Assembly: GCA_947444305.1 (NCBI GenBank)
Contig: CANEZP010000021.1
Span: 1-56,342, forward strand
Direction: 5' to 3'
DNA length: 56,342 nucleotides
Origin: Pseudobdellovibrionaceae bacterium
Lineage (GTDB): Bacteria > Bdellovibrionota > Bdellovibrionia > Bdellovibrionales > UBA1609
Shown here: positions 1 through 56,342 of the stretch, in pieces
Position numbering within the stretch: position 1 is the stretch's first letter
Layout of the letters: every line of letters starts with the position of its first letter
Notes under the pieces: model-generated
Seen by the model: the letters and a program-made list of their open reading frames with translations, nothing else
Databases searched by the model: none
Told to the model about the DNA's origin: nothing
Translations under genes and position numbers: made by a program

Positions 1-847
<847 letters not shown>

Positions 848-865
848 AAATCTAAAATATCAGTG

Positions 866-981
866 GTTCACCGAAGTGAACTAAAGACATCCATTTTTAA
901 AATTCGATATTGATCTAGCGACAAACTTTACTGACTTAAAAACTTACTAAAAAATTTGGTACGGCTACTACCGAAGTAGTA
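866..981 (-). other. two UUCG-type hairpins in the 16S leader
   Basis: The stretch 848-1130 has no gene. On the minus strand it holds two perfect 6-bp hairpins with the same TTCG tetraloop: GTTCAC-TTCG-GTGAAC (881-866) and TACTAC-TTCG-GTAGTA (981-966), exactly 100 nt apart. C(UUCG)G loops are exceptionally stable in RNA, so these are likely folded elements of the pre-rRNA leader. A role in processing or assembly is inferred. The rest of the leader is AT-rich, with a 12-bp palindrome ATAGCTAGCTAT at 1125-1136. Confidence 0.6.
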
Positions 982-1132
982 ACTAACAAACTTCAAAAAA
1001 AATATTCGAGTACATATGAATTTGTACGCTATCCAAAATATTTACTGACCCAGTTATGATTTCTTGAGAGAAGATCTTTGCAGATCAACTAGCAGGAAAC
1101 TTCTAGCTGGGACCAAATATCATGATAGCTAG

Positions 1133-1153
1133 CTATTTAGTTTTCAAAGAGCG
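1133..1153 (-). promoter_or_regulatory. rrn leader boxA antitermination site
   Basis: The minus strand reads GCTCTTTGAAAACTAAATAG, matching the boxA core (TGCTCTTT plus an A-rich tail) that recruits the NusB/S10 antitermination complex in bacterial rRNA leaders. It sits about 290 nt before the 16S 5' end and about 20 nt downstream of the candidate -10, the usual order. A 12-bp palindrome overlaps its downstream edge. Confidence 0.7.
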
Positions 1154-1173
1154 AATGTTTTCGAGAACTCAGG

Positions 1174-1202
1174 GTTTTAATCGCGATGTTTGTTGCGGTC
1201 AA
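1174..1202 (-). promoter_or_regulatory. candidate sigma-70 promoter of the rRNA operon
   Basis: On the minus strand TTGACC (1202-1197) is followed after 17 nt by TAAAAC (1179-1174), a good -35 and an acceptable -10, with boxA just downstream. A second perfect TTGACA lies at 1245-1240 but has no convincing -10 at standard spacing. This is motif matching only; the start site is not measured. Confidence 0.45.
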
Positions 1203-1209
1203 TGTTTTC

Positions 1210-1233
1210 GTAAAAACTTTTTTTCGTTTTTAC
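1210..1233 (-). repeat. 8-bp inverted repeat upstream of the rrn promoter
   Basis: GTAAAAAC (1210-1217) and GTTTTTAC (1226-1233) form a perfect 8-bp inverted repeat around an 8-nt T-rich loop, ending 7 bp upstream of the candidate -35. It could be a protein-binding site, an UP-like element or a weak hairpin. The sequence does not decide between these. Confidence 0.4.
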
Positions 1234-1286
1234 TTTGAGTGTCAAAACCTCAGTCGAAACTTACGGTCGTGACTCTCAAAACAAAG

Positions 1287-1313
1287 CCGAACTTTTTTAT
1301 TTAAAAAGTCCGG
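1287..1313 (-). terminator. possible terminator between tRNA-Ala and the rrn promoter
   Basis: CCGaACTTTTT and AAAAAGTcCGG pair as an imperfect stem (one mismatch) around a 5-nt loop, with T- and A-tracts inside the stem. It lies between the tRNA and the rRNA promoter, so it could end the tRNA transcript. A second AT-rich inverted repeat (CTTTCAAAA, 1388-1396 with 1414-1422) directly follows the tRNA and could serve instead. Neither has a clean U-run. Confidence 0.3.
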
Positions 1314-1426
1314 AGCGAACACCTAAAAACCGAGAGAAAAAGCAATCTGCACTACTCGTTCTCTTTCCGCAACCCGTTTTTCAGGGTCTTTCAAAAAAAC
1401 TTTTTAAAGATTCTTTTGAAAGTGTT

Positions 1427-1502
<76 letters not shown>

Positions 1503-1558
1503 AAACATGTCGGACAGGGGCTTAAAATGTCTTATTTGAGGGAGTTAGGTCAAACGAA

Positions 1559-2071
1559 TTAAGCGGAAGCTTTGGTATTTTTATTGAGGCCCTGCATCCA
1601 AATGCGTTCGGGCGTCGTGTCGAAACCGACGGCTTCGGCGCCGCGGAGGACAGAATCGAAGACTTTCTTGAGGACATCAAGCTCTTCGGGCTGGGCGGGA
1701 GTGGTGCTCATCGTATCTTCGATAGCTTCCACGACGGAGAGGAGATCAGGAGTCGTAACAACTTTGGGAAGTTTGCCGAGATCAAGACCACGGCTGGGCG
1801 CGGGTTTGAAACCGATCAAGTTTTGCGTGAGGAGAATCTTCTTTCCCGAGAGGAAATTCACCTGGAGAAAAGGATGTCCGTCGGAGTCGATTCTCGAGAT
1901 CACTTCTTCGAGTTCGGCGATGGGGAAGACGATGTTCTTGCCGTCCGTCGTTTGGTGGATGTGCAACTTCTTCGCGTCGCTAAGCTTTGACTTGAGGCCT
2001 GAGCTCTTGGCGACAAATTCGTTGATTTGTTGCGTTTGCTCGAACTTCGAATTGGTTTCTGACTGGCTCAA
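1559..2071 (-). CDS. uncharacterised protein, 170 aa
   Basis: I do not recognise a named family. The protein is soluble, without signal peptide or membrane segment. The N-terminal ~35 residues are polar and Q/S/K-rich. Residues ~35-90 look like a compact beta-rich module, with the pattern LHIHQTTDGKNIVFPIAELE then VNFLSGKKILLT. The C-terminal half is helical. The start is TTG at 2071, supported by GGAG nine nucleotides upstream. Codon use matches the neighbours, so it looks like a native lineage gene. It is divergent from the cupin gene, and the ~210 bp between them must carry both promoters, though no strong sigma-70 match was found there. Confidence 0.7.
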   Translation of the reverse strand: MSQSETNSKFEQTQQINEFVAKSSGLKSKLSDAKKLHIHQTTDGKNIVFPIAELEEVISRIDSDGHPFLQVNFLSGKKILLTQNLIGFKPAPSRGLDLGKLPKVVTTPDLLSVVEAIEDTMSTTPAQPEELDVLKKVFDSVLRGAEAVGFDTTPERIWMQGLNKNTKASA

Positions 2072-2282
2072 AGCTTGTTTCTCCCGTGGATGACTTACGT
2101 TTTACTCTTCGCCCCCCTTGGTAGAACACTTGAGGAGGCCAGTTCATTTTTGGAGTATTGTCCTGTATCAATAGAAGGCGTTGATCGAAAATGGCTCCAT
2201 TGCGAGACGTTTTGAGCCCGACGTGTTCAGTTGATCGACGCTTTACTTGATTGTGTTTACTCGTGACGAACGGAGATTTGAA

Positions 2283-2588
2283 ATGTTGATCAGCCGCTGG
2301 CAAGCGCCCATCCTCCCTACCCGCCAACAGATGGCGTTGATGCTAGAGAGTGAAGGTTTAGAACCGCAGGAAGAGTTGTATCCTCCGGGCGCGCAGGTGT
2401 CCGACCACCGCCACCCTTTCGACGAGGTCCGCATCGTCGTGTCCGGCCAATTGCGCTTAGACATCGCCGGCAACCGGCTTTTGCTACGGGCCGGGGACCG
2501 GATTTTAATTCCCGCAAATACGCGTCACTCGAAACAGGCCGATGGTGATGAAGCCTGCGTGTGTTTGTACGCGATGAAAGCGGACTAA
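2283..2588 (+). CDS. small cupin-domain protein, 101 aa
   Basis: This is a single-domain cupin. The first cupin motif is partial (PPGAQVSDHRHPFDEVRIVVSG, with H-x-H and a Glu that could bind a metal), and the second is seen in GDRILIPANTRHS. Such one-domain cupins are often small-molecule sensors, isomerases or mannose-6-phosphate-isomerase-like proteins; the substrate cannot be read from sequence. The start ATG at 2283 has GGAG seven bases upstream and is preferred over an in-frame TTG at 2247 that lacks a ribosome site. It is convergent with rarA; the ~90 bp between has no clear terminator. Confidence 0.8.
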   Translation: MLISRWQAPILPTRQQMALMLESEGLEPQEELYPPGAQVSDHRHPFDEVRIVVSGQLRLDIAGNRLLLRAGDRILIPANTRHSKQADGDEACVCLYAMKAD

Positions 2589-2681
2589 GTTTACGACCCG
2601 GACGGTAACGATCGATGTCGTATATAAAAATCCAAGCGCGAACACCGGCCTCTGGAAATATTGACCGGACCGGAGTGCAGA

Positions 2682-3989
2682 CTAAGGTTTGTCCGGCTTG
2701 GACTTGCCCTTCATCCAATCTAGATACTGTTTCATTGTTTTTTCGAAGCCGCGTTCCGTGAGCTCGTAAAACGTTTGGCCGCGCAATTCTTCGGGCAGGA
2801 ATTCCATGTCTTGCCAGCCGGTCGGGCCTTCGTGGGCGTATTTATAACCCTCGCCGTATCCCTGTTGTTTGTTTAATTTTGTTTTGCTCGAGCGAAGTGC
2901 CATCGGGATGGGTAGCGTACCCGTCTTATCCACCGTCGACATTGCGGAGTTCAAAGCCATGTAAGAGGCGTTCGATTTTGGCGCGCTCGCGAGGTAGGTC
3001 GTTACTTGGGCGAGGCTAATCGCGGCTTCGGGCATCCCGACCAATTCGACGGCTTGAAGTCCCGCGACCGCGACCGAAATACCGCGCGGATCCGCGTTGC
3101 CGATGTCTTCGCTAGCTAAAATGACCAGCCGGCGCGCGATGAAGACCGGGTCCTCGCCGCCTTTGAGCATCCGGGCCATGTAGTAAATCGCGGCGTCGGG
3201 GTCGCTGCCCCGAACGCTTTTAATGAATGCCGAAATCGTGTCATAGTGCTCGTCTGATTTTTTGTCGTAACGGAGTGCGGGCTTTTGCAAGATCTCGGCG
3301 AGATCTTCGGGGCCCATGGCCTGTGGTCGGAGTTGGTAGTGAGCCGCTAAGGTGTCGATCGCGGTAAGCATCTTGCGGGCGTCGCCGTCGGCAAATTCGA
3401 GCAACGCATTTTGGCCTTCGGGGGTGAGAAATTCGGCCGGATCGAGATTGAGTTCGCGCGCGCCCCGCTCGTAAATTCCGCTCAAATCCTCATCGCGCAG
3501 GCGGTTAAGCACGATGACCCGCGAGCGACTCAGCAAAGCGGAATTCAGTTCGTAGCTGGGGTTTTCGGTGGTCGCGCCGATCAGAATAAAATCACCGGCT
3601 TCGGTGAACGGCAGGAGGACGTCCTGCTGGCCTTTATTTAGGCGGTGAATCTCGTCGATGAACATGAGCGTGCGGCCGAGCCCTTGAATTTTGCGGTAGT
3701 GGGATTGCTCGCCCAATTCCCGAATTTCTTTGGCACCGGTTTCGACCGCGTTGAGATTGATAAAATGCATTTTCGAGTGATCGGCGATAATCCGCGCCAG
3801 CGTGGTCTTGCCGCTGCCGGGAGGACCCCACAAGATGATATTGGGCAGCTGCTCGGGCTTGGCCAAAAACGGCGCGAGCACTCGGCGCACATTTTCTTGG
3901 CCGCGAAAATCGTCGAGGCTAGACGGTCTAAGCCGCTCGGCCAGGGGCGCTCCGGTGTTTGCTTTTGAGACGGATTCAAAAAGGTCCAT
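2682..3989 (-). CDS. rarA: replication-associated recombination protein A (RarA/MgsA)
   Basis: This is a AAA+ ATPase of the clamp-loader clade that acts at stalled replication forks and single-stranded DNA gaps. The 435-aa length is normal for RarA. Walker A is GPPGSGKT (residues 55-62), Walker B FIDE (110-113) with the RarA-typical EIHR, and sensor 1 GATTENPS (138-145). The C-terminal part carries the tetramerisation region typical of the family ([21 protein letters not shown]). It stands alone on the minus strand, convergent with the cupin and divergent from the lipoprotein gene at 4074. Identification is firm. Confidence 0.96.
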
Positions 3990-4073
3990 GCCTAAGGTCT
4001 AGCGGGAGGCCTCTATCCTGGCAAGTGACTCAAAAAATTGCGGGTAAACGCCGATACCTTATATGGAGGGATC

Positions 4074-4652
4074 ATGAGCTTTGGCACCCGCGTATACTAC
4101 ATCCTGATGACTATTTTGGCCGTGCCCGCGCTCGCGAGCTGCGGCGGCAAGAAAAGCAAATCTCAATTGGCCGATCTGACGGTAAATCCCGAGCGCCCGA
4201 TCGTAATCACCGCGGATGCGACTTTATCCGGCGACAAAAAAATCACGGGGCCTTGGTTCCAATTTACGATGAATATGACGAACGGTTCCACCGAGCCGAT
4301 CACGATCGTCGCGCTCGAACTGGAAGTTTCCGCACCCGACGACACGGGTGTGATTTCGTCACGGCCGGTGGCCTTCTCGCCGGGCGAGTTTGATTTCAAC
4401 CTCACGGAAACCATCAATTGTAAGTACGCTTCGTTCGGAACCTGGCAGCCGGGCCAAACGAAAGCGATGACCTTGGAAAGCTCCTCGGATGCGTGCAAAG
4501 GTATACCGATGTTTATCGTCGGCTCGAACGCTAAAGGCGCCGACGGCAAAAACTTTCGTTACCGCGTGAAAGTTAAGCCCGCCGGATGGTTCGGCACCTT
4601 CGACAAAGCCACCGACCGATTCGAAAAATCGATCGTCTTCACGACCCAATAA
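4074..4652 (+). CDS. predicted lipoprotein, 192 aa
   Basis: A lipoprotein signal peptide ends in lipobox LASC, with Cys23 as the lipidated residue. The mature part starts with a short K/S-rich linker and continues as an extended beta-rich domain with a pair of cysteines (NCKYASFG and SDACKG) that could form a disulfide. I do not recognise the family. The start is ATG 4074 with a strong GGAGGG at 4065-4070; an in-frame TTG at 4038 has no ribosome site. It ends 8 bp before the convergent pilQ stop. It is probably anchored in the envelope; any link to the pilus is only positional. Confidence 0.8.
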   Translation: MSFGTRVYYILMTILAVPALASCGGKKSKSQLADLTVNPERPIVITADATLSGDKKITGPWFQFTMNMTNGSTEPITIVALELEVSAPDDTGVISSRPVAFSPGEFDFNLTETINCKYASFGTWQPGQTKAMTLESSSDACKGIPMFIVGSNAKGADGKNFRYRVKVKPAGWFGTFDKATDRFEKSIVFTTQ

Positions 4653-4659
4653 AAGCTGC

Positions 4660-6927
4660 CTAAAAAGAAGAGCCGGAGTCTACGCTCCCGCTCGGCCCCT
4701 CGATCGGGGCCACGGCGGCCGCGGTCGTCGTCATCTCTTGCGCTAATATTCTCGGCGTTAAAAAGATCAGCAATTCATTTTTGGTGCGTCCGAACGATTT
4801 GCTCTTGAAGAGCCAGCCCAGTACCGGGATGTTTTTCAAGATCGGAATCCCGTTGTTCGCTTCCAATTCATCGCTGGTGTAAATACCGCCGATGACCGTA
4901 GTTTGGCCGTTGCGCACGAGAACTTTCGTCTTTGCCGAACGTTTGTTGATGGCGCGCGCGCCGATTTCGGCGTCGAGAAGCGGACCTAAGAATTCACGTT
5001 TGACGTCGAGGTCCATGATCACACCGCCGTCGGCCGTAATCTGGGGCGTGACCGAGAGCTCGAGTGAAAACGGCGTTCTTTTTTCGCTTTTGGTAACGAC
5101 GCCCGTTTGCTCGGAACGCTGACCGATGATCGTCACATTTTCGGATTCTTGTCTGATGGTCGACTTTTCGCGGTTCATCGCCGAGATACGCGGACTGGAG
5201 ATAACTTTCGCCAGCGAATCGCGCTCAGCCAATGTGAGCGCGGCGTTCAGGTCGCCGAAGATGTCGAGGGTTCCGATCGAAAGATTCGTACTAAACGGAT
5301 TCGCTCCCGAAAAGCTTTTCGATAAAGTTGCGCTGTTCATACCGAGATTAAGATCGATGGGCGCACCGTCGGCCCCACCCGTCTGACTTAGGTTTACCGG
5401 CGCACCGCCGAAACTCCAGTTTACACCGACGAAGCTGTCGAATTCCTCAACGGCCTCGACGATTTTGCTCTCGATGGAGACTTGCGCCGGGGGAATATCG
5501 AGCGTTCGGACGAGTTTCTGAACCCGCTCGACGACATCACCTTTGTCGGTGACGACGACCGTGCTCGTTCGCTTATCGGTGATCACCTTTCCCTCTTTCG
5601 AGAGGAACGGCGTGATGTTTTTGCTCAATTCATCGAGATCGGCGTAGCTGATCGGAATAACCTGAACCACGCTCGGGACGATGGCTTTTTGCGTTTCGAT
5701 GATTTTATTCGTCGCTTCCGTTTCCGCCTGGAGCGATTTAAGCGTGCTGATGCGCAGCACGTTTCCTTGCCGAATGTACCCGAGTGACTTGGTGCGCATG
5801 ACGGTGACGAGGGCTTGATCCCACGGCACACGGCGTAATTTAAGCGAGATTTTGCCGCTGACGTCGTCGGACATCACGATATTCGCGCCACTTTCTTCCG
5901 CCAAAAAGTTTACGACGTCGCGCACATCCGCATCTTTGACCTGCAAAGAGATGTTTCGGCCGAAAAATTGTTGGTTCCCGGTTAAAAATTCGTCGAGCGT
6001 TTGCGCGGAAAGCGCTTGGCCACGTGCGCCTTCGGTGTTTCCGGAGAGAGTGTTTGCGTCACGAACCGGTCCCGCGGACGCGGTCGGGGCCGCTTTTGCG
6101 ATGACGGGCGCCGCGGCGGGCGGAATGACAACGAGCGACGTATCTTCCTGCTGAACGATCGGTTCGCCGGTTCCCGCGCTGGCCAGTTGAACGACGACCC
6201 GCGCCGTGTTCGAACCCCGGGCCTGGTAGGCGTTGATGCTACCGATGCGCGAGCGCGCATCCTTAACCGGAAAAGGTTTTTGCAGGGCCGGCGGCAATTC
6301 AACGTCGGCAATTTCGATGATGAATTGGTTGGTCGAAGGATTCATGCGCGTTTGGTACTGAACCGCTTTGCTACTTTGAACCACGACGGTGCCGCCGGAA
6401 GCGTTCGGCACGTAGCGAATGTCGCGGATGCGCGCGGTTTCGGGAGCTTGCCCAACCGGCGGAACCGCGGCCGGTTCACTGGGCTCGTTCAATTCATCGA
6501 TTTCGTCACCGCCGGCGATGGGCTCATCGGCGGGCGATTTTTCAAGACCGGCTTGGGGCGCAATTTCTTCGTCCAGACCGGAATCACCTTCGAGACCGTC
6601 GGGTTCGATCGCATCACCGTTATCGGCGACGATGTCGTCCGAAGTTGTAGCGGCGGGTGCGTCGGCCGTTTGCTCTTTGTCGAATTCCGCGTCGAGATCT
6701 TCTTCGACGCCATCTTCGCCCGCGACGGCTGAATCATCGGAAGGCGCGTCTTCGTCGAGTCCTTCGCCGCCGGACTCTTCGCTGGCGACGGACTCGGTCG
6801 CTTCTTCATCGTCGATGGGGCCGTCGTCTTCGGCGGCGGTGTCGTCGGAGTTCGGTGCACTCGTGCACGAGATTAGGGAAAAAGTAGACGCGTGAAGTAA
6901 GAGCGCGATCAGTAACAGTCGTATCAT
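4660..6927 (-). CDS. pilQ: type IV pilus secretin PilQ
   Basis: PilQ is the outer-membrane secretin ring through which type IVa pili extend and retract. Domains in order: lipoprotein signal with lipobox SLISC; a strongly acidic, low-complexity D/E/A/S-rich region to about residue 160; an AMIN-like domain (~165-270); an STN domain (~310-390); an N1/KH-like domain (~410-480); and the secretin core with the VPILKNIPVLGWLFKS motif near 700. The 755-aa length assumes ATG 6927, which has GAGG eight bases upstream; an upstream GTG at 6936 would overlap that site. It is the last gene of pilMNOPQ. The long acidic segment is unusual. Confidence 0.95.
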   Translation of the reverse strand: MIRLLLIALLLHASTFSLISCTSAPNSDDTAAEDDGPIDDEEATESVASEESGGEGLDEDAPSDDSAVAGEDGVEEDLDAEFDKEQTADAPAATTSDDIVADNGDAIEPDGLEGDSGLDEEIAPQAGLEKSPADEPIAGGDEIDELNEPSEPAAVPPVGQAPETARIRDIRYVPNASGGTVVVQSSKAVQYQTRMNPSTNQFIIEIADVELPPALQKPFPVKDARSRIGSINAYQARGSNTARVVVQLASAGTGEPIVQQEDTSLVVIPPAAAPVIAKAAPTASAGPVRDANTLSGNTEGARGQALSAQTLDEFLTGNQQFFGRNISLQVKDADVRDVVNFLAEESGANIVMSDDVSGKISLKLRRVPWDQALVTVMRTKSLGYIRQGNVLRISTLKSLQAETEATNKIIETQKAIVPSVVQVIPISYADLDELSKNITPFLSKEGKVITDKRTSTVVVTDKGDVVERVQKLVRTLDIPPAQVSIESKIVEAVEEFDSFVGVNWSFGGAPVNLSQTGGADGAPIDLNLGMNSATLSKSFSGANPFSTNLSIGTLDIFGDLNAALTLAERDSLAKVISSPRISAMNREKSTIRQESENVTIIGQRSEQTGVVTKSEKRTPFSLELSVTPQITADGGVIMDLDVKREFLGPLLDAEIGARAINKRSAKTKVLVRNGQTTVIGGIYTSDELEANNGIPILKNIPVLGWLFKSKSFGRTKNELLIFLTPRILAQEMTTTAAAVAPIEGPSGSVDSGSSF

Positions 6928-6994
6928 CCGTGACACCTCAAGTTGGAATCACAACCGTGTGATCCATCAATTTATTTATATATTAAAGCACAAG

Positions 6995-7723
6995 TTAGCG
7001 TTCGATGCGAAGGACCCTGGTCCGATAAATAATATCACCGCGTTTACGAATGGCCTCGACCACTACAACTTCGCCCTCGCGAATGGCCGCGATGTAACCG
7101 TTGCGGTTGCCAATACTTTCGTCGCGTCCTAAAACCAAAACTTCTTCGTCGGGGTCCATGAACATTGCCTTCGGATCTTTGACTTCCCACATGACACCGA
7201 CGAGCCGCAATTCTTCAAGCGCGTATCTTTGCGCCGGGGTCAGCGCGCGGAGCGGTCCTTCTTCCTGCGGCATAAATTCGGCAAACGGCAGAAACGGATC
7301 ACGACGGTTGGCGACGTCATAAATAAACGGTTCGAGAAAACCTTCGAGTTCGGCGATGCCCGAATTCGAATTGCCCGCGCCGGGATCTTGTTGAATGGGC
7401 GGCGCTTGATTTGACGGAGCTTGATTTGTTGGAGCTTGTTCGACCGGTGCTTGGGCCGCGGGCGGTGGAGCATTCATCGCGGGCGGCGGAGGTTGTTGCT
7501 GAGCCGCGGGAACTTCTTGTGGTACCGGTTCTTCTTGCGCGGCCGGGATTTCTTGCGCGGGCGAGCCGCCGGGATCGGCCGGAGCTTCTTGCGCGGGAAT
7601 TTCTTCCGCCGGTTGGGCGCGCAGCGAACCTACGAAACGTAAGGACAAAGCAAAGGCCGAACCCACCGCGAGCACGGAGACGAGAATATAAGCCGAAAGT
7701 TGTTTCAGACTTTGCGCCCTCAT
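6995..7723 (-). CDS. pilP: type IV pilus assembly protein PilP
   Basis: PilP is the periplasmic connector between the inner-membrane PilN/PilO complex and the PilQ secretin. The 242-aa protein has an N-terminal membrane segment (~residues 12-28), a P/Q/A-rich linker with repeated NQAP and QEVPAAQ-like units (~35-115), and a C-terminal beta domain (~135-242) with RDPFLPF and LRLVGVMWEVKDPKAMF typical of PilP. Many PilP proteins are lipoproteins, but no lipobox cysteine is present here, so it probably stays anchored by the N-terminal segment. The start ATG overlaps the pilO stop by 4 nt, indicating translational coupling. Confidence 0.92.
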   Translation of the reverse strand: MRAQSLKQLSAYILVSVLAVGSAFALSLRFVGSLRAQPAEEIPAQEAPADPGGSPAQEIPAAQEEPVPQEVPAAQQQPPPPAMNAPPPAAQAPVEQAPTNQAPSNQAPPIQQDPGAGNSNSGIAELEGFLEPFIYDVANRRDPFLPFAEFMPQEEGPLRALTPAQRYALEELRLVGVMWEVKDPKAMFMDPDEEVLVLGRDESIGNRNGYIAAIREGEVVVVEAIRKRGDIIYRTRVLRIER

Positions 7724-8346
7724 TTTACACCCGGGGGCGGTGGAACGCCGACCTTGGGCTTAAGCGCATCGATCCCGCGGTAGCGAAAAGCCGCGATCTC
7801 GGCGTTGAGCGTGACCGTGGGTGACTCGTCACCCTTCCCGTCCCGTACGTGGATAAGATCCATCTTACGGATGATCAGGATCTGCTGAATCTTCGTCAGG
7901 TTCGAAAGAAAAACCATGTGCTGTAAGAAGCTGCCTTGCAATTCAATCGTTAAAATCAACTCTTCGAACTCGGCCGCGACCGGCGAGATGCTGGTCGTCT
8001 TGGGTTCGATCTTCATCAAGCTTGAACCGGCGACTTTTGTTTCGTTCGAAACGATCTTCATGAGATCGGACATCCCGAATTTTTCGGGAATGAGCGTGAG
8101 AAGTTTACTGATCGTGTTCCCGACTTCGGCCGCCGTCTTTTTGTATACCGCCGCGCTGTCGAGCTTTTGTTGGTAATCGACGAGCTGCGCCTGCAAAGTC
8201 GCGACGCGCGCCTTACCCTGATCGATCGCCGCTTGTTGCGTAACGCCGGAATCGAAAACGAAAAAATAATAGAAAGCCGAGAGCAATAGCCCGATAAGAA
8301 TCGAACGACCGACGCTGACTCTCGCGAGAAGATCACCCAGCTTCAA
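7720..8346 (-). CDS. pilO: type IV pilus assembly protein PilO
   Basis: PilO is a bitopic inner-membrane protein that pairs with PilN in the pilus alignment complex. The 208-aa protein has a short cytoplasmic N terminus, one transmembrane helix (~residues 16-33), a coiled coil (~36-75, AIDQGKARVATLQAQLVDYQ) and a ferredoxin-like periplasmic domain containing LTIELQGSFLQHMVFLSNL. Size and order match PilO. The start overlaps the pilN stop by 4 nt and the end overlaps the pilP start by 4 nt, so the three are co-translated. Confidence 0.93.
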   Translation of the reverse strand: MKLGDLLARVSVGRSILIGLLLSAFYYFFVFDSGVTQQAAIDQGKARVATLQAQLVDYQQKLDSAAVYKKTAAEVGNTISKLLTLIPEKFGMSDLMKIVSNETKVAGSSLMKIEPKTTSISPVAAEFEELILTIELQGSFLQHMVFLSNLTKIQQILIIRKMDLIHVRDGKGDESPTVTLNAEIAAFRYRGIDALKPKVGVPPPPGVK

Positions 8347-8975
8347 TTTTTGACCTCCACGTCGGCGGTGAATTGGAAGTCACGCAAGCCACCCGCTCGG
8401 CCGGGACCGACGGACTCTTGGTTTTTGATGACGATCACTTCGGTCATGTAGGCGCTGTCGTCGAGCCGCTTAACGAACTCGCTTAGATCTTCGGTCGTTA
8501 CGGAAGCACCTTCAAATTGGTAAGTTCCCGCCTCGACGCGCTCTTTTAAATCTTTGTCGGTTTGGTAGTGAACGCCTTTTAGCCAAACTTTCTCGGGAAT
8601 CGAACTTTGCATGAAGTCTAAGGTTTTGACTTCGCGTAGACGGAGTTTGGATAGCAGTTTGAGAATCTTGAGTTTGTCTTCAAGTTCTTGCGCCTGTTGC
8701 GCGATGTCTTTAATGGCTTCGACCTCAACCGCTTTAGTTTGCGCTTGGCCTTCGAGATCGCCGGCCATCGCTTGCGTGCGCGAACGTTCGTCGTTCAAGG
8801 CGCGGATATTTGAGCTTTCGTACATCATGAGACCGATGGTGAATAGGACCATGAAAGCGATTTTAATTATCGCTTCGCGGTTGCCGTCGCTGCCGCCGCT
8901 GGACGCGGTGGCGACCTGCGTGCCGCCGATGGCGGTATCGGCCACGCGATTGCGCAGTAAGTTTATCTTAATCAT
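8343..8975 (-). CDS. pilN: type IV pilus assembly protein PilN
   Basis: PilN begins with the conserved cytoplasmic segment MIKINLLRNR, which in characterised systems docks into a groove of PilM. One transmembrane helix follows (~residues 35-52), then a coiled coil (~58-105) and a periplasmic ferredoxin-like domain ending in FQFTADVEVKN. At 210 aa it is a typical length. It lies 13 bp after pilM and overlaps pilO by 4 nt. Confidence 0.94.
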   Translation of the reverse strand: MIKINLLRNRVADTAIGGTQVATASSGGSDGNREAIIKIAFMVLFTIGLMMYESSNIRALNDERSRTQAMAGDLEGQAQTKAVEVEAIKDIAQQAQELEDKLKILKLLSKLRLREVKTLDFMQSSIPEKVWLKGVHYQTDKDLKERVEAGTYQFEGASVTTEDLSEFVKRLDDSAYMTEVIVIKNQESVGPGRAGGLRDFQFTADVEVKN

Positions 8976-8988
8976 GCGGCATCACCGG

Positions 8989-10044
8989 TCATGCATCACC
9001 CTGAGCACGCATGCCCAAGCCCATCGCGACCGCCGCGAAGTCGCGAATTTCCGAAACGTAGTCGGCGGTAAGCTGCCGTTCGTTTAATTTGATATTGCGG
9101 AAGGGATCGAAAATCTGAAAACCCATTTTTGTGCTTTGGGCGAGGTGATTGATCAAGCCCGTGGTGCGCGAGGCGCCGCCGGTGACCAAACACTGCTGTA
9201 CCGGGAGACCGGGGGTCGTGTTGACGAAGAAATCCAAACTGCTTTGCACTTCTTCCGAGATGAGCTCGTGCGTAGTTTGTAAGATCTTTGCGACCTCTTC
9301 GGGAGCGGCCTGGCCGGTGCACGCGGAGATTTTCATGGCTTCGGCCTCTTCGATGCTGATGCCCATCGCCTTCGAAATTTCGCTGGTGTAGGTAAGCCCA
9401 CCGACCGGAATATCACGGCAAAAGATAACCTCGCCGTTTTCGACGACGACGAAGTTCGTGATCGCGGCGCCGATGTTCATCAAAGCGACCGTCTGACCCT
9501 TTTGCGAACCCCAATTATTGAGGAAACAATTCGCGAGTGAAAAACCGCTAACGTCGATGACCGAACAGTTCATACCCGAACTTTGCACGATATCTTGGTA
9601 CAAAAACGCGATGTCTTGGCGCGCGGCCACCAAGAGGATATCCAAAGTCTCCGGGCTGCTCTGAAAACTTTTAAGAATTTTAAAATCGATGTTCACTTCG
9701 TTGATGTCGAACGGAATGTACTGTTCGGCTTCCCAGCGAATTTGGCCACCGACCAACTTCTCGTCCATCATCGGAATGGTGATGCGTTTGCTGATAACCG
9801 ACGTTCCCCATAAACCCACGGCGATGGCTTTACGCTTAGTCTTAAGGCCCGCGACCATTTGCTTTAACGCCTCGGAGATGGCGGAGGGGTCCGCAATTTC
9901 GCCGCCGTTGATCGCGCGCGGCGGAGTAGGCATGATCGCAAAGTTGACGAGCGTCGAGCCTTTGCGCGAAAAATCAACTTCGGCCATTTTGATATTGGCT
10001 GTTCCAATGTCGAGGCCGATCAGTTTTTTAGACTGGAAAAACAT
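8989..10044 (-). CDS. pilM: type IV pilus assembly protein PilM
   Basis: PilM is a cytoplasmic actin/FtsA-like ATP-binding protein that links PilN to the pilus motor. The 351-aa protein opens with GLDIGTANIKMAEV (phosphate-1 motif), followed by MNIGAAITNFVVVENGEV (phosphate-2 region) and LVTGGASRTTGL (adenosine motif). It starts at ATG 10044 and is the first gene of pilMNOPQ. A strong candidate promoter lies in the 72-bp gap to pilD, so the five pilus genes can be expressed independently of the genes upstream. Confidence 0.95.
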   Translation of the reverse strand: MFFQSKKLIGLDIGTANIKMAEVDFSRKGSTLVNFAIMPTPPRAINGGEIADPSAISEALKQMVAGLKTKRKAIAVGLWGTSVISKRITIPMMDEKLVGGQIRWEAEQYIPFDINEVNIDFKILKSFQSSPETLDILLVAARQDIAFLYQDIVQSSGMNCSVIDVSGFSLANCFLNNWGSQKGQTVALMNIGAAITNFVVVENGEVIFCRDIPVGGLTYTSEISKAMGISIEEAEAMKISACTGQAAPEEVAKILQTTHELISEEVQSSLDFFVNTTPGLPVQQCLVTGGASRTTGLINHLAQSTKMGFQIFDPFRNIKLNERQLTADYVSEIRDFAAVAMGLGMRAQGDA

Positions 10045-10078
10045 CCTGGTGTTGCCCTTGGTCGCGTCAAATTCTTGA

Positions 10079-10090
10079 TACCCTAGGGTA
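10079..10090. promoter_or_regulatory. 12-bp palindrome at the predicted pilM start site
   Basis: TACCCTAGGGTA is a perfect 12-bp palindrome beginning about 2 bp beyond the predicted -10, so it would cover the transcription start. This is the position of a classic repressor operator. No regulator is known from the sequence. Confidence 0.35.
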
Positions 10091-10091
10091 A

Positions 10092-10120
10092 ATTTAATCG
10101 GCTTAAGAAATTCTTGTCAA
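10092..10120 (-). promoter_or_regulatory. candidate sigma-70 promoter for pilMNOPQ
   Basis: On the minus strand a perfect -35 TTGACA (10120-10115) is followed by a 17-nt spacer and a -10 TTAAAT (10097-10092). The -35 overlaps the last codons of pilD. The start site would be near 10085, about 40 nt before the pilM ATG. The same -10 hexamer at the same spacing occurs upstream of metK. Confidence 0.6.
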
Positions 10121-10908
10121 TGGACCGGGGTCGCGTCCGGTAGAAACAGACCTATGTACCACAGGCCGATCGCCTCTCCACCTAGAATGAAAAGTAGTGC
10201 CGCTAGAGCGAGATACGGGCCGAACGGTATGACTGACTTTAGGCCAGCTCGCGACCGCAAAGCTAGACCTAGACCAACGAAACTTCCGAGGATGCTCGAG
10301 ACTAAAATGACGAAGGGAATGGAGGTCCAGCCGAGAACCGCCCCGATCCAGGCGAGCAGTTTTATGTCACCACCACCCATACCCTCTTGTTTTCTGACGA
10401 CTAAATAAATATAGGCGATCGCGTATAGAAAACCGCCGCCGAGCAGAACACCTAAGAAAGCGGACTGAAAGCTTCGCTCAGGATTGAGCGAGGCGCCGAA
10501 GAGCCCGATTAAAATTCCGCTCAAGGTAAAAACATCGGGCAAAATCATCAGGTCTAGATCGATCATCGAAACGACGATCAAGCTCCACGCGAAGATGAGA
10601 TACTCGAGCGTGACCCATTGGAAACCATATTTGTAAAAAATGGCCGCGAAGACGATGCCGGTAAGCAATTCAACCGCGGGATAGCGCGCGGAGATCGGGG
10701 CCTTGCACGCGCGGCATTTACCCCGCAATAAAATTAGCCAAGAGAGAACCGGAATGTTGTCGTACCAGGGAATCATGTAGCCGCACTTCGGGCATGAACT
10801 TCGCGGGGTAACCACGCTTTTGTTTTGGGGCAGCCGATAGATCACGACGTTCGCGAAGCTGCCGAACAGAAGACCTAAGACAAAAAGAATCGCGGTTTCA
10901 ACCAACAT
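10117..10908 (-). CDS. pilD: type IV prepilin peptidase / N-methyltransferase PilD
   Basis: PilD is an inner-membrane aspartyl protease that cleaves prepilin leaders and N-methylates the new N terminus. The 263-aa protein has the methylase segment GSFANVVIYRLP, two CxxC pairs (Cys39/Cys42 and Cys65/Cys68), and the two catalytic aspartate regions: MIDLDLMILPD (Asp117) and GMGGGD (Asp181). About seven or eight hydrophobic helices are visible. It overlaps the upstream ABC permease gene by 11 nt and precedes the pilM promoter. Confidence 0.95.
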   Translation of the reverse strand: MLVETAILFVLGLLFGSFANVVIYRLPQNKSVVTPRSSCPKCGYMIPWYDNIPVLSWLILLRGKCRACKAPISARYPAVELLTGIVFAAIFYKYGFQWVTLEYLIFAWSLIVVSMIDLDLMILPDVFTLSGILIGLFGASLNPERSFQSAFLGVLLGGGFLYAIAYIYLVVRKQEGMGGGDIKLLAWIGAVLGWTSIPFVILVSSILGSFVGLGLALRSRAGLKSVIPFGPYLALAALLFILGGEAIGLWYIGLFLPDATPVH

Positions 10909-11668
10909 CTTTCCTCATGAACAGCAAAGTCGAAATCCAGATGCAGATCGCGAACCAAGCGGCCGCGTTACCGAGCGCCGCGGCCTTCGAAGCGAAGTCG
11001 AGCGGCTGGTCGGCGTAGAGCACGAGATCTTTCCAATTGAGGCGTTCCAGATTGGGCAGTAAATGACTGACCAACCAAGATACGGCTTTGAGCGTACCGC
11101 CTTGGTCTTTGGCGGCGAAATATTCGAGGCTACCCTGCCAATGCCCGATCAAAAAAACGCCGATCGAAAAACATACGACGAGCAAGGGCTTCGTGATCAT
11201 CGAAAAAAGGATCGTAACGCCGAGAAGAACGAGCGCTTCACCGAGAAGCCCCAGCAAAACGACCGCGAACCGCGCACCGACCTCTTGACCGAGCCCGTAA
11301 AAGACCAAACCAAGAATACACGCTAATCCGAAGATCATCGTTATGATCACCATCGTCAGCCCGAGGGCCTTACCGAAAACAAATTGGAGACGACTGATCG
11401 GCCGCACCAAAATGGTCATGATGGTTTTTTTCTCGATCTCTTTGTAGACGAGATTGCTGCCGACGAAGACCGCGAGCGCGACCGCGCAAAGGTGAATGGC
11501 GCTCATTCCGAAGTTAGCCGAAATTCGGGCTTGCTCCGCGAAGCTGAGTTGACCGAGCGCCAAACTCAGGCCGATTAAGAGAAACGCGAAGAGCACTAGC
11601 GCGTATAAAATGCGGTCACGGATAACTTCACGGTACGTGTTGATCGCAAGAACCCAAACCGGCCTCAT
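10898..11668 (-). CDS. ABC-2 type transporter permease
   Basis: This 256-aa integral membrane protein has about six hydrophobic helices and the NosY/ABC-2 pattern: N-terminal AINTYREVIRDRILYALVLFAF, then a soluble strip with EIEKKTIMTILVRPISR, which in this family contacts the ATPase. It overlaps the upstream ATPase gene by 4 nt and forms a two-gene exporter with it. The substrate is unknown. Adjacent pilD suggests co-expression with pilus genes, but ABC-2 exporters near pil genes are not proof of a pilus role. Confidence 0.88.
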   Translation of the reverse strand: MRPVWVLAINTYREVIRDRILYALVLFAFLLIGLSLALGQLSFAEQARISANFGMSAIHLCAVALAVFVGSNLVYKEIEKKTIMTILVRPISRLQFVFGKALGLTMVIITMIFGLACILGLVFYGLGQEVGARFAVVLLGLLGEALVLLGVTILFSMITKPLLVVCFSIGVFLIGHWQGSLEYFAAKDQGGTLKAVSWLVSHLLPNLERLNWKDLVLYADQPLDFASKAAALGNAAAWFAICIWISTLLFMRKDVG

Positions 11669-12543
11669 GGATTCCTCCCGCGTAGGGCCATCTTAACGAA
11701 AATTTCTTCGAGCGTGGCGCGGGCGCGCCGGATCTCGATGATCGCGGCGCCGCGACCAAGAAGCTGCTTAAGCTGCACCTGAAGGTCTTCTTGATTTTGG
11801 GCGCGTAAAGATCTTCGTTCGTTTTGTTCAAAATAGTAGATCTCGAGTTCGACGCCGCTCTTGTCGAGGAGCGCATCGGTTTCACCTTCGTAAATGCAAA
11901 TTCCGTCTTTAAGCACGACTAGGCGCTGGCAAAGCCGTTCCATGTCGTGCAGCAAATGCGAGCTGAAGAATATCGCGGTGCCTTTTTTAGCCGTTTCTAA
12001 AATGATTTCGGAAAGCGCTAAGCGGCCGTCGGGATCCAGGCCCGACATCGGTTCGTCTAAAATAATCAGTTCGGGATCGTGGATGAGCGCTTGCGCCACG
12101 CCGATCTTTTGCAACATACCTTTCGAGTAACTGCGCAGCGGCCGGTCCTTCGCGTGGGTAAGGTCGACGCGTTTAAGCAATTGCGCGATCCGGTCGTTAA
12201 GCACCGGCGCTTTCCAGCTCGATGTGAGATGAGCGTAGAATTTTAGAAACTCGACGCCCGACAGATGTTCGTAGAAATAGGGCCGCTCGGGCAAGAAGCC
12301 CAGCCGCCGTTTGCTATCGGAACTCAGAGGTGCACCGAAGAATTCGGCGGTGCCCGAATCCGGATAATCGAGCCCGAGCATGCAGCGCATGGTGGTTGTC
12401 TTGCCCGCACCGTTACCGCCGAGGAAACCGGTAATGGAACCGGCAGGAACCGAAAAGCTTACGCCTTTCAGAACATCGTTTTTACGGGCGAACAAATCGC
12501 GTTTGTACGATTTCTTAAGATCACGAACTTGTAGCAGACTCAT
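11665..12543 (-). CDS. ABC transporter ATP-binding protein
   Basis: This 292-aa nucleotide-binding subunit has Walker A GGNGAGKTT (residues 42-50), signature SYSKGMLQKIGVAQAL, Walker B ELIILDEPMSGLDP and the switch His in FFSSHLL. The CcmA/NosF-like form with a ~70-residue C-terminal extension fits exporters of the ABC-2 class. It is coupled to the permease downstream by a 4-nt overlap. It follows carB by only 11 bp, so it probably belongs to the same long transcript. Confidence 0.92.
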   Translation of the reverse strand: MSLLQVRDLKKSYKRDLFARKNDVLKGVSFSVPAGSITGFLGGNGAGKTTTMRCMLGLDYPDSGTAEFFGAPLSSDSKRRLGFLPERPYFYEHLSGVEFLKFYAHLTSSWKAPVLNDRIAQLLKRVDLTHAKDRPLRSYSKGMLQKIGVAQALIHDPELIILDEPMSGLDPDGRLALSEIILETAKKGTAIFFSSHLLHDMERLCQRLVVLKDGICIYEGETDALLDKSGVELEIYYFEQNERRSLRAQNQEDLQVQLKQLLGRGAAIIEIRRARATLEEIFVKMALRGRNP

Positions 12544-12554
12544 AGTTGGTTAAC

Positions 12555-15500
12555 TCACAGCGGGTTAACGGTGAAATCACCTTGTTTTCTCTTTTTTAAG
12601 GCTATGACGAAAGCTCTCGCGGCGTCACTCTCGGTGATGCAGGGTATCGAATAATCTACGCAGCTTCGGCGAATCCCGAATGAAGCCTCGATGGAAGTCC
12701 GGCCCGAGGTCGTGTTGATCACGAAGGCAATATCCCCCGAACGGATGCGATCGACGCAATGGGGCCGTCCTTCATGGACCTTTTTGACCGTCAAGCACTC
12801 TAGGCCTTTGCTTTCAAGGTAAGCCGCCGTGCCCGCCGTGCCCGAAAGTTGGAAGCCTAGCTGATCGAGATCTTTAACTACGTCGAACAATTCTTCTTTG
12901 TCTTTTTCGCGCAGGGAAAGGAAGACCTCGCCCGAAGCCGGCAATTGCAAATCACTCGAGACGATCGCCTTAAGCAACGCTTCCGGGTAATCGGGACCGC
13001 GGCCCATCGTTTCGCCGGTGGATTTCATCTCGGGGCCGAGGATGGAATCCGCGTCGGGGAATTTCTTAAACGGGAATACGACACCTTTAACGGCGACGCC
13101 TTTAATTTTATGCCAATCGTATTTTTGCGGCTGAACGTCGGCCGCTTTGTCGCCCAAGATTCCGCGCACGCCTAGATCGACGAGCGGAATGCCCGTGGCT
13201 TTTGCGATAAACGGAACGCTGCGGCTGCTGCGGGGATTGGCCTCAAGCATGAAAACTTGATCGTCTTTAACGGCGAGTTGCAAATTCAAGAAACCGCGCA
13301 CGTTTAAGCGATCGGCCAAACGGCGGCTGAGATCTTCGATCATCGCGCAAGTTTCGTCCTTCAAACGCTGCGGGGGAACGACGCCCATGGAATCGCCGCT
13401 GTGAACACCGGCCGCTTCGATGTGTTCGATGACCCCACCGATGATGGTCCAATCGGGACCGCGAACGAGATCGACGTCGACTTCGAGCGCACGATCTAAG
13501 AATTGATCCATCATGCAGGGAGCATCGGGACGAATGAAAGCGCCGTGCCGGGTGAAATAAGTCGCGAGCTCCTCACCGTTTTCGACGAGTTCCATACGCC
13601 GGCCGCCGATGACGTAGCTGGGCCGGCAAATAATTGGAAAGCCGATGCGCGCGGCAATGTCTTGGGCCGCTTTGAGATCGGTGGCCATGCCCGAAAGCGG
13701 AATGCGGAAGTTGAGCTCCTGACAAATTTTCGTAAAGAGGCCGCGGTCTTCCGCTAAGTCGATGCTTTCGAGCGTCGTGCCGAGAAGTTTTTGTCCGGCC
13801 TTTACCAACCGGTGCGCCAAGTTGATCGGCGTTTGCCCGCCGAGTTGGCCGACGAAGCCGACCGGCTCGATCAAACGTAAGATTTCGAGAACACTTTCGA
13901 AAGTGAGTGGCTCAAAGAAAAGGGCGTCCGAGGTGTCGTAATCGGTGCTGACCGTCTCGGGATTCGAATTGATCATCGCCACTTTGTGGCCGCTGCGCTG
14001 AAACTGGCGCACGCTGCGTACGCACGAGTAATCAAACTCTACGCCCTGCCCAATCCGGTTCGGGCCGCTGCCTAAAAGCGCGACCATCGCCGGCGGGAAT
14101 TTCACGGCGTGCGATTCGCTATGGTAGGTCGAGTAATAATACGGAGTTTCGGATTTAAATTCACCGGCGCAAGTGTCGACCTGCAAGTACGCGGGTACGA
14201 TCTTGTTTTTCCAGCGGAGATCACGGACTTCGTCGGCCGTTTTGCCGGTCAGGCGCGCGATGGAAGCGTCGGCGAAACCGCGGCGCTTAGCTTGTCTTAG
14301 GAAGTCGGCGTTGAGGTCGGACTTCGCGATTTCTTTTTCGAACAAAGCGAGTTCTTCAACGTGTTCCAGGAACCAGGGATGAACTTGCGTTTGCGCGTGC
14401 ACGTCGTCGACCGAGCGCCCGTCGCGGAAGGCCTGAAAGATTTGGTAAATGCGTTTGCTGTTCGGGTACGAAAGCAACGCTTCGTCGAGGGTCACCGGGT
14501 AAGGCCCCAGTTCGGACTCTTCCAGCGACACTAGCGCCTTTTGGAAGGATTCTTTAAAGGTGCGGCCGATGCCCATAACCTCGCCGACCGAACGCATCTG
14601 GGTAGTTAAGCTATCTTTGGTGCCCTGAAATTTCTCGAAGGCGAAACGCGGAATTTTGGTTACCACGTAATCGAGCGCGGGCTCGTAGCAGCAAGGGGTC
14701 GTGCCCGTAATGTCGTTGCGCAGTTCTTCAAGTTTGTAGCCCACGGCCAAAAGCGCCGCGATCTTGGCGATCGGGAAACCGGTGGCCTTCGACGCCAAGG
14801 CGCTCGAACGGCTGACCCGCGGGTTCATCTCGATGACGACGCGCTCGCCGGTGTCGGGGTGAACCGCGAACTGAATATTCGCGCCGCCCGTTTGCACGCC
14901 GACGGCTTCGATAATCTTGCGGGCTTCGTCGCGCATTTCTTGGTAGGCGACGTCGCTAAGAGTTTGTTGCGGAGCGACCGTTATGCTGTCGCCGGTGTGC
15001 ACGCCGCAGGGGTCGAAATTTTCGATCGAACAGATGACGACGAAGGTGCCGGCTTTGTCGCGCATCACTTCGAGTTCGAATTCCTGCCAACCGAGAATGC
15101 TCGCTTCGACAAGCACTTCGCTGGTGGGACTGGCGTGCAGACCCGCCGCGATCATCGTTTGGTATTCCTCAAGCGAAAAAGCGATCCCGCCGCCGGCCCC
15201 GCCGAGGGTGTAGTTCGGGCGCAAGATGAGCGGGAAGCCGAGTTCCGAGGCGACCTGCATGCCGTGTTCAAAAGTACGAACCATGTGGCTGGCCGGATAT
15301 TTCGCGCCGACTTGATCGAGGATCGTGCGGAATTTTTCGCGGTCTTCGGCGGCGCGAATGACGTCAGGGGTCGCGCCGAGCAATTGAATATTCAATTCTT
15401 TGAGTATCCCCGCCTTATCGAGTTCGAGCGCGAGGTTCAGCGCGGTTTGCCCGCCAAGCGTAGGGATCACGGCGTCGGGCCGCTCTTGCCGGAGGATCTT

Positions 15501-15725
15501 TTCGACGTAGGCGAGTTTAAGCGGTTCGATGTAAACGCGCGTAGCGATCTCGGCGTCGGTCATGATCGTCGCGGGGTTCGAATTGATGAGGATGACGTCG
15601 AGGCCTTCCTTCATCAAGGCTTTGCAAGCCTGCGTGCCGGAGTAATCGAATTCGCAAGCCTGACCGATCACGATCGGTCCGCTGCCTAAGATGACCACTT
15701 TTTTTAAGTCAGAATTTCTTGGCAA
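12555..15725 (-). CDS. carB: carbamoyl-phosphate synthase large subunit
   Basis: CarB makes carbamoyl phosphate from bicarbonate, ammonia and two ATP for pyrimidine and arginine synthesis. The 1056-aa protein shows the duplicated organisation: first carboxyphosphate half ([21 protein letters not shown], then [20 protein letters not shown]), oligomerisation region, second carbamate half ([20 protein letters not shown], then [18 protein letters not shown]) and a C-terminal MGS-like allosteric domain. The start is TTG 15725 with AGGG seven bases upstream. It is separated from carA by an unknown 230-aa gene. Confidence 0.97.
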
Positions 15726-15748
15726 GTCACTACCCTAATGTTTTTTAT

Positions 15749-16441
15749 TTACAATCTGAGTTTGGATTCGTTCGAATAGATTTGGTGAATATCAAGGTGG
15801 CGGTACTGTTCGTGTTTGTGTTTCATCTTGAAGAGGCGTGCTAAAAGTTCTTCACGCGCTTGGGCTTGTTCCTCTTCGGGGAGCTTGTTCACGCGCTTTA
15901 CTTCTTTAAGCACGAACTTAGAAATAACCGCCGGGTGAAACGTAAAAGCGTTTGAGAAAACGAAGCTACCGTCGTGCGGAATCAATCGCGCTTCGAAGTA
16001 TTCGTCTTTTGAAAAGCCTTGGGTCAATCGCGAGTGGCGAATGACGTATTTAAAGCCGGTGAACAAATCGCGGATGTAGACGTCGTCGCCCTTTAGCTTC
16101 GTAAATTCGAAGAGGCTATGGCGTGAGTTGCGCATGTTCAGGTAGAGCGGGCGTTCCTCTTCGGGGATGGCGTAGTTTGGGTCGTCGAGCACCATTTCGA
16201 TGCCCGCGCGGCCGGAACTATCCATCTTGCGCGTGAATAAGTACCAATCGGTAAATTGCGCCATTTTTAATTCAAAATCGTGTGAGGCTTCGTCAAATGT
16301 TCCGGCGCGTTCGAAGAAATCGCCCTTCGCCGCTTCGACCTCGGACATGTAGCGCGAGCTTGTGTAGTGCTGCATGAGTTTTTCGATCATCGGTTCGTAG
16401 CTCATCGTCAGGCTCATGGGAGGGGTCGACATTTGCGTCAT
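15749..16441 (-). CDS. uncharacterised protein between carA and carB, 230 aa
   Basis: I do not recognise a named family. The protein is soluble, mixed alpha/beta and charged, with no signal peptide. The core (~residues 40-180) has the regular pattern FTDWYLFTRKMD, YLNMRNSRHSLFEF, YIRDLFTGFKYVIR and FVFSNAFTFHP; the C terminus is helical and rich in K, H and E. The gene begins inside the carA stop (ATGA overlap) and carB follows 23 bp later, so it is made together with both carbamoyl-phosphate synthase subunits. That position is suggestive, but no function can be assigned. Confidence 0.75.
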   Translation of the reverse strand: MTQMSTPPMSLTMSYEPMIEKLMQHYTSSRYMSEVEAAKGDFFERAGTFDEASHDFELKMAQFTDWYLFTRKMDSSGRAGIEMVLDDPNYAIPEEERPLYLNMRNSRHSLFEFTKLKGDDVYIRDLFTGFKYVIRHSRLTQGFSKDEYFEARLIPHDGSFVFSNAFTFHPAVISKFVLKEVKRVNKLPEEEQAQAREELLARLFKMKHKHEQYRHLDIHQIYSNESKLRL

Positions 16442-17553
16442 TGAGTCTGCCTTATGAAAAAATCAAAAAGTTCGGCGGCTTCGTGCGGACCGGGATGGCT
16501 TTCGGGATGGAATTGCACGCTCATCGCTTTCCGGCCGGGATCGTAAATTCCCGCAACGGTATTGTCGTTTAGGTTCACGTGCGTGACCTGAACGGTCTTC
16601 GGAAGCGTATCGAGCTTAACCGCGTAACCGTGATTTTGGCTACTCATGTATATTTTATTTAGCAGGCTGTCTTTGATCGGGTGATTGGAACCGCGGTGCC
16701 CGAATTTCAATTTGTAGGTCTCGCCGCCCAGCGCCCGGCCCAAAACTTGGTGACCCATGCAGATACCGAAAATGAATTTCCAGCCGATGAGGTCTTTCAA
16801 GGTTTCGGGGGCAACTTGGACATCACCGGGATCGCCGGGGCCGTTGGTCAACAAAATGCCGTCGGGGTTATAAGCGCGGATCTTTTTAGCATCGGTGCGA
16901 GAAGGAAAAACGCGGATCTCGCTACAGCGTGATTTGAGCTCGCGAAGTGAATTCATCTTGCAACCGAAATCCAGCACGGCGATTTTCGGACCGCGGGGAT
17001 TGTCGCCTTTTAAGGTGCGCTCTTCTTTGACCGAAGCGAAATGTACCCAGTCTTTGTCGAGTTTCTTTTTCGCGGCGATCAGATCTTTTGATTTGGCGAG
17101 GGCTTCTTCGGCGGTTTCGGCGCGGACGAGGGCACCCCAAGGAGTGCCCTGATCGCGTAAGCGAAAAACAAGTTTACGCGTATCGACCTCGGTCAATACG
17201 GGAACTTTATGGCGGCCCAATTTCTCGAGCCAGCGTTGATCACGCCAGCTGTTTTGCATTTCAACGCAGACGAAGCCGTCGATCCAGATACGTTCGGATT
17301 CCCAAAACTCATCGTTTTCGCCGTAGTTGCCCTGCTGGGGCGCGGTGAGCACGATAATTTGATTGAGGTAAGATGGGTCGGTGGCCATCTCTTCGTAACC
17401 GCTATGGCTGGTGTTGAAAACAACTTCGCCCGCACGGTCCCAGGCGAGACCATCAGATTGGCCGGTACCGGATTGTTCGCGACCGCCCTGCTGCCAAAGT
17501 CCGGAGAATGTTTCCCCCGACTCCAGCACCAAAAAACCTTTGGTCCTATTCAC
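16438..17553 (-). CDS. carA: carbamoyl-phosphate synthase small (glutaminase) subunit
   Basis: CarA hydrolyses glutamine and passes ammonia through a tunnel to CarB. The 371-aa protein has the N-terminal CPSase domain (LESGETFSGLW, VVFNTSHSGYEEMATDPSY) and a class I amidotransferase domain with the nucleophile in GICMGHQVLG (Cys265) and the His/Glu pair in QFHPESHPGP (His349, Glu351). It overlaps the pyrB stop by 4 nt. A roughly 13-residue Q/G/S-rich insertion near residues 20-34 is slightly unusual. Confidence 0.97.
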   Translation of the reverse strand: MNRTKGFLVLESGETFSGLWQQGGREQSGTGQSDGLAWDRAGEVVFNTSHSGYEEMATDPSYLNQIIVLTAPQQGNYGENDEFWESERIWIDGFVCVEMQNSWRDQRWLEKLGRHKVPVLTEVDTRKLVFRLRDQGTPWGALVRAETAEEALAKSKDLIAAKKKLDKDWVHFASVKEERTLKGDNPRGPKIAVLDFGCKMNSLRELKSRCSEIRVFPSRTDAKKIRAYNPDGILLTNGPGDPGDVQVAPETLKDLIGWKFIFGICMGHQVLGRALGGETYKLKFGHRGSNHPIKDSLLNKIYMSSQNHGYAVKLDTLPKTVQVTHVNLNDNTVAGIYDPGRKAMSVQFHPESHPGPHEAAELFDFFIRQTQ

Positions 17554-18503
17554 GCGTGCTGAACCTCAAGGCCTAGCATGATGGAAATCAATGCCGCCCG
17601 GACAAAAACTCCATTGGTCACTTGATCGAGAACTTTGCAACGTTTGTCGTTCAATACGAACGCCGAGAATTCGACCCCGCGGATGACGGGACCGGGATGC
17701 AAAAGAATGCCGTCGGAACGGAAATTTTGCAGCTGATCGCCGCCGATACGGAAGCTTTCGCGGTATTCGGCCATCGAGAAACCAACATTCTCACCGGCGT
17801 GACGCTCTTTTTGTACGCGCAAGGCCATGAGAACCGTCGCCCACTCGGTCGCTTCTTTAAGGTTCGTAAAGCTTTGCACGCCTTTCCAGGCGTCATTCTT
17901 CGGTTCAAATTGTGCGGGGGCGCAGTACGCGACCTCGGCGCCCATGGCGCGGAGTAAAATCAAATTGGAATTGGCGACGCGACTGTGCAAAACGTCGCCG
18001 ACAATTAAGACCCGCTCGCCTTTTACTTTGCCGCGGAATTCTTTGATCGTGAAGGCATCAAGCAGCGCTTGCGTCGGATGTTCGGAAGAACCGATACCGC
18101 CGCTGATGATCGGGCACGGCAAATCTTTGATGGTGGCGTCGGCATCGATGTTCGAATTGTATCGAACCACCATGATGTCGGGCATCATCGCCGCGATATT
18201 CCGGAAGGTGTCTTCGAGAGTTTCACCTTTTGAAATAGACGCGTTTTGCGGATTGTCGAGGGCGACCGACCGCATGCCGAGGCGTGCGCCGGCGACCTGG
18301 AAACTCATCCGGGTGCGCGTGCTGGGTTCACTGAAAACTAAAGCCAACACTTTGTGGCTTAAGCCTTCGCTCTTAATGAGATGATCGATCCGCTTTTTCT
18401 TTTCAAATTCGGTTTTAAAAAGGGAAGCGCGAGAAAAGATCTGATCGATATCTTTCTCAGTAAGCTGGTCTGAGCTGAGGAACGATTCTCCAACGAGTGA
18501 CAT
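17550..18503 (-). CDS. pyrB: aspartate carbamoyltransferase catalytic subunit
   Basis: PyrB joins carbamoyl phosphate to aspartate, the committed step of pyrimidine synthesis. The 317-aa protein carries the carbamoyl-phosphate loop SEPSTRTRMSF (STRTR at residues 61-65), the ASISKGE loop with the active-site lysine, and HPTQALLD (142-149). No pyrI regulatory subunit gene is adjacent. Gene order pyrB-carA-unknown-carB makes a pyrimidine unit. The gap to lepB upstream is only 34 bp, too short for a pyrimidine attenuator of the usual size. Confidence 0.97.
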   Translation of the reverse strand: MSLVGESFLSSDQLTEKDIDQIFSRASLFKTEFEKKKRIDHLIKSEGLSHKVLALVFSEPSTRTRMSFQVAGARLGMRSVALDNPQNASISKGETLEDTFRNIAAMMPDIMVVRYNSNIDADATIKDLPCPIISGGIGSSEHPTQALLDAFTIKEFRGKVKGERVLIVGDVLHSRVANSNLILLRAMGAEVAYCAPAQFEPKNDAWKGVQSFTNLKEATEWATVLMALRVQKERHAGENVGFSMAEYRESFRIGGDQLQNFRSDGILLHPGPVIRGVEFSAFVLNDKRCKVLDQVTNGVFVRAALISIMLGLEVQHA

Positions 18504-18537
18504 TGGGGAAGACTCTATACTGCCCTCCGGAAAAGAG

Positions 18538-19128
18538 TCAATTCATGCTACGGAACATTCGTTCAGGGCGAAGCTTCGGCCAGGTGCGCACCACCGAACC
18601 GTCGAACCATTCGAGACTTAACCAGGTGCGCTGGATGCGCGCTTCGATCAGATCCGTTTTTATTGGCCCCCAGGAGCGGGAGTCTTCTAGAGCTTCACGT
18701 TTATCGTTCAAAACATAAATATGCTGCGGAGGCACGACGATCGCCACGGGCTCAGCTTTCGGCTCGGAGTCGAGCGTCGCTTCGGGCCAAACGGACCGGT
18801 CCTGATCCGGAGGTTCGCCGTTGACCGTCAGCGCGCCGGCGCGGATTTCGATTCGGTCACCCGGGAGGCCGACCACCCGCTTGAGACAAATTTGATCTTT
18901 GTCGTTCGGGCAACGGAGCGCGATGATCTCGCCCCGCGCCACATTCGCGGCACGCCACTTGGTGCCCAGCAGAAAATCACCGGGCCAGATCGTGGGCATC
19001 ATGGAGACGCCGGACATAACAAAGCTTGAGATTAAGAAGATGCGGAGCAAGGTTCCGATAATAAAGATGACCGCGAACAACTGGAGCGCGCGGCGAATGA
19101 TAAAATCGGCCTGGTATTGGCGTCGCAT
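18538..19128 (-). CDS. lepB: signal peptidase I paralogue 3 (divergent, 196 aa)
   Basis: This is a type I signal peptidase, an inner-membrane protease with a Ser/Lys dyad. One N-terminal membrane helix (~16-35) is followed by box B with the nucleophile in SGVSMMPT (Ser42) and box D with the general base in CLKRVVGLPGD (Lys83). Box E, normally GDNRxxSxDSR, is degenerate here (LNDKREALEDSRSWG). At 196 aa it is shorter than its two neighbours because it lacks most of their extra loops. It is the third of three tandem paralogues, so substrate specialisation is likely but unproven. Confidence 0.9.
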   Translation of the reverse strand: MRRQYQADFIIRRALQLFAVIFIIGTLLRIFLISSFVMSGVSMMPTIWPGDFLLGTKWRAANVARGEIIALRCPNDKDQICLKRVVGLPGDRIEIRAGALTVNGEPPDQDRSVWPEATLDSEPKAEPVAIVVPPQHIYVLNDKREALEDSRSWGPIKTDLIEARIQRTWLSLEWFDGSVVRTWPKLRPERMFRSMN

Positions 19129-19131
19129 GAC

Positions 19132-19899
19132 TTACTTCAGACCGTGGAAGAACCGTCCCCAACGAAGTTCAAGTGGATTACAAAGGAACGGCAAGAACGG
19201 TAAGGTTTCGTCACAACTTAGCCAAACGAACAAGGCCTTACCGAGCAGATTTTCACGCGGGAGCGAACCCCAGTAACGGCTGTCTTTGGAATTGTCGCGA
19301 TTGTCGCCCATGCAAAAATACTCATCGGGGCCGACGGTCATCGGGCGATCGAAAAATCGGGCCGCGCCTTTGGTGAGCAAGGCCCGGTGCTGGACGCCTT
19401 TCAGGTTTTCCTCGAAAAAATCGAAATCCGCGTAAGTGCCACCGCCGAGATCACTCTCTTTTACGGGATAATAGGGAGCCTGCGATTCGGGAGCCGCGCT
19501 GACGGGTAAGATTTTAGTCTCGAGCTTTTCGCCGTTGAGCTTAACGTAACCCTCTTGATCCACTTCGATCTTATCGCCCGGCACGCCGACGACCCGTTTG
19601 ATCATGAAGTAGCCGTTATCTTCGACCGAACGGAAAACGACGATGTCGCCGCGTTGTGGTTCGGAGTTCTTGAAAAGCCACTTCTTGGTGAAGGGAACGC
19701 GCACGCCGTAAGAAAATTTGCTGACGAGGATGTGATCATGGATCAACAACGTCGGGATCATGCTGCCACTGGGGATAACGTAAGGTTCAAAGAGCATCCA
19801 ACGAAACGCGAGGATCGCGGCGACGGCGAGCAAGAAAGACCCGAGTCCTTCGCCGAATTTTGCTTTTTTCTTGGTCGAATTAGTTTCGGTGTTTGCCAT
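19132..19899 (-). CDS. lepB: signal peptidase I paralogue 2
   Basis: This 255-aa signal peptidase I has a single N-terminal membrane helix (~18-38), nucleophile in VIPSGSMIPT (Ser46), general base in MIKRVVGVPGD (Lys101) and an intact GDNRDNSKDSRYWG box. It closely resembles paralogue 1 next door, down to the C-terminal FVWLSCDETLPFLPFLCNPLELRW segment with two cysteines. The two probably come from a tandem duplication. It lies 18 bp after paralogue 1 and 3 bp before paralogue 3. Confidence 0.94.
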   Translation of the reverse strand: MANTETNSTKKKAKFGEGLGSFLLAVAAILAFRWMLFEPYVIPSGSMIPTLLIHDHILVSKFSYGVRVPFTKKWLFKNSEPQRGDIVVFRSVEDNGYFMIKRVVGVPGDKIEVDQEGYVKLNGEKLETKILPVSAAPESQAPYYPVKESDLGGGTYADFDFFEENLKGVQHRALLTKGAARFFDRPMTVGPDEYFCMGDNRDNSKDSRYWGSLPRENLLGKALFVWLSCDETLPFLPFLCNPLELRWGRFFHGLK

Positions 19900-19917
19900 G
19901 ATGTCGCCCTTCAGCTT

Positions 19918-20676
19918 CTACCGTACGGAGTGGAATAATCTTTTCCAGCGAATTTCTAGAGGATTGCATAGAAATGTCAGCACAGGCAACGTGCTTTCAC
20001 AGCTCAGCCAGACGAACGAGGCGCGGCCGATCAAGTAGTCCCTAGGCACGAACCGGCGTTCCTCGGTCCAGGCGCGGCTATCTTGTGAATTGTCGCGATT
20101 GTCCCCGAGCACGAGGTACTGCGCCGGCGGAACCGTTACGGGACCAAACGTGCCCGAGCCCCCGCCGTCTTTGCGCAACAACACGGAATAATTTTGATCG
20201 CTGAGCCGCTCTTCCCAATGCACGTAAAGTGAACGGCCACCCGCATCCGCGTCGCCGGGGAAGTCTCCGTCGCGCAAACCGTTCCATTCTTCTTTCAAGC
20301 CTTGCGGAATTGTTTTTTCGATCAATTTTTCATTTACGTAAAGATGGCCGTTTTCAAAAAGGATGCGGTCGCCCGGCAATCCGACCACCCGCTTAATGTA
20401 GTATTTGTCTTTATCGGCGGGGTACTTGAAAACGACGACTTCCCCGCGCCGGGGGTGCGTCCACTGCACGAACCACCGCTCGCTGAAGGGCGCCCGCACT
20501 CCGTATAAAATTTTATTAACAAAGATGTGATCATTAACCAGAAGGGTCGGCAGCATGCTGGTGCTCGGGATGACGTAGGCTTCGAAAAAAGCCCAGCGCA
20601 CGAAAAGCGCCAGGATAATCGCAACGACGAACGAACCGGGTCCTTCGGTCCAGAATCTACGGCCGAAAACTTTCAC
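19918..20676 (-). CDS. lepB: signal peptidase I paralogue 1
   Basis: This is a 252-aa signal peptidase I. The N-terminal membrane helix is at ~14-32, the nucleophile is in VIPSTSMLPT (Ser40), the general base in YIKRVVGLPGD (Lys95), and GDNRDNSQDSRAW is intact. It starts with GTG 20676, overlapping the lepA stop by 1 nt, with AAGGTGG well placed upstream. The lepA-lepB order is classical in Proteobacteria, so this copy is the best candidate for the ancestral housekeeping enzyme. Confidence 0.95.
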   Translation of the reverse strand: MKVFGRRFWTEGPGSFVVAIILALFVRWAFFEAYVIPSTSMLPTLLVNDHIFVNKILYGVRAPFSERWFVQWTHPRRGEVVVFKYPADKDKYYIKRVVGLPGDRILFENGHLYVNEKLIEKTIPQGLKEEWNGLRDGDFPGDADAGGRSLYVHWEERLSDQNYSVLLRKDGGGSGTFGPVTVPPAQYLVLGDNRDNSQDSRAWTEERRFVPRDYLIGRASFVWLSCESTLPVLTFLCNPLEIRWKRLFHSVR

Positions 20677-22475
20677 TAATCGTCCACCTTAAGGATCGCC
20701 AGGAAAGCTTCCTGCGGAACATCGACGGAGCCGACCGACTTCATCCGCTTCTTACCCTCTTTTTGCCGCTCGAGCAGTTTACGTTTACGCGAGATATCGC
20801 CGCCGTAGCACTTGGCGGTCACGTCTTTGCGAAGAGCGCCTTGAGTTTCGCGCGCGACGATCTTCGCGCCGATGGCCGCTTGGATATTCACTTGGTATTG
20901 TTGCCGCGGAATGAGTTCTTTTAATTTCGAAGCGAGCTTCTGCCCCATGTGTTGGGCTTTCGATCTATGCACCATGATCGACAGCGCATCGAGCGGCTCG
21001 GTATTAATCAAAATGTCCAACTTGACGAGATCACCGGGCTCGAAGCCGATCAGTTCGTATTCCATCGAAGCGTAGCCCTTCGAGATGGACTTCAATTTGT
21101 CGTAGAAGTCCGTCACCATTTCGTTCATCGGCAACTTGTAGACGATGATAACTTTGGTGTCGGTGATGTATTCCATCTTGATCTGAATGCCGCGACGGTC
21201 TTCGCAAAGTTTGAGCAAGCCACCGATGTATTCGGAAGGCGTGTGTAGGCTTAACTTCACGTACGGTTCGAGCAGCGTCTCGATTTGCGTGGGATCGGGC
21301 ATGTCGGCGGGGTTTTCGAGCGTAAGCTCGGTCCCGTCCGTCTTCACTACTTTGTAGACCACGGTCGGTGCCGTGGTGATCAAATTCAGGTTGAACTCAC
21401 GCTCGAGACGCTCTTGCACGATTTCCATGTGCAGCAGCCCGAGGAATCCGCAACGGAAACCGAAACCCAAGGCGGCCGATGATTCCGGCTCGTAGGAAAG
21501 CGAAGAATCGTTCAGGACGAGCTTTTCGAGCGACTCTCGCAAATCTTCGAAGTCTTGCGCCTCAACCGGGAAAATGCCGGCGAAAACCATGGGCGTGATC
21601 TTTTGGAAACCGGCGAGCGCTTCCGTCGCGGGTTTTTTCGCGCTGGTGACGGTGTCGCCGACTTTTACGTCGCGGATGTTTTTCATCCCGCAGATGACGA
21701 AACCCACTTCACCGGCTTCGAGCGTTTCGAAGTTTTTCGCGAAAGGAGTGAATACGCCGAGTTTAAGAATTTCGTAATCGGTATCGGTAGCCATGAACTT
21801 GATGCGCTCACCGACTTTGAGAACGCCGTCCATCACGCGGACCAACGTCACTACGCCTTGGTAGGGATCAAACCAGGAATCAAAAATCAAAGCGCGCAAA
21901 GTTGCCGAACGGTCGGCGACGGGAGGCGGAACTTTCGCCACGACGGCTTCGAGGATCTCCTCGATGCCGATCATTTGTTTGGCGCTGGCCAAAATCGCTT
22001 GGCTGGCGTCGATGCCGATACCGTCTTCGATTTGTTTTCTGACACCTTCGGGATCGGCGGCGGGAAGATCGATTTTATTTAAGACGGGAATAATCTCGAG
22101 ATTACCTTCTAGCGCAAGGTACACGTTCGCGAGCGTTTGCGCTTCGACGCCTTGGGCGGCGTCGACGACGAGGATCGCGCCTTCGCACGCGGCGAGTGAG
22201 CGCGAAACTTCGTAAGAAAAATCCACGTGCCCGGGGGTATCGATCAGATTTAGTTGATAAGTTTTGCCGTCTTTTGCGGGGTACATAAGGCGCACGGTCT
22301 GCGCTTTGATGGTGATTCCTCGCTCACGCTCGAGATCCATGTTGTCGAGAAACTGGGCCTTCTTCTCACGTTCGCTCACCGTTTGCGTATATTGCATGAG
22401 GCAATCGGCCAGCGTGCTTTTGCCGTGGTCGATATGCGCGATGATGGAGAAGTTACGGATTAGATCGGGACTCAT
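20676..22475 (-). CDS. lepA: elongation factor 4 (LepA)
   Basis: LepA is a ribosome-associated translational GTPase related to EF-G. The 599-aa length is exact for the family. G1 is [11 protein letters not shown]2 lies in [13 protein letters not shown]3 is DTPGH and G4 is NKID. Domains II and III, the EF-G-V-like domain and the LepA-specific C-terminal domain ([26 protein letters not shown]) follow in order. It lies between gmhA (6-bp gap) and lepB1 (1-nt overlap). Confidence 0.98.
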
Positions 22476-22481
22476 GGCCGG

Positions 22482-23075
22482 CTACCTATAATTTTCGGGG
22501 AAGATTTCCCGTTCGAGCACTTCGATAACGATGTGAATTAATTTGATGTGCAGTTCTTGAATGCGGTCCGAGCTTGAACCGGGCACGACGATCGGTAAAT
22601 CCGCTAAGCCTTTGAGCTGACCGCCGTCACGCCCGAGGAGCGCCACGGTTTTCATGCCTTTAGCTTTCGCGGCTTCGAACGCACGGATTACGTTTTTTGA
22701 ATTGCCCGACGTGCTTAGGCCGACCAGCAGATCGCCCGGGCGGCCGAGGCCATCCACTTGGCGAGCGAAAATATGCTCAAAACCGTAATCGTTCGAGACG
22801 CAAGTGACGTGACTCGCGTCGCCCAACGCGAGAGCGCCAAGTGCGCGCCGGTCTTTGCGGTAGCGGCCGGTCAGTTCTTCCGCGAAGTGCATGGCATCGC
22901 AGTGACTGCCGCCATTGCCGCAGGTGAAAAGGTTGCCGCCGTTTTTCATCGTCGCGATCAGAAGATCGGAAAACTGCGTGCAGATTTCGATCGTCTTGGG
23001 ATCATCGAGAAACTGGCCCAAAGTTTTTTGGGCCTCGCTTAAGCTTGTTTGCCAAATTTCCGAACCGCGCGCCAA
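22482..23075 (-). CDS. gmhA: sedoheptulose-7-phosphate isomerase
   Basis: GmhA converts sedoheptulose 7-phosphate to D-glycero-D-manno-heptose 7-phosphate, the first step of ADP-heptose synthesis for the LPS core. The 197-aa SIS-domain protein has GNGGSHCDAMHFAEELTGRY and GLSTSGNSKNV, as in GmhA (the related DiaA is less likely given the conserved active-site His and Glu). The start appears to be TTG 23075, almost touching the metK stop. No other heptose genes lie in the window. Confidence 0.92.
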   Translation of the reverse strand: MARGSEIWQTSLSEAQKTLGQFLDDPKTIEICTQFSDLLIATMKNGGNLFTCGNGGSHCDAMHFAEELTGRYRKDRRALGALALGDASHVTCVSNDYGFEHIFARQVDGLGRPGDLLVGLSTSGNSKNVIRAFEAAKAKGMKTVALLGRDGGQLKGLADLPIVVPGSSSDRIQELHIKLIHIVIEVLEREIFPENYR

Positions 23076-23077
23076 TT

Positions 23078-24238
23078 TTACATCCGCTTCAAAGTGTTGA
23101 CCGCGTCTTTCAACGCTTCAACTTTGTCTGTTTTTTCCCAAGTGAGTTCGGGCACCGAACGGCCGAAATGTCCGTAGTTCGTCGTCTTACGGAATTTTGG
23201 CTTGAGAAGGTCGAATTGTTCGATGATCGCGGCCGGCTTCAAATTCCAGATTTTACCGACGGCTTTCGCCAAAACTTCGCCCCCCACTTGGCTGGTACCA
23301 TAGTCGTTAACCATGATGCTTACGGGCTCGGCCACGCCGATCGCGTACGCCAACTGGATCAAACATTTTTGGGCGAGACCCGCGGCCACGATATTTTTAG
23401 CCACGTGCCGGGCCGCGTACGCCGCCGAACGATCGACCTTCGAGGGATCTTTACCCGAGAAAGCACCGCCGCCGTGCGCGCCGTGACCGCCGTAGGTGTC
23501 GACGATAATTTTGCGACCCGTGAGCCCGGCGTCACCGTGCGGGCCACCGACCACGAAGCGACCCGTGGGATTGATGTGGAACTTGGTGTCCTTATCGATC
23601 CATTTTGCGGGGATGTGTTTTTTAACGAGGTCATCGATGATGTATTCTTTGATTTGCGCTTGGGTCGCGTCTTCCGTGTGTTGGGTCGAAAGAACGATCG
23701 TGTCGATCCGCGCCGCCTTACCGTCTTTGTACTCGATCGTGACTTGGCTTTTTGAATCGGGACGGAGGAAATTGACGTCTTTTCTTTTGCGGGCGCCGCT
23801 AAGCTCAACCAGCAACTTATGCGAAAGCGCGATGGTCGCGGGCATGAACTCGGGCGTTTCATCGTTGGCGTAACCAAACATGATGCCCTGATCGCCGGCG
23901 CCTTGCTCTTTCGAATCGACGCCCATCGCGATGTCGGCGCTTTGTTTACCGAGACCGACGAGAACGGCCGAAGATTTGTAGTCGAAACCCATATCGGAGC
24001 CGTCGTAGCCGACGTCCTTGATCACTTCGCGAACGACTTGCTGATAGTCGACCACGCCTTTGGAGGTAATCTCGCCGGCAAGCACCGTGAAGCCGGTCGA
24101 AACCATAGTCTCACACGCAACGCGCGAACGAGGATCTTGCGCCAAAAAGGCATCGAGAATCGCGTCGCTGATTTGATCGGCTAATTTGTCGGGATGACCT
24201 TCGGAAACAGACTCGCTAGTGAATAGATAATTGAGCAC
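23078..24238 (-). CDS. metK: S-adenosylmethionine synthetase
   Basis: MetK makes SAM from methionine and ATP. The 386-aa protein has [19 protein letters not shown] at the N terminus, the hexapeptide region [12 protein letters not shown], and the P-loop-like [19 protein letters not shown]. It starts with GTG 24238, preceded by AAGG at 24249-24246. A promoter with an operator-like inverted repeat sits directly upstream. The predicted leader is only ~25 nt, leaving no room for a SAM riboswitch on that transcript. It heads the long run leading to carB. Confidence 0.98.
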
Positions 24239-24263
24239 AGTTTGACCTTTTTTAAGAATGAAT

Positions 24264-24298
24264 CCCCGGATTTAACCGGGGACTGACTCCAGGGTCAA
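24264..24298 (-). promoter_or_regulatory. metK promoter with an inverted repeat around the -10
   Basis: On the minus strand TTGACC (24298-24293) is followed by 17 nt and TTAAAT (24275-24270). The -10 forms exactly the 6-nt centre of a perfect inverted repeat CCCCGG-TTAAAT-CCGGGG (24281-24264). This reads either as an operator overlapping the promoter or as a terminator-like hairpin for the upstream hpf transcript. It lacks a U-run, which favours the operator reading. Confidence 0.5.
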
Positions 24299-24338
24299 CT
24301 GACTTTGTGCGGCGCCGTGGGTTGCGGCGGCAATCGCG

Positions 24339-24638
24339 CTAAGCGCTTCCTTTGTGAGCCTGAACTTTGGATTTTTTCTTCGCGAGTTGCTTGGCGATTT
24401 TTGCGATCGCCTGATCAACTCCGGCGAAAAAATCTCCGGCATCGGCGTGCGCGTGCATCTCGATATCCTCGCCACGTACGTGAATATCCACGCGCTTCAC
24501 CGTCTTCTCGATCGTGAAGGTGAACTCAGCTCGAACAGGCTTCATCTCAAACTTTTCGAGCTTATCGATATGATCCGCCACGTAAGCGGTCAGTTCATCG
24601 GAATGCGGCAAATGTCGGAATTTAAAATCTATACGCAT
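24339..24638 (-). CDS. hpf: ribosome hibernation promoting factor (short HPF/RaiA family)
   Basis: This 99-aa protein binds the 30S decoding region in stationary phase. It shows the family pattern: N-terminal beta strand MRIDFKFRHLP, helix with LTAYVADHIDKLEKF, strands RAEFTFTIEKTVKRVDIHVRGEDIEMHA, and a second helix DFFAGVDQAIAKIAKQLAKKKSK. It lacks the C-terminal dimerisation domain of long HPF. An hpf gene normally sits directly after rpoN; here about 1.1 kb with a transposase gene intervenes, so its expression must now come from within that gap. Confidence 0.92.
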   Translation of the reverse strand: MRIDFKFRHLPHSDELTAYVADHIDKLEKFEMKPVRAEFTFTIEKTVKRVDIHVRGEDIEMHAHADAGDFFAGVDQAIAKIAKQLAKKKSKVQAHKGSA

Positions 24639-25131
24639 ACAGACTTATCGGCCGCACTTTTCCCACTTTTTAGCGCCACGGGCCCGTTTCTCAATTCTTG
24701 TCGAATGGACGTCTCATTATCGTTTTAGACCAGCACCCTGAATGAGCTTCGTGTCATGCCGGGTCAAATTTTGGTGGCTCCTTCTTCCGTCCCTAAAATT
24801 AAATCCTTCCAATGACCACACCCGATCCGCCCGGAAGGCGGATCGGCCGCACTCTCAAGGACGGAAAATTCACGCTCCGTCCGGATGGGCGCCTCAACGA
24901 CGAAAACTTTGCCCAACCAAGATTTAAATTTGACGTGTTTCCCAGATATCGAGCGAGTCGGTAAAAGCAAATCAAAATACGAAACACTCCCCGCCCCTCA
25001 CGACGATAAAACGGCGCCGGGCGAAGCCTCTGGGTAATCTAGAAGACACGTCAGCACCCAATGATAAACTTGGACTCGCAAAGAGAAATCAGGAAAACTT
25101 TGAGTTATAAAACCGGTGGTAGTCTTCGCTC
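24639..25131. other. 493-bp region without a clear gene, upstream of the transposase
   Basis: No convincing gene is visible. The region contains a perfect 10-bp stem hairpin (24822-24846: CCGATCCGCC, loop CGGAA, GGCGGATCGG) resembling a REP-type palindrome, a GC-rich patch near 25013-25023 and AT-rich flanks. It must hold the promoters of hpf (minus) and of the transposase (plus), but no strong sigma-70 site was recognised. It is probably part of the inserted transposase module. Confidence 0.5.
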
Positions 25132-25644
25132 ATGAAACAGCAGCAACTCTTCTTCGAGAAAAATAGAAAACAGTTTGGTGGATCGCTTTTGGTTGGGCAG
25201 CGTAAAGAGCGGCGGCCGCTGAGCTCGAAGCATCCCGTTCATTTGATTTTGAAGGCGACGAATTCGTTCTCGCTGCTGAAGAACAAGCAATTGGTGGAGC
25301 AGATCATCGTGAAGTATTCTCAGAAAATGGGCGTACGGATTTATGAGCGCGCCGTGCATGCGGATCATATTCATTTGGCCGTGTTGATGAAACGTGAAGT
25401 GTACGTGCGCTGGATTCGTGCGGTGACTTCGGTGTTGGCGCAGCGACTGACCGGATTGAAGTGGAAGCTTCGCCCGTTCACGCGGGTTGCCGGCTGGGGC
25501 CGGGAGTTTGTGAGGCTCAAGAACTATATTTTAGGGAATCAGCGCGAAGGAAACTTTATGGCCGACGCTCACACTCGCGTTGAAAAGTTCCTGGAAGAGA
25601 ACGTCGGATCGTATTTTACCAGGCCCGGTCAGCCCCCACCGTAA
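25132..25644 (+). CDS. IS200/REP-associated (Y1, HUH) transposase
   Basis: This 170-aa single-strand transposase of the Y1 family fits a RAYT-type enzyme better than a full IS200/IS605 element. It has the metal-binding HUH motif HIH (residues 79-81, in VHADHIHLAVL) and a candidate catalytic tyrosine, Tyr132 (LKNYILGNQ). The conserved N-terminal RPLSSKHPVHLIL also fits RAYTs. It is on the plus strand among minus-strand genes, between rpoN and hpf. GC-rich hairpins overlap and follow its 3' end. No second gene (tnpB) and no terminal target duplication were seen, as expected for a domesticated RAYT. It looks intact. Confidence 0.85.
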   Translation: MKQQQLFFEKNRKQFGGSLLVGQRKERRPLSSKHPVHLILKATNSFSLLKNKQLVEQIIVKYSQKMGVRIYERAVHADHIHLAVLMKREVYVRWIRAVTSVLAQRLTGLKWKLRPFTRVAGWGREFVRLKNYILGNQREGNFMADAHTRVEKFLEENVGSYFTRPGQPPP

Positions 25645-25725
25645 ACAAACGGTGGGCGATCAATCCAGGCAAGGCAAACCCGGCGGCGAAAGCGCCGCCC
25701 TTGAGTCGGCGCCAGTGACGCCGGC
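25635..25725. repeat. cluster of three REP-like hairpins after the transposase
   Basis: Three palindromes lie in 91 bp. The first is CCCACCGT-AAACAA-ACGGTGGG (25635-25656), overlapping the transposase stop. The second is GGCGGCG-AAAG-CGCCGCC (25682-25699). The third is GTCGGCG-CCAGTGA-CGCCGGC (25705-25725, one G-T pair). Stacked GC-rich hairpins beside a RAYT gene fit a REP/BIME arrangement. They could also serve as a terminator between the convergent transposase and rpoN genes. Confidence 0.6.
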
Positions 25726-25733
25726 ACAGAACA

Positions 25734-27182
25734 CTAAAACATTTTCTTACGTTTAGACGACGGTAAGATGCGCAGCATGTCCCGGTATTTGGCGACGGTG
25801 CGGCGGGCGATTTGGATGCCGTCTTTTTTCAAAAGCTCGACGATTTTTTGATCGCTCAACGGGTTCTTGTCGTCCTCGTCGCTGACCAAGTGTTTGATCT
25901 TGAGTTTGACCGATTCGGAAGCCAATGAGTCGCCATCGGTTTTCGAAATACCGGAGTTGAAAAAGTATTTCAGTTCAAAAATCCCGCGCGGCGTGTGCAC
26001 GTATTTGTTCGTGGTCACGCGCGAGACGGTGGATTCGTGCATCCCGATGTCGTTCGCGATATCACGCAAGATCATCGGCTTGATGAAGCCAGGGCCTTTT
26101 TCGAAAAAATCTTGCTGATGCTTTACGATCGACTCGGTCACTTTGTAGATCGTACGCTGGCGTTGGTGGATGGATTTGATCAGCCACACGGCCGAGCGCA
26201 GTTTGTCTTGGATATAGTTTTGCGCCGTTTCGCCGCCGCCTTCGGACTGCGTTTTGTCGCCCTTCAAGATATTCTTGTACAAGTTAGAGATACGCAGGCG
26301 GGGTAAGCCGTCTTCGTTCAACGCGACCATGTACTCTTCACCGACTTTGTACACGTACACGTCGGGGGTCACGAACTGCGTGTCCTGCGGCATGTAGGCA
26401 CGGCCCGGCTTGGGGTCCATCGAGTAAATCGTTTTGCACATCTCAACGACGTCTTCCATCGGGATGTTCATGGCCTTAGCGATGCCGCCGTAGTTCTTCT
26501 TTTCGAGATCTTTGATGTGTTCATTGATCAATTTCACCAAATCGTTGGTGTCTTCTTCGAGGTGCTTCGCTTGGATGAGCAAACATTCTTTTAAGTCACG
26601 GGCGCCGACGCCGGCGGGATCGAACTCCTGCAGGAACGGAAGCATCTCGGTGACCTCGATGAGATCAACTTCTTCTTCCTTTGCGATTTCTTCCATGGGG
26701 GTCTTTACGTAACCGTCGTCGTCGACGTACGAGATGAGAACCGCCATCAAAGCTTGCTCTTCTTCGTTGAAGCCGCCGAGTCCGAGCTGCCACATTAAGT
26801 GATCATGGAGCGAAGTCGTCGTCGAAATCAGATTTTCGTAGTTCATGATCTCGTCTGAACCACCCACCGTGCCTTGCGGCGGTTTGTAGTTCGTGTCGAG
26901 ATAGTTTTCCCATTCGAATTCTTCTTGGGCACGAGGATCGCTGGCCGCGACCGCCTCTTGGCTGTCGGGGGTCGATTCGCTTTTTTCGACTTCGGTTTTC
27001 GCGGGCTCGTCGACGGTAGAGTCTTCGAACTCTTCGAGTACGGGATTCTCGTCGAGTTCTTTGCGGATCGCACCCTCAAGCTCGAGACGTGAAAGCTGCA
27101 AGAGCTTGATCGCTTGTTGCAATTGCGGCGTCATCCGCAATTGTTGCGACAACTTCAAACTGGTTTTGAGCTGCATAGCCAT
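25734..27182 (-). CDS. rpoN: RNA polymerase sigma-54 factor
   Basis: RpoN directs RNA polymerase to -24/-12 promoters and needs AAA+ activators such as the one at 47525. The 482-aa protein has the glutamine/leucine-rich region I (TSLKLSQQLRMTPQLQQAIKLLQLSRLELE), an acidic region II (~45-100), the core-binding domain, the HTH (ESTVSRVTTNKYVHTPRGIFELKYFF) and the RpoN box ARRTVAKYRDML near residue 463. It lies 28 bp after lptB, as in many Proteobacteria. It is separated from hpf by the transposase module. Confidence 0.98.
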   Translation of the reverse strand: MAMQLKTSLKLSQQLRMTPQLQQAIKLLQLSRLELEGAIRKELDENPVLEEFEDSTVDEPAKTEVEKSESTPDSQEAVAASDPRAQEEFEWENYLDTNYKPPQGTVGGSDEIMNYENLISTTTSLHDHLMWQLGLGGFNEEEQALMAVLISYVDDDGYVKTPMEEIAKEEEVDLIEVTEMLPFLQEFDPAGVGARDLKECLLIQAKHLEEDTNDLVKLINEHIKDLEKKNYGGIAKAMNIPMEDVVEMCKTIYSMDPKPGRAYMPQDTQFVTPDVYVYKVGEEYMVALNEDGLPRLRISNLYKNILKGDKTQSEGGGETAQNYIQDKLRSAVWLIKSIHQRQRTIYKVTESIVKHQQDFFEKGPGFIKPMILRDIANDIGMHESTVSRVTTNKYVHTPRGIFELKYFFNSGISKTDGDSLASESVKLKIKHLVSDEDDKNPLSDQKIVELLKKDGIQIARRTVAKYRDMLRILPSSKRKKMF

Positions 27183-27210
27183 CGTTACCGTCCCCTTACT
27201 TTATACGAAA

Positions 27211-27933
27211 TCAAAGCCTAAAATTCTCACCGAGATAGAACTTGCGAGCGATGGGGGAAGACGCGATCTCGTCGGCCGTTCCCTCAACCTCAATGTGACC
27301 GTCTTTCAAAATGTGCGCGCGGTCACAGATTCCTAAAGTTTCGCGCACGTTGTGATCGGTGATCAATACGCCGATCCCCTTGGCTTTCAATTTTCGTACG
27401 ATTTCTTGAATATCACCGACGGCGATCGGATCGATCCCGGCGAAAGGCTCATCGAGTAACAAAAATTTCGGATCGCCCGCGAGTGAACGTGCGATCTCGA
27501 CACGCCGGCGTTCACCGCCCGAGAGTGCGTAACCGTAACTGTCGCGAATATGCTGAATGTGAAACTCTTCGAGTAAAGATTCAAGACGCTCGGAACGTTC
27601 GGCCCCGGTGAGATCTTGGGCATCAAGCGCGACTTGGATATTTTCGGCAACCGAGAGCCTGCGAAAGATGCTCGGCTCCTGGGGCAAGTAGCTGAGGCCC
27701 GCGCGTGCGCGTTTGAACATAGGAAGCTGAGCCAGCGGATTGCCGTCGAGGTCAACCTCGCCCCCGTCGGGTACAAGCAGGCCTACGACCATGTAGAACG
27801 AAGTCGTTTTGCCGGCGCCGTTAGGGCCGAGAAGTCCAACGACCTGGCCGCTCTCGACCTCGAACGAAACGTCGCGCACGACCTGGCGTGATTTAAACTT
27901 TTTGCTGATGTTCTTAATGACCAGACGGCTCAA
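27211..27933 (-). CDS. lptB: LPS export ABC transporter ATPase LptB
   Basis: LptB powers extraction of LPS from the inner membrane with LptF/LptG and hands it to LptC/LptA. The 240-aa protein has Walker [10 protein letters not shown] (36-44), Q-loop [13 protein letters not shown], signature [13 protein letters not shown], Walker [13 protein letters not shown] and switch TDHNVRETL. The spacing and the FRRLSV element are LptB-specific. It overlaps the lptC/A stop by 4 nt and is followed by rpoN, the classic lpt-rpoN linkage. Confidence 0.97.
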
Positions 27934-28934
27934 TTGGGTTTCTCCAGACGTTTCTCGTCCACTTTAGCGCGCGCACGCTGCACTTGCACGCGCTTGCCGC
28001 CGTCGAGGAACACGATTTCTTCGCCACGTAACTCATCGTTATTTTGCACCACGCGGGGGTTGCCGCGAAACACGAAACGGTTCGTGTCAAAATCGACACG
28101 TACGTTCTGTGCCGTGGCCCATTTGTCTTGATCACTGACCCGGGCGCCGCCGCTGAACTGCACGGACTTTACGATGTCTTTTTTAGAATCGTAAATGAAC
28201 TGCGCTTCGGGACCGGTAATGCGCATCGAATCCATATCGAGGACGACGTCACCGGTAAACTTCGCGGTCCGGTCTTTTGCGGAAAATAGCGAGCGGTGAC
28301 TTTTGATCAAGGCTTTGCGGCCGTTGTCTAAAGCCTTCTCGGCACGGACGTCGCGCTTCACTTCCATCGAACCTTTGTCGAGGAAAGCTTCCATCCCGGA
28401 GCCCGTTAACTTAAGGGCGTGTCCCTGGGCATCTTTCGGCCCGATCATTTCGACGCGTGAATCGGCATTGATACGGCGGATTTTAGAATCATAATCCATG
28501 GCGGGAGTTTTGAACGTGTAGCCGTTGCTCGAACGGATAACGACGTCGCCCTCAACGCGCATATTTTTTGATTTTACCTGCACGTTGCCTTTTTTTCCCG
28601 TCACGTTGAAGGTTACTCCGTTATCAGAAAAGAAAACTGCGCGTACCGCATCGAGTTCGAGAACTTCGTTACCCTTGGAACTTGCCGCCTGATTTGCCCA
28701 AAGCTCCCACTCTTTTTGGCCTTCGTGCGTTTCGATCATGTGCATGTCTTTTAGACTTTGATCGACGCCGCTGTTACCTGCCCCTTTATTTACTTCGGGA
28801 GCAGGAATCGGAGCCGCGCGGGAAGCTTCGCCGGCGGTTGAATCGCGAATTTGACTTGGCGCGATCAACACAACCTGAATCAGGATGAGAAGCAGAGCTA
28901 AGCTCAGCGCAATCTGTACGAAACGATTCCTCAT
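27930..28934 (-). CDS. LptC-LptA-like LPS transport protein (apparent fusion), 334 aa
   Basis: A single-pass inner-membrane protein (helix ~8-27) is followed by an LptC-like jellyroll (~60-190: [56 protein letters not shown]) and then an LptA/OstA-like repeat region (~195-325: [44 protein letters not shown]). Canonical LptC and LptA are separate proteins of about 190 aa each, so the length and order suggest the periplasmic bridge is fused to its membrane anchor. Coupling to lptB by a 4-nt overlap supports the role. The exact domain boundary is estimated. Confidence 0.82.
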
Positions 28935-29004
28935 CTAAGTTGCCATCTTCGGTTTGCCGAAATCCTTGCCCGATCGTTTATTTTAACATGGACCGAAAGC
29001 TATT

Positions 29005-29020
29005 TAGCACAGTTTTTGCT
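29005..29020 (+). promoter_or_regulatory. weak sigma-54-like site upstream of the GYF-PilZ gene
   Basis: TAGCAC-N5-TTGCT has the -24/-12 spacing of a sigma-54 promoter, but one G of the -24 GG is replaced by A. It lies about 110 bp before the start codon in a 193-bp divergent region. A sigma-54 gene lies nearby, but the site is a near match only. The same bases form a small palindrome (TAGCA...TGCTA) that could be an operator. Confidence 0.25.
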
Positions 29021-29127
29021 AACAATTCCAGGAAATGATCTTATTTTGAGTCATAACCCCGAGTGCTTTCCCCGTCGTTCGTTCGTCCTTTACTTAAGGC
29101 GAGGCTTGGGAAATCCGATACGATGTT

Positions 29128-29829
29128 ATGGTCTTAAATTGGTTTGTGCAAAAAAATGAAAACGTCGAGGGCCCCATCTCTACCGACGATGTGCAAACTC
29201 GCCTGCAGACCGGTCAGTTGAGCGACAAACACATGATCTGGGGCCGCGGTCTCGAGACTTGGATTACCCTCTCGCACTGGCAACAAGAGTTGCCGCACCT
29301 CGCGACGGGCGGTCAAGTCGAAGTCGTTCAGGAAATGTGGCACTACGCGAGCGGCGGCAAATCGCTCGGTCCCTTTCCGAAAAGCTTACTCGTTGAAGAA
29401 TTGAAGAACGTCGAGAACGTCGGCGACGTGATGATTTGGACTAAAGGGATGAAAGAGTGGGCTCCGCTTTTCGAGTTTCACGATTTGCTCTCCGCCGTTG
29501 GGATTAATAAACGGCAGTATCCCCGCGCCGATCTTACCGGCCGCGCGCTGATAAAGACCTCCGGTATGACTTTGATCGGCAAGCTTTTAACATTATCCGA
29601 AGGTGGATGCGGCATCGCGATTGAGCAGGGATTAGTGCCCGGCCAAGCCTTCACGCTGGAAATGCAAAGCCCCGGTTTCCGGGATACGCTGCACGCCAAA
29701 GCCGAATGCCGCTACGTGAGCGAAGGCATCGCCGGCATCAGGTTCACCCAAATTTCAAAGGAAACTAAGAGCGCGATTATTCAATTCGTAAAACAATCGC
29801 AGACGCGGTTCGTGCTGAAGGCCGCTTAA
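29128..29829 (+). CDS. GYF-GYF-PilZ domain protein (candidate c-di-GMP receptor)
   Basis: This 233-aa cytoplasmic protein has two GYF_2-like modules (~5-53 with NVEGPISTDDVQTRLQTGQL and MIWGRGLETW; ~71-118 with GKSLGPFPKSLLVEEL and MIWTKGMKEW), then a PilZ domain (~125-228). PilZ binds c-di-GMP through RxxxR, here RQYPR at 129-133, and (D/N)xSxxG, here TLSEGG at 155-160, so the usual acidic residue is replaced by Thr. GYF modules bind proline-rich peptides, and the neighbouring FHA-TonB protein has a proline-rich linker. GYF also occurs in Myxococcus GltJ. A c-di-GMP switch for the adjacent envelope machine is an inference. Confidence 0.82.
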   Translation: MVLNWFVQKNENVEGPISTDDVQTRLQTGQLSDKHMIWGRGLETWITLSHWQQELPHLATGGQVEVVQEMWHYASGGKSLGPFPKSLLVEELKNVENVGDVMIWTKGMKEWAPLFEFHDLLSAVGINKRQYPRADLTGRALIKTSGMTLIGKLLTLSEGGCGIAIEQGLVPGQAFTLEMQSPGFRDTLHAKAECRYVSEGIAGIRFTQISKETKSAIIQFVKQSQTRFVLKAA

Positions 29830-29846
29830 TAATTGCGGCCAAGCGT

Positions 29847-30431
29847 TTAATTAACGGCCGCGGCTTCGCCCGGTTTTTTGATAACGGCAAAATTGATTTC
29901 TTGCATGCCCGCTTCGGTCACCGAAAACATCACTTTTTTAACGGTCAGGAAATCAACCATCTTATCGGCCTGAACGGTGATCTTGCGGAACTCTTCGATC
30001 TCGGTCACTTTTTGAACTTGTTTAGCGTCGTTGACGGCCGCGCGGAGCTGATTGCCCACGCTGCGTTTTTTCTGTTCACCGCTTTCGACCGTTTTCTTCA
30101 GCATTTCCATCAGCGGTTTGATTTCCCACTCGGTTTGCTGCTTCACGGCCGCGAAATCGGCGATCTTTACGTTGTTCAGCATGATGCCGTCGGTGGCGAT
30201 CAAGACCACGTTCGAAGGTGAAAGTTCCTTTACCGCTTGCGCGGAGGGAAGATCAACTTTTTCGGGCATCGGTAAAACTTGATTCGTCGTCGCGTAGTTT
30301 TGCAGCAAGAAGACACAAAGCACGGTGAACATATCCACCATCGCCGTCATGTTCAGGGGCGCTACGGCACTGCGTTTACCGCCGCCTTTTTTACCGCGCT
30401 TTTTACGTTTTCCGGGCACATGAATCGGCAT
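29847..30431 (-). CDS. ExbD/TolR-family protein (second copy)
   Basis: This 194-aa protein has a very basic N terminus (GKRKKRGKKGGGKR), a single membrane helix (~29-46) with the channel aspartate Asp33 in LNMTAMVDMFTVLCVFLL, and a periplasmic domain of ~145 residues containing a helical insertion (residues ~100-145) not seen in short ExbD. With ExbB upstream it would form a proton-driven motor. It is separated from the first ExbD by 82 bp holding a terminator-like hairpin, so its level may be lower. It is convergent with the GYF-PilZ gene (17 bp gap). Confidence 0.88.
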   Translation of the reverse strand: MPIHVPGKRKKRGKKGGGKRSAVAPLNMTAMVDMFTVLCVFLLQNYATTNQVLPMPEKVDLPSAQAVKELSPSNVVLIATDGIMLNNVKIADFAAVKQQTEWEIKPLMEMLKKTVESGEQKKRSVGNQLRAAVNDAKQVQKVTEIEEFRKITVQADKMVDFLTVKKVMFSVTEAGMQEINFAVIKKPGEAAAVN

Positions 30432-30482
30432 CTGACACTCCTGTTACAACCTCAGTCCATTCTTGGACCGAGTAAATCTAAA

Positions 30483-30502
30483 GCCGCCCAAGCCTGGGCG
30501 GC
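30483..30502 (-). terminator. terminator-like hairpin between the two ExbD genes
   Basis: On the minus strand a perfect 8-bp stem GCCGCCCA/TGGGCGGC with a 4-nt loop is followed by TTTAGATTTA. This fits a weak or partial intrinsic terminator. It would attenuate read-through from exbB-exbD1 into the second exbD gene. Confidence 0.5.
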
Positions 30503-30513
30503 GCAATATTAGA

Positions 30514-30990
30514 TCAGGGCGCGGAGCCCGCCGTCGCCACCGAAATTTCGGGGAAACCGGCGGTCAACAACGCATCCATCCCACCGATCAAAGAATCGTA
30601 GGGCAATTCGTCGAGCACCGTAACGACGGCGTCGACTTTTTCGGGATACAGTTCCTTAATCTTCTTCAACTCAACGATCAGCTTCGTATTGTCGTATGTA
30701 CCGCTAACCTTCGGGAAATTCAAAGTTGAACGACCGATGAGCACGCGGTAACCATCCCTCAAAACGTCGAGGCGGAAGGGAATCTCGGCCTTCGGGGGCG
30801 GCTCCACTTTATCGTCGTTCGATTTTTTTCCGTAGATCGAGCTGCCGATTTGAATCATCGACACCTGCGTCCAAACGGCGGTGATGAGCAAAAAGATAAT
30901 ACATACCGACATCAAATCGATAATGGGAACGAGGTTTAGATCAACCGTCGTGCCCCTGCCATCATCATCGCCATCACTAATGCTTGCCAT
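30514..30990 (-). CDS. ExbD/TolR-family protein (first copy)
   Basis: This 158-aa protein has a short acidic N terminus, one membrane helix (~20-42) with the channel aspartate Asp25 in VPIIDLMSVCIIFLL, and a compact periplasmic ExbD/TolR domain. It starts 3 bp after the ExbB stop, so the two are made together. In Myxococcus the comparable motor is AglR-AglQ-AglS, one TolQ-like and two TolR-like proteins, which is exactly the composition here. Confidence 0.9.
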   Translation of the reverse strand: MASISDGDDDGRGTTVDLNLVPIIDLMSVCIIFLLITAVWTQVSMIQIGSSIYGKKSNDDKVEPPPKAEIPFRLDVLRDGYRVLIGRSTLNFPKVSGTYDNTKLIVELKKIKELYPEKVDAVVTVLDELPYDSLIGGMDALLTAGFPEISVATAGSAP

Positions 30991-30993
30991 GGA

Positions 30994-31689
30994 TTAATCC
31001 TTAATCTTGTCTCTGTTAGCGACGACTAAGTTCATCAAAGTCATCGAGCTTTCCATCATGTCGTTGATGGCGCGTGAAATGCGGATTTGGAAGAAACCGT
31101 AAGCTACGACGGCGGTGATCGCCACGAGCAGACCGAAGGCGGTACAGTTCAGAGCTTCGGAAATACCCATCGATAGGCGCGCGGCTTTCGTTGCGGCGTC
31201 GGCTTCGGCGACACCACCGAATGAAGTGATCAGACCGATGATTGTTCCCATAAGACCGACGAGAACGCCGACGTTACCGAAAACCGCGAGGAAGGAAACC
31301 CAACCTTCGAGGCGAGGAGTTTCGCGCAATACGGAAGCGTCCATCGCGACTTGAACTTCTTCGTCGGGGCGGCGGTTCATGACCTGAACGAGACCGGCCT
31401 TAAGCGTGTTCGTCAGCGGCGTCGGGCGCGAATCGCAGAAAGCGATGGCCTGACGAATGTCTCCGCGCAAAATCATCGTGAAGAGATTTTCCGTGATGTT
31501 GTTTTTATCAACGGTCAGGCGCTGAAGAGCCATCAGACGGTTGATGATAAGAAACGCCACCAAAATACCGATCGCGGCGATAACGATCATGACCGGTCCG
31601 CCCTTACAGAAGGCTCCGGCGATAAAGTTTGTGTAACCTGCGCAGTGATCGACTAGATCCACCGTTTGACTCATTGCTTGCTGTTCCAA
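30994..31689 (-). CDS. ExbB/TolQ/MotA-family proton channel protein
   Basis: This 231-aa inner-membrane protein has three predicted helices: ~32-50, and the paired ~135-160 and ~180-200. The MotA_TolQ_ExbB core is WVSFLAVFGNVGVLVGLMGTIIGLITSF and ISEALNCTAFGLLVAITAVVAYGFF, with the pore Thr/Ala positions expected of proton channels. The start is taken as TTG 31689, with GGAGG six bases upstream; an in-frame ATG at 31674 is possible. It is the first gene of an ExbB-ExbD-ExbD set that follows the FHA-TonB gene and is the likely force generator for that complex. Confidence 0.92.
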   Translation of the reverse strand: MEQQAMSQTVDLVDHCAGYTNFIAGAFCKGGPVMIVIAAIGILVAFLIINRLMALQRLTVDKNNITENLFTMILRGDIRQAIAFCDSRPTPLTNTLKAGLVQVMNRRPDEEVQVAMDASVLRETPRLEGWVSFLAVFGNVGVLVGLMGTIIGLITSFGGVAEADAATKAARLSMGISEALNCTAFGLLVAITAVVAYGFFQIRISRAINDMMESSMTLMNLVVANRDKIKD

Positions 31690-31737
31690 AATACCCCTCC
31701 CTGGGATGTTAAATCTAAGACAAGTTTAATTTAGGTT

Positions 31738-31755
31738 GGCCGCAAGCTTGCGGCC
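31738..31755 (-). other. perfect 18-bp palindrome upstream of exbB
   Basis: GGCCGCAAGCTTGCGGCC is a perfect 18-bp palindrome in the 73-bp gap between the FHA-TonB gene and exbB. As RNA it would fold into a stem with an AGCT loop. The minus-strand continuation (AACCTAAATTAAA) is AT-rich but not a U-run. It could be an attenuator, an mRNA-processing site or an operator. Confidence 0.45.
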
Positions 31756-31762
31756 GACCCGA

Positions 31763-33961
31763 CTACTGACTCGAGAAGACGAACGGGAAAATCACGCGGC
31801 CGACTTGATCTTTCGGCGGATCGGGGAATTTCCACATCTTCAGGCGACTCATAATACAATTGGCCACGCGGTCATTTCCGAGAGCGTTGCTCTTCGTGGA
31901 AACTCTTGAGACGCGGCCTTCTTCTTCGATATCCCACTCGAGTACAACTTTTCCGTACAGATCGGGGGACTTCTGCAATTCTTGCTCGTAACAATTGCGG
32001 ATCTCGCGCAAGTGCTCGCGGATAACGCGACGGATGGCTTCTTTATCCATGCCCCCGCCGAACTCACCTTCTTGGCCGGTCACGTTGATCTGTACCGAAC
32101 CTTTTTGTCCGAGCCCGCCCGTACCGTAGCCGGTCGTGCCCGTGCCGCGGCCTTGAGTTCCGACGCCGGCGATTCCGTAAGTGGCCGTGCCTTTACCGCC
32201 CGCGCCCGTGTCCTTTAATTTTCCGCCGAGATTATCGCCCGCGCGATTTTCGGAAGAACCGGCGGCGCCCGTCGCGGCGTCGGCCATACCGGCCAATTCA
32301 CCGGCTCCGCTCGCGGCTTGTTGCAAATTCTTTTGCATTCCGCCTTTACCGAACGTCGCGAGCAAACCCATCTTATTCGGATCGGGTTTCTCGGCCTTCA
32401 TGTTGGCGCCTTCTTTCGCGCCCGTCTTAATCGCCGCACCTTGGGCCACCGCCGAAGTGGCGACCTTCGGTTTATTAGCCGAATTCGGCTTCGGCTTCAC
32501 TTCGGCCGCTTTACCCGGATCGGGTTTATTCTCGGCGGCTTTCGACTCGGCCTTTTGCTGCTTTACCGGCTCGGCCGGGGCTTTCTTCTGGTCTTTAACT
32601 TCGACGACCTTCTTAGGCTTTTCCGGTTCGGGCTGCGGCGTCGATTCTTCCTTCGGCGCGGGCGGATTGAACTTTACGATCGCTTTGCGGATCGGTTCTT
32701 CAATCTTTGCTTCGTCTTCAAGAAGCGGCGACGGAGTGTACATGAAATTGTAGAGACCGAGGATCGCGGAGACCGTGAGCGCTAAGATGACGCCGGTGAC
32801 TTCGCTAGAAGTCATATCCAAGAGCGGCGCAACGAGCGGCTTCGGAGTTTCGGCGACGTAACGGATATAAAGTGAGATCAGATCGCCTTGCAAGCCGACG
32901 CGAACCATCTCGCCTTGGCGTAGATCCATTTCGAAGTGCGAACCGGCGTTGCGCATTTTATTCTGGCGCGCGAGCTCGCTGAACGAAAGAGTCTCGCCGT
33001 CGCGGATAACTTCGCCGGTCATTTCTTGGGTAAGACATACCGTGCACGAACCCGCGATCTTCAGAAGTTCGTATTTGCTCTTGCTTGAAATAATCGGAAC
33101 GACGACGTCGGCCGTCGGATCCGAGCTGATGAATACCGAACCGGGACGATTGAAGGTATTGCTGCTGAGAACGCGGTTGTTCCATGAGACGAGAACTTCA
33201 ACGACCGAACCTTTGTGCGGCTTAATAATCTCTTTAAGATCTTTATAGGGAGCCGGGGGCGCAAAAGTTTTGTAGCTTTTCTTTTTCTTGCCGCCGATGG
33301 GCGCACCGAGTTTGCGCGCTTGGGGAATATTCGCCTGAGCGATGTTTCCCTGCATCGGGTTGCCCTGCGTGATGTTCGGCGGTGAGACCGGCTTGCCGGG
33401 CGGTACGAAAGCTTTTTTCTCGTCTTCTTTTTTCTTTGCCGGAGGAATGGGCGGAACGACCGGCGAAACCGGCGCCGCGGACTTCTTTTCCTCGGGCGGA
33501 GTTTGCGGCGGCAACACGGCCATCGGGGCGGTCGGTTCGAGGTCTAAATCTTCGTCATCAACGGGCGGCGGATCGGGCATCGTGAAGTTAACCACGGAGA
33601 CTTGCGTGACGGCCGTGAGGTCAACGCCGTCTTGATGCACGACGGGCGGCGCGGCCGGCTTCGGTACGCCGATGAAGAATTGTAGGCGGAACGGGCCGAT
33701 CGTGATCTCGTCGCCCGAAGTTAAACGGTCTTCGAGGATGCGGTTTCCGGCTTTGAACGTGCCGTTAGAAGAACCTAAATCCGACAGATAGTAATCGCCG
33801 TCGCGCTCTTCGATCATGGCGTGCAAAAGCGCAACGCCGTCGTCTTGCAACTCGAGTTGCACGTCGCTGTTTCGGCCGATGACAATTTGTGAGCTCTCGA
33901 ACTGGCGAACCGTTTCGAGTTTGTCACCTTTGTATACTCTAAGAACTACCGGTTGTTTCAA
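31763..33961 (-). CDS. FHA-domain / TonB-like trans-envelope protein (GltG-like)
   Basis: This 732-aa protein has a cytoplasmic FHA domain (~20-95: IVIGRNSDVQLELQDDGVALLHAMI, DLGSSNGTF), a proline/lysine-rich linker (~125-240), a second beta-rich region (~245-370), one membrane helix (~390-408), a long P/K/E/A- then G-rich periplasmic stretch, and a C-terminal AgmX/TonB-like domain (~645-732: IRRVIREHLREIRNCYEQEL, YGKVVLEWDI). This is the order described for Myxococcus GltG. FHA reads phosphothreonine; the TonB end would contact outer-membrane partners. The start is TTG with GAGG upstream, overlapping the previous stop (TTGA). Confidence 0.85.
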   Translation of the reverse strand: MKQPVVLRVYKGDKLETVRQFESSQIVIGRNSDVQLELQDDGVALLHAMIEERDGDYYLSDLGSSNGTFKAGNRILEDRLTSGDEITIGPFRLQFFIGVPKPAAPPVVHQDGVDLTAVTQVSVVNFTMPDPPPVDDEDLDLEPTAPMAVLPPQTPPEEKKSAAPVSPVVPPIPPAKKKEDEKKAFVPPGKPVSPPNITQGNPMQGNIAQANIPQARKLGAPIGGKKKKSYKTFAPPAPYKDLKEIIKPHKGSVVEVLVSWNNRVLSSNTFNRPGSVFISSDPTADVVVPIISSKSKYELLKIAGSCTVCLTQEMTGEVIRDGETLSFSELARQNKMRNAGSHFEMDLRQGEMVRVGLQGDLISLYIRYVAETPKPLVAPLLDMTSSEVTGVILALTVSAILGLYNFMYTPSPLLEDEAKIEEPIRKAIVKFNPPAPKEESTPQPEPEKPKKVVEVKDQKKAPAEPVKQQKAESKAAENKPDPGKAAEVKPKPNSANKPKVATSAVAQGAAIKTGAKEGANMKAEKPDPNKMGLLATFGKGGMQKNLQQAASGAGELAGMADAATGAAGSSENRAGDNLGGKLKDTGAGGKGTATYGIAGVGTQGRGTGTTGYGTGGLGQKGSVQINVTGQEGEFGGGMDKEAIRRVIREHLREIRNCYEQELQKSPDLYGKVVLEWDIEEEGRVSRVSTKSNALGNDRVANCIMSRLKMWKFPDPPKDQVGRVIFPFVFSSQ

Positions 33962-34311
33962 TTTTTACCTCTGCCCCGCTTAACTTCGTCCGCGTCTCTG
34001 CGCATTTCCGGTAAGAAATCTTCGCGCAGCTTGATCAGGCGTTTGAAATTGAATTGCTTCTTCTGCAAGAGATAAAACAATTCAGGCTTCTTCAACTCAC
34101 CCTCAACTAATTCGTCTTCGAAATCGATCTTCGTACGTTTCTTATCGCCCGCTTTGTCGCCCGCGGCGGCCGTGCTCCCGCCGCTTGCGGCAGCAGGTTT
34201 CTCCGCCGCTTTGGTTTCGCCCTCTTCTTGCGCATTCGCGCGTGAAGCTTCGAACAAAACCGACAAAGTAAGCGCGCCCATCAATAATATGTTAACTGCC
34301 TTTAATCGCAC
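33958..34311 (-). CDS. small exported protein in the Glt-like cluster, 117 aa
   Basis: A signal peptide (to about residue 27, cleavage after ANA) precedes an A/G/K-rich linker and a conserved-looking C-terminal block, IDFEDELVEGELKKPELF then FKRLIKLREDFLPEM. I recall similar short proteins beside TolQR/TPR clusters in delta-type bacteria, but cannot name one with certainty. The start is taken as GTG 34311, with GGAG nine bases upstream and a clean signal peptide; a longer TTG start at 34344 is possible. The stop overlaps the FHA-TonB start. It is likely periplasmic and part of the same complex. Confidence 0.75.
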   Translation of the reverse strand: MRLKAVNILLMGALTLSVLFEASRANAQEEGETKAAEKPAAASGGSTAAAGDKAGDKKRTKIDFEDELVEGELKKPELFYLLQKKQFNFKRLIKLREDFLPEMRRDADEVKRGRGKN

Positions 34312-34350
34312 TGGCCAAGTCTCCGTTTGTTGCCTGGACCCCAAAGGTCA

Positions 34351-37300
34351 CTAGTTTGGTTCGCTTAACGCTTTATCCAGCTCTTCAATTTGCTTGCGGG
34401 TCTTCTCGTCTTCTGCCAAGAACTTCAGCCGATTGAGTTGCTTCTCGCCTTCTTTTTTATCTTTCAACTTGTGTATCAATAAGATCGAGTAGTTCATCAA
34501 AGCGACGACGTTGCCGCTATCGACTTTAAGGATGTCTTGGTAAATGGATTTCGCTTTGTCGGCGTTGCCGGTTCCGCTTAAGGCTAAAGCGTAGTTGTTC
34601 GCTACGTCGAGGCCCACGCCGCGTTTGAGATCACCCTTCACCGCGCCGTAACCGTCCTTCAACAAATCGGAGGCGCGCGTGAAGTCTTTGTACTCGACGA
34701 ACACGCTGCCCAAATTCGCGGCACCGATCGGGTAACCTTTGTTAAGCGTAAGTGCTTTACGGAAGGTTGCGATCGCCGGACGCATTTTCGCCTCGGTCAG
34801 GAAAATAACTCCGAGATTGTTATGTAACGCCGCTTGATCCGGATGCGCTTTGAGCGCGCGGTTCAAGATCGTTCGCGCCATCCCGAGCTTACCCTGCTGA
34901 ATGTAAAACACCGCGAGGATGTTTAAGGCCTTCAGCTCATTCTGATCTTTACCCAAGCGTTTCGAAACCGCGTCGACCATGAGCGACTCTTCTTTGGATC
35001 GGAAAGCGTTCTCGAAGTCTTTGTCTTTCTCGGCTTCCATGGTGTCGGGCATCTTGGTGAGGATCGCCTTCTCGCCGAAATCCGCGAATTTCTCTTTATT
35101 CAAGCGATTCAATTCGCGTTGGGCGGTCTTCATGCCGTCCGAGTAACCTTCGAGTGCGTAACCGCGTTCAATGGCTGAATCGTAACTCTTGATCGCTTCG
35201 TCTTGGAAAGGCTTGGCAACGCCGTCGACGCCGGCTTTGTACTGCTTCAAGCTTTCTTCATCCAAGCCCTTCGGCAACGGAACGCCGTAGATCGCGGCCG
35301 CCATGTGTTGGTTCGCCTGACCGATCATCGCGAGAGAATTCACGATGTACGGGCCGTCATCGTAGCGAATGACGGATTTGAGTTGTTCCTTAAGCCGGCC
35401 GAGCAATGCGAGCTTTTGCTTAACCGCTTCTTGCTGACGCTGCGGATTCTGCGGGATTTTGATCGCGCGTAATTCGTCGAAGGTTTTCGAGACTTCGGTA
35501 AAACGGCATTCGGCGGCGTAACTGACGCCTACCGGCTGTTCGGTCGTCGAATGCGCTTTAACTTGGTAAATTACCTTCTTGCACCAGTCTTCGAAGTCCG
35601 TCTTGCGGCCTTTTAACTGGTGAATCTTCGCGACCTTATAAGCGGATTCGATCAAACCGGCTTTGTTGCCCGGGCGTGCGTCGTAATACTGCTTGTAGAA
35701 GTCTTGGGCCTTCGTGATGTTCCCGCGGCGCTCTTGCAACTGGGCCATCAACAACAAGGTTTCCCATTTGTCTTTACCCTTCGAGGTGTCGAAGTAAGCC
35801 TGGTAGTTGTTCGCGGCCGCGGTGTAAGAATTCATCCCGTCGCGAATAATCGCGGCGTTGAACAAGAATGCCGTCGACTCTTTGTCTTTCGGGTTCTTCT
35901 TTACGTAACCTTCGTAAGATTCGGCCGCTTTTTGGTATTGGCCGGTCTTCTCGTAGATGCTCGCGATGAACTGACTCGATTTTTTCTTCGCGTCTTCGTT
36001 CTTGGGGCTCTTGTCGGCCATCACGACCGCGTACATCGCGGCGGCTTTCGCAAGATCACCCGCGCGTTCGAAATTGATCGCGGCGTTAAACGAGGCCTGG
36101 GGACCCAGTTCGCCGCCGGCATATTTTTTTGAGAAAGCTTCGTACGCTTTCGCGGCGCCTTCGAAATCTTTCTTCTGCTCGAGATCTTGGGCTTCTTTGA
36201 ATTCAGCCCGGAGGAGGACGCCTTTAACCTGCTCGCCGACTTGGCTGCCCGCCAAATCCGGGTTGTTGAGGATATCTTGACCGGCTTGCTTCAAACCGCC
36301 GAAATCCTTTTTCAAGTTGTAGATATCCAAGGTCAAGTTCGCCGAGTACTGGGCGTACGGTGACTTCGGGTAATCCTTGATGATGCTATTGAAAGCCACC
36401 AAGGCTTTGTCGAATTGGTTATGGTAGTAATAGAGCGCGCCCATTTTGTAGCGCATGGCCGGAACGCTTTCGCCCTTCGGGAAAGCTTTCACGTATTTCT
36501 CCGAAGCGATTTCAAACGCGGCCACGTTCGCGGTGAACGGAACCGGCTCGAGCGTATCGCCCACGGCTTTCTTCAGGTTCTCTTCCTTCGGCAATCCTTT
36601 TTCGAGAGCGAGAACTTGGTTGAGAACAGCTTTTTCGTAGTAAGGCGAATTCGGCGCGTTGTCGGATATCCAGGCGTAGTGGATCGAGGCAGTTTCGAAA
36701 TCGCCCATGTCGAAGAGCAATTCCGCGTAGAAGAAATGCATCTCGTCAAGCTTCACGCCTTGCTTGAAGGTCGCGAAGTATAACTCGTAACCTTGCTTGG
36801 CGGCTTTTTGCGCGGCGGCCACGCGGCTGTTCTGCGCGGTCTGGTGATTTTGCAGAACGTGGTTACGCAAGGTCGTTTCGATCAACTGGTTGGCGCGGCC
36901 GATCAACTCTTTGTCTTTCGCGTTGGCCTTAGCCCATTCGCTCTCGGGCGAATAGTTCTGAATCCAGTTGTAAAGTTCGTTGCGGAACGTGTCTTTCGAA
37001 TCGGTGGAAACGTACATCGTTACGATTTGGTATTGGTAATCGTAAGCCTTCGGCGAGTTGGGACGCTCGGTGATCAAGTCGCGAAAGATGTAGCGGGCGC
37101 CGTCGCGGTTCCCCACGTCGGCGTAATAGTAGGCGAGCTTTTCGAGCAAACCGAATACCTGTTTCGCGCCCGCGATTTCTTCGAAGTAACCACGCGCGGC
37201 CTGGGGCGTACCCGACTCGGCGTAGAACACGACCAAATCTTTTTGCGCTTCCGTCGCCAATCGGATGCGGCTTACGCCGCCGGCCGAGGCATCTTGCGAA

Positions 37301-38199
37301 CCTTTAGCTACCCGGCCCGCGCGAATAACGCGTTCGAGCGAGAGCAAGGCCGGCTTAACCTGACCCGTTTTGTACTGACACCAAGCCATCTTATATATAG
37401 CGAACGACCACAAACGCGCGCGCTTGTTTAACGAAACGGCCGTGTAGTGCTTCAAAGCGTCCGTCCACATTTCACGTTCGAAGAAGTATTCGCCGAGGGC
37501 GAAGTTCGATTCTTCTACGTACGGACTTTGCGGATACTCGGCGGTCAAACGGCGGTAATAGTCTTTACCTTTTTCGGGCTGGTTTAACTCGAAGTAGTTA
37601 TACCCAAGGAAGAACAGGGCCTGATCCATTTTCGGATCTTTGGGGAAGTCGCGCAGGAAGTATTCATAAAGCTGCACGGACTTCTTGTTGTAGTCTTGCG
37701 CGGCGTTCAGGTTAAGCTTCGGGCGGACTTTCGTTTCGCCTTTTTGAAATTTGGCGATTTGTTCGTCGTAGCGCTGTTGCAAACGGTATTCGATCAAACG
37801 TGATTTTTCGACGTAAAGCTCGGCCAGACGCAGCCACAGTTCGCCGCGGCGTTTGCTGTTTTTAAACTGCTGGGTCAATTTGTAGAGCTGGCGGATCCCC
37901 TGATCGGTGATCTTCTCGAGCTCACCTTCGTTCGTACCTTCTTCGTAATACAAGGTCGAACGTGACGGCGGCTTAATCGCGGTCAGCGAAACTTTTTGAT
38001 GCAGTTCCTGCTGCTTTTTATATGCAGGCAGCGCGGCTTTATCCTTCGAGAACGTCACCTTCTTGGTGTTCTTCTCGATCCGCTTGAGCACGTCACCGAC
38101 CGTCTTGCGCGTAGGTTTGTCCGCGGCTAACGAAGTAGCCGAGAAGCCTAGTAACGCAATAAGGAGGGCGCGCTTAATTACAACTTTGTGTTCCGACAT
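34351..38199 (-). CDS. large exported TPR-repeat protein (GltD-like), 1282 aa
   Basis: A signal peptide (cleavage near ALAA, ~residue 26) is followed by some 1200 residues of tetratricopeptide-type helical repeats: QALFFLGYNYFELNQPEKGKDYY, then SPYVEESNFALGEYFF and others, ending with canonical TPRs (AALHNNLGVIFLTEAKMRPAIATFRKALTL, AANLGSVFVEYKDFTRAS, ALMNYSILLIHKL). It is a periplasmic scaffold. Length and neighbours fit the very large TPR protein GltD of the Myxococcus gliding complex; that assignment is by architecture only. Its start overlaps the upstream TPR gene by 26 nt. Confidence 0.8.
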   Translation of the reverse strand: MSEHKVVIKRALLIALLGFSATSLAADKPTRKTVGDVLKRIEKNTKKVTFSKDKAALPAYKKQQELHQKVSLTAIKPPSRSTLYYEEGTNEGELEKITDQGIRQLYKLTQQFKNSKRRGELWLRLAELYVEKSRLIEYRLQQRYDEQIAKFQKGETKVRPKLNLNAAQDYNKKSVQLYEYFLRDFPKDPKMDQALFFLGYNYFELNQPEKGKDYYRRLTAEYPQSPYVEESNFALGEYFFEREMWTDALKHYTAVSLNKRARLWSFAIYKMAWCQYKTGQVKPALLSLERVIRAGRVAKGSQDASAGGVSRIRLATEAQKDLVVFYAESGTPQAARGYFEEIAGAKQVFGLLEKLAYYYADVGNRDGARYIFRDLITERPNSPKAYDYQYQIVTMYVSTDSKDTFRNELYNWIQNYSPESEWAKANAKDKELIGRANQLIETTLRNHVLQNHQTAQNSRVAAAQKAAKQGYELYFATFKQGVKLDEMHFFYAELLFDMGDFETASIHYAWISDNAPNSPYYEKAVLNQVLALEKGLPKEENLKKAVGDTLEPVPFTANVAAFEIASEKYVKAFPKGESVPAMRYKMGALYYYHNQFDKALVAFNSIIKDYPKSPYAQYSANLTLDIYNLKKDFGGLKQAGQDILNNPDLAGSQVGEQVKGVLLRAEFKEAQDLEQKKDFEGAAKAYEAFSKKYAGGELGPQASFNAAINFERAGDLAKAAAMYAVVMADKSPKNEDAKKKSSQFIASIYEKTGQYQKAAESYEGYVKKNPKDKESTAFLFNAAIIRDGMNSYTAAANNYQAYFDTSKGKDKWETLLLMAQLQERRGNITKAQDFYKQYYDARPGNKAGLIESAYKVAKIHQLKGRKTDFEDWCKKVIYQVKAHSTTEQPVGVSYAAECRFTEVSKTFDELRAIKIPQNPQRQQEAVKQKLALLGRLKEQLKSVIRYDDGPYIVNSLAMIGQANQHMAAAIYGVPLPKGLDEESLKQYKAGVDGVAKPFQDEAIKSYDSAIERGYALEGYSDGMKTAQRELNRLNKEKFADFGEKAILTKMPDTMEAEKDKDFENAFRSKEESLMVDAVSKRLGKDQNELKALNILAVFYIQQGKLGMARTILNRALKAHPDQAALHNNLGVIFLTEAKMRPAIATFRKALTLNKGYPIGAANLGSVFVEYKDFTRASDLLKDGYGAVKGDLKRGVGLDVANNYALALSGTGNADKAKSIYQDILKVDSGNVVALMNYSILLIHKLKDKKEGEKQLNRLKFLAEDEKTRKQIEELDKALSEPN

Positions 38200-39748
38200 A
38201 ATGGTAGTTCCCTAATTCATCCAGCCAGTATTCCCCACGGAAGGGCCAGTATTCGTAACCGTTTTGGATATAGAAATCGCGCTGATTGGTATCGTCCACT
38301 TGTTGATCCGGGAGTTCTTTGCCCGCGATCTTCTTCTTCAAGGTTTCTTTGCGGCCGTTCAACATCTCGTAGCGCGCAAAACCTTCCTGCTCGATCAAAT
38401 CCAAAAGCTCCTCTTTGATCGTCAGCAAGTGATTGCGAACGATCTTGCCGGCTTTTTGTTTGGCTTTGACTAACCGGGTGGCCAAAACTTTTTTGGAGTA
38501 CAGGCCGACGGCCGAGCTGCCCCAACCACCGGGAACCGCGTTGATGCGGCGGCGCTCTTCGAGCAAGCGGCGGATGTACTGGAACACGCTCTGGAAGTCG
38601 GATTCACGCGTAATCTTTTGCGCAACGATGTAAGGGATCGGCAAACTCATCTTCGAAGGATCACCGTTCTTCTTCGAGATCTTCATCATGTCGTTCATCA
38701 TGGTGAAGTATTTTTCGGGCTGATTGACGGAATCGAGCGTCTTATCGATCTGCTTGTAAACGGGCTTGTAGATATGGCTGAACAAATTGAGCGTTTTGTC
38801 CATCTCGTCGTACTTACAGATGTAGAGATAGACGATCGAACGCAACAACAGCGACTCGGGCATGTAATGGTCTTCGTAAAAGGACGAGTGCAGCGTATGG
38901 AAGTTACTCAAAGAGGAACGAAATCTTCCGGACCGCAACATCGCCCAGCTCGATTCGAAAATCGTATCGTGCCAGAACTCGGTATCGCGCGGAATTTCGC
39001 GGTAAGCCTCGATCGCGGGGTCCCAGGCTTTCTTTTGGTAAAGCACGCGCGCTTTACCCATCATGCCGGCCACTTTCGTTTTGTCGGTGATCGGCGCGTT
39101 GGCGCGCGATTGGATCAAAGTTTCGAAGGTAGCGAGTGCGCGATCGAGCTGATTGGACTCGGCATAGGCTAACGCTTCGTTGTACTTCGCGTTGTTATAA
39201 AGATTATGCCCTCGCGCGACGCGATCAAACGAGCGCGCGGCGTTCTCAAAATCTTTATTCCGCATTTGGAATTCACCGATGCGGTAGTGGAGCATATCAC
39301 GGTGCGCACGCGGGAATTCATCGACGTTCACGCGCGAGATGGCGTAGTTCAATAAGGTGTCGTCGCCCAACGAATCGGCCGCCAGCGAGAGCTTTTCAAG
39401 CGATTGCTTGATGTACTTGTTGTTGCCCTCTTTTACCACGCCGATGAACTGAAAGGCCGAAACCTGGTTCAATTTCATCTGGTGCAAGGTCATGCCCAAG
39501 ATGTACTTGATCTGCATGCGCTTATCACGGAAGCGCGGTGAATAGCTGAGTTGGAACAAACGCTGCGAAGCTTCGGCGTAACGTCCGGCCTTCGCGAGCG
39601 TCAGTGCGTCCGCTAAATCGCGCTCTGTACCGGTCGGCAGTGCCGTGCGTGAGCGCGGGACTTTCGAAGCGTTTCCGGCGCGGCGTTTTTCGGCGGCGTT
39701 GGCGGGCAAAAGCGAAATAACTAATAGTGCTAAGATTATGCTTCTCAT
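38174..39748 (-). CDS. exported TPR-repeat protein (GltE-like), 524 aa
   Basis: A signal peptide (cleavage after NAA, ~residue 19; no lipobox) precedes TPR-like repeats through ~residue 300 (ALTLAKAGRYAEASQRLFQL, HYRIGEFQMRNKDFENAARSFDRVA, YNEALAYAESNQLDRALATFETLI, KARVLYQKKAWDPAIEAYREI). The C-terminal region is helical (~300-490), ending with an aromatic segment (YEYWPFRGEYWLDELGNYHY). It is probably periplasmic. Size and place match GltE of the gliding machine, which however is a lipoprotein. The start overlaps the beta-barrel stop by 4 nt. Confidence 0.78.
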   Translation of the reverse strand: MRSIILALLVISLLPANAAEKRRAGNASKVPRSRTALPTGTERDLADALTLAKAGRYAEASQRLFQLSYSPRFRDKRMQIKYILGMTLHQMKLNQVSAFQFIGVVKEGNNKYIKQSLEKLSLAADSLGDDTLLNYAISRVNVDEFPRAHRDMLHYRIGEFQMRNKDFENAARSFDRVARGHNLYNNAKYNEALAYAESNQLDRALATFETLIQSRANAPITDKTKVAGMMGKARVLYQKKAWDPAIEAYREIPRDTEFWHDTIFESSWAMLRSGRFRSSLSNFHTLHSSFYEDHYMPESLLLRSIVYLYICKYDEMDKTLNLFSHIYKPVYKQIDKTLDSVNQPEKYFTMMNDMMKISKKNGDPSKMSLPIPYIVAQKITRESDFQSVFQYIRRLLEERRRINAVPGGWGSSAVGLYSKKVLATRLVKAKQKAGKIVRNHLLTIKEELLDLIEQEGFARYEMLNGRKETLKKKIAGKELPDQQVDDTNQRDFYIQNGYEYWPFRGEYWLDELGNYHYVGTQSCN

Positions 39749-40581
39749 CGGTAAGTCGCCTCGGGGAAGAAGAAGCTCATGCCAATTCCCAGGAAGAGAT
39801 CGTTTTGATTGAGGGTCTCTTTTTGGTTTTTAGCGTTCGTCGCGGTTGCTTGGTATACGTTCCAATAAAGATCCCAGCGGAAGGCAACGGCCTTGCTCCA
39901 GGCAAAGACTTGGCTTGTTCCTACGTGGAGAGTGGGCACGCTTTCGTCTTCGGTCGTCTGAGTTAATCCGCCACCCACGTTGAAATTAAGATCGAAGGGC
40001 ACGATGGTTTTATTTAGCCACGTGATCTTGCCGTAAATCGGATTCCATTTGAAGGCGAGAATGTAAAAACCTTTCGAGGTAATTACGTTGTCGGTCGTGA
40101 TGCCCGTACAAGCCGCGCAGCCCGGGCGACTTTCAAGATCGTCGGTCACTTGTCGCGTGGTCGTCGTCGCGAAAGCGGCGATGGCCTCGAGCGCGTAACG
40201 TTCGCGCAGGTAGTAGGCCATGCGTGCGCTAACGCCGATCGCGTTGAAGAACGGGTTGTTCAAATTGGTGAAGGCGCCGACCGACGCTTCGAAGCGCTGA
40301 GTCTTCGGTAAAAAGCGCCGCTGGATAACGGCGACGTCCGAGAACGGTGCGAGATTGGCCAGATCCGAAAGGTTCTGCGCTTCTTTCTCCGCCGGTTTTG
40401 CTTCCTTCACGACGGGAGACTTCGGTTTCACAACCTTCGTGTCTTCTTTATCGTAAAGCTCTTCTACGTCTTTTTCGGCAGAAGGCGCTGCTCCTGAATC
40501 TTCAAGATCACCTTGCGCCATCGCGAGTTGCGAAAAGCAAAGATGAAGCGCCAACAATGCCACTGAGAGATGTTGTAACAA
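39745..40581 (-). CDS. predicted outer-membrane beta-barrel protein (GltA/B-like), 278 aa
   Basis: A signal peptide (cleavage after AMA, ~residue 22) and a charged D/E/K/P periplasmic linker (~23-80) precede a domain of alternating amphipathic strands with Gly/aromatic ends: FEASVGAFTNLNNPFFNAIGVSARMAYYL, FDLNFNVGGGLTQT and the C-terminal NDLFLGIGMSFFF. It looks like an 8-stranded barrel. It resembles the following 251-aa protein in plan, so the two may be paralogues. The start is TTG 40581 with GGGG upstream. The role as outer-membrane end of the TolQR/TonB machine is inferred. Confidence 0.75.
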   Translation of the reverse strand: MLQHLSVALLALHLCFSQLAMAQGDLEDSGAAPSAEKDVEELYDKEDTKVVKPKSPVVKEAKPAEKEAQNLSDLANLAPFSDVAVIQRRFLPKTQRFEASVGAFTNLNNPFFNAIGVSARMAYYLRERYALEAIAAFATTTTRQVTDDLESRPGCAACTGITTDNVITSKGFYILAFKWNPIYGKITWLNKTIVPFDLNFNVGGGLTQTTEDESVPTLHVGTSQVFAWSKAVAFRWDLYWNVYQATATNAKNQKETLNQNDLFLGIGMSFFFPEATYR

Positions 40582-40724
40582 GCACTACCCCAAGTTGATG
40601 TATCCCGTTAACAGGATACAAAGAACACTAATCAAATTGAATATATATAAAGGTAATCTGGACCACGACCTGGTCGAGTCCACCGTGCGCGATGGAGCTC
40701 GAGCTCGAAAAGTGGGCATCGGAA

Positions 40725-41480
40725 TTACAAAAGGAAGACGAGCGCGAGCCCGATTTGGCCATTGTAGAAAATGCGATCTTCGAACGCGGTGCCGGACGGA
40801 TTGTCCGTCGGACCTAAGCGTTGCGTGGGCGGATTGGGCCCTTGGAAAATCAACCAGCGAAGATCGGCGCGAATTCCGAAGTTCTTCGTGATGAAGAAAT
40901 TTTGCCCGACGCCTAAGTTCACGCCGACGGTGCTCACGCTATCCATATTAATGTAGCCGAGGCCGGCGAGCGCGAATAAATTCAGATTCATTACCGTTTG
41001 CTTCGAAACCGAGATCTTACCGTAGTACGCGATGAACTGATAATTTGCGAACACCGCCCAAACAGGGTGCGGCGCCTTCGAAGCATCAAACGACGGGAAA
41101 GCGTTTGGTGGCGTGGGATTCCCGGCTTTCAACTGCGTGCCGTAATCGCTCAAACCGTCCATCCAAAACAAACCCTGAACGTTGATGGCGCTCGTATCGC
41201 TAAGATTGTACGTGCCCATTCCGCTGAACATATAGTCACTGTAATAGGGCTCGTTCATTTCGAGACCGCCGCCGAGCGCCAATTCGAAACGTTTTTCGGT
41301 GATGACGTTGCGATTTAAAACCGCACGTTGTTTATCGAAGACCGGTAGCGTAGATTCACGCGCGAGTTCTTCCTCGGGAAATTCAATATCATCGGCACTT
41401 GCGGCTTGGCTTAGGGTCAGGCCAAAACCCGACACGAACAAAGCCAAAGACAATACGAGAAGATTTTTTGAAGTACCCAT
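40725..41480 (-). CDS. predicted outer-membrane beta-barrel protein (GltA/B-like), 251 aa
   Basis: A signal peptide (~residues 1-29) is followed by a short acidic linker and a beta-barrel-like domain with FELALGGGLEMNEPYYSDYMFSG, NLNLFALAGLGYINMD, GVNLGVGQNFFITKNFGIRADLRW and a terminal FYNGQIGLALVFLL typical of barrels. It shares the RxVLNRNVITEKRFELALG entry with the other barrel gene's RRFLPKTQRFEASVG. It is the first gene of the cluster; 157 bp upstream and 143 bp downstream hold no other gene. The downstream gap has GGAC...GTCC and GTATCC...GGATAC palindromes and a GAGCTCGAGCTC palindrome. Confidence 0.75.
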   Translation of the reverse strand: MGTSKNLLVLSLALFVSGFGLTLSQAASADDIEFPEEELARESTLPVFDKQRAVLNRNVITEKRFELALGGGLEMNEPYYSDYMFSGMGTYNLSDTSAINVQGLFWMDGLSDYGTQLKAGNPTPPNAFPSFDASKAPHPVWAVFANYQFIAYYGKISVSKQTVMNLNLFALAGLGYINMDSVSTVGVNLGVGQNFFITKNFGIRADLRWLIFQGPNPPTQRLGPTDNPSGTAFEDRIFYNGQIGLALVFLL

Positions 41481-41637
41481 GCTGATTAAATTCTCCGGAT
41501 GTCATCAATGGCCGGGAGCTTCCCGCCGGCTGCGATTCATTTAATCTTAGGGGCATTCGAATTTTTTTTGTATCAAGTAAGGAATCATTCAGGTCTTTAG
41601 TCAGACTGGACCCAAGCTCAACAAAAATTATGTTTCG

Positions 41638-43164
41638 TTAGATTTGGCCGCAGCTCAACGCCGCGAGCGCAACCGCCGCTTGATGATCGAGGTAACCAAG
41701 TCTTCTTTGGATGATGGCTTCGCTTAAAAGGATGCTTTGGTCTTTGCGTAAACATTTTCGTAACTCTGCAACTTGCAACGGTCGGCTTTCTTGCGCGCGT
41801 GCCTGATCAACGAGCTGAAGCGACGAAACTAAATTTTCCTCGCGCACGAACCGCCGCTCGGTGGCTTGGGCGCCTAAGGTCGATGGAACGTTCAGGTTCG
41901 GCAGGATGCCGTTGCGATGCACACTTTCGCCCGAAGGCCGCAGGTAGCGGCTTACCGTTTTTGTGATCGTTAAGTTCGGGTAACCCTCTAGGTTGTTAAC
42001 AAATTGCGTAGTGCCTTTGCCGTAACTTCGCTCGCCGATGATCCACGCCCGCGCGTAATCCTGCAGTGCCGCGGCGGCGATTTCGGAAGCACTCGCCGAC
42101 TTCGCGTTCATCAGAACAACGAGCGGCAAATTCGCGAACGGCGCGGCGGCGGCCCGTCTTAGAGAATCATCGGGCCAATGCGCGGGCTCGAAATCGAGTG
42201 CTTTAGGAAACGGCAGGTTAAGGTGCTCACGCGTGACGATCAATCGCTGCGCGGTGAATAGCCGAACGACGCATTCACTCTCATCGACCAGGCCACCGCG
42301 ATTATGCCGCAAATCCAAAATGACCCCGGCAAGCGGTTCGGAACTTAACGCTTGCGAAGCCGTAATCCTCTTTCGCAAAAAATCGCAAGTACCCCGGTGA
42401 AAGCTGCGCAAACGCACCTGCAAATATCTACTTCGGTCACGGATGAACTCGGCGGCCGGGTTTTCGGGTACGACGATGGGCGCAACTTTGAGCGTGAGCG
42501 CGGTTCGCTGACCTTTTCGCTCGACGATAAGTTTCAAGCTTTCGCCCGGAGTACCGTTCAACCTCGGTAACGCCGAATGGGCTTTGCTCAGGGTATCGAG
42601 TGATTCCCCGTTGATGGAAACAATTCTGTCATGCACTTGGATGCCCGCTAAGGCGGCCGGTGAATCCGGGAAGATCCGGAAGACAAAAAGACCGGCGGCA
42701 TTAGCGTCACCCTCGATGCCCGTACCGTAGTAGGTGTTGTTGTCGCCGTTGATTCTAGAACGTAAAAAAAGCTTGGGATTGAGTTGCGCATAGGGATCGA
42801 AGGTTTTGATTTGCGCGTTGATCATGCTGCCGATAATCCACTCGACGGGCTGGCCGTTTTGCTTCTGCAGAATGAAGTCGAGCGCGCTTTCGAAGCCGTA
42901 GGCTTGCGGGTAGGCGGTCGCTTTCAACTTGGTTATCGCGCTCTCACCCGACAGATCTCGGAGTTCTGCACCTTTGAGAACGGCCGCCCGGCAAGCGTCG
43001 AAATACTTTTCACCGCCCGCGCAGTCTTTGTCGTTGATCACGCTCTTGAGCAACTTCACGTCCGCGCCTGAATCTTTCCAAAACTCGGTTTCGAGCTCGG
43101 GCTTGAGACTGCCGCCCGCAAGCGGGACTGTGATAAAAAGAAAGATCAGCAAAAACGTGCGCAT
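41638..43164 (-). CDS. S41 family C-terminal processing peptidase with PDZ domain
   Basis: This 508-aa exported serine protease has a signal peptide (~1-17), a helical N-terminal region, a PDZ domain (~145-230: GTGIEGDANAAGLFVFRIFPDSPAALAGIQVHDRIVSING) and an S41 core with VILDLRHNRGGLVDES, SASASEIAAAALQDY and GKGTTQ. The Ser/Lys dyad is Ser358/Lys383, with the same 25-residue spacing as in E. coli Prc. Four cysteines are spread through the N-terminal and middle region. It stands alone on the minus strand after kdsD. It may trim periplasmic or outer-membrane proteins; targets are unknown. Confidence 0.92.
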   Translation of the reverse strand: MRTFLLIFLFITVPLAGGSLKPELETEFWKDSGADVKLLKSVINDKDCAGGEKYFDACRAAVLKGAELRDLSGESAITKLKATAYPQAYGFESALDFILQKQNGQPVEWIIGSMINAQIKTFDPYAQLNPKLFLRSRINGDNNTYYGTGIEGDANAAGLFVFRIFPDSPAALAGIQVHDRIVSINGESLDTLSKAHSALPRLNGTPGESLKLIVERKGQRTALTLKVAPIVVPENPAAEFIRDRSRYLQVRLRSFHRGTCDFLRKRITASQALSSEPLAGVILDLRHNRGGLVDESECVVRLFTAQRLIVTREHLNLPFPKALDFEPAHWPDDSLRRAAAAPFANLPLVVLMNAKSASASEIAAAALQDYARAWIIGERSYGKGTTQFVNNLEGYPNLTITKTVSRYLRPSGESVHRNGILPNLNVPSTLGAQATERRFVREENLVSSLQLVDQARAQESRPLQVAELRKCLRKDQSILLSEAIIQRRLGYLDHQAAVALAALSCGQI

Positions 43165-43260
43165 GGCGGATGAGCTAATGCAGAGCGGATGCCGTTTTGA
43201 GCGGAAACCTGGTGCTTTTCGGGGGTTTAAAGTGCCGTTTCAGGGCGCTTCCGCGCGGGC

Positions 43261-43281
43261 CGGGGCCCTACGGCGGCCCCG
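43261..43281 (-). terminator. GC-rich hairpin after kdsD
   Basis: CGGGGCC and GGCCCCG pair as a perfect 7-bp stem with a 7-nt loop, 6 bp beyond the kdsD stop. There is no U-run on the minus strand, so termination is uncertain. The 122-bp gap to the S41 protease gene holds nothing else clear. Confidence 0.35.
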
Positions 43282-43286
43282 TTTGG

Positions 43287-44300
43287 CTAGCGGATCCCGG
43301 CGTTCAGCAGGTCTTGAAAGTGAATCAAGCCCACGGGCCGGTTGGGGTTTTCGGCTTGGCGGTCGATCGCGAAGAGCCTATCGATTTTAAACTGCTGCAT
43401 GAGAAAAGCGGCTTTCTCGGCCAGTTCGTTACAATCGATCGTCTTCGGATTTTTCGACATGACGTCCGCCGCTTTCTCGTTGAGCGGATTGGTCGACTTC
43501 TCTAACCGGCGGCGAATATCCCCGTCGGTGATGATCCCGATCAAACCTTGTTTGTCGTCGGTCACGCCGGCCACGCCGCGCACGTCCTTCGACGTCATCA
43601 AAGAGATCACGCGCTTCATATCTTCCTGCAGGCCGACGATCGGCAACGCATCGCCCGAATGCATGACGTCTTTCACGCGCAACGTAAGGCGTTTGCCGAG
43701 CGCACCACCCGGATGGAACTCGGCGAAATCTTCTTTGCGGAATCCACGGCGCTTCAACACGGCCATCGCCAAAGCATCGGCTAACGCGAGACTGGCGGTG
43801 GAACTAGAAGTGGGAGCGAGACGCAACGGGCAGGCCTCTTCTTTCACGGCGATGTCGAGCACGACGGTCGCGGCCTTCGCCAACGAAGATTCGTTGCGAC
43901 CCGTAAAGGCGATGAGCGGAACGTTCTTGCGGGCGATGAATGAGAGGAGCGGGCCCATCTCGGGCGCTTCACCGCCGTAAGAAAAAGCGATGAGTAAATC
44001 GGTACGTTCGATCACGCCCATATCCCCGTGCGAACTCTCGGCGGGATGTAGGTAAAGCGAAGGCGTGCCGGTAGAAGATAAAGTCGACGCCATTTTGCGT
44101 GCGATCTGACCCGATTTGCCGATGCCGGTGACGATCACTTTGCCTTTGCACTCGAGCATCATCGCGACCGCTTTTTGGAACGTGCCGTTGAGCCGGCCGG
44201 CGATATCAAGAATACTTTGCGCTTCAATTTGCAAAACGCGGCGGCCTTCATCGAGGTCACCCTCGGGGCCGTCGCTCACGCGGTTCAGTTCTGGTGACAT
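43287..44300 (-). CDS. kdsD: arabinose-5-phosphate isomerase (KdsD/KpsF/GutQ family)
   Basis: KdsD converts ribulose 5-phosphate to arabinose 5-phosphate, the first step of Kdo synthesis. The 337-aa protein has a SIS sugar-isomerase domain (~45-185: GIGKSGQIARKMASTLSSTGTPSLYLHPAESSHGDMG) and two CBS domains (~215-335). It follows pyrG with no gap and lies in engB-kdsB-pyrG-kdsD, so the Kdo activation genes are together. GutQ and KpsF are the same activity; the context favours KdsD. Confidence 0.95.
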   Translation of the reverse strand: MSPELNRVSDGPEGDLDEGRRVLQIEAQSILDIAGRLNGTFQKAVAMMLECKGKVIVTGIGKSGQIARKMASTLSSTGTPSLYLHPAESSHGDMGVIERTDLLIAFSYGGEAPEMGPLLSFIARKNVPLIAFTGRNESSLAKAATVVLDIAVKEEACPLRLAPTSSSTASLALADALAMAVLKRRGFRKEDFAEFHPGGALGKRLTLRVKDVMHSGDALPIVGLQEDMKRVISLMTSKDVRGVAGVTDDKQGLIGIITDGDIRRRLEKSTNPLNEKAADVMSKNPKTIDCNELAEKAAFLMQQFKIDRLFAIDRQAENPNRPVGLIHFQDLLNAGIR

Positions 44301-46799
<2,499 letters not shown>

Positions 46800-46803
<4 letters not shown>

Positions 46804-47378
46804 TTCGCCCATTCCATAAACAAAAGATTCTTGATGTCGTCGATGCCCGTTTTCTTAAGCGAGCTCGTCGCGAACACCGGCACGTTCGGCAGCAGCTTCT
46901 GGAAATCTTTTTGCCGCTGAAGAATTTTCGAACGCGCGAGTTTATCGGTTTTGTTTAGAACGAGTGCCCAGCGCGTGCCGTTGTGATCAAACCAATCCTG
47001 CAGCAGCTTTTCTTCGTTAGCCCATTCCCGGCGGATGTCCATGATGACGACGACGCCTTTCAGCGTTTCACGCTCGGACAGGTAGGTTTCGATCATCAAT
47101 TTCCAGCTGTCCACTTCGGTCCGGTCGCCCGTCGCGAACCCGTAACCCGGCATGTCCACCATGTAAACTTTGTCATCCACGTCGAAGAACTGCAGCAAAC
47201 GCGTTTTGCCGGGCGTACCGCTCACCTTCGCGATCTTGCAATTGGTGAGAGAATTGAGGAAAGACGATTTCCCGGCGTTCGAACGGCCTACAATGGCGAC
47301 TTCAGGCTTGTAAGGATACGGATAATCCTTCGCCACCTTCGCGCTTTTCATAAAGTTAACTTTCATAGCGCGCATCAT
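46800..47378 (-). CDS. engB: ribosome-biogenesis GTP-binding protein YsxC/YihA (EngB)
   Basis: EngB is an essential GTPase of 50S assembly. The 192-aa protein has G1 GRSNAGKS, G3 DMPGYGFA and G4 NKTDK, with the family-typical VNFMKSAKVAKDYP start. Three in-frame ATGs (47378, 47375, 47366) are possible; GGA six bases before the first favours it slightly. It is the first gene of the kdsB-pyrG-kdsD run and divergent from the FHA activator gene. Confidence 0.95.
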
Positions 47379-47383
47379 AGTCT

Positions 47384-47418
47384 GTCCGGCCGAAAAGATT
47401 AAGTCCGAAATGCCGGAC
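47384..47418. promoter_or_regulatory. inverted repeat GTCCGGC...GCCGGAC, candidate activator site
   Basis: GTCCGGC (47384-47390) and GCCGGAC (47412-47418) form a perfect 7-bp inverted repeat with 21 bp between, and a further GTCCG lies at 47403-47407. It sits in the 146-bp divergent gap between engB and the FHA-sigma-54 activator. About 40 bp downstream is a poor sigma-54-like site, GGCAC-N5-TTGT (47461-47474). The layout fits an upstream activating sequence for autoregulation; this is inferred. Confidence 0.4.
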
Positions 47419-47524
47419 GTGGTTTATGCCGTGGGAGCGAAAAGGAGCGCCCGCCGCGGCGGCACTGATGTTGTAAATGTGACTTTTCAGAGAACTCAAT
47501 CCCCCTTCCCCCTCAGGAGTATGC

Positions 47525-48802
47525 ATGACCACTCGCAACCTCAGCGCCGTTCCCACGAGCGATATCGGCTTTTTGACCTGGAAAGACTCCGTTCGCGTCC
47601 ACCAGGTTGAACTCGGCGAATTCCTCACCATCGGGCGCGACTGTGAGAACCACGTTGTGATCGGTTGTGATTTTGCCTCAAGCCGCCACACCCGCATCGA
47701 GCGCAAATCGACCGGGTTCCTTCTGCGCGACCTGCGCAGCCGCAACGGCACCTATCTCAACGGCGCGCGCATCATCGAAGCGCTCCTGTCCGACGGTGAT
47801 CGCATCCGGGTCGGCCAGACGGAAATGAATTTTAGCTGGCAACGGGCCGAGAACGTGGCGACCGAAATGACCAGCAAAAATTTGGTTTGGGCGGCTCAAC
47901 TCGCGCGATTGCCTAATATTTCCCAATCGCAATTTCCCGTTCTGCTCACCGGGCCCTCGGGCACGGGAAAAGACCTTTTGGCGCAAGCCGTTCACCGCCT
48001 CAGCGCCCGCCGGGACGGTCCTTTCGTTAGCGTCAACTGCAGTGCCTTGTCCGATTCGTTAGTCGAAAGTGAATTGTTCGGGCACGTGAAAGGCTCGTTC
48101 ACCGGCGCCACCGATAACCGCAAGGGCGCATTCGAAGCCGCGCGCGGCGGAACCTTATTTCTAGATGAGATCGGCGATCTTCCCCTCGGGCTTCAACCTA
48201 AACTTTTGCGCGCGCTCGAAAACTCGCAGATCCGCCCGGTCGGCAGCGATCGCGCGGTCGAGACCGACGTGCGCATCATCGCGGCGACGCACCACGATTT
48301 AAAAAAGCTCGTTTTTGAAGAACGCTTCCGCGCGGATTTATTTTTCCGTTTGCACGTGGTGCAAATGCAAACGCCCGCTTTAAAAGAACGTAAAGAAGAC
48401 TTCGAAGACTTGCTGTACACGTTCGCGCGCACCATGCGCGTGCGCTTCTCGTTCGGCGCGATTCAATATTTAAAGTCTCACGATTGGCCGGGCAATATCC
48501 GCGAGTTGAAAAACGTCGTGGCCCGCGCAAAAGCCTTCTGGGGTAGCGAAGAGATCACCGAAACCATCGCGGCGCAGTTGATTGACCGATTACCCGATGC
48601 CGATCAACCGGTGACCGCCGGGCCGTTCAAACCCAGCCGCTCCGTCATCAAGGAGATCGAGCTTGAGATGATCAAAAGCCGTTTGATCGCGAATCACGGC
48701 AACCAGCGTAAAACCGCGGTGGATTTAGGGATGGCGAAGTCGACACTGCATGATCGCATCAAAGGCTACGGAATCGACGTTGGTCAGTTGGTGGGTGAGT
48801 AA
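47525..48802 (+). CDS. FHA-domain sigma-54-dependent transcriptional activator
   Basis: This 425-aa enhancer-binding protein has an N-terminal FHA domain (~30-105: [35 protein letters not shown]) in place of a receiver domain, so its signal is probably phosphothreonine from a Ser/Thr kinase. The AAA+ domain has Walker A GPSGTGKD (143-150), the sigma-54 contact loop GSFTGA (190-195; usual form GAFTGA) and Walker B LFLDEIGD (211-218). A Fis-type HTH ends the protein ([21 protein letters not shown]). AGGAG five bases upstream supports ATG 47525. Its targets are not known; inverted repeats flank the gene. Confidence 0.94.
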
Positions 48803-48807
48803 TCGGG

Positions 48808-48858
48808 AGGTCCGTGCTGGTATGACCCGACCCTGTAGTCAGAAATATTTGCGGACCT
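48808..48858. promoter_or_regulatory. inverted repeat AGGTCCG...CGGACCT after the activator gene
   Basis: AGGTCCG (48808-48814) and CGGACCT (48852-48858) form a perfect 7-bp inverted repeat with a 37-bp loop, followed by TTTTCC. It shares the GTCCG half-site with the repeat upstream of the activator gene. It may be a binding site for that activator in front of the exported pair, or a long-loop terminator of the activator transcript. Confidence 0.35.
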
Positions 48859-48878
48859 TTTCCTTCGAGGTCTAAAAT
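48849..48878 (+). promoter_or_regulatory. candidate promoter giving a leaderless mRNA for the gene at 48885
   Basis: TTGCGG (48849-48854), an 18-bp spacer and TAAAAT (48873-48878) end only 6 bp before the ATG at 48885. No ribosome site precedes that ATG, so a leaderless transcript is plausible. The match is weak. Confidence 0.3.
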
Positions 48879-48884
48879 AGCTGG

Positions 48885-49307
48885 ATGCTTATTAGTCTAG
48901 CCTTCTTCATTTTAATACCTACGCCCGTTTCCGCATTGAACCGCCTCTACTGCCGAGGCAATGCCCCGGTTTATGGCGTCCTAGGAAAGAAGATAGTCCG
49001 CCTGGATCAGGTCAATGGATTTTCATTTACGGAATACGAGTATGTTTCCCTGCAGGTCGGTGTGAATCCGAAAGCACCGTGGCTGACGATCGATCCTTGG
49101 GATATGCGGATGCAGATTCGTGATGGCAGCTTCAAGAAGGAGTTTCTCGTAAACTGGAGTACTGATGAAGATCTGATTTCTTTGTCGGCAAAAGGACGGA
49201 AATCGGGAGTGGAAATGAAACTTCTGTGTCAAACGCGAACCGAGTCTTCGCCTGAAAACGAATTTGAAAAACTGCGGTCGCTCAATCAATCGGCGGCGGC
49301 AAAATGA
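48885..49307 (+). CDS. unknown exported protein, 140 aa
   Basis: A signal peptide (~1-18, cleavage after VSA) precedes a small beta-rich domain (YCRGNAPVYGVLGKKIVRL through MKLLCQTRTES) with two cysteines that could bond to each other; the tail is polar. No family is recognised. Translation overlaps the next gene by 4 nt (ATGA), so the two products are probably made together and may interact. No ribosome site is seen before the ATG. Codon use is more AT-rich than in the surrounding genes, which may mean later acquisition. Confidence 0.72.
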   Translation: MLISLAFFILIPTPVSALNRLYCRGNAPVYGVLGKKIVRLDQVNGFSFTEYEYVSLQVGVNPKAPWLTIDPWDMRMQIRDGSFKKEFLVNWSTDEDLISLSAKGRKSGVEMKLLCQTRTESSPENEFEKLRSLNQSAAAK

Positions 49308-50722
49308 CTACATGGTTTGTAATTTTGCTTCTGATTCCCACATTGGCTCAAGCAGATTATAAGTGCGCTTATTCACGGGTCATGAATGTTATCCGACCCG
49401 ACGCCTATAAAATTCCCGTCGGTAACGGTGAGCAAAATGACGGATTTATGCTGCATTTTAAGAATGCCATCGAAACAGATTCCTGTCTTCGCTCAAAGGC
49501 CCTTTCATTTTGGGAGGAGATAGAGGCCTTAGATTTAGAAGTGCGACAGAACAAAAGTAAGACAAATTACATGGAAGAGCGACCGGGTTTGACCGAAACC
49601 GTTGGAAAAGGCCGCTACGAAAAGCTGAAACCCGGTTGGCTTTGGGAGAAGGCGCTGAAATCCGCCGATGGAAATCCCAATACGGCGATGGCATTGATTT
49701 CCCTTTGTATGCACGATGACCGGTACCATAGCTTCCTTTACCAAGTATCGCCTGAAGAAGCCCAAGCAGATGCAAAAAAAGAAAAGATCAAAATTTTGGT
49801 GAAGATTGAGGAAGCACGGGAAAAGTTAGCGATGGCTAACTCCGGTACCCAAGAATTCTTATTACTGAATGACCAGATAAAACAACTTACTATGTTTTTA
49901 TCGTTCTATGAACAAGACGCCAAGGACCCATCGAAGATTTCGCGAAACCGTTATTTGAAATGTCCACCGCCCGATAATATTGTTCACGCTCCCCAAAGCT
50001 TAGATGCCTCGGTCGATATCCCAAAATCCTTGAAGGACGAAATTCAAAGACTTCAAAAGCCGGATGGTGGGAAGATCGCCGCTAAATCCTATCATTTTGT
50101 GGCCGGAGCGTACATCGGTTGCCAACTCGCTTCCTGCGGTGTTGTGGGCGAGCAGGTTGGAACCATCGCTTCTACCCTCGCCGGAATGTACCGTGCAAAA
50201 CGCATGTGCAAGAAGGTCAAAGAGCTGCTCGATCTTAAAACGAAAATTTCTGACGAGGTTGACGTAGATGCTAACGCGCCCAATTTCCACTCTAAGGTTC
50301 AAAACAAGTATCGATCATTGGACCCATTGATTAATAAAAAACTCGTAGAATTCGATGCGGCTACCCTTTATGAGCGTTGGTATTTCGGTGGAAAGATTTT
50401 GCCCTGTGCTCCCCTCGGACCCGCAGCAAAACCTCGTGATTTGAATCAGGAAGATTGGCATAAAGACCTCCCGGCGTTATCACCGCAAAAACTCGGGACC
50501 GTCTGTAATATTACCGGTTGGTCGATTGAACGCTGCGAAAAAGCCCGACTCAAATTAAGCACGTGGGACATTGATTACGAATGGACACTCGCCCAGCATG
50601 CCATCGGTGCAAAATTTGGGGCGGCTAAGTGTAAAAGCGAAGATGTAGACCGGTCTAAATCTGCCCGAGACTGCAGCAACAATAGAATTCTAAAGGAAGA
50701 TAAGCCGACGGCGGTTAGGTAA
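49304..50722 (+). CDS. unknown cysteine-rich exported protein, 472 aa
   Basis: A signal peptide (~1-17, cleavage after AQA) leads into a mature protein with twelve cysteines, an even number that suggests disulfides in the periplasm or outside. A coiled-coil-like charged segment lies at ~150-205 (EEAQADAKKEKIKILVKIEEAREKL). A glycine-zipper-like hydrophobic stretch with two cysteines lies at ~265-300 (GAYIGCQLASCGVVGEQVG), which might insert into a membrane. The C-terminal third has four more cysteines. I recognise no family. It is coupled to the 140-aa gene by an ATGA overlap. AT-rich codons set the pair apart from its neighbours. Confidence 0.75.
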   Translation: MTTWFVILLLIPTLAQADYKCAYSRVMNVIRPDAYKIPVGNGEQNDGFMLHFKNAIETDSCLRSKALSFWEEIEALDLEVRQNKSKTNYMEERPGLTETVGKGRYEKLKPGWLWEKALKSADGNPNTAMALISLCMHDDRYHSFLYQVSPEEAQADAKKEKIKILVKIEEAREKLAMANSGTQEFLLLNDQIKQLTMFLSFYEQDAKDPSKISRNRYLKCPPPDNIVHAPQSLDASVDIPKSLKDEIQRLQKPDGGKIAAKSYHFVAGAYIGCQLASCGVVGEQVGTIASTLAGMYRAKRMCKKVKELLDLKTKISDEVDVDANAPNFHSKVQNKYRSLDPLINKKLVEFDAATLYERWYFGGKILPCAPLGPAAKPRDLNQEDWHKDLPALSPQKLGTVCNITGWSIERCEKARLKLSTWDIDYEWTLAQHAIGAKFGAAKCKSEDVDRSKSARDCSNNRILKEDKPTAVR

Positions 50723-50756
50723 TTACTCGCAGCCTTACGGCTTCTCCGGTCTGAGT

Positions 50757-50779
50757 CCTGAAAGCCTTACGGCTTCAGG
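50757..50779. terminator. hairpin between convergent genes, with a 14-bp direct repeat
   Basis: CCTGAA(A)GCC and GGCTTCAGG pair (9 bp, one bulge) around a TTAC loop, overlapping the stop of the FliL-like gene. The 14-mer AGCCTTACGGCTTC occurs at 50731-50744 and again at 50763-50776. It may work as a bidirectional terminator, but no strong U-run follows on either strand. Confidence 0.4.
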
Positions 50780-51729
50780 ATAAACGTTTTTAGTTTGACG
50801 TCTTTGATCCAGCCTTGGGTGAGTTTTTGGTTGAGTTCGCGCTTGATGTTGCCCTTGAGTTTGCTTTTGCCCAGGTCGGTTTCGAGATCGTTAAAAGTTT
50901 CTTCCTCGAAAACGCGCTGCAGACCGTCGAAGAATTCGACTTCGCGGTCGCGCACTTCGATGGCCGTGTCCTTCGAGTCCACTTGCACGATCACTTCGAA
51001 GGCACCCATCGGGTTCGGGCTATCGCCCGTCGCTTTCAAATTAACCTTCATCTTACGGAAAAGAAATTCGTGAATCTCTTGCGGGAAGGCGCTGTAGAAA
51101 TTTTCGACGCCGTCTTCCGGATCGAATTCCTCGGTCCATTCGCCTTGCTCGCCTAAGTTTGTGAGGATCGGTTCGTTCAACAACGGGAGCCAGACGCCAC
51201 GAAGATTGCTGAGCAAAACCCACGCGGTGATCACCGAAATTGCGATAAGAGTGATCGCGCCCAGCTTCTGAACTCTGTTGGCGGCCTTAAACGCTTTCAG
51301 CGGGATGACCGCGTTGGCCGCGAGGACTTTCGACATCGCGAATGAATAGAGGGCGTATTCCTTCGGCTTAGTTTTTAGAAAAACGAGCGAGGCTTTGCCG
51401 AAGGCGATCAGCCGCGCTTTTGAATTTACCTTTAAGGTGTAAATCCCCATTCTTACGCGGGCGCGCAACTTCGCGATGCGGCTCTCTTTGATTTCTTTAT
51501 CGCCCGGGCCGTCTTCATCGCTAACGACGGTGGCTTCGATATTGACGTCTTTGTCGTTTTCTACCGCGCGGACGGCTTCGAGTTCTTTGGTGAACTCCGG
51601 ATCCTCGGCTTCGAGCAGCGCCTCGATGTCTTCGAGCGGAATTTCCTCGACCCTAATATCCCCGCCCTTGGTCGGGCCGGCGTTCGCTGGCGAAGAGGCA
51701 CCGGAATTGGGAGGGTCAATGGAAGTCAT
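50767..51729 (-). CDS. FliL-like inner-membrane protein with long cytoplasmic N terminus
   Basis: This 320-aa protein has an acidic N terminus (~1-80), a basic helical segment (~80-150, KLRARVRMGIYTLKVNSKARLIAFGKASLVFLK), one membrane helix (~155-172) and a periplasmic domain whose last ~100 residues resemble FliL (FEVIVQVDSKDTAIEVRDREVEFFDGL, LKGNIKRELNQKLTQGWIKDVKLKTFIL). FliL stabilises flagellar stators. It is not next to flagellar genes, so it may serve another motor or a stomatin-like function. The extra N-terminal part is unlike ordinary FliL. Confidence 0.72.
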   Translation of the reverse strand: MTSIDPPNSGASSPANAGPTKGGDIRVEEIPLEDIEALLEAEDPEFTKELEAVRAVENDKDVNIEATVVSDEDGPGDKEIKESRIAKLRARVRMGIYTLKVNSKARLIAFGKASLVFLKTKPKEYALYSFAMSKVLAANAVIPLKAFKAANRVQKLGAITLIAISVITAWVLLSNLRGVWLPLLNEPILTNLGEQGEWTEEFDPEDGVENFYSAFPQEIHEFLFRKMKVNLKATGDSPNPMGAFEVIVQVDSKDTAIEVRDREVEFFDGLQRVFEEETFNDLETDLGKSKLKGNIKRELNQKLTQGWIKDVKLKTFILKP

Positions 51730-51798
51730 CGTGACTTTATTATGGACTCTATTTTTCTCAAATTGAACCGAAAAGCAGGTATGAGACCGGAGGTACTT

Positions 51799-52437
51799 AT
51801 GTTTAAATTTGTGCTCGCGATTGCTTTCCTAGGACTTTCGGCTTGCGCCGCAATGGACCGCAGCGCCCGGAGTGGTTACATGTCGGAGTACGAACAAGGC
51901 ACCCCGGCCCCTGTGGATCTTTACCGGCAACGTGCCATGAACGTCGAAACCGAAGCCCGTGAAGAGATGGGTTTGCTCGGCCGCACGCTCACCGATGACG
52001 AACGCCAAGCGGTTGAAAATCGTATCCGCCTCAAAAGACAAGAAGCTCGCATTGCCACCAAACGTGAAAAGAAACAGTATTTTGAAGTGCGCGGTGCTTT
52101 GAAGAATGACCGCGAGCGAATTCAATTCCTATCGCTCCCCACCTACGAGGCTCGCACGCGCTTTGCGCAGACCCGCGGATTCGGACACGCCGCCGAAGCT
52201 TTCTCCGACGAAGTGGCCAAGACCATCGAGAGCAACGACATCGCCTTAGGCATGAGCCAAAAAGGCGTGACGGAAAGCTGGGGGGATCCCGACATGGTCG
52301 AGACCGCCGGCAACGTGCTTTACGGTTTTGAGCGTTGGAAATACAACCGCTACATCACCGGCGACGAAGGCTACAAAAAAGAAATGCGCATCGTCTATTT
52401 CGAAGGCGGCCGCGTGGTCGGTTGGGAACGTCCCTAG
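51799..52437 (+). CDS. predicted lipoprotein, 212 aa
   Basis: A lipoprotein signal with lipobox LSAC (Cys16) is followed by a charged helical region (~50-110, rich in R/K/E) and a C-terminal domain with IALGMSQKGVTESWGDPDMVETAGNVLYGFERWKY, a pattern also seen in small outer-membrane-assembly (SmpA/BamE-like) folds. That resemblance is weak. The start ATG 51799 has GGAGG at 51789-51793; a longer frame from 51742 lacks a ribosome site. The stop overlaps the stop of the convergent gene on the minus strand by 3 bp. Confidence 0.82.
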   Translation: MFKFVLAIAFLGLSACAAMDRSARSGYMSEYEQGTPAPVDLYRQRAMNVETEAREEMGLLGRTLTDDERQAVENRIRLKRQEARIATKREKKQYFEVRGALKNDRERIQFLSLPTYEARTRFAQTRGFGHAAEAFSDEVAKTIESNDIALGMSQKGVTESWGDPDMVETAGNVLYGFERWKYNRYITGDEGYKKEMRIVYFEGGRVVGWERP

Positions 52438-53693
52438 TTACCGTCGAGCGGAGTCCACGCCGACCGTAGATCCGGTTGCGCGTCAGGATTTACCCCGTCG
52501 AGCAAACGTATGAAATCTTCGCCGGAAATGTAGCGGCCTTTGAGCGAGCGCGTGAACGGCGTCACCATTTGCAAATCGATAAATCGGATATCCGCCGCGA
52601 GTAAGCGGTCCCTTAGCATGAGAAAAGGAAATTTGGCGTCGTCGATCTGATCGTAGAAGACGCTGTCGAGACTCATGCGGCCGTCTTTGAAAGTTCCGTA
52701 CGTGCCGCCCGTGAGCCTCGCGTTTTGCCAGCTCTCGAAACTATAGGCGACGCCTTCTCTTTGTAGATTCAAAAAATTAGCGATTTTTTCTTCGGTGACG
52801 CGATTGTTCTGCGGCGCTTGGCCTATACGCTGTTGGTCCTTGGTTCGCGTTAGCACTTCTTCCATGCGCTCGTTTGTTCTTACTTCTAGTCCTACTTGGC
52901 GGGCTTGCGTCCGCGCGTAAAAATTCAATTTCTTGAAAGTGCGACTTTCCTTCGCGTTCATTTCTTCGAGCAGGAGTACGCCACGTGACTTCGGGAAAAA
53001 CCACCCGTCCTGACGAAAGTGCGCCGGTTCAAATTTAAAGTACTGCGTGCGCTTTATCGCCAACGGTTCAAAACGCGAGGCCACGAGGTCTGCCGAGAGC
53101 CGCACGGCCTTCCCCTCGTCATCAATTTCGAAAATGGCACGATCCGGGATAGAAGCGGCGAACTCGGTGGCTTGCGCGTCGCTGAATTCTTTAAGGTTTA
53201 CGCCGGGCGCGACGATGTACAGGCCGGTCATCGCGGGATTGAAGATGATCTCGCGGTTTTGGCTACGCAGAAGTTCGAGGCGCGCACGCGACGCGCGAAC
53301 CAGTTCGAGCCCCGAAAGCGCCGACCAGTCTACCTCGTCGCCCGTTCCCGGTTTTGGATCACGCAAGATATCCGGCACGCGTGAGATAAGATAATCCGTT
53401 TCGATCGCCTCCTCGAGACTTGCGACCACGAAGATTTTCACGTTCCACTGCAAGATCCCGAGGCGCGCCGCTTCGGTGATCGCGGCGGGCGAAGCCGCGG
53501 GCGTGGTACCGAGAAATCCTCGGCGGCCCAAACCGCTTAGCCGGTCGGGCCACGCCGGATCGGAAGCAACGCGATCGCCGGCGGAGCCCGCCATCGAAGT
53601 CAAATCGGCGCGGCAGAAGTTTGCGTCGCCGTCGACGCCGGCCCATGACGAAACGGCGAACGTGACAACGATTAAAATTAGGATCGCTTTAAT
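52434..53693 (-). CDS. exported homologue of leucyl/phenylalanyl-tRNA-protein transferase (Aat-like), 419 aa
   Basis: The C-terminal ~190 residues match the Aat GNAT-type domain: FFPKSRGVLLLEEM (cf. WWSPDPRAVL), GVAYSFESWQNARLTGGTYGTF (cf. [20 protein letters not shown]) and FIDLQMVTPFTRSLKGRYISGEDFIRLL (cf. LIDCQ...ASLGACEIPRRDYL). Glu of the family GES motif is Asp here (LDSVF). A ~200-aa N-terminal region is unassigned. In frame upstream of the first TTG (53603) lies a clear signal peptide, KAILILIVVTFAVSSWA. The only start that includes it is ATT 53693, overlapping the polA stop. A rare ATT start is therefore proposed; a cytosolic product from 53603 or ATG 53594 is the alternative. Confidence 0.72.
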   Translation of the reverse strand: MKAILILIVVTFAVSSWAGVDGDANFCRADLTSMAGSAGDRVASDPAWPDRLSGLGRRGFLGTTPAASPAAITEAARLGILQWNVKIFVVASLEEAIETDYLISRVPDILRDPKPGTGDEVDWSALSGLELVRASRARLELLRSQNREIIFNPAMTGLYIVAPGVNLKEFSDAQATEFAASIPDRAIFEIDDEGKAVRLSADLVASRFEPLAIKRTQYFKFEPAHFRQDGWFFPKSRGVLLLEEMNAKESRTFKKLNFYARTQARQVGLEVRTNERMEEVLTRTKDQQRIGQAPQNNRVTEEKIANFLNLQREGVAYSFESWQNARLTGGTYGTFKDGRMSLDSVFYDQIDDAKFPFLMLRDRLLAADIRFIDLQMVTPFTRSLKGRYISGEDFIRLLDGVNPDAQPDLRSAWTPLDGN

Positions 53694-56328
53694 GAGCGTC
53701 GTCCCAGTTGAGGCCCGCGCCGACGTTTACTTTGAGCGGCACACGAAGTTCGTGCACGTTCTCCATAATTTTTTTGATGTCTTCGCAGAGCTCGGCGGCG
53801 TCTTCCTTTGGGCATTCGAAAATCAATTCATCGTGCACTTGTAAGAGCACCGGCACGGGCAAGCTTTCGTGCACGCGGATCATCGCGAGCTTAACGAGAT
53901 CACTCGCCGTGCCTTGGATGGGCGCGTTGATCGCGGCGCGCTCGCCGCCCCGCCGGATGTTCGGGTTTTGGCTTTTGAGCTCATCGAGGTAGCGGCGGCG
54001 GCCGAATAAAGTTTCGACGTAGCCTTTTTCCATCGCTTCCCGAACCGTTTCTTCCATGTAGCGCTTCACACCCGAAAATCTTGTGAAGTAGCGTTCGATT
54101 ATTTCGGTGGCCTCTTTGCGGGGAATGCCCAGCACGTCGGCCAAGCCGAAAGCCCCCTGCCCGTACGCTAAGCCGAAGTTTACGGCCTTAGCGATGCGCC
54201 GGTGATTGGCGGTGACGTCTTTGAGGTCGATCGCGAAAATTTCGCTGGCGGTGGCGGCGTGAATATCGAGGTCATCGCGGAAAGCGCGCGACAAGCCTTC
54301 GTCGCCGGTGATGTGCGCGAGAATCCGCAATTCAATTTGCGAGTAATCCGCCGAGATCAGCACGTTGCCCTCGTCGGCGATGAAGGCTTTGCGAACTAAG
54401 CGGCCCCGCTCGGTGCGGATCGGGATATTTTGTAAGTTAGGATCGGTGCTCGAGAGCCGCCCGGTCGTCGTCGCCGCTTGGTTGAGTTTGGTATGGACGC
54501 GGCCTGTTTTAGGGTCGGCCATCGCGGGTAGAGCGTCGACGTAAGTGCTTTTAAGTTTCGAAAGTTCGCGGTACTCCAAAATGAATTTCGCGATGGGGTG
54601 CTTATCGGCCAGCGCTTCGAGCACGTCGCTGTTCGTAGAAAATCCGGTTTTAGTTTTGTGCCCGACGGGAAGTTTTAATTTTTCGAATAAGATGGCGCCG
54701 AGTTGCTTGGGACTGCCGATGTTGAAAGTCTCGCCGGCGGAATCGTGGATCTCTTTTTCGAGACGTTTAACGTCTTCGCCCAAAAGTTTGCCCTGGCGCG
54801 CGAGCTCAACGGAATCTACTTTAATGCCTTTGAGTTCCATGTCGACCAGTACCGGTACGAGCGGCAACTCGAAGCGGTCAAACACGCTGATGCCGTCCTG
54901 CCCGACCATCTTTTGCCGGAGTAAAATTTCGAGCTCCTGCTGCGCGGTCATTTGATCGGCCATCGTGCACAGATCGGGCAAACGTTTGCCGCAGTATTGC
55001 TCGTAGATTTCCTCGAAAGGCGGAATGGAATTAGCGCGCACGATGTAAGCCGCGAGCATGCTGTCCCAAACGACGGTCTGGTTCACGCAGTTGAGACTCT
55101 TGAGCACCTTCTTGATGTCGTAGCCCTTCCACTTCAAATTCTTGCGGCAAAGTGCTTCGCCGATTTCTTCGTCGCTCGAAGGCACGCGAACCACGACGCC
55201 TTTGATGCCGAGGTAAAGTCCCCGCTCATTCATCAGCGCCCAGATCTCTCCGTAGGGTTCGACTTTTTCTTTGAGCTCGTCGAGGGTCCATTGCTCTTCG
55301 GTCCACTCTTGCGGCTCGCCCGCTTTGCCTTTCCCGGATTTGCGGGCCTTGGTGGTTGGGGCGGGTGCGGGTGCGGATACGGCCGTCGCGGGCTCGGCGC
55401 TCGCGGCCGCGCCCTTTTTCTTTTTGTCTTTTACTTTGACGACGGGGCGGCCGGTGACCGGGTTGTCGGGCGCGGCCGTCGAGTCGGCGAAGATCTTGCG
55501 TTCAAAACTTCCGAAGCCGAGCTCTTTCAAGAGTTCGCGCACCGGTTCGGTCTCGAGCGGCTTCATGCGCAGCTCGGTAAACTCGGTACCGAGTTCGACG
55601 TCGGTGACGATGGTCACGAGTTTGCGCGAGAGAAATGCCATCTCTTTATTTTCGATGAGCTTCTTTTGGTTTGCGCCTTTGATCTTGTCGATGTTTTCGT
55701 AAATGCCGTCGAGCGTTTGGTACTCTTGCAATAGTTTGCTGGCGCCCTTCGGCCCGATGCCACGTACGCCGGGCACGTTGTCACTCGAGTCGCCGACCAT
55801 CGCGAGGTAATCGATGAATTGATCGGGACGCACTTCGTATTTGGTTTGCACGCCGTCGCTGTCGGTGCGCAGGTCCTTCATCGTGTCGTAGAGCGAAACG
55901 CCCGGGCGCACGAGCTGCGCGAAATCTTTATCGCCGCTGACGATGACGGCGTTCACGTGTTCGCGCACGGCGTGCATCGCGAGCGTGCCGATGACGTCAT
56001 CGGCTTCAAAGCCCGCTTTCTCGGCCGTGGCGATGCCGAGCGTTTCCGTTAATTTTTTGAGGTAAGGAATTTGCGGCACGAGCAGCGGCGGCATCTCGTC
56101 GCGGTTTGCTTTGTATTCGGTGTACATTTCGCTGCGGAACGACGGTTCTTTATTGTCGAAGCAGTAGACGAGGTAATCGGGTTTCACTTCGCGGATCAGC
56201 TTAAGCGACATCGCGAGGAAACCGTAAAGCGCGTTGGTCGGCATTCCTTTGTCGTTGGTCAGGGGCGGGATCGCAAAAAACGCACGGAAAAACATGTTGC
56301 TCGCATCGACGAGATAAAGATTCTTCAT
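53689..56328 (-). CDS. polA: DNA polymerase I
   Basis: PolA fills gaps and removes RNA primers. The 879-aa protein has an N-terminal 5'-3' exonuclease (~1-290: LYLVDASNMFFRAFF, VSGDKDFAQL, GDSSDNVPGVRGIGPKGA), a K/A/P-rich linker (~295-340), a short exonuclease-like domain and a polymerase domain with motif A SADYSQIELRILAHI, motif B RRIAKAVNFGLAYGQGAFG and motif C QVHDELIFE. The DxE of the proofreading site is absent (WALMNERGLYLGI) and the next Asp is lost (GYDIKKVL), so 3'-5' proofreading is predicted inactive, as in Taq. The complete gene ends 14 bp before the window edge. Confidence 0.98.
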   Translation of the reverse strand: MKNLYLVDASNMFFRAFFAIPPLTNDKGMPTNALYGFLAMSLKLIREVKPDYLVYCFDNKEPSFRSEMYTEYKANRDEMPPLLVPQIPYLKKLTETLGIATAEKAGFEADDVIGTLAMHAVREHVNAVIVSGDKDFAQLVRPGVSLYDTMKDLRTDSDGVQTKYEVRPDQFIDYLAMVGDSSDNVPGVRGIGPKGASKLLQEYQTLDGIYENIDKIKGANQKKLIENKEMAFLSRKLVTIVTDVELGTEFTELRMKPLETEPVRELLKELGFGSFERKIFADSTAAPDNPVTGRPVVKVKDKKKKGAAASAEPATAVSAPAPAPTTKARKSGKGKAGEPQEWTEEQWTLDELKEKVEPYGEIWALMNERGLYLGIKGVVVRVPSSDEEIGEALCRKNLKWKGYDIKKVLKSLNCVNQTVVWDSMLAAYIVRANSIPPFEEIYEQYCGKRLPDLCTMADQMTAQQELEILLRQKMVGQDGISVFDRFELPLVPVLVDMELKGIKVDSVELARQGKLLGEDVKRLEKEIHDSAGETFNIGSPKQLGAILFEKLKLPVGHKTKTGFSTNSDVLEALADKHPIAKFILEYRELSKLKSTYVDALPAMADPKTGRVHTKLNQAATTTGRLSSTDPNLQNIPIRTERGRLVRKAFIADEGNVLISADYSQIELRILAHITGDEGLSRAFRDDLDIHAATASEIFAIDLKDVTANHRRIAKAVNFGLAYGQGAFGLADVLGIPRKEATEIIERYFTRFSGVKRYMEETVREAMEKGYVETLFGRRRYLDELKSQNPNIRRGGERAAINAPIQGTASDLVKLAMIRVHESLPVPVLLQVHDELIFECPKEDAAELCEDIKKIMENVHELRVPLKVNVGAGLNWDDAH

Positions 56329-56342
56329 GCGCCAAGTACTAC

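Follow-up and report, generated by a model that had tools for sequence, protein, structure and literature searches.

The locus described here raises two linked questions: whether a run of envelope genes in a Pseudobdellovibrionaceae bacterium encodes a trans-envelope machine of the Glt/Agl type, and whether a neighbouring gene, whose product joins two GYF modules to a PilZ domain, encodes its dedicated cyclic-dinucleotide regulator. The whole stretch of DNA analysed, hereafter the window, was 56,342 nt long (assembly GCA_947444305.1, contig CANEZP010000021.1). An affirmative answer to both questions is our preferred reading, with a probability of roughly 0.6. The machine genes formed an operon on the minus strand (41480–29847), beginning with the beta-barrels and followed by GltC, the GltD-GltE fusion, CglF/GltF, GltG, ExbB and two ExbD genes. 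The features were as follows:

29128..29829, plus strand: GYF-GYF-PilZ protein, 233 aa (Pfam GYF_2 twice, 4e-19; PilZ, 2e-12)
29847..30431, minus strand: ExbD2, AglS-like (Pfam ExbD, 1e-11; N-terminal tail motif)
30514..30990, minus strand: ExbD1, AglQ-like (Pfam ExbD, 8e-12; concatenated tree)
30994..31689, minus strand: ExbB, AglR-like proton-channel subunit (Pfam MotA_ExbB, 1e-26; tree with AglR)
31763..33961, minus strand: GltG (NCBIfam GltG, 1.7e-81; myxo_SS_tail, 3.5e-32, over cut-off)
33958..34344, minus strand: CglF/GltF, small exported protein (NCBIfam CglF, 5e-14)
34351..38199, minus strand: GltD-GltE fusion, periplasmic TPR protein, 1282 aa (TPR families; GltE model at 987-1256)
38174..39748, minus strand: GltC, periplasmic TPR protein, 524 aa (NCBIfam GltC, 7e-59)
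39745..40581, minus strand: outer-membrane beta-barrel, GltA/GltB-like (TIGR04565 OMP_myx_plus, 3.5e-25, over cut-off)
40725..41480, minus strand: outer-membrane beta-barrel, GltA/GltB-like, first gene of the operon (TIGR04565 OMP_myx_plus, 3e-22, over cut-off)

All of the genes that an earlier note on this DNA had claimed were present in these positions and in the order it gave, each with a significant family match. Some identities were refined. Both of the large TPR proteins that the note had compared with GltD/E exist, but the 524-aa one resembles GltC and the 1282-aa one unites GltD with GltE. What the note had called a small exported protein is CglF (i.e., GltF). The GltC and CglF matches fell under their equivalog cut-offs, as did GltG, which matched its model over the full length with 275 bits against a cut-off of 650. 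GltG comprised an FHA domain (3e-14), a proline-rich cytosolic linker, a transmembrane segment and a TonB-like AgmX/PglI tail. GltD was assigned from position and TPR content, and the counterpart of the fusion in many relatives was a pair of genes of ~1060 and 290 aa. Two ExbD genes followed exbB in order, encoding two ExbD-like subunits, as with AglQ and AglS. The cytosolic N-tail of ExbD2 (MPIHVPGKR) was common to the window protein and M. xanthus AglS, both having PGxR, and the broader motif M[AP]IxxPGxR occurred in AglS and in all Glt-1 relatives, making it an Agl-type signature.

The motor was placed with a tree of 50 sequences, which included E. coli TolQ and ExbB, Tol-like paralogues and M. 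xanthus AglR; AglR, AglQ and AglS were picked by ORF lengths of 245, 162 and 194 aa, which equal the published lengths. ExbB fell in a clade with AglR and other Glt-type motors, apart from the E. coli proteins and the Tol-like paralogues (100/100). This bore out the motor type proposed previously, since ExbB did not group with Tol or TonB-uptake systems. In the single-gene tree, ExbB was sister to AglR alone (93/89). In a tree of the concatenated motor subunits, AglRQS grouped with the window set and a set of paralogues (100/100); unlike the single-gene tree, however, this one paired AglRQS weakly with a paralogue set (40/59). One-to-one orthology with AglRQS was not carried forward because the two trees disagreed.

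Luciano et al. (2011) proposed a locus of B. bacteriovorus as its gliding machine (PMC3169522), and the gene order of Bd0828-Bd0838 in strain HD100 is the same as that of the window operon. Both occupied the same chromosomal place, beside lptC-lptB-rpoN (0.78-0.79 Mb in HD100). They differed in that GltD and GltE are separate in HD100 and fused in the window, while the HD100 GYF-PilZ gene lies at 1.91 Mb rather than beside the cluster. Components common to the window and the Glt-AglRQS machine that drives gliding in M. xanthus were AglR/Q/S, GltG, GltC, GltD, GltE, GltF/CglF and GltA/B-like barrels; these are spread over three clusters in M. xanthus and united in one operon in the window. GltH, GltI and GltK were not seen within the window, and were reported missing from HD100 (PMC3169522). 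The window also differed from M. xanthus in lacking GltJ and in carrying GYF on a PilZ protein. No open frame combining GYF with a TonB-like tail was found in the window's genome, HD100 or a further genome (G001), while such frames were present in M. xanthus and Archangium; the absence of GltJ noted previously therefore holds, at least for a GYF-plus-TonB-tail protein. GltJ is essential in Myxococcus.

From this gene content we infer a proton-driven ExbB/ExbD/ExbD motor, similar to AglRQS, that would energise the TonB-like tail of GltG. GltG would then act through periplasmic GltC, the GltD-E TPR proteins and CglF on the outer-membrane barrels, the output most likely being the movement or gating of surface contacts for gliding. 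Bdellovibrio uses gliding on surfaces and for leaving spent prey. It is possible, though unlikely, that the system energises the envelope for some other core function, such as outer-membrane maintenance or the crossing of prey envelopes, and is tuned for this by GYF-PilZ. A match to this GltG occurred in 116 of the 119 genomes of the class, including those of 1.2-2.0 Mb, and related core complexes in non-gliding bacteria were noted by Luciano et al. (PMC3169522), both of which favour another function. Neither the gliding machine nor its receptor is established in Bdellovibrio, and a 2026 review terms the machinery unidentified (PMC13104615), which points the same way. Against another function, the gene set is the AglRQS and GltA-G set that Luciano et al. 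proposed for potential gliders (PMC3169522), and gliding remains the preferred output.

The cluster itself is a further example of a known machine type; the GYF-PilZ protein is the more interesting part. It is predicted to be a cytosolic cyclic-dinucleotide receptor or adaptor, and had no TonB-like tail of the GltJ kind. The nearest solved structure to its GYF_2 module was the GYF domain of GltJ/AgmX (7z3c, E = 0.006). The module is thus common to GYF-PilZ and the M. xanthus protein (zinc ribbon, GYF, transmembrane segment, TonB-like tail), although GltJ sits in the membrane and has a zinc ribbon but no PilZ domain. GYF was carried by TonB-like-tail fusions in M. xanthus and Archangium, and by PilZ proteins in the three Bdellovibrionia genomes searched. 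The PilZ domain would bind a cyclic dinucleotide, and the GYF modules would dock the protein where the machine faces the cytosol, a position occupied in Myxococcus by the built-in GYF of GltJ.

The GYF-PilZ gene was conserved in 108 of 119 class genomes. Outside the Bdellovibrionaceae, it lay less than 12 kb from this GltG in 38 of the 45 genomes with both genes, so that the PilZ gene was indeed beside the cluster in most of these relatives, as the earlier note had anticipated. Within the Bdellovibrionaceae this was true of 0/55 genomes, which counts against a dedicated regulator. The gene was convergent with the operon, with ~18 bp between the gene ends, and divergent from lptC; it is therefore a neighbour outside the operon's transcription unit. 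A promoter and terminator scan gave no useful signal. The entire segment rpoN-lptB-lptC-pilZ-glt-kpsF-pyrG was syntenic and its housekeeping genes were equally conserved. For these reasons adjacency alone is weak evidence, and it was dropped as proof of function.

These same features raise the prospect that GYF-PilZ is a mere passenger of a conserved chromosome segment, with no functional link to the machine. Consistent with this, GYF-PilZ remained with lptC while glt lay elsewhere in four genomes (G066, G028, G055 and G004), and in the Bdellovibrionaceae GYF-PilZ had moved away while glt stayed. We nevertheless consider a passenger rather improbable, given that its GYF module is of the GltJ type and that a second, paralogous Glt operon had a GYF-PilZ gene of its own in 23 of 26 sampled genomes (10 families), and in HD100. 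This second gene led the operon, lay within it or was just upstream, in the same direction. Taken with the fusion of GYF to GltJ in Myxococcus, this argues that GYF-PilZ is a dedicated Glt regulator. Five reduced genomes searched that had Glt without this GYF-PilZ had 0-1 PilZ genes in total, as would be expected if GYF-PilZ regulates the machine and is not one of its building blocks. On the other side, since the machine was kept in 1.2-2 Mb genomes without this gene, its basic function is independent of GYF-PilZ.

The second arrangement has a precedent in Bd1482, a PilZ gene that stands 5'-most in one of the gliding operons of B. bacteriovorus and for which a link between c-di-GMP and gliding was proposed (Hobley et al. 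2012, PMC3271064). Like the window gene it is attached to a Glt operon, and the HD100 protein at the Bd1482-type locus was a GYF-PilZ; it differs in belonging to the second operon and having one GYF. In the literature searched, we found no description of the GYF module or of its recurrence on both machines, nor any account joining PilZ with a GYF domain or GltJ/AgmX with GYF.

With regard to docking, the earlier note had proposed c-di-GMP control through binding of the proline-rich FHA-TonB linker, i.e., that of GltG. Control was strengthened as an idea by the second GYF-PilZ gene, but linker binding now appears doubtful. Proline was abundant in the linker of the window protein and of most relatives; against this, several Glt-1 linkers adjoining GYF-PilZ have no PP, some genomes without this GYF-PilZ have very proline-rich linkers, and the second-operon GltG, which has a GYF-PilZ partner, has nearly no proline in the corresponding segment. 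Judged by these sequences, the docking partner is probably not the linker. The ExbD2 tail motif was also rejected as a common docking site, being kept without a GYF-PilZ gene and missing from the second machine type; comparison of GltG linkers and ExbD2 tails revealed no motif common to both types, which counts against the preferred reading.

That the locus is instead a TonB-dependent uptake or Tol-Pal system is highly improbable: it has the ExbB/ExbD/TonB-like architecture and TolQ/ExbB models score weakly, under cut-off, but ExbB belongs with AglR, and the operon has no TolA, TolB or Pal gene and no TonB-dependent receptor.

Under the preferred reading of a Glt machine with its own regulator, the distribution of GYF suggests that this module serves Glt machines generally as a control port, built into GltJ in Myxococcota and joined to PilZ in Bdellovibrionia. 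Kept in relatives with two separate copies of the motor, GYF-PilZ may be how predatory-type bacteria switch gliding on and off, and the genes at ~1.403 and ~1.911 Mb in B. bacteriovorus become concrete receptor candidates. Cyclic nucleotides already feature in this behaviour; DgcA is an enzyme controlling Bdellovibrio gliding (PMC3271064), and 3',3'-cGAMP, through Bd0367, regulates gliding exit in B. bacteriovorus (PMC9140294). A bolder and quite speculative proposal, to which we give little weight, is that Bdellovibrionia gave up the GltJ control point in favour of soluble clutches made of GYF-PilZ, each machine having its own, with the cyclic dinucleotide directly engaging or disengaging the AglRQS motor; the altered second PilZ motif could then point to 3',3'-cGAMP as the ligand in place of c-di-GMP. 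The RxxxR motif was RQYPR in the window protein and was present in all aligned relatives. The second motif, (D/N)xSxxG, read TLSEGG in the window protein, the D/N residue being missing, a point against the preferred reading. This position was also altered in most relatives, with S and G mostly kept, and in GYF-PilZ proteins of the second-operon type it was mostly E.

The interval 29128–41480 held ten genes, nine on the minus strand and one on the plus strand, and their annotation matched the order claimed in the earlier note: barrels, large TPR proteins, an exported protein, FHA-TonB, ExbB, ExbD and ExbD.

29128–29829, plus strand: GYF-GYF-PilZ gene, convergent with ExbD2 (approximately 18 bp between gene ends) and divergent from lptC
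29847–41480, minus strand: the operon, here Glt-1, in the order barrel, barrel, GltC, GltD-E, CglF, GltG, ExbB, ExbD1, ExbD2, overlapping or closely spaced
34351–38199, minus strand: fused GltD-GltE within Glt-1

Every gene except the large TPR protein received a clear family assignment from Pfam and NCBIfam. Both barrels and the AgmX/PglI tail scored above their model cut-offs; GltG, GltC and CglF gave strong matches to equivalog models, which were built from Myxococcus, and all of these fell below the curated cut-offs. The 1282-aa TPR protein was a fusion, being encoded by two genes of approximately 1060 and 290 aa in many relatives, and the GltE model matched its C-terminal part. GltD and GltE were fused in the window's genus and several relatives (e.g., loci L049–L051 and L055); other relatives had them as two genes, and there seem to have been repeated fusions or fissions. 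Between exbD1 and exbD2 lay a G+C-rich hairpin (30483–30502, minus strand; 8 pairs, 7 of them GC) followed by a T-rich stretch, which could set the AglQ:AglS ratio, the hairpin not being clearly above chance in a scan.

The identity of the motor was tested by phylogeny. In M. xanthus strain AM003, an ExbB-ExbD-ExbD trio had ORFs, counted from ATG, of 245, 162 and 194 aa; since these lengths equal the published ones, the trio was taken as AglR, AglQ and AglS. The window ExbB grouped with AglR (support 93/89), and this Glt-type clade stood apart from E. coli TolQ/ExbB and Tol-like paralogues at 100/100, bearing out the proposal of a Glt/Agl motor. A tree built from the three motor proteins in concatenation placed the window set in one group (100/100) with AglRQS and a third set of paralogues, apart from the motors of a second, paralogous Glt operon and from M. 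xanthus M2; branching within that group was supported at just 40/59. An N-tail motif of AglS, M[AP]IxxPGxR, was present in M. xanthus AglS and in all Glt-1 ExbD2 sequences read (a few having V for M), and was not found in the other ExbDs compared. These results therefore exclude a Tol or TonB affinity for ExbB/ExbD, which the earlier note had named as grounds for refutation.

Glt-1 gene order was conserved across the class, as were the flanking rpoN-lptB-lptC genes and, often, kpsF-pyrG at the opposite flank. In genome G016, which we take to be B. bacteriovorus HD100, the same cluster was found at 0.78–0.79 Mb, adjoining lptC-lptB-rpoN. This position fits Bd0828–0838, the locus put forward as the best candidate for the B. 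bacteriovorus gliding apparatus (Luciano et al. 2011, PMC3169522).

The operon thus described is a known kind of machine; what is new is the pairing of Glt machines with dedicated GYF-PilZ proteins, putative regulators of predicted gliding machines. Window-type GYF-PilZ was present in 108 of 119 class genomes and almost missing from other classes of the phylum (two weak matches among approximately 85–90 genomes). Among the 45 non-Bdellovibrionaceae genomes with both it and Glt-1 GltG, the two lay within 12 kb of each other in 38; in Bdellovibrionaceae they were adjacent in none of 55. This adjacency was not counted as strong evidence because the housekeeping genes there are equally conserved. 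In one Bdellovibrio-type genome (G031), a relocated window-type GYF-PilZ on contig C4 was separated by approximately 1.1 kb from a Glt/ExbB cluster of a third type (L076).

The second Glt operon had a different GYF-PilZ, together with GltD, CglF, GltG and a barrel, and usually ExbB, ExbD, ExbD, GltE and GltC; in the window's own genome this GYF-PilZ was on contig C12 (L190). It was attached to the operon in 23 of 26 sampled genomes (ten families) and was codirectional with it: it was the operon's first gene, directly preceded GltD, or lay as much as about 1.1 kb upstream. Three genomes were exceptions: G032; G036, where the analysis covered the longer GYF-PilZ paralogue only; and G002, at a contig end. 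Neither coincidence nor a single segment inherited with its passenger genes would readily account for a GYF-PilZ with each of two paralogous machines. In HD100 the second-operon gene, at 1.403 Mb and adjoining ExbB, is consistent with Bd1482, the PilZ gene that Hobley et al. 2012 (PMC3271064) had already flagged by its position, with one gliding operon having it at its 5' end. In the literature searched, neither the GYF module on PilZ nor its recurrence at both machines was found described. The Bdellovibrionaceae second operon carried a shorter, single-GYF version, and a long GYF-GYF-PilZ paralogue occurred away from Glt genes in that family (L241, L242, L248, L252, L197); at four of the loci it lay close to two paired large genes resembling ABC transporters.

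Within the window's family, several genomes reduced to 1.2–2 Mb kept the operon and had no match to the window GYF-PilZ. Five that were searched (G052, G064, G070, G076, G092) contained 0 or 1 PilZ genes in total; relatives in the family that were searched and keep GYF-PilZ had 5–14. GGDEF genes numbered 0–3 in ten genomes without a match versus 1–6 in those with one. G003 also had no match, yet contained other GYF-PilZ fusions. That the machine can persist without window-type GYF-PilZ is consistent with an accessory role in regulation more than with a structural one.

PilZ RxxxR was conserved in all GYF-PilZ sequences aligned. In the second PilZ motif, S and G were kept in nearly all and the D/N position was altered, most often carrying E in the second type. 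GYF-PilZ probably binds a cyclic dinucleotide, which could differ from c-di-GMP. The earlier suggestion that the GYF modules dock on the proline-rich GltG linker failed in three ways when GltG was compared across relatives: the segment of second-type GltG that corresponds to the linker was almost without proline, several Glt-1 linkers adjoining a GYF-PilZ gene had no PP at all, and proline-rich linkers were kept in several genomes without window-type GYF-PilZ.

The closest solved structure to the window GYF was the GYF domain of GltJ/AgmX (7z3c, E = 0.006), and the GltJ model also matched the window GYF-PilZ (3.6e-8). In M. xanthus and Archangium, the proteins carrying GYF had a TonB-like tail (GltJ and its paralogues), whereas in the window genome, HD100 and G001 it was mainly paired with PilZ, and no frame with both GYF and a TonB-like tail was found in these three genomes. 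One Archangium frame combined a weak GYF with PilZ. A natural reading is that Myxococcota would use GltJ, and Bdellovibrionia GYF-PilZ, at one and the same cytosolic port. The window's own genome also encoded a protein of 527 aa that had two GYF domains but lacked PilZ (G000:C4:162664-163035; L191:8465-10045), and comparable large GYF frames of 500–1000 aa occurred in other Bdellovibrionia.

Elsewhere in the window, a PDZ/S41-peptidase-like protein, recognized from sequence, was encoded in the gap separating the first barrel gene from kpsF (41638–43164); of the relatives included in the comparison, G008, which shares the window's genus, was alone in having it at this site (L043). An FHA plus AAA+ sigma-54 activator-like protein was encoded near pyrG (47525–48802), not far from rpoN (25734–27182), and also near pyrG in L050, L051, L055, L058 and L059. 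Three tandem signal peptidase I-like genes (196, 255 and 252 aa), judged by sequence only, occupied 18538–20676.
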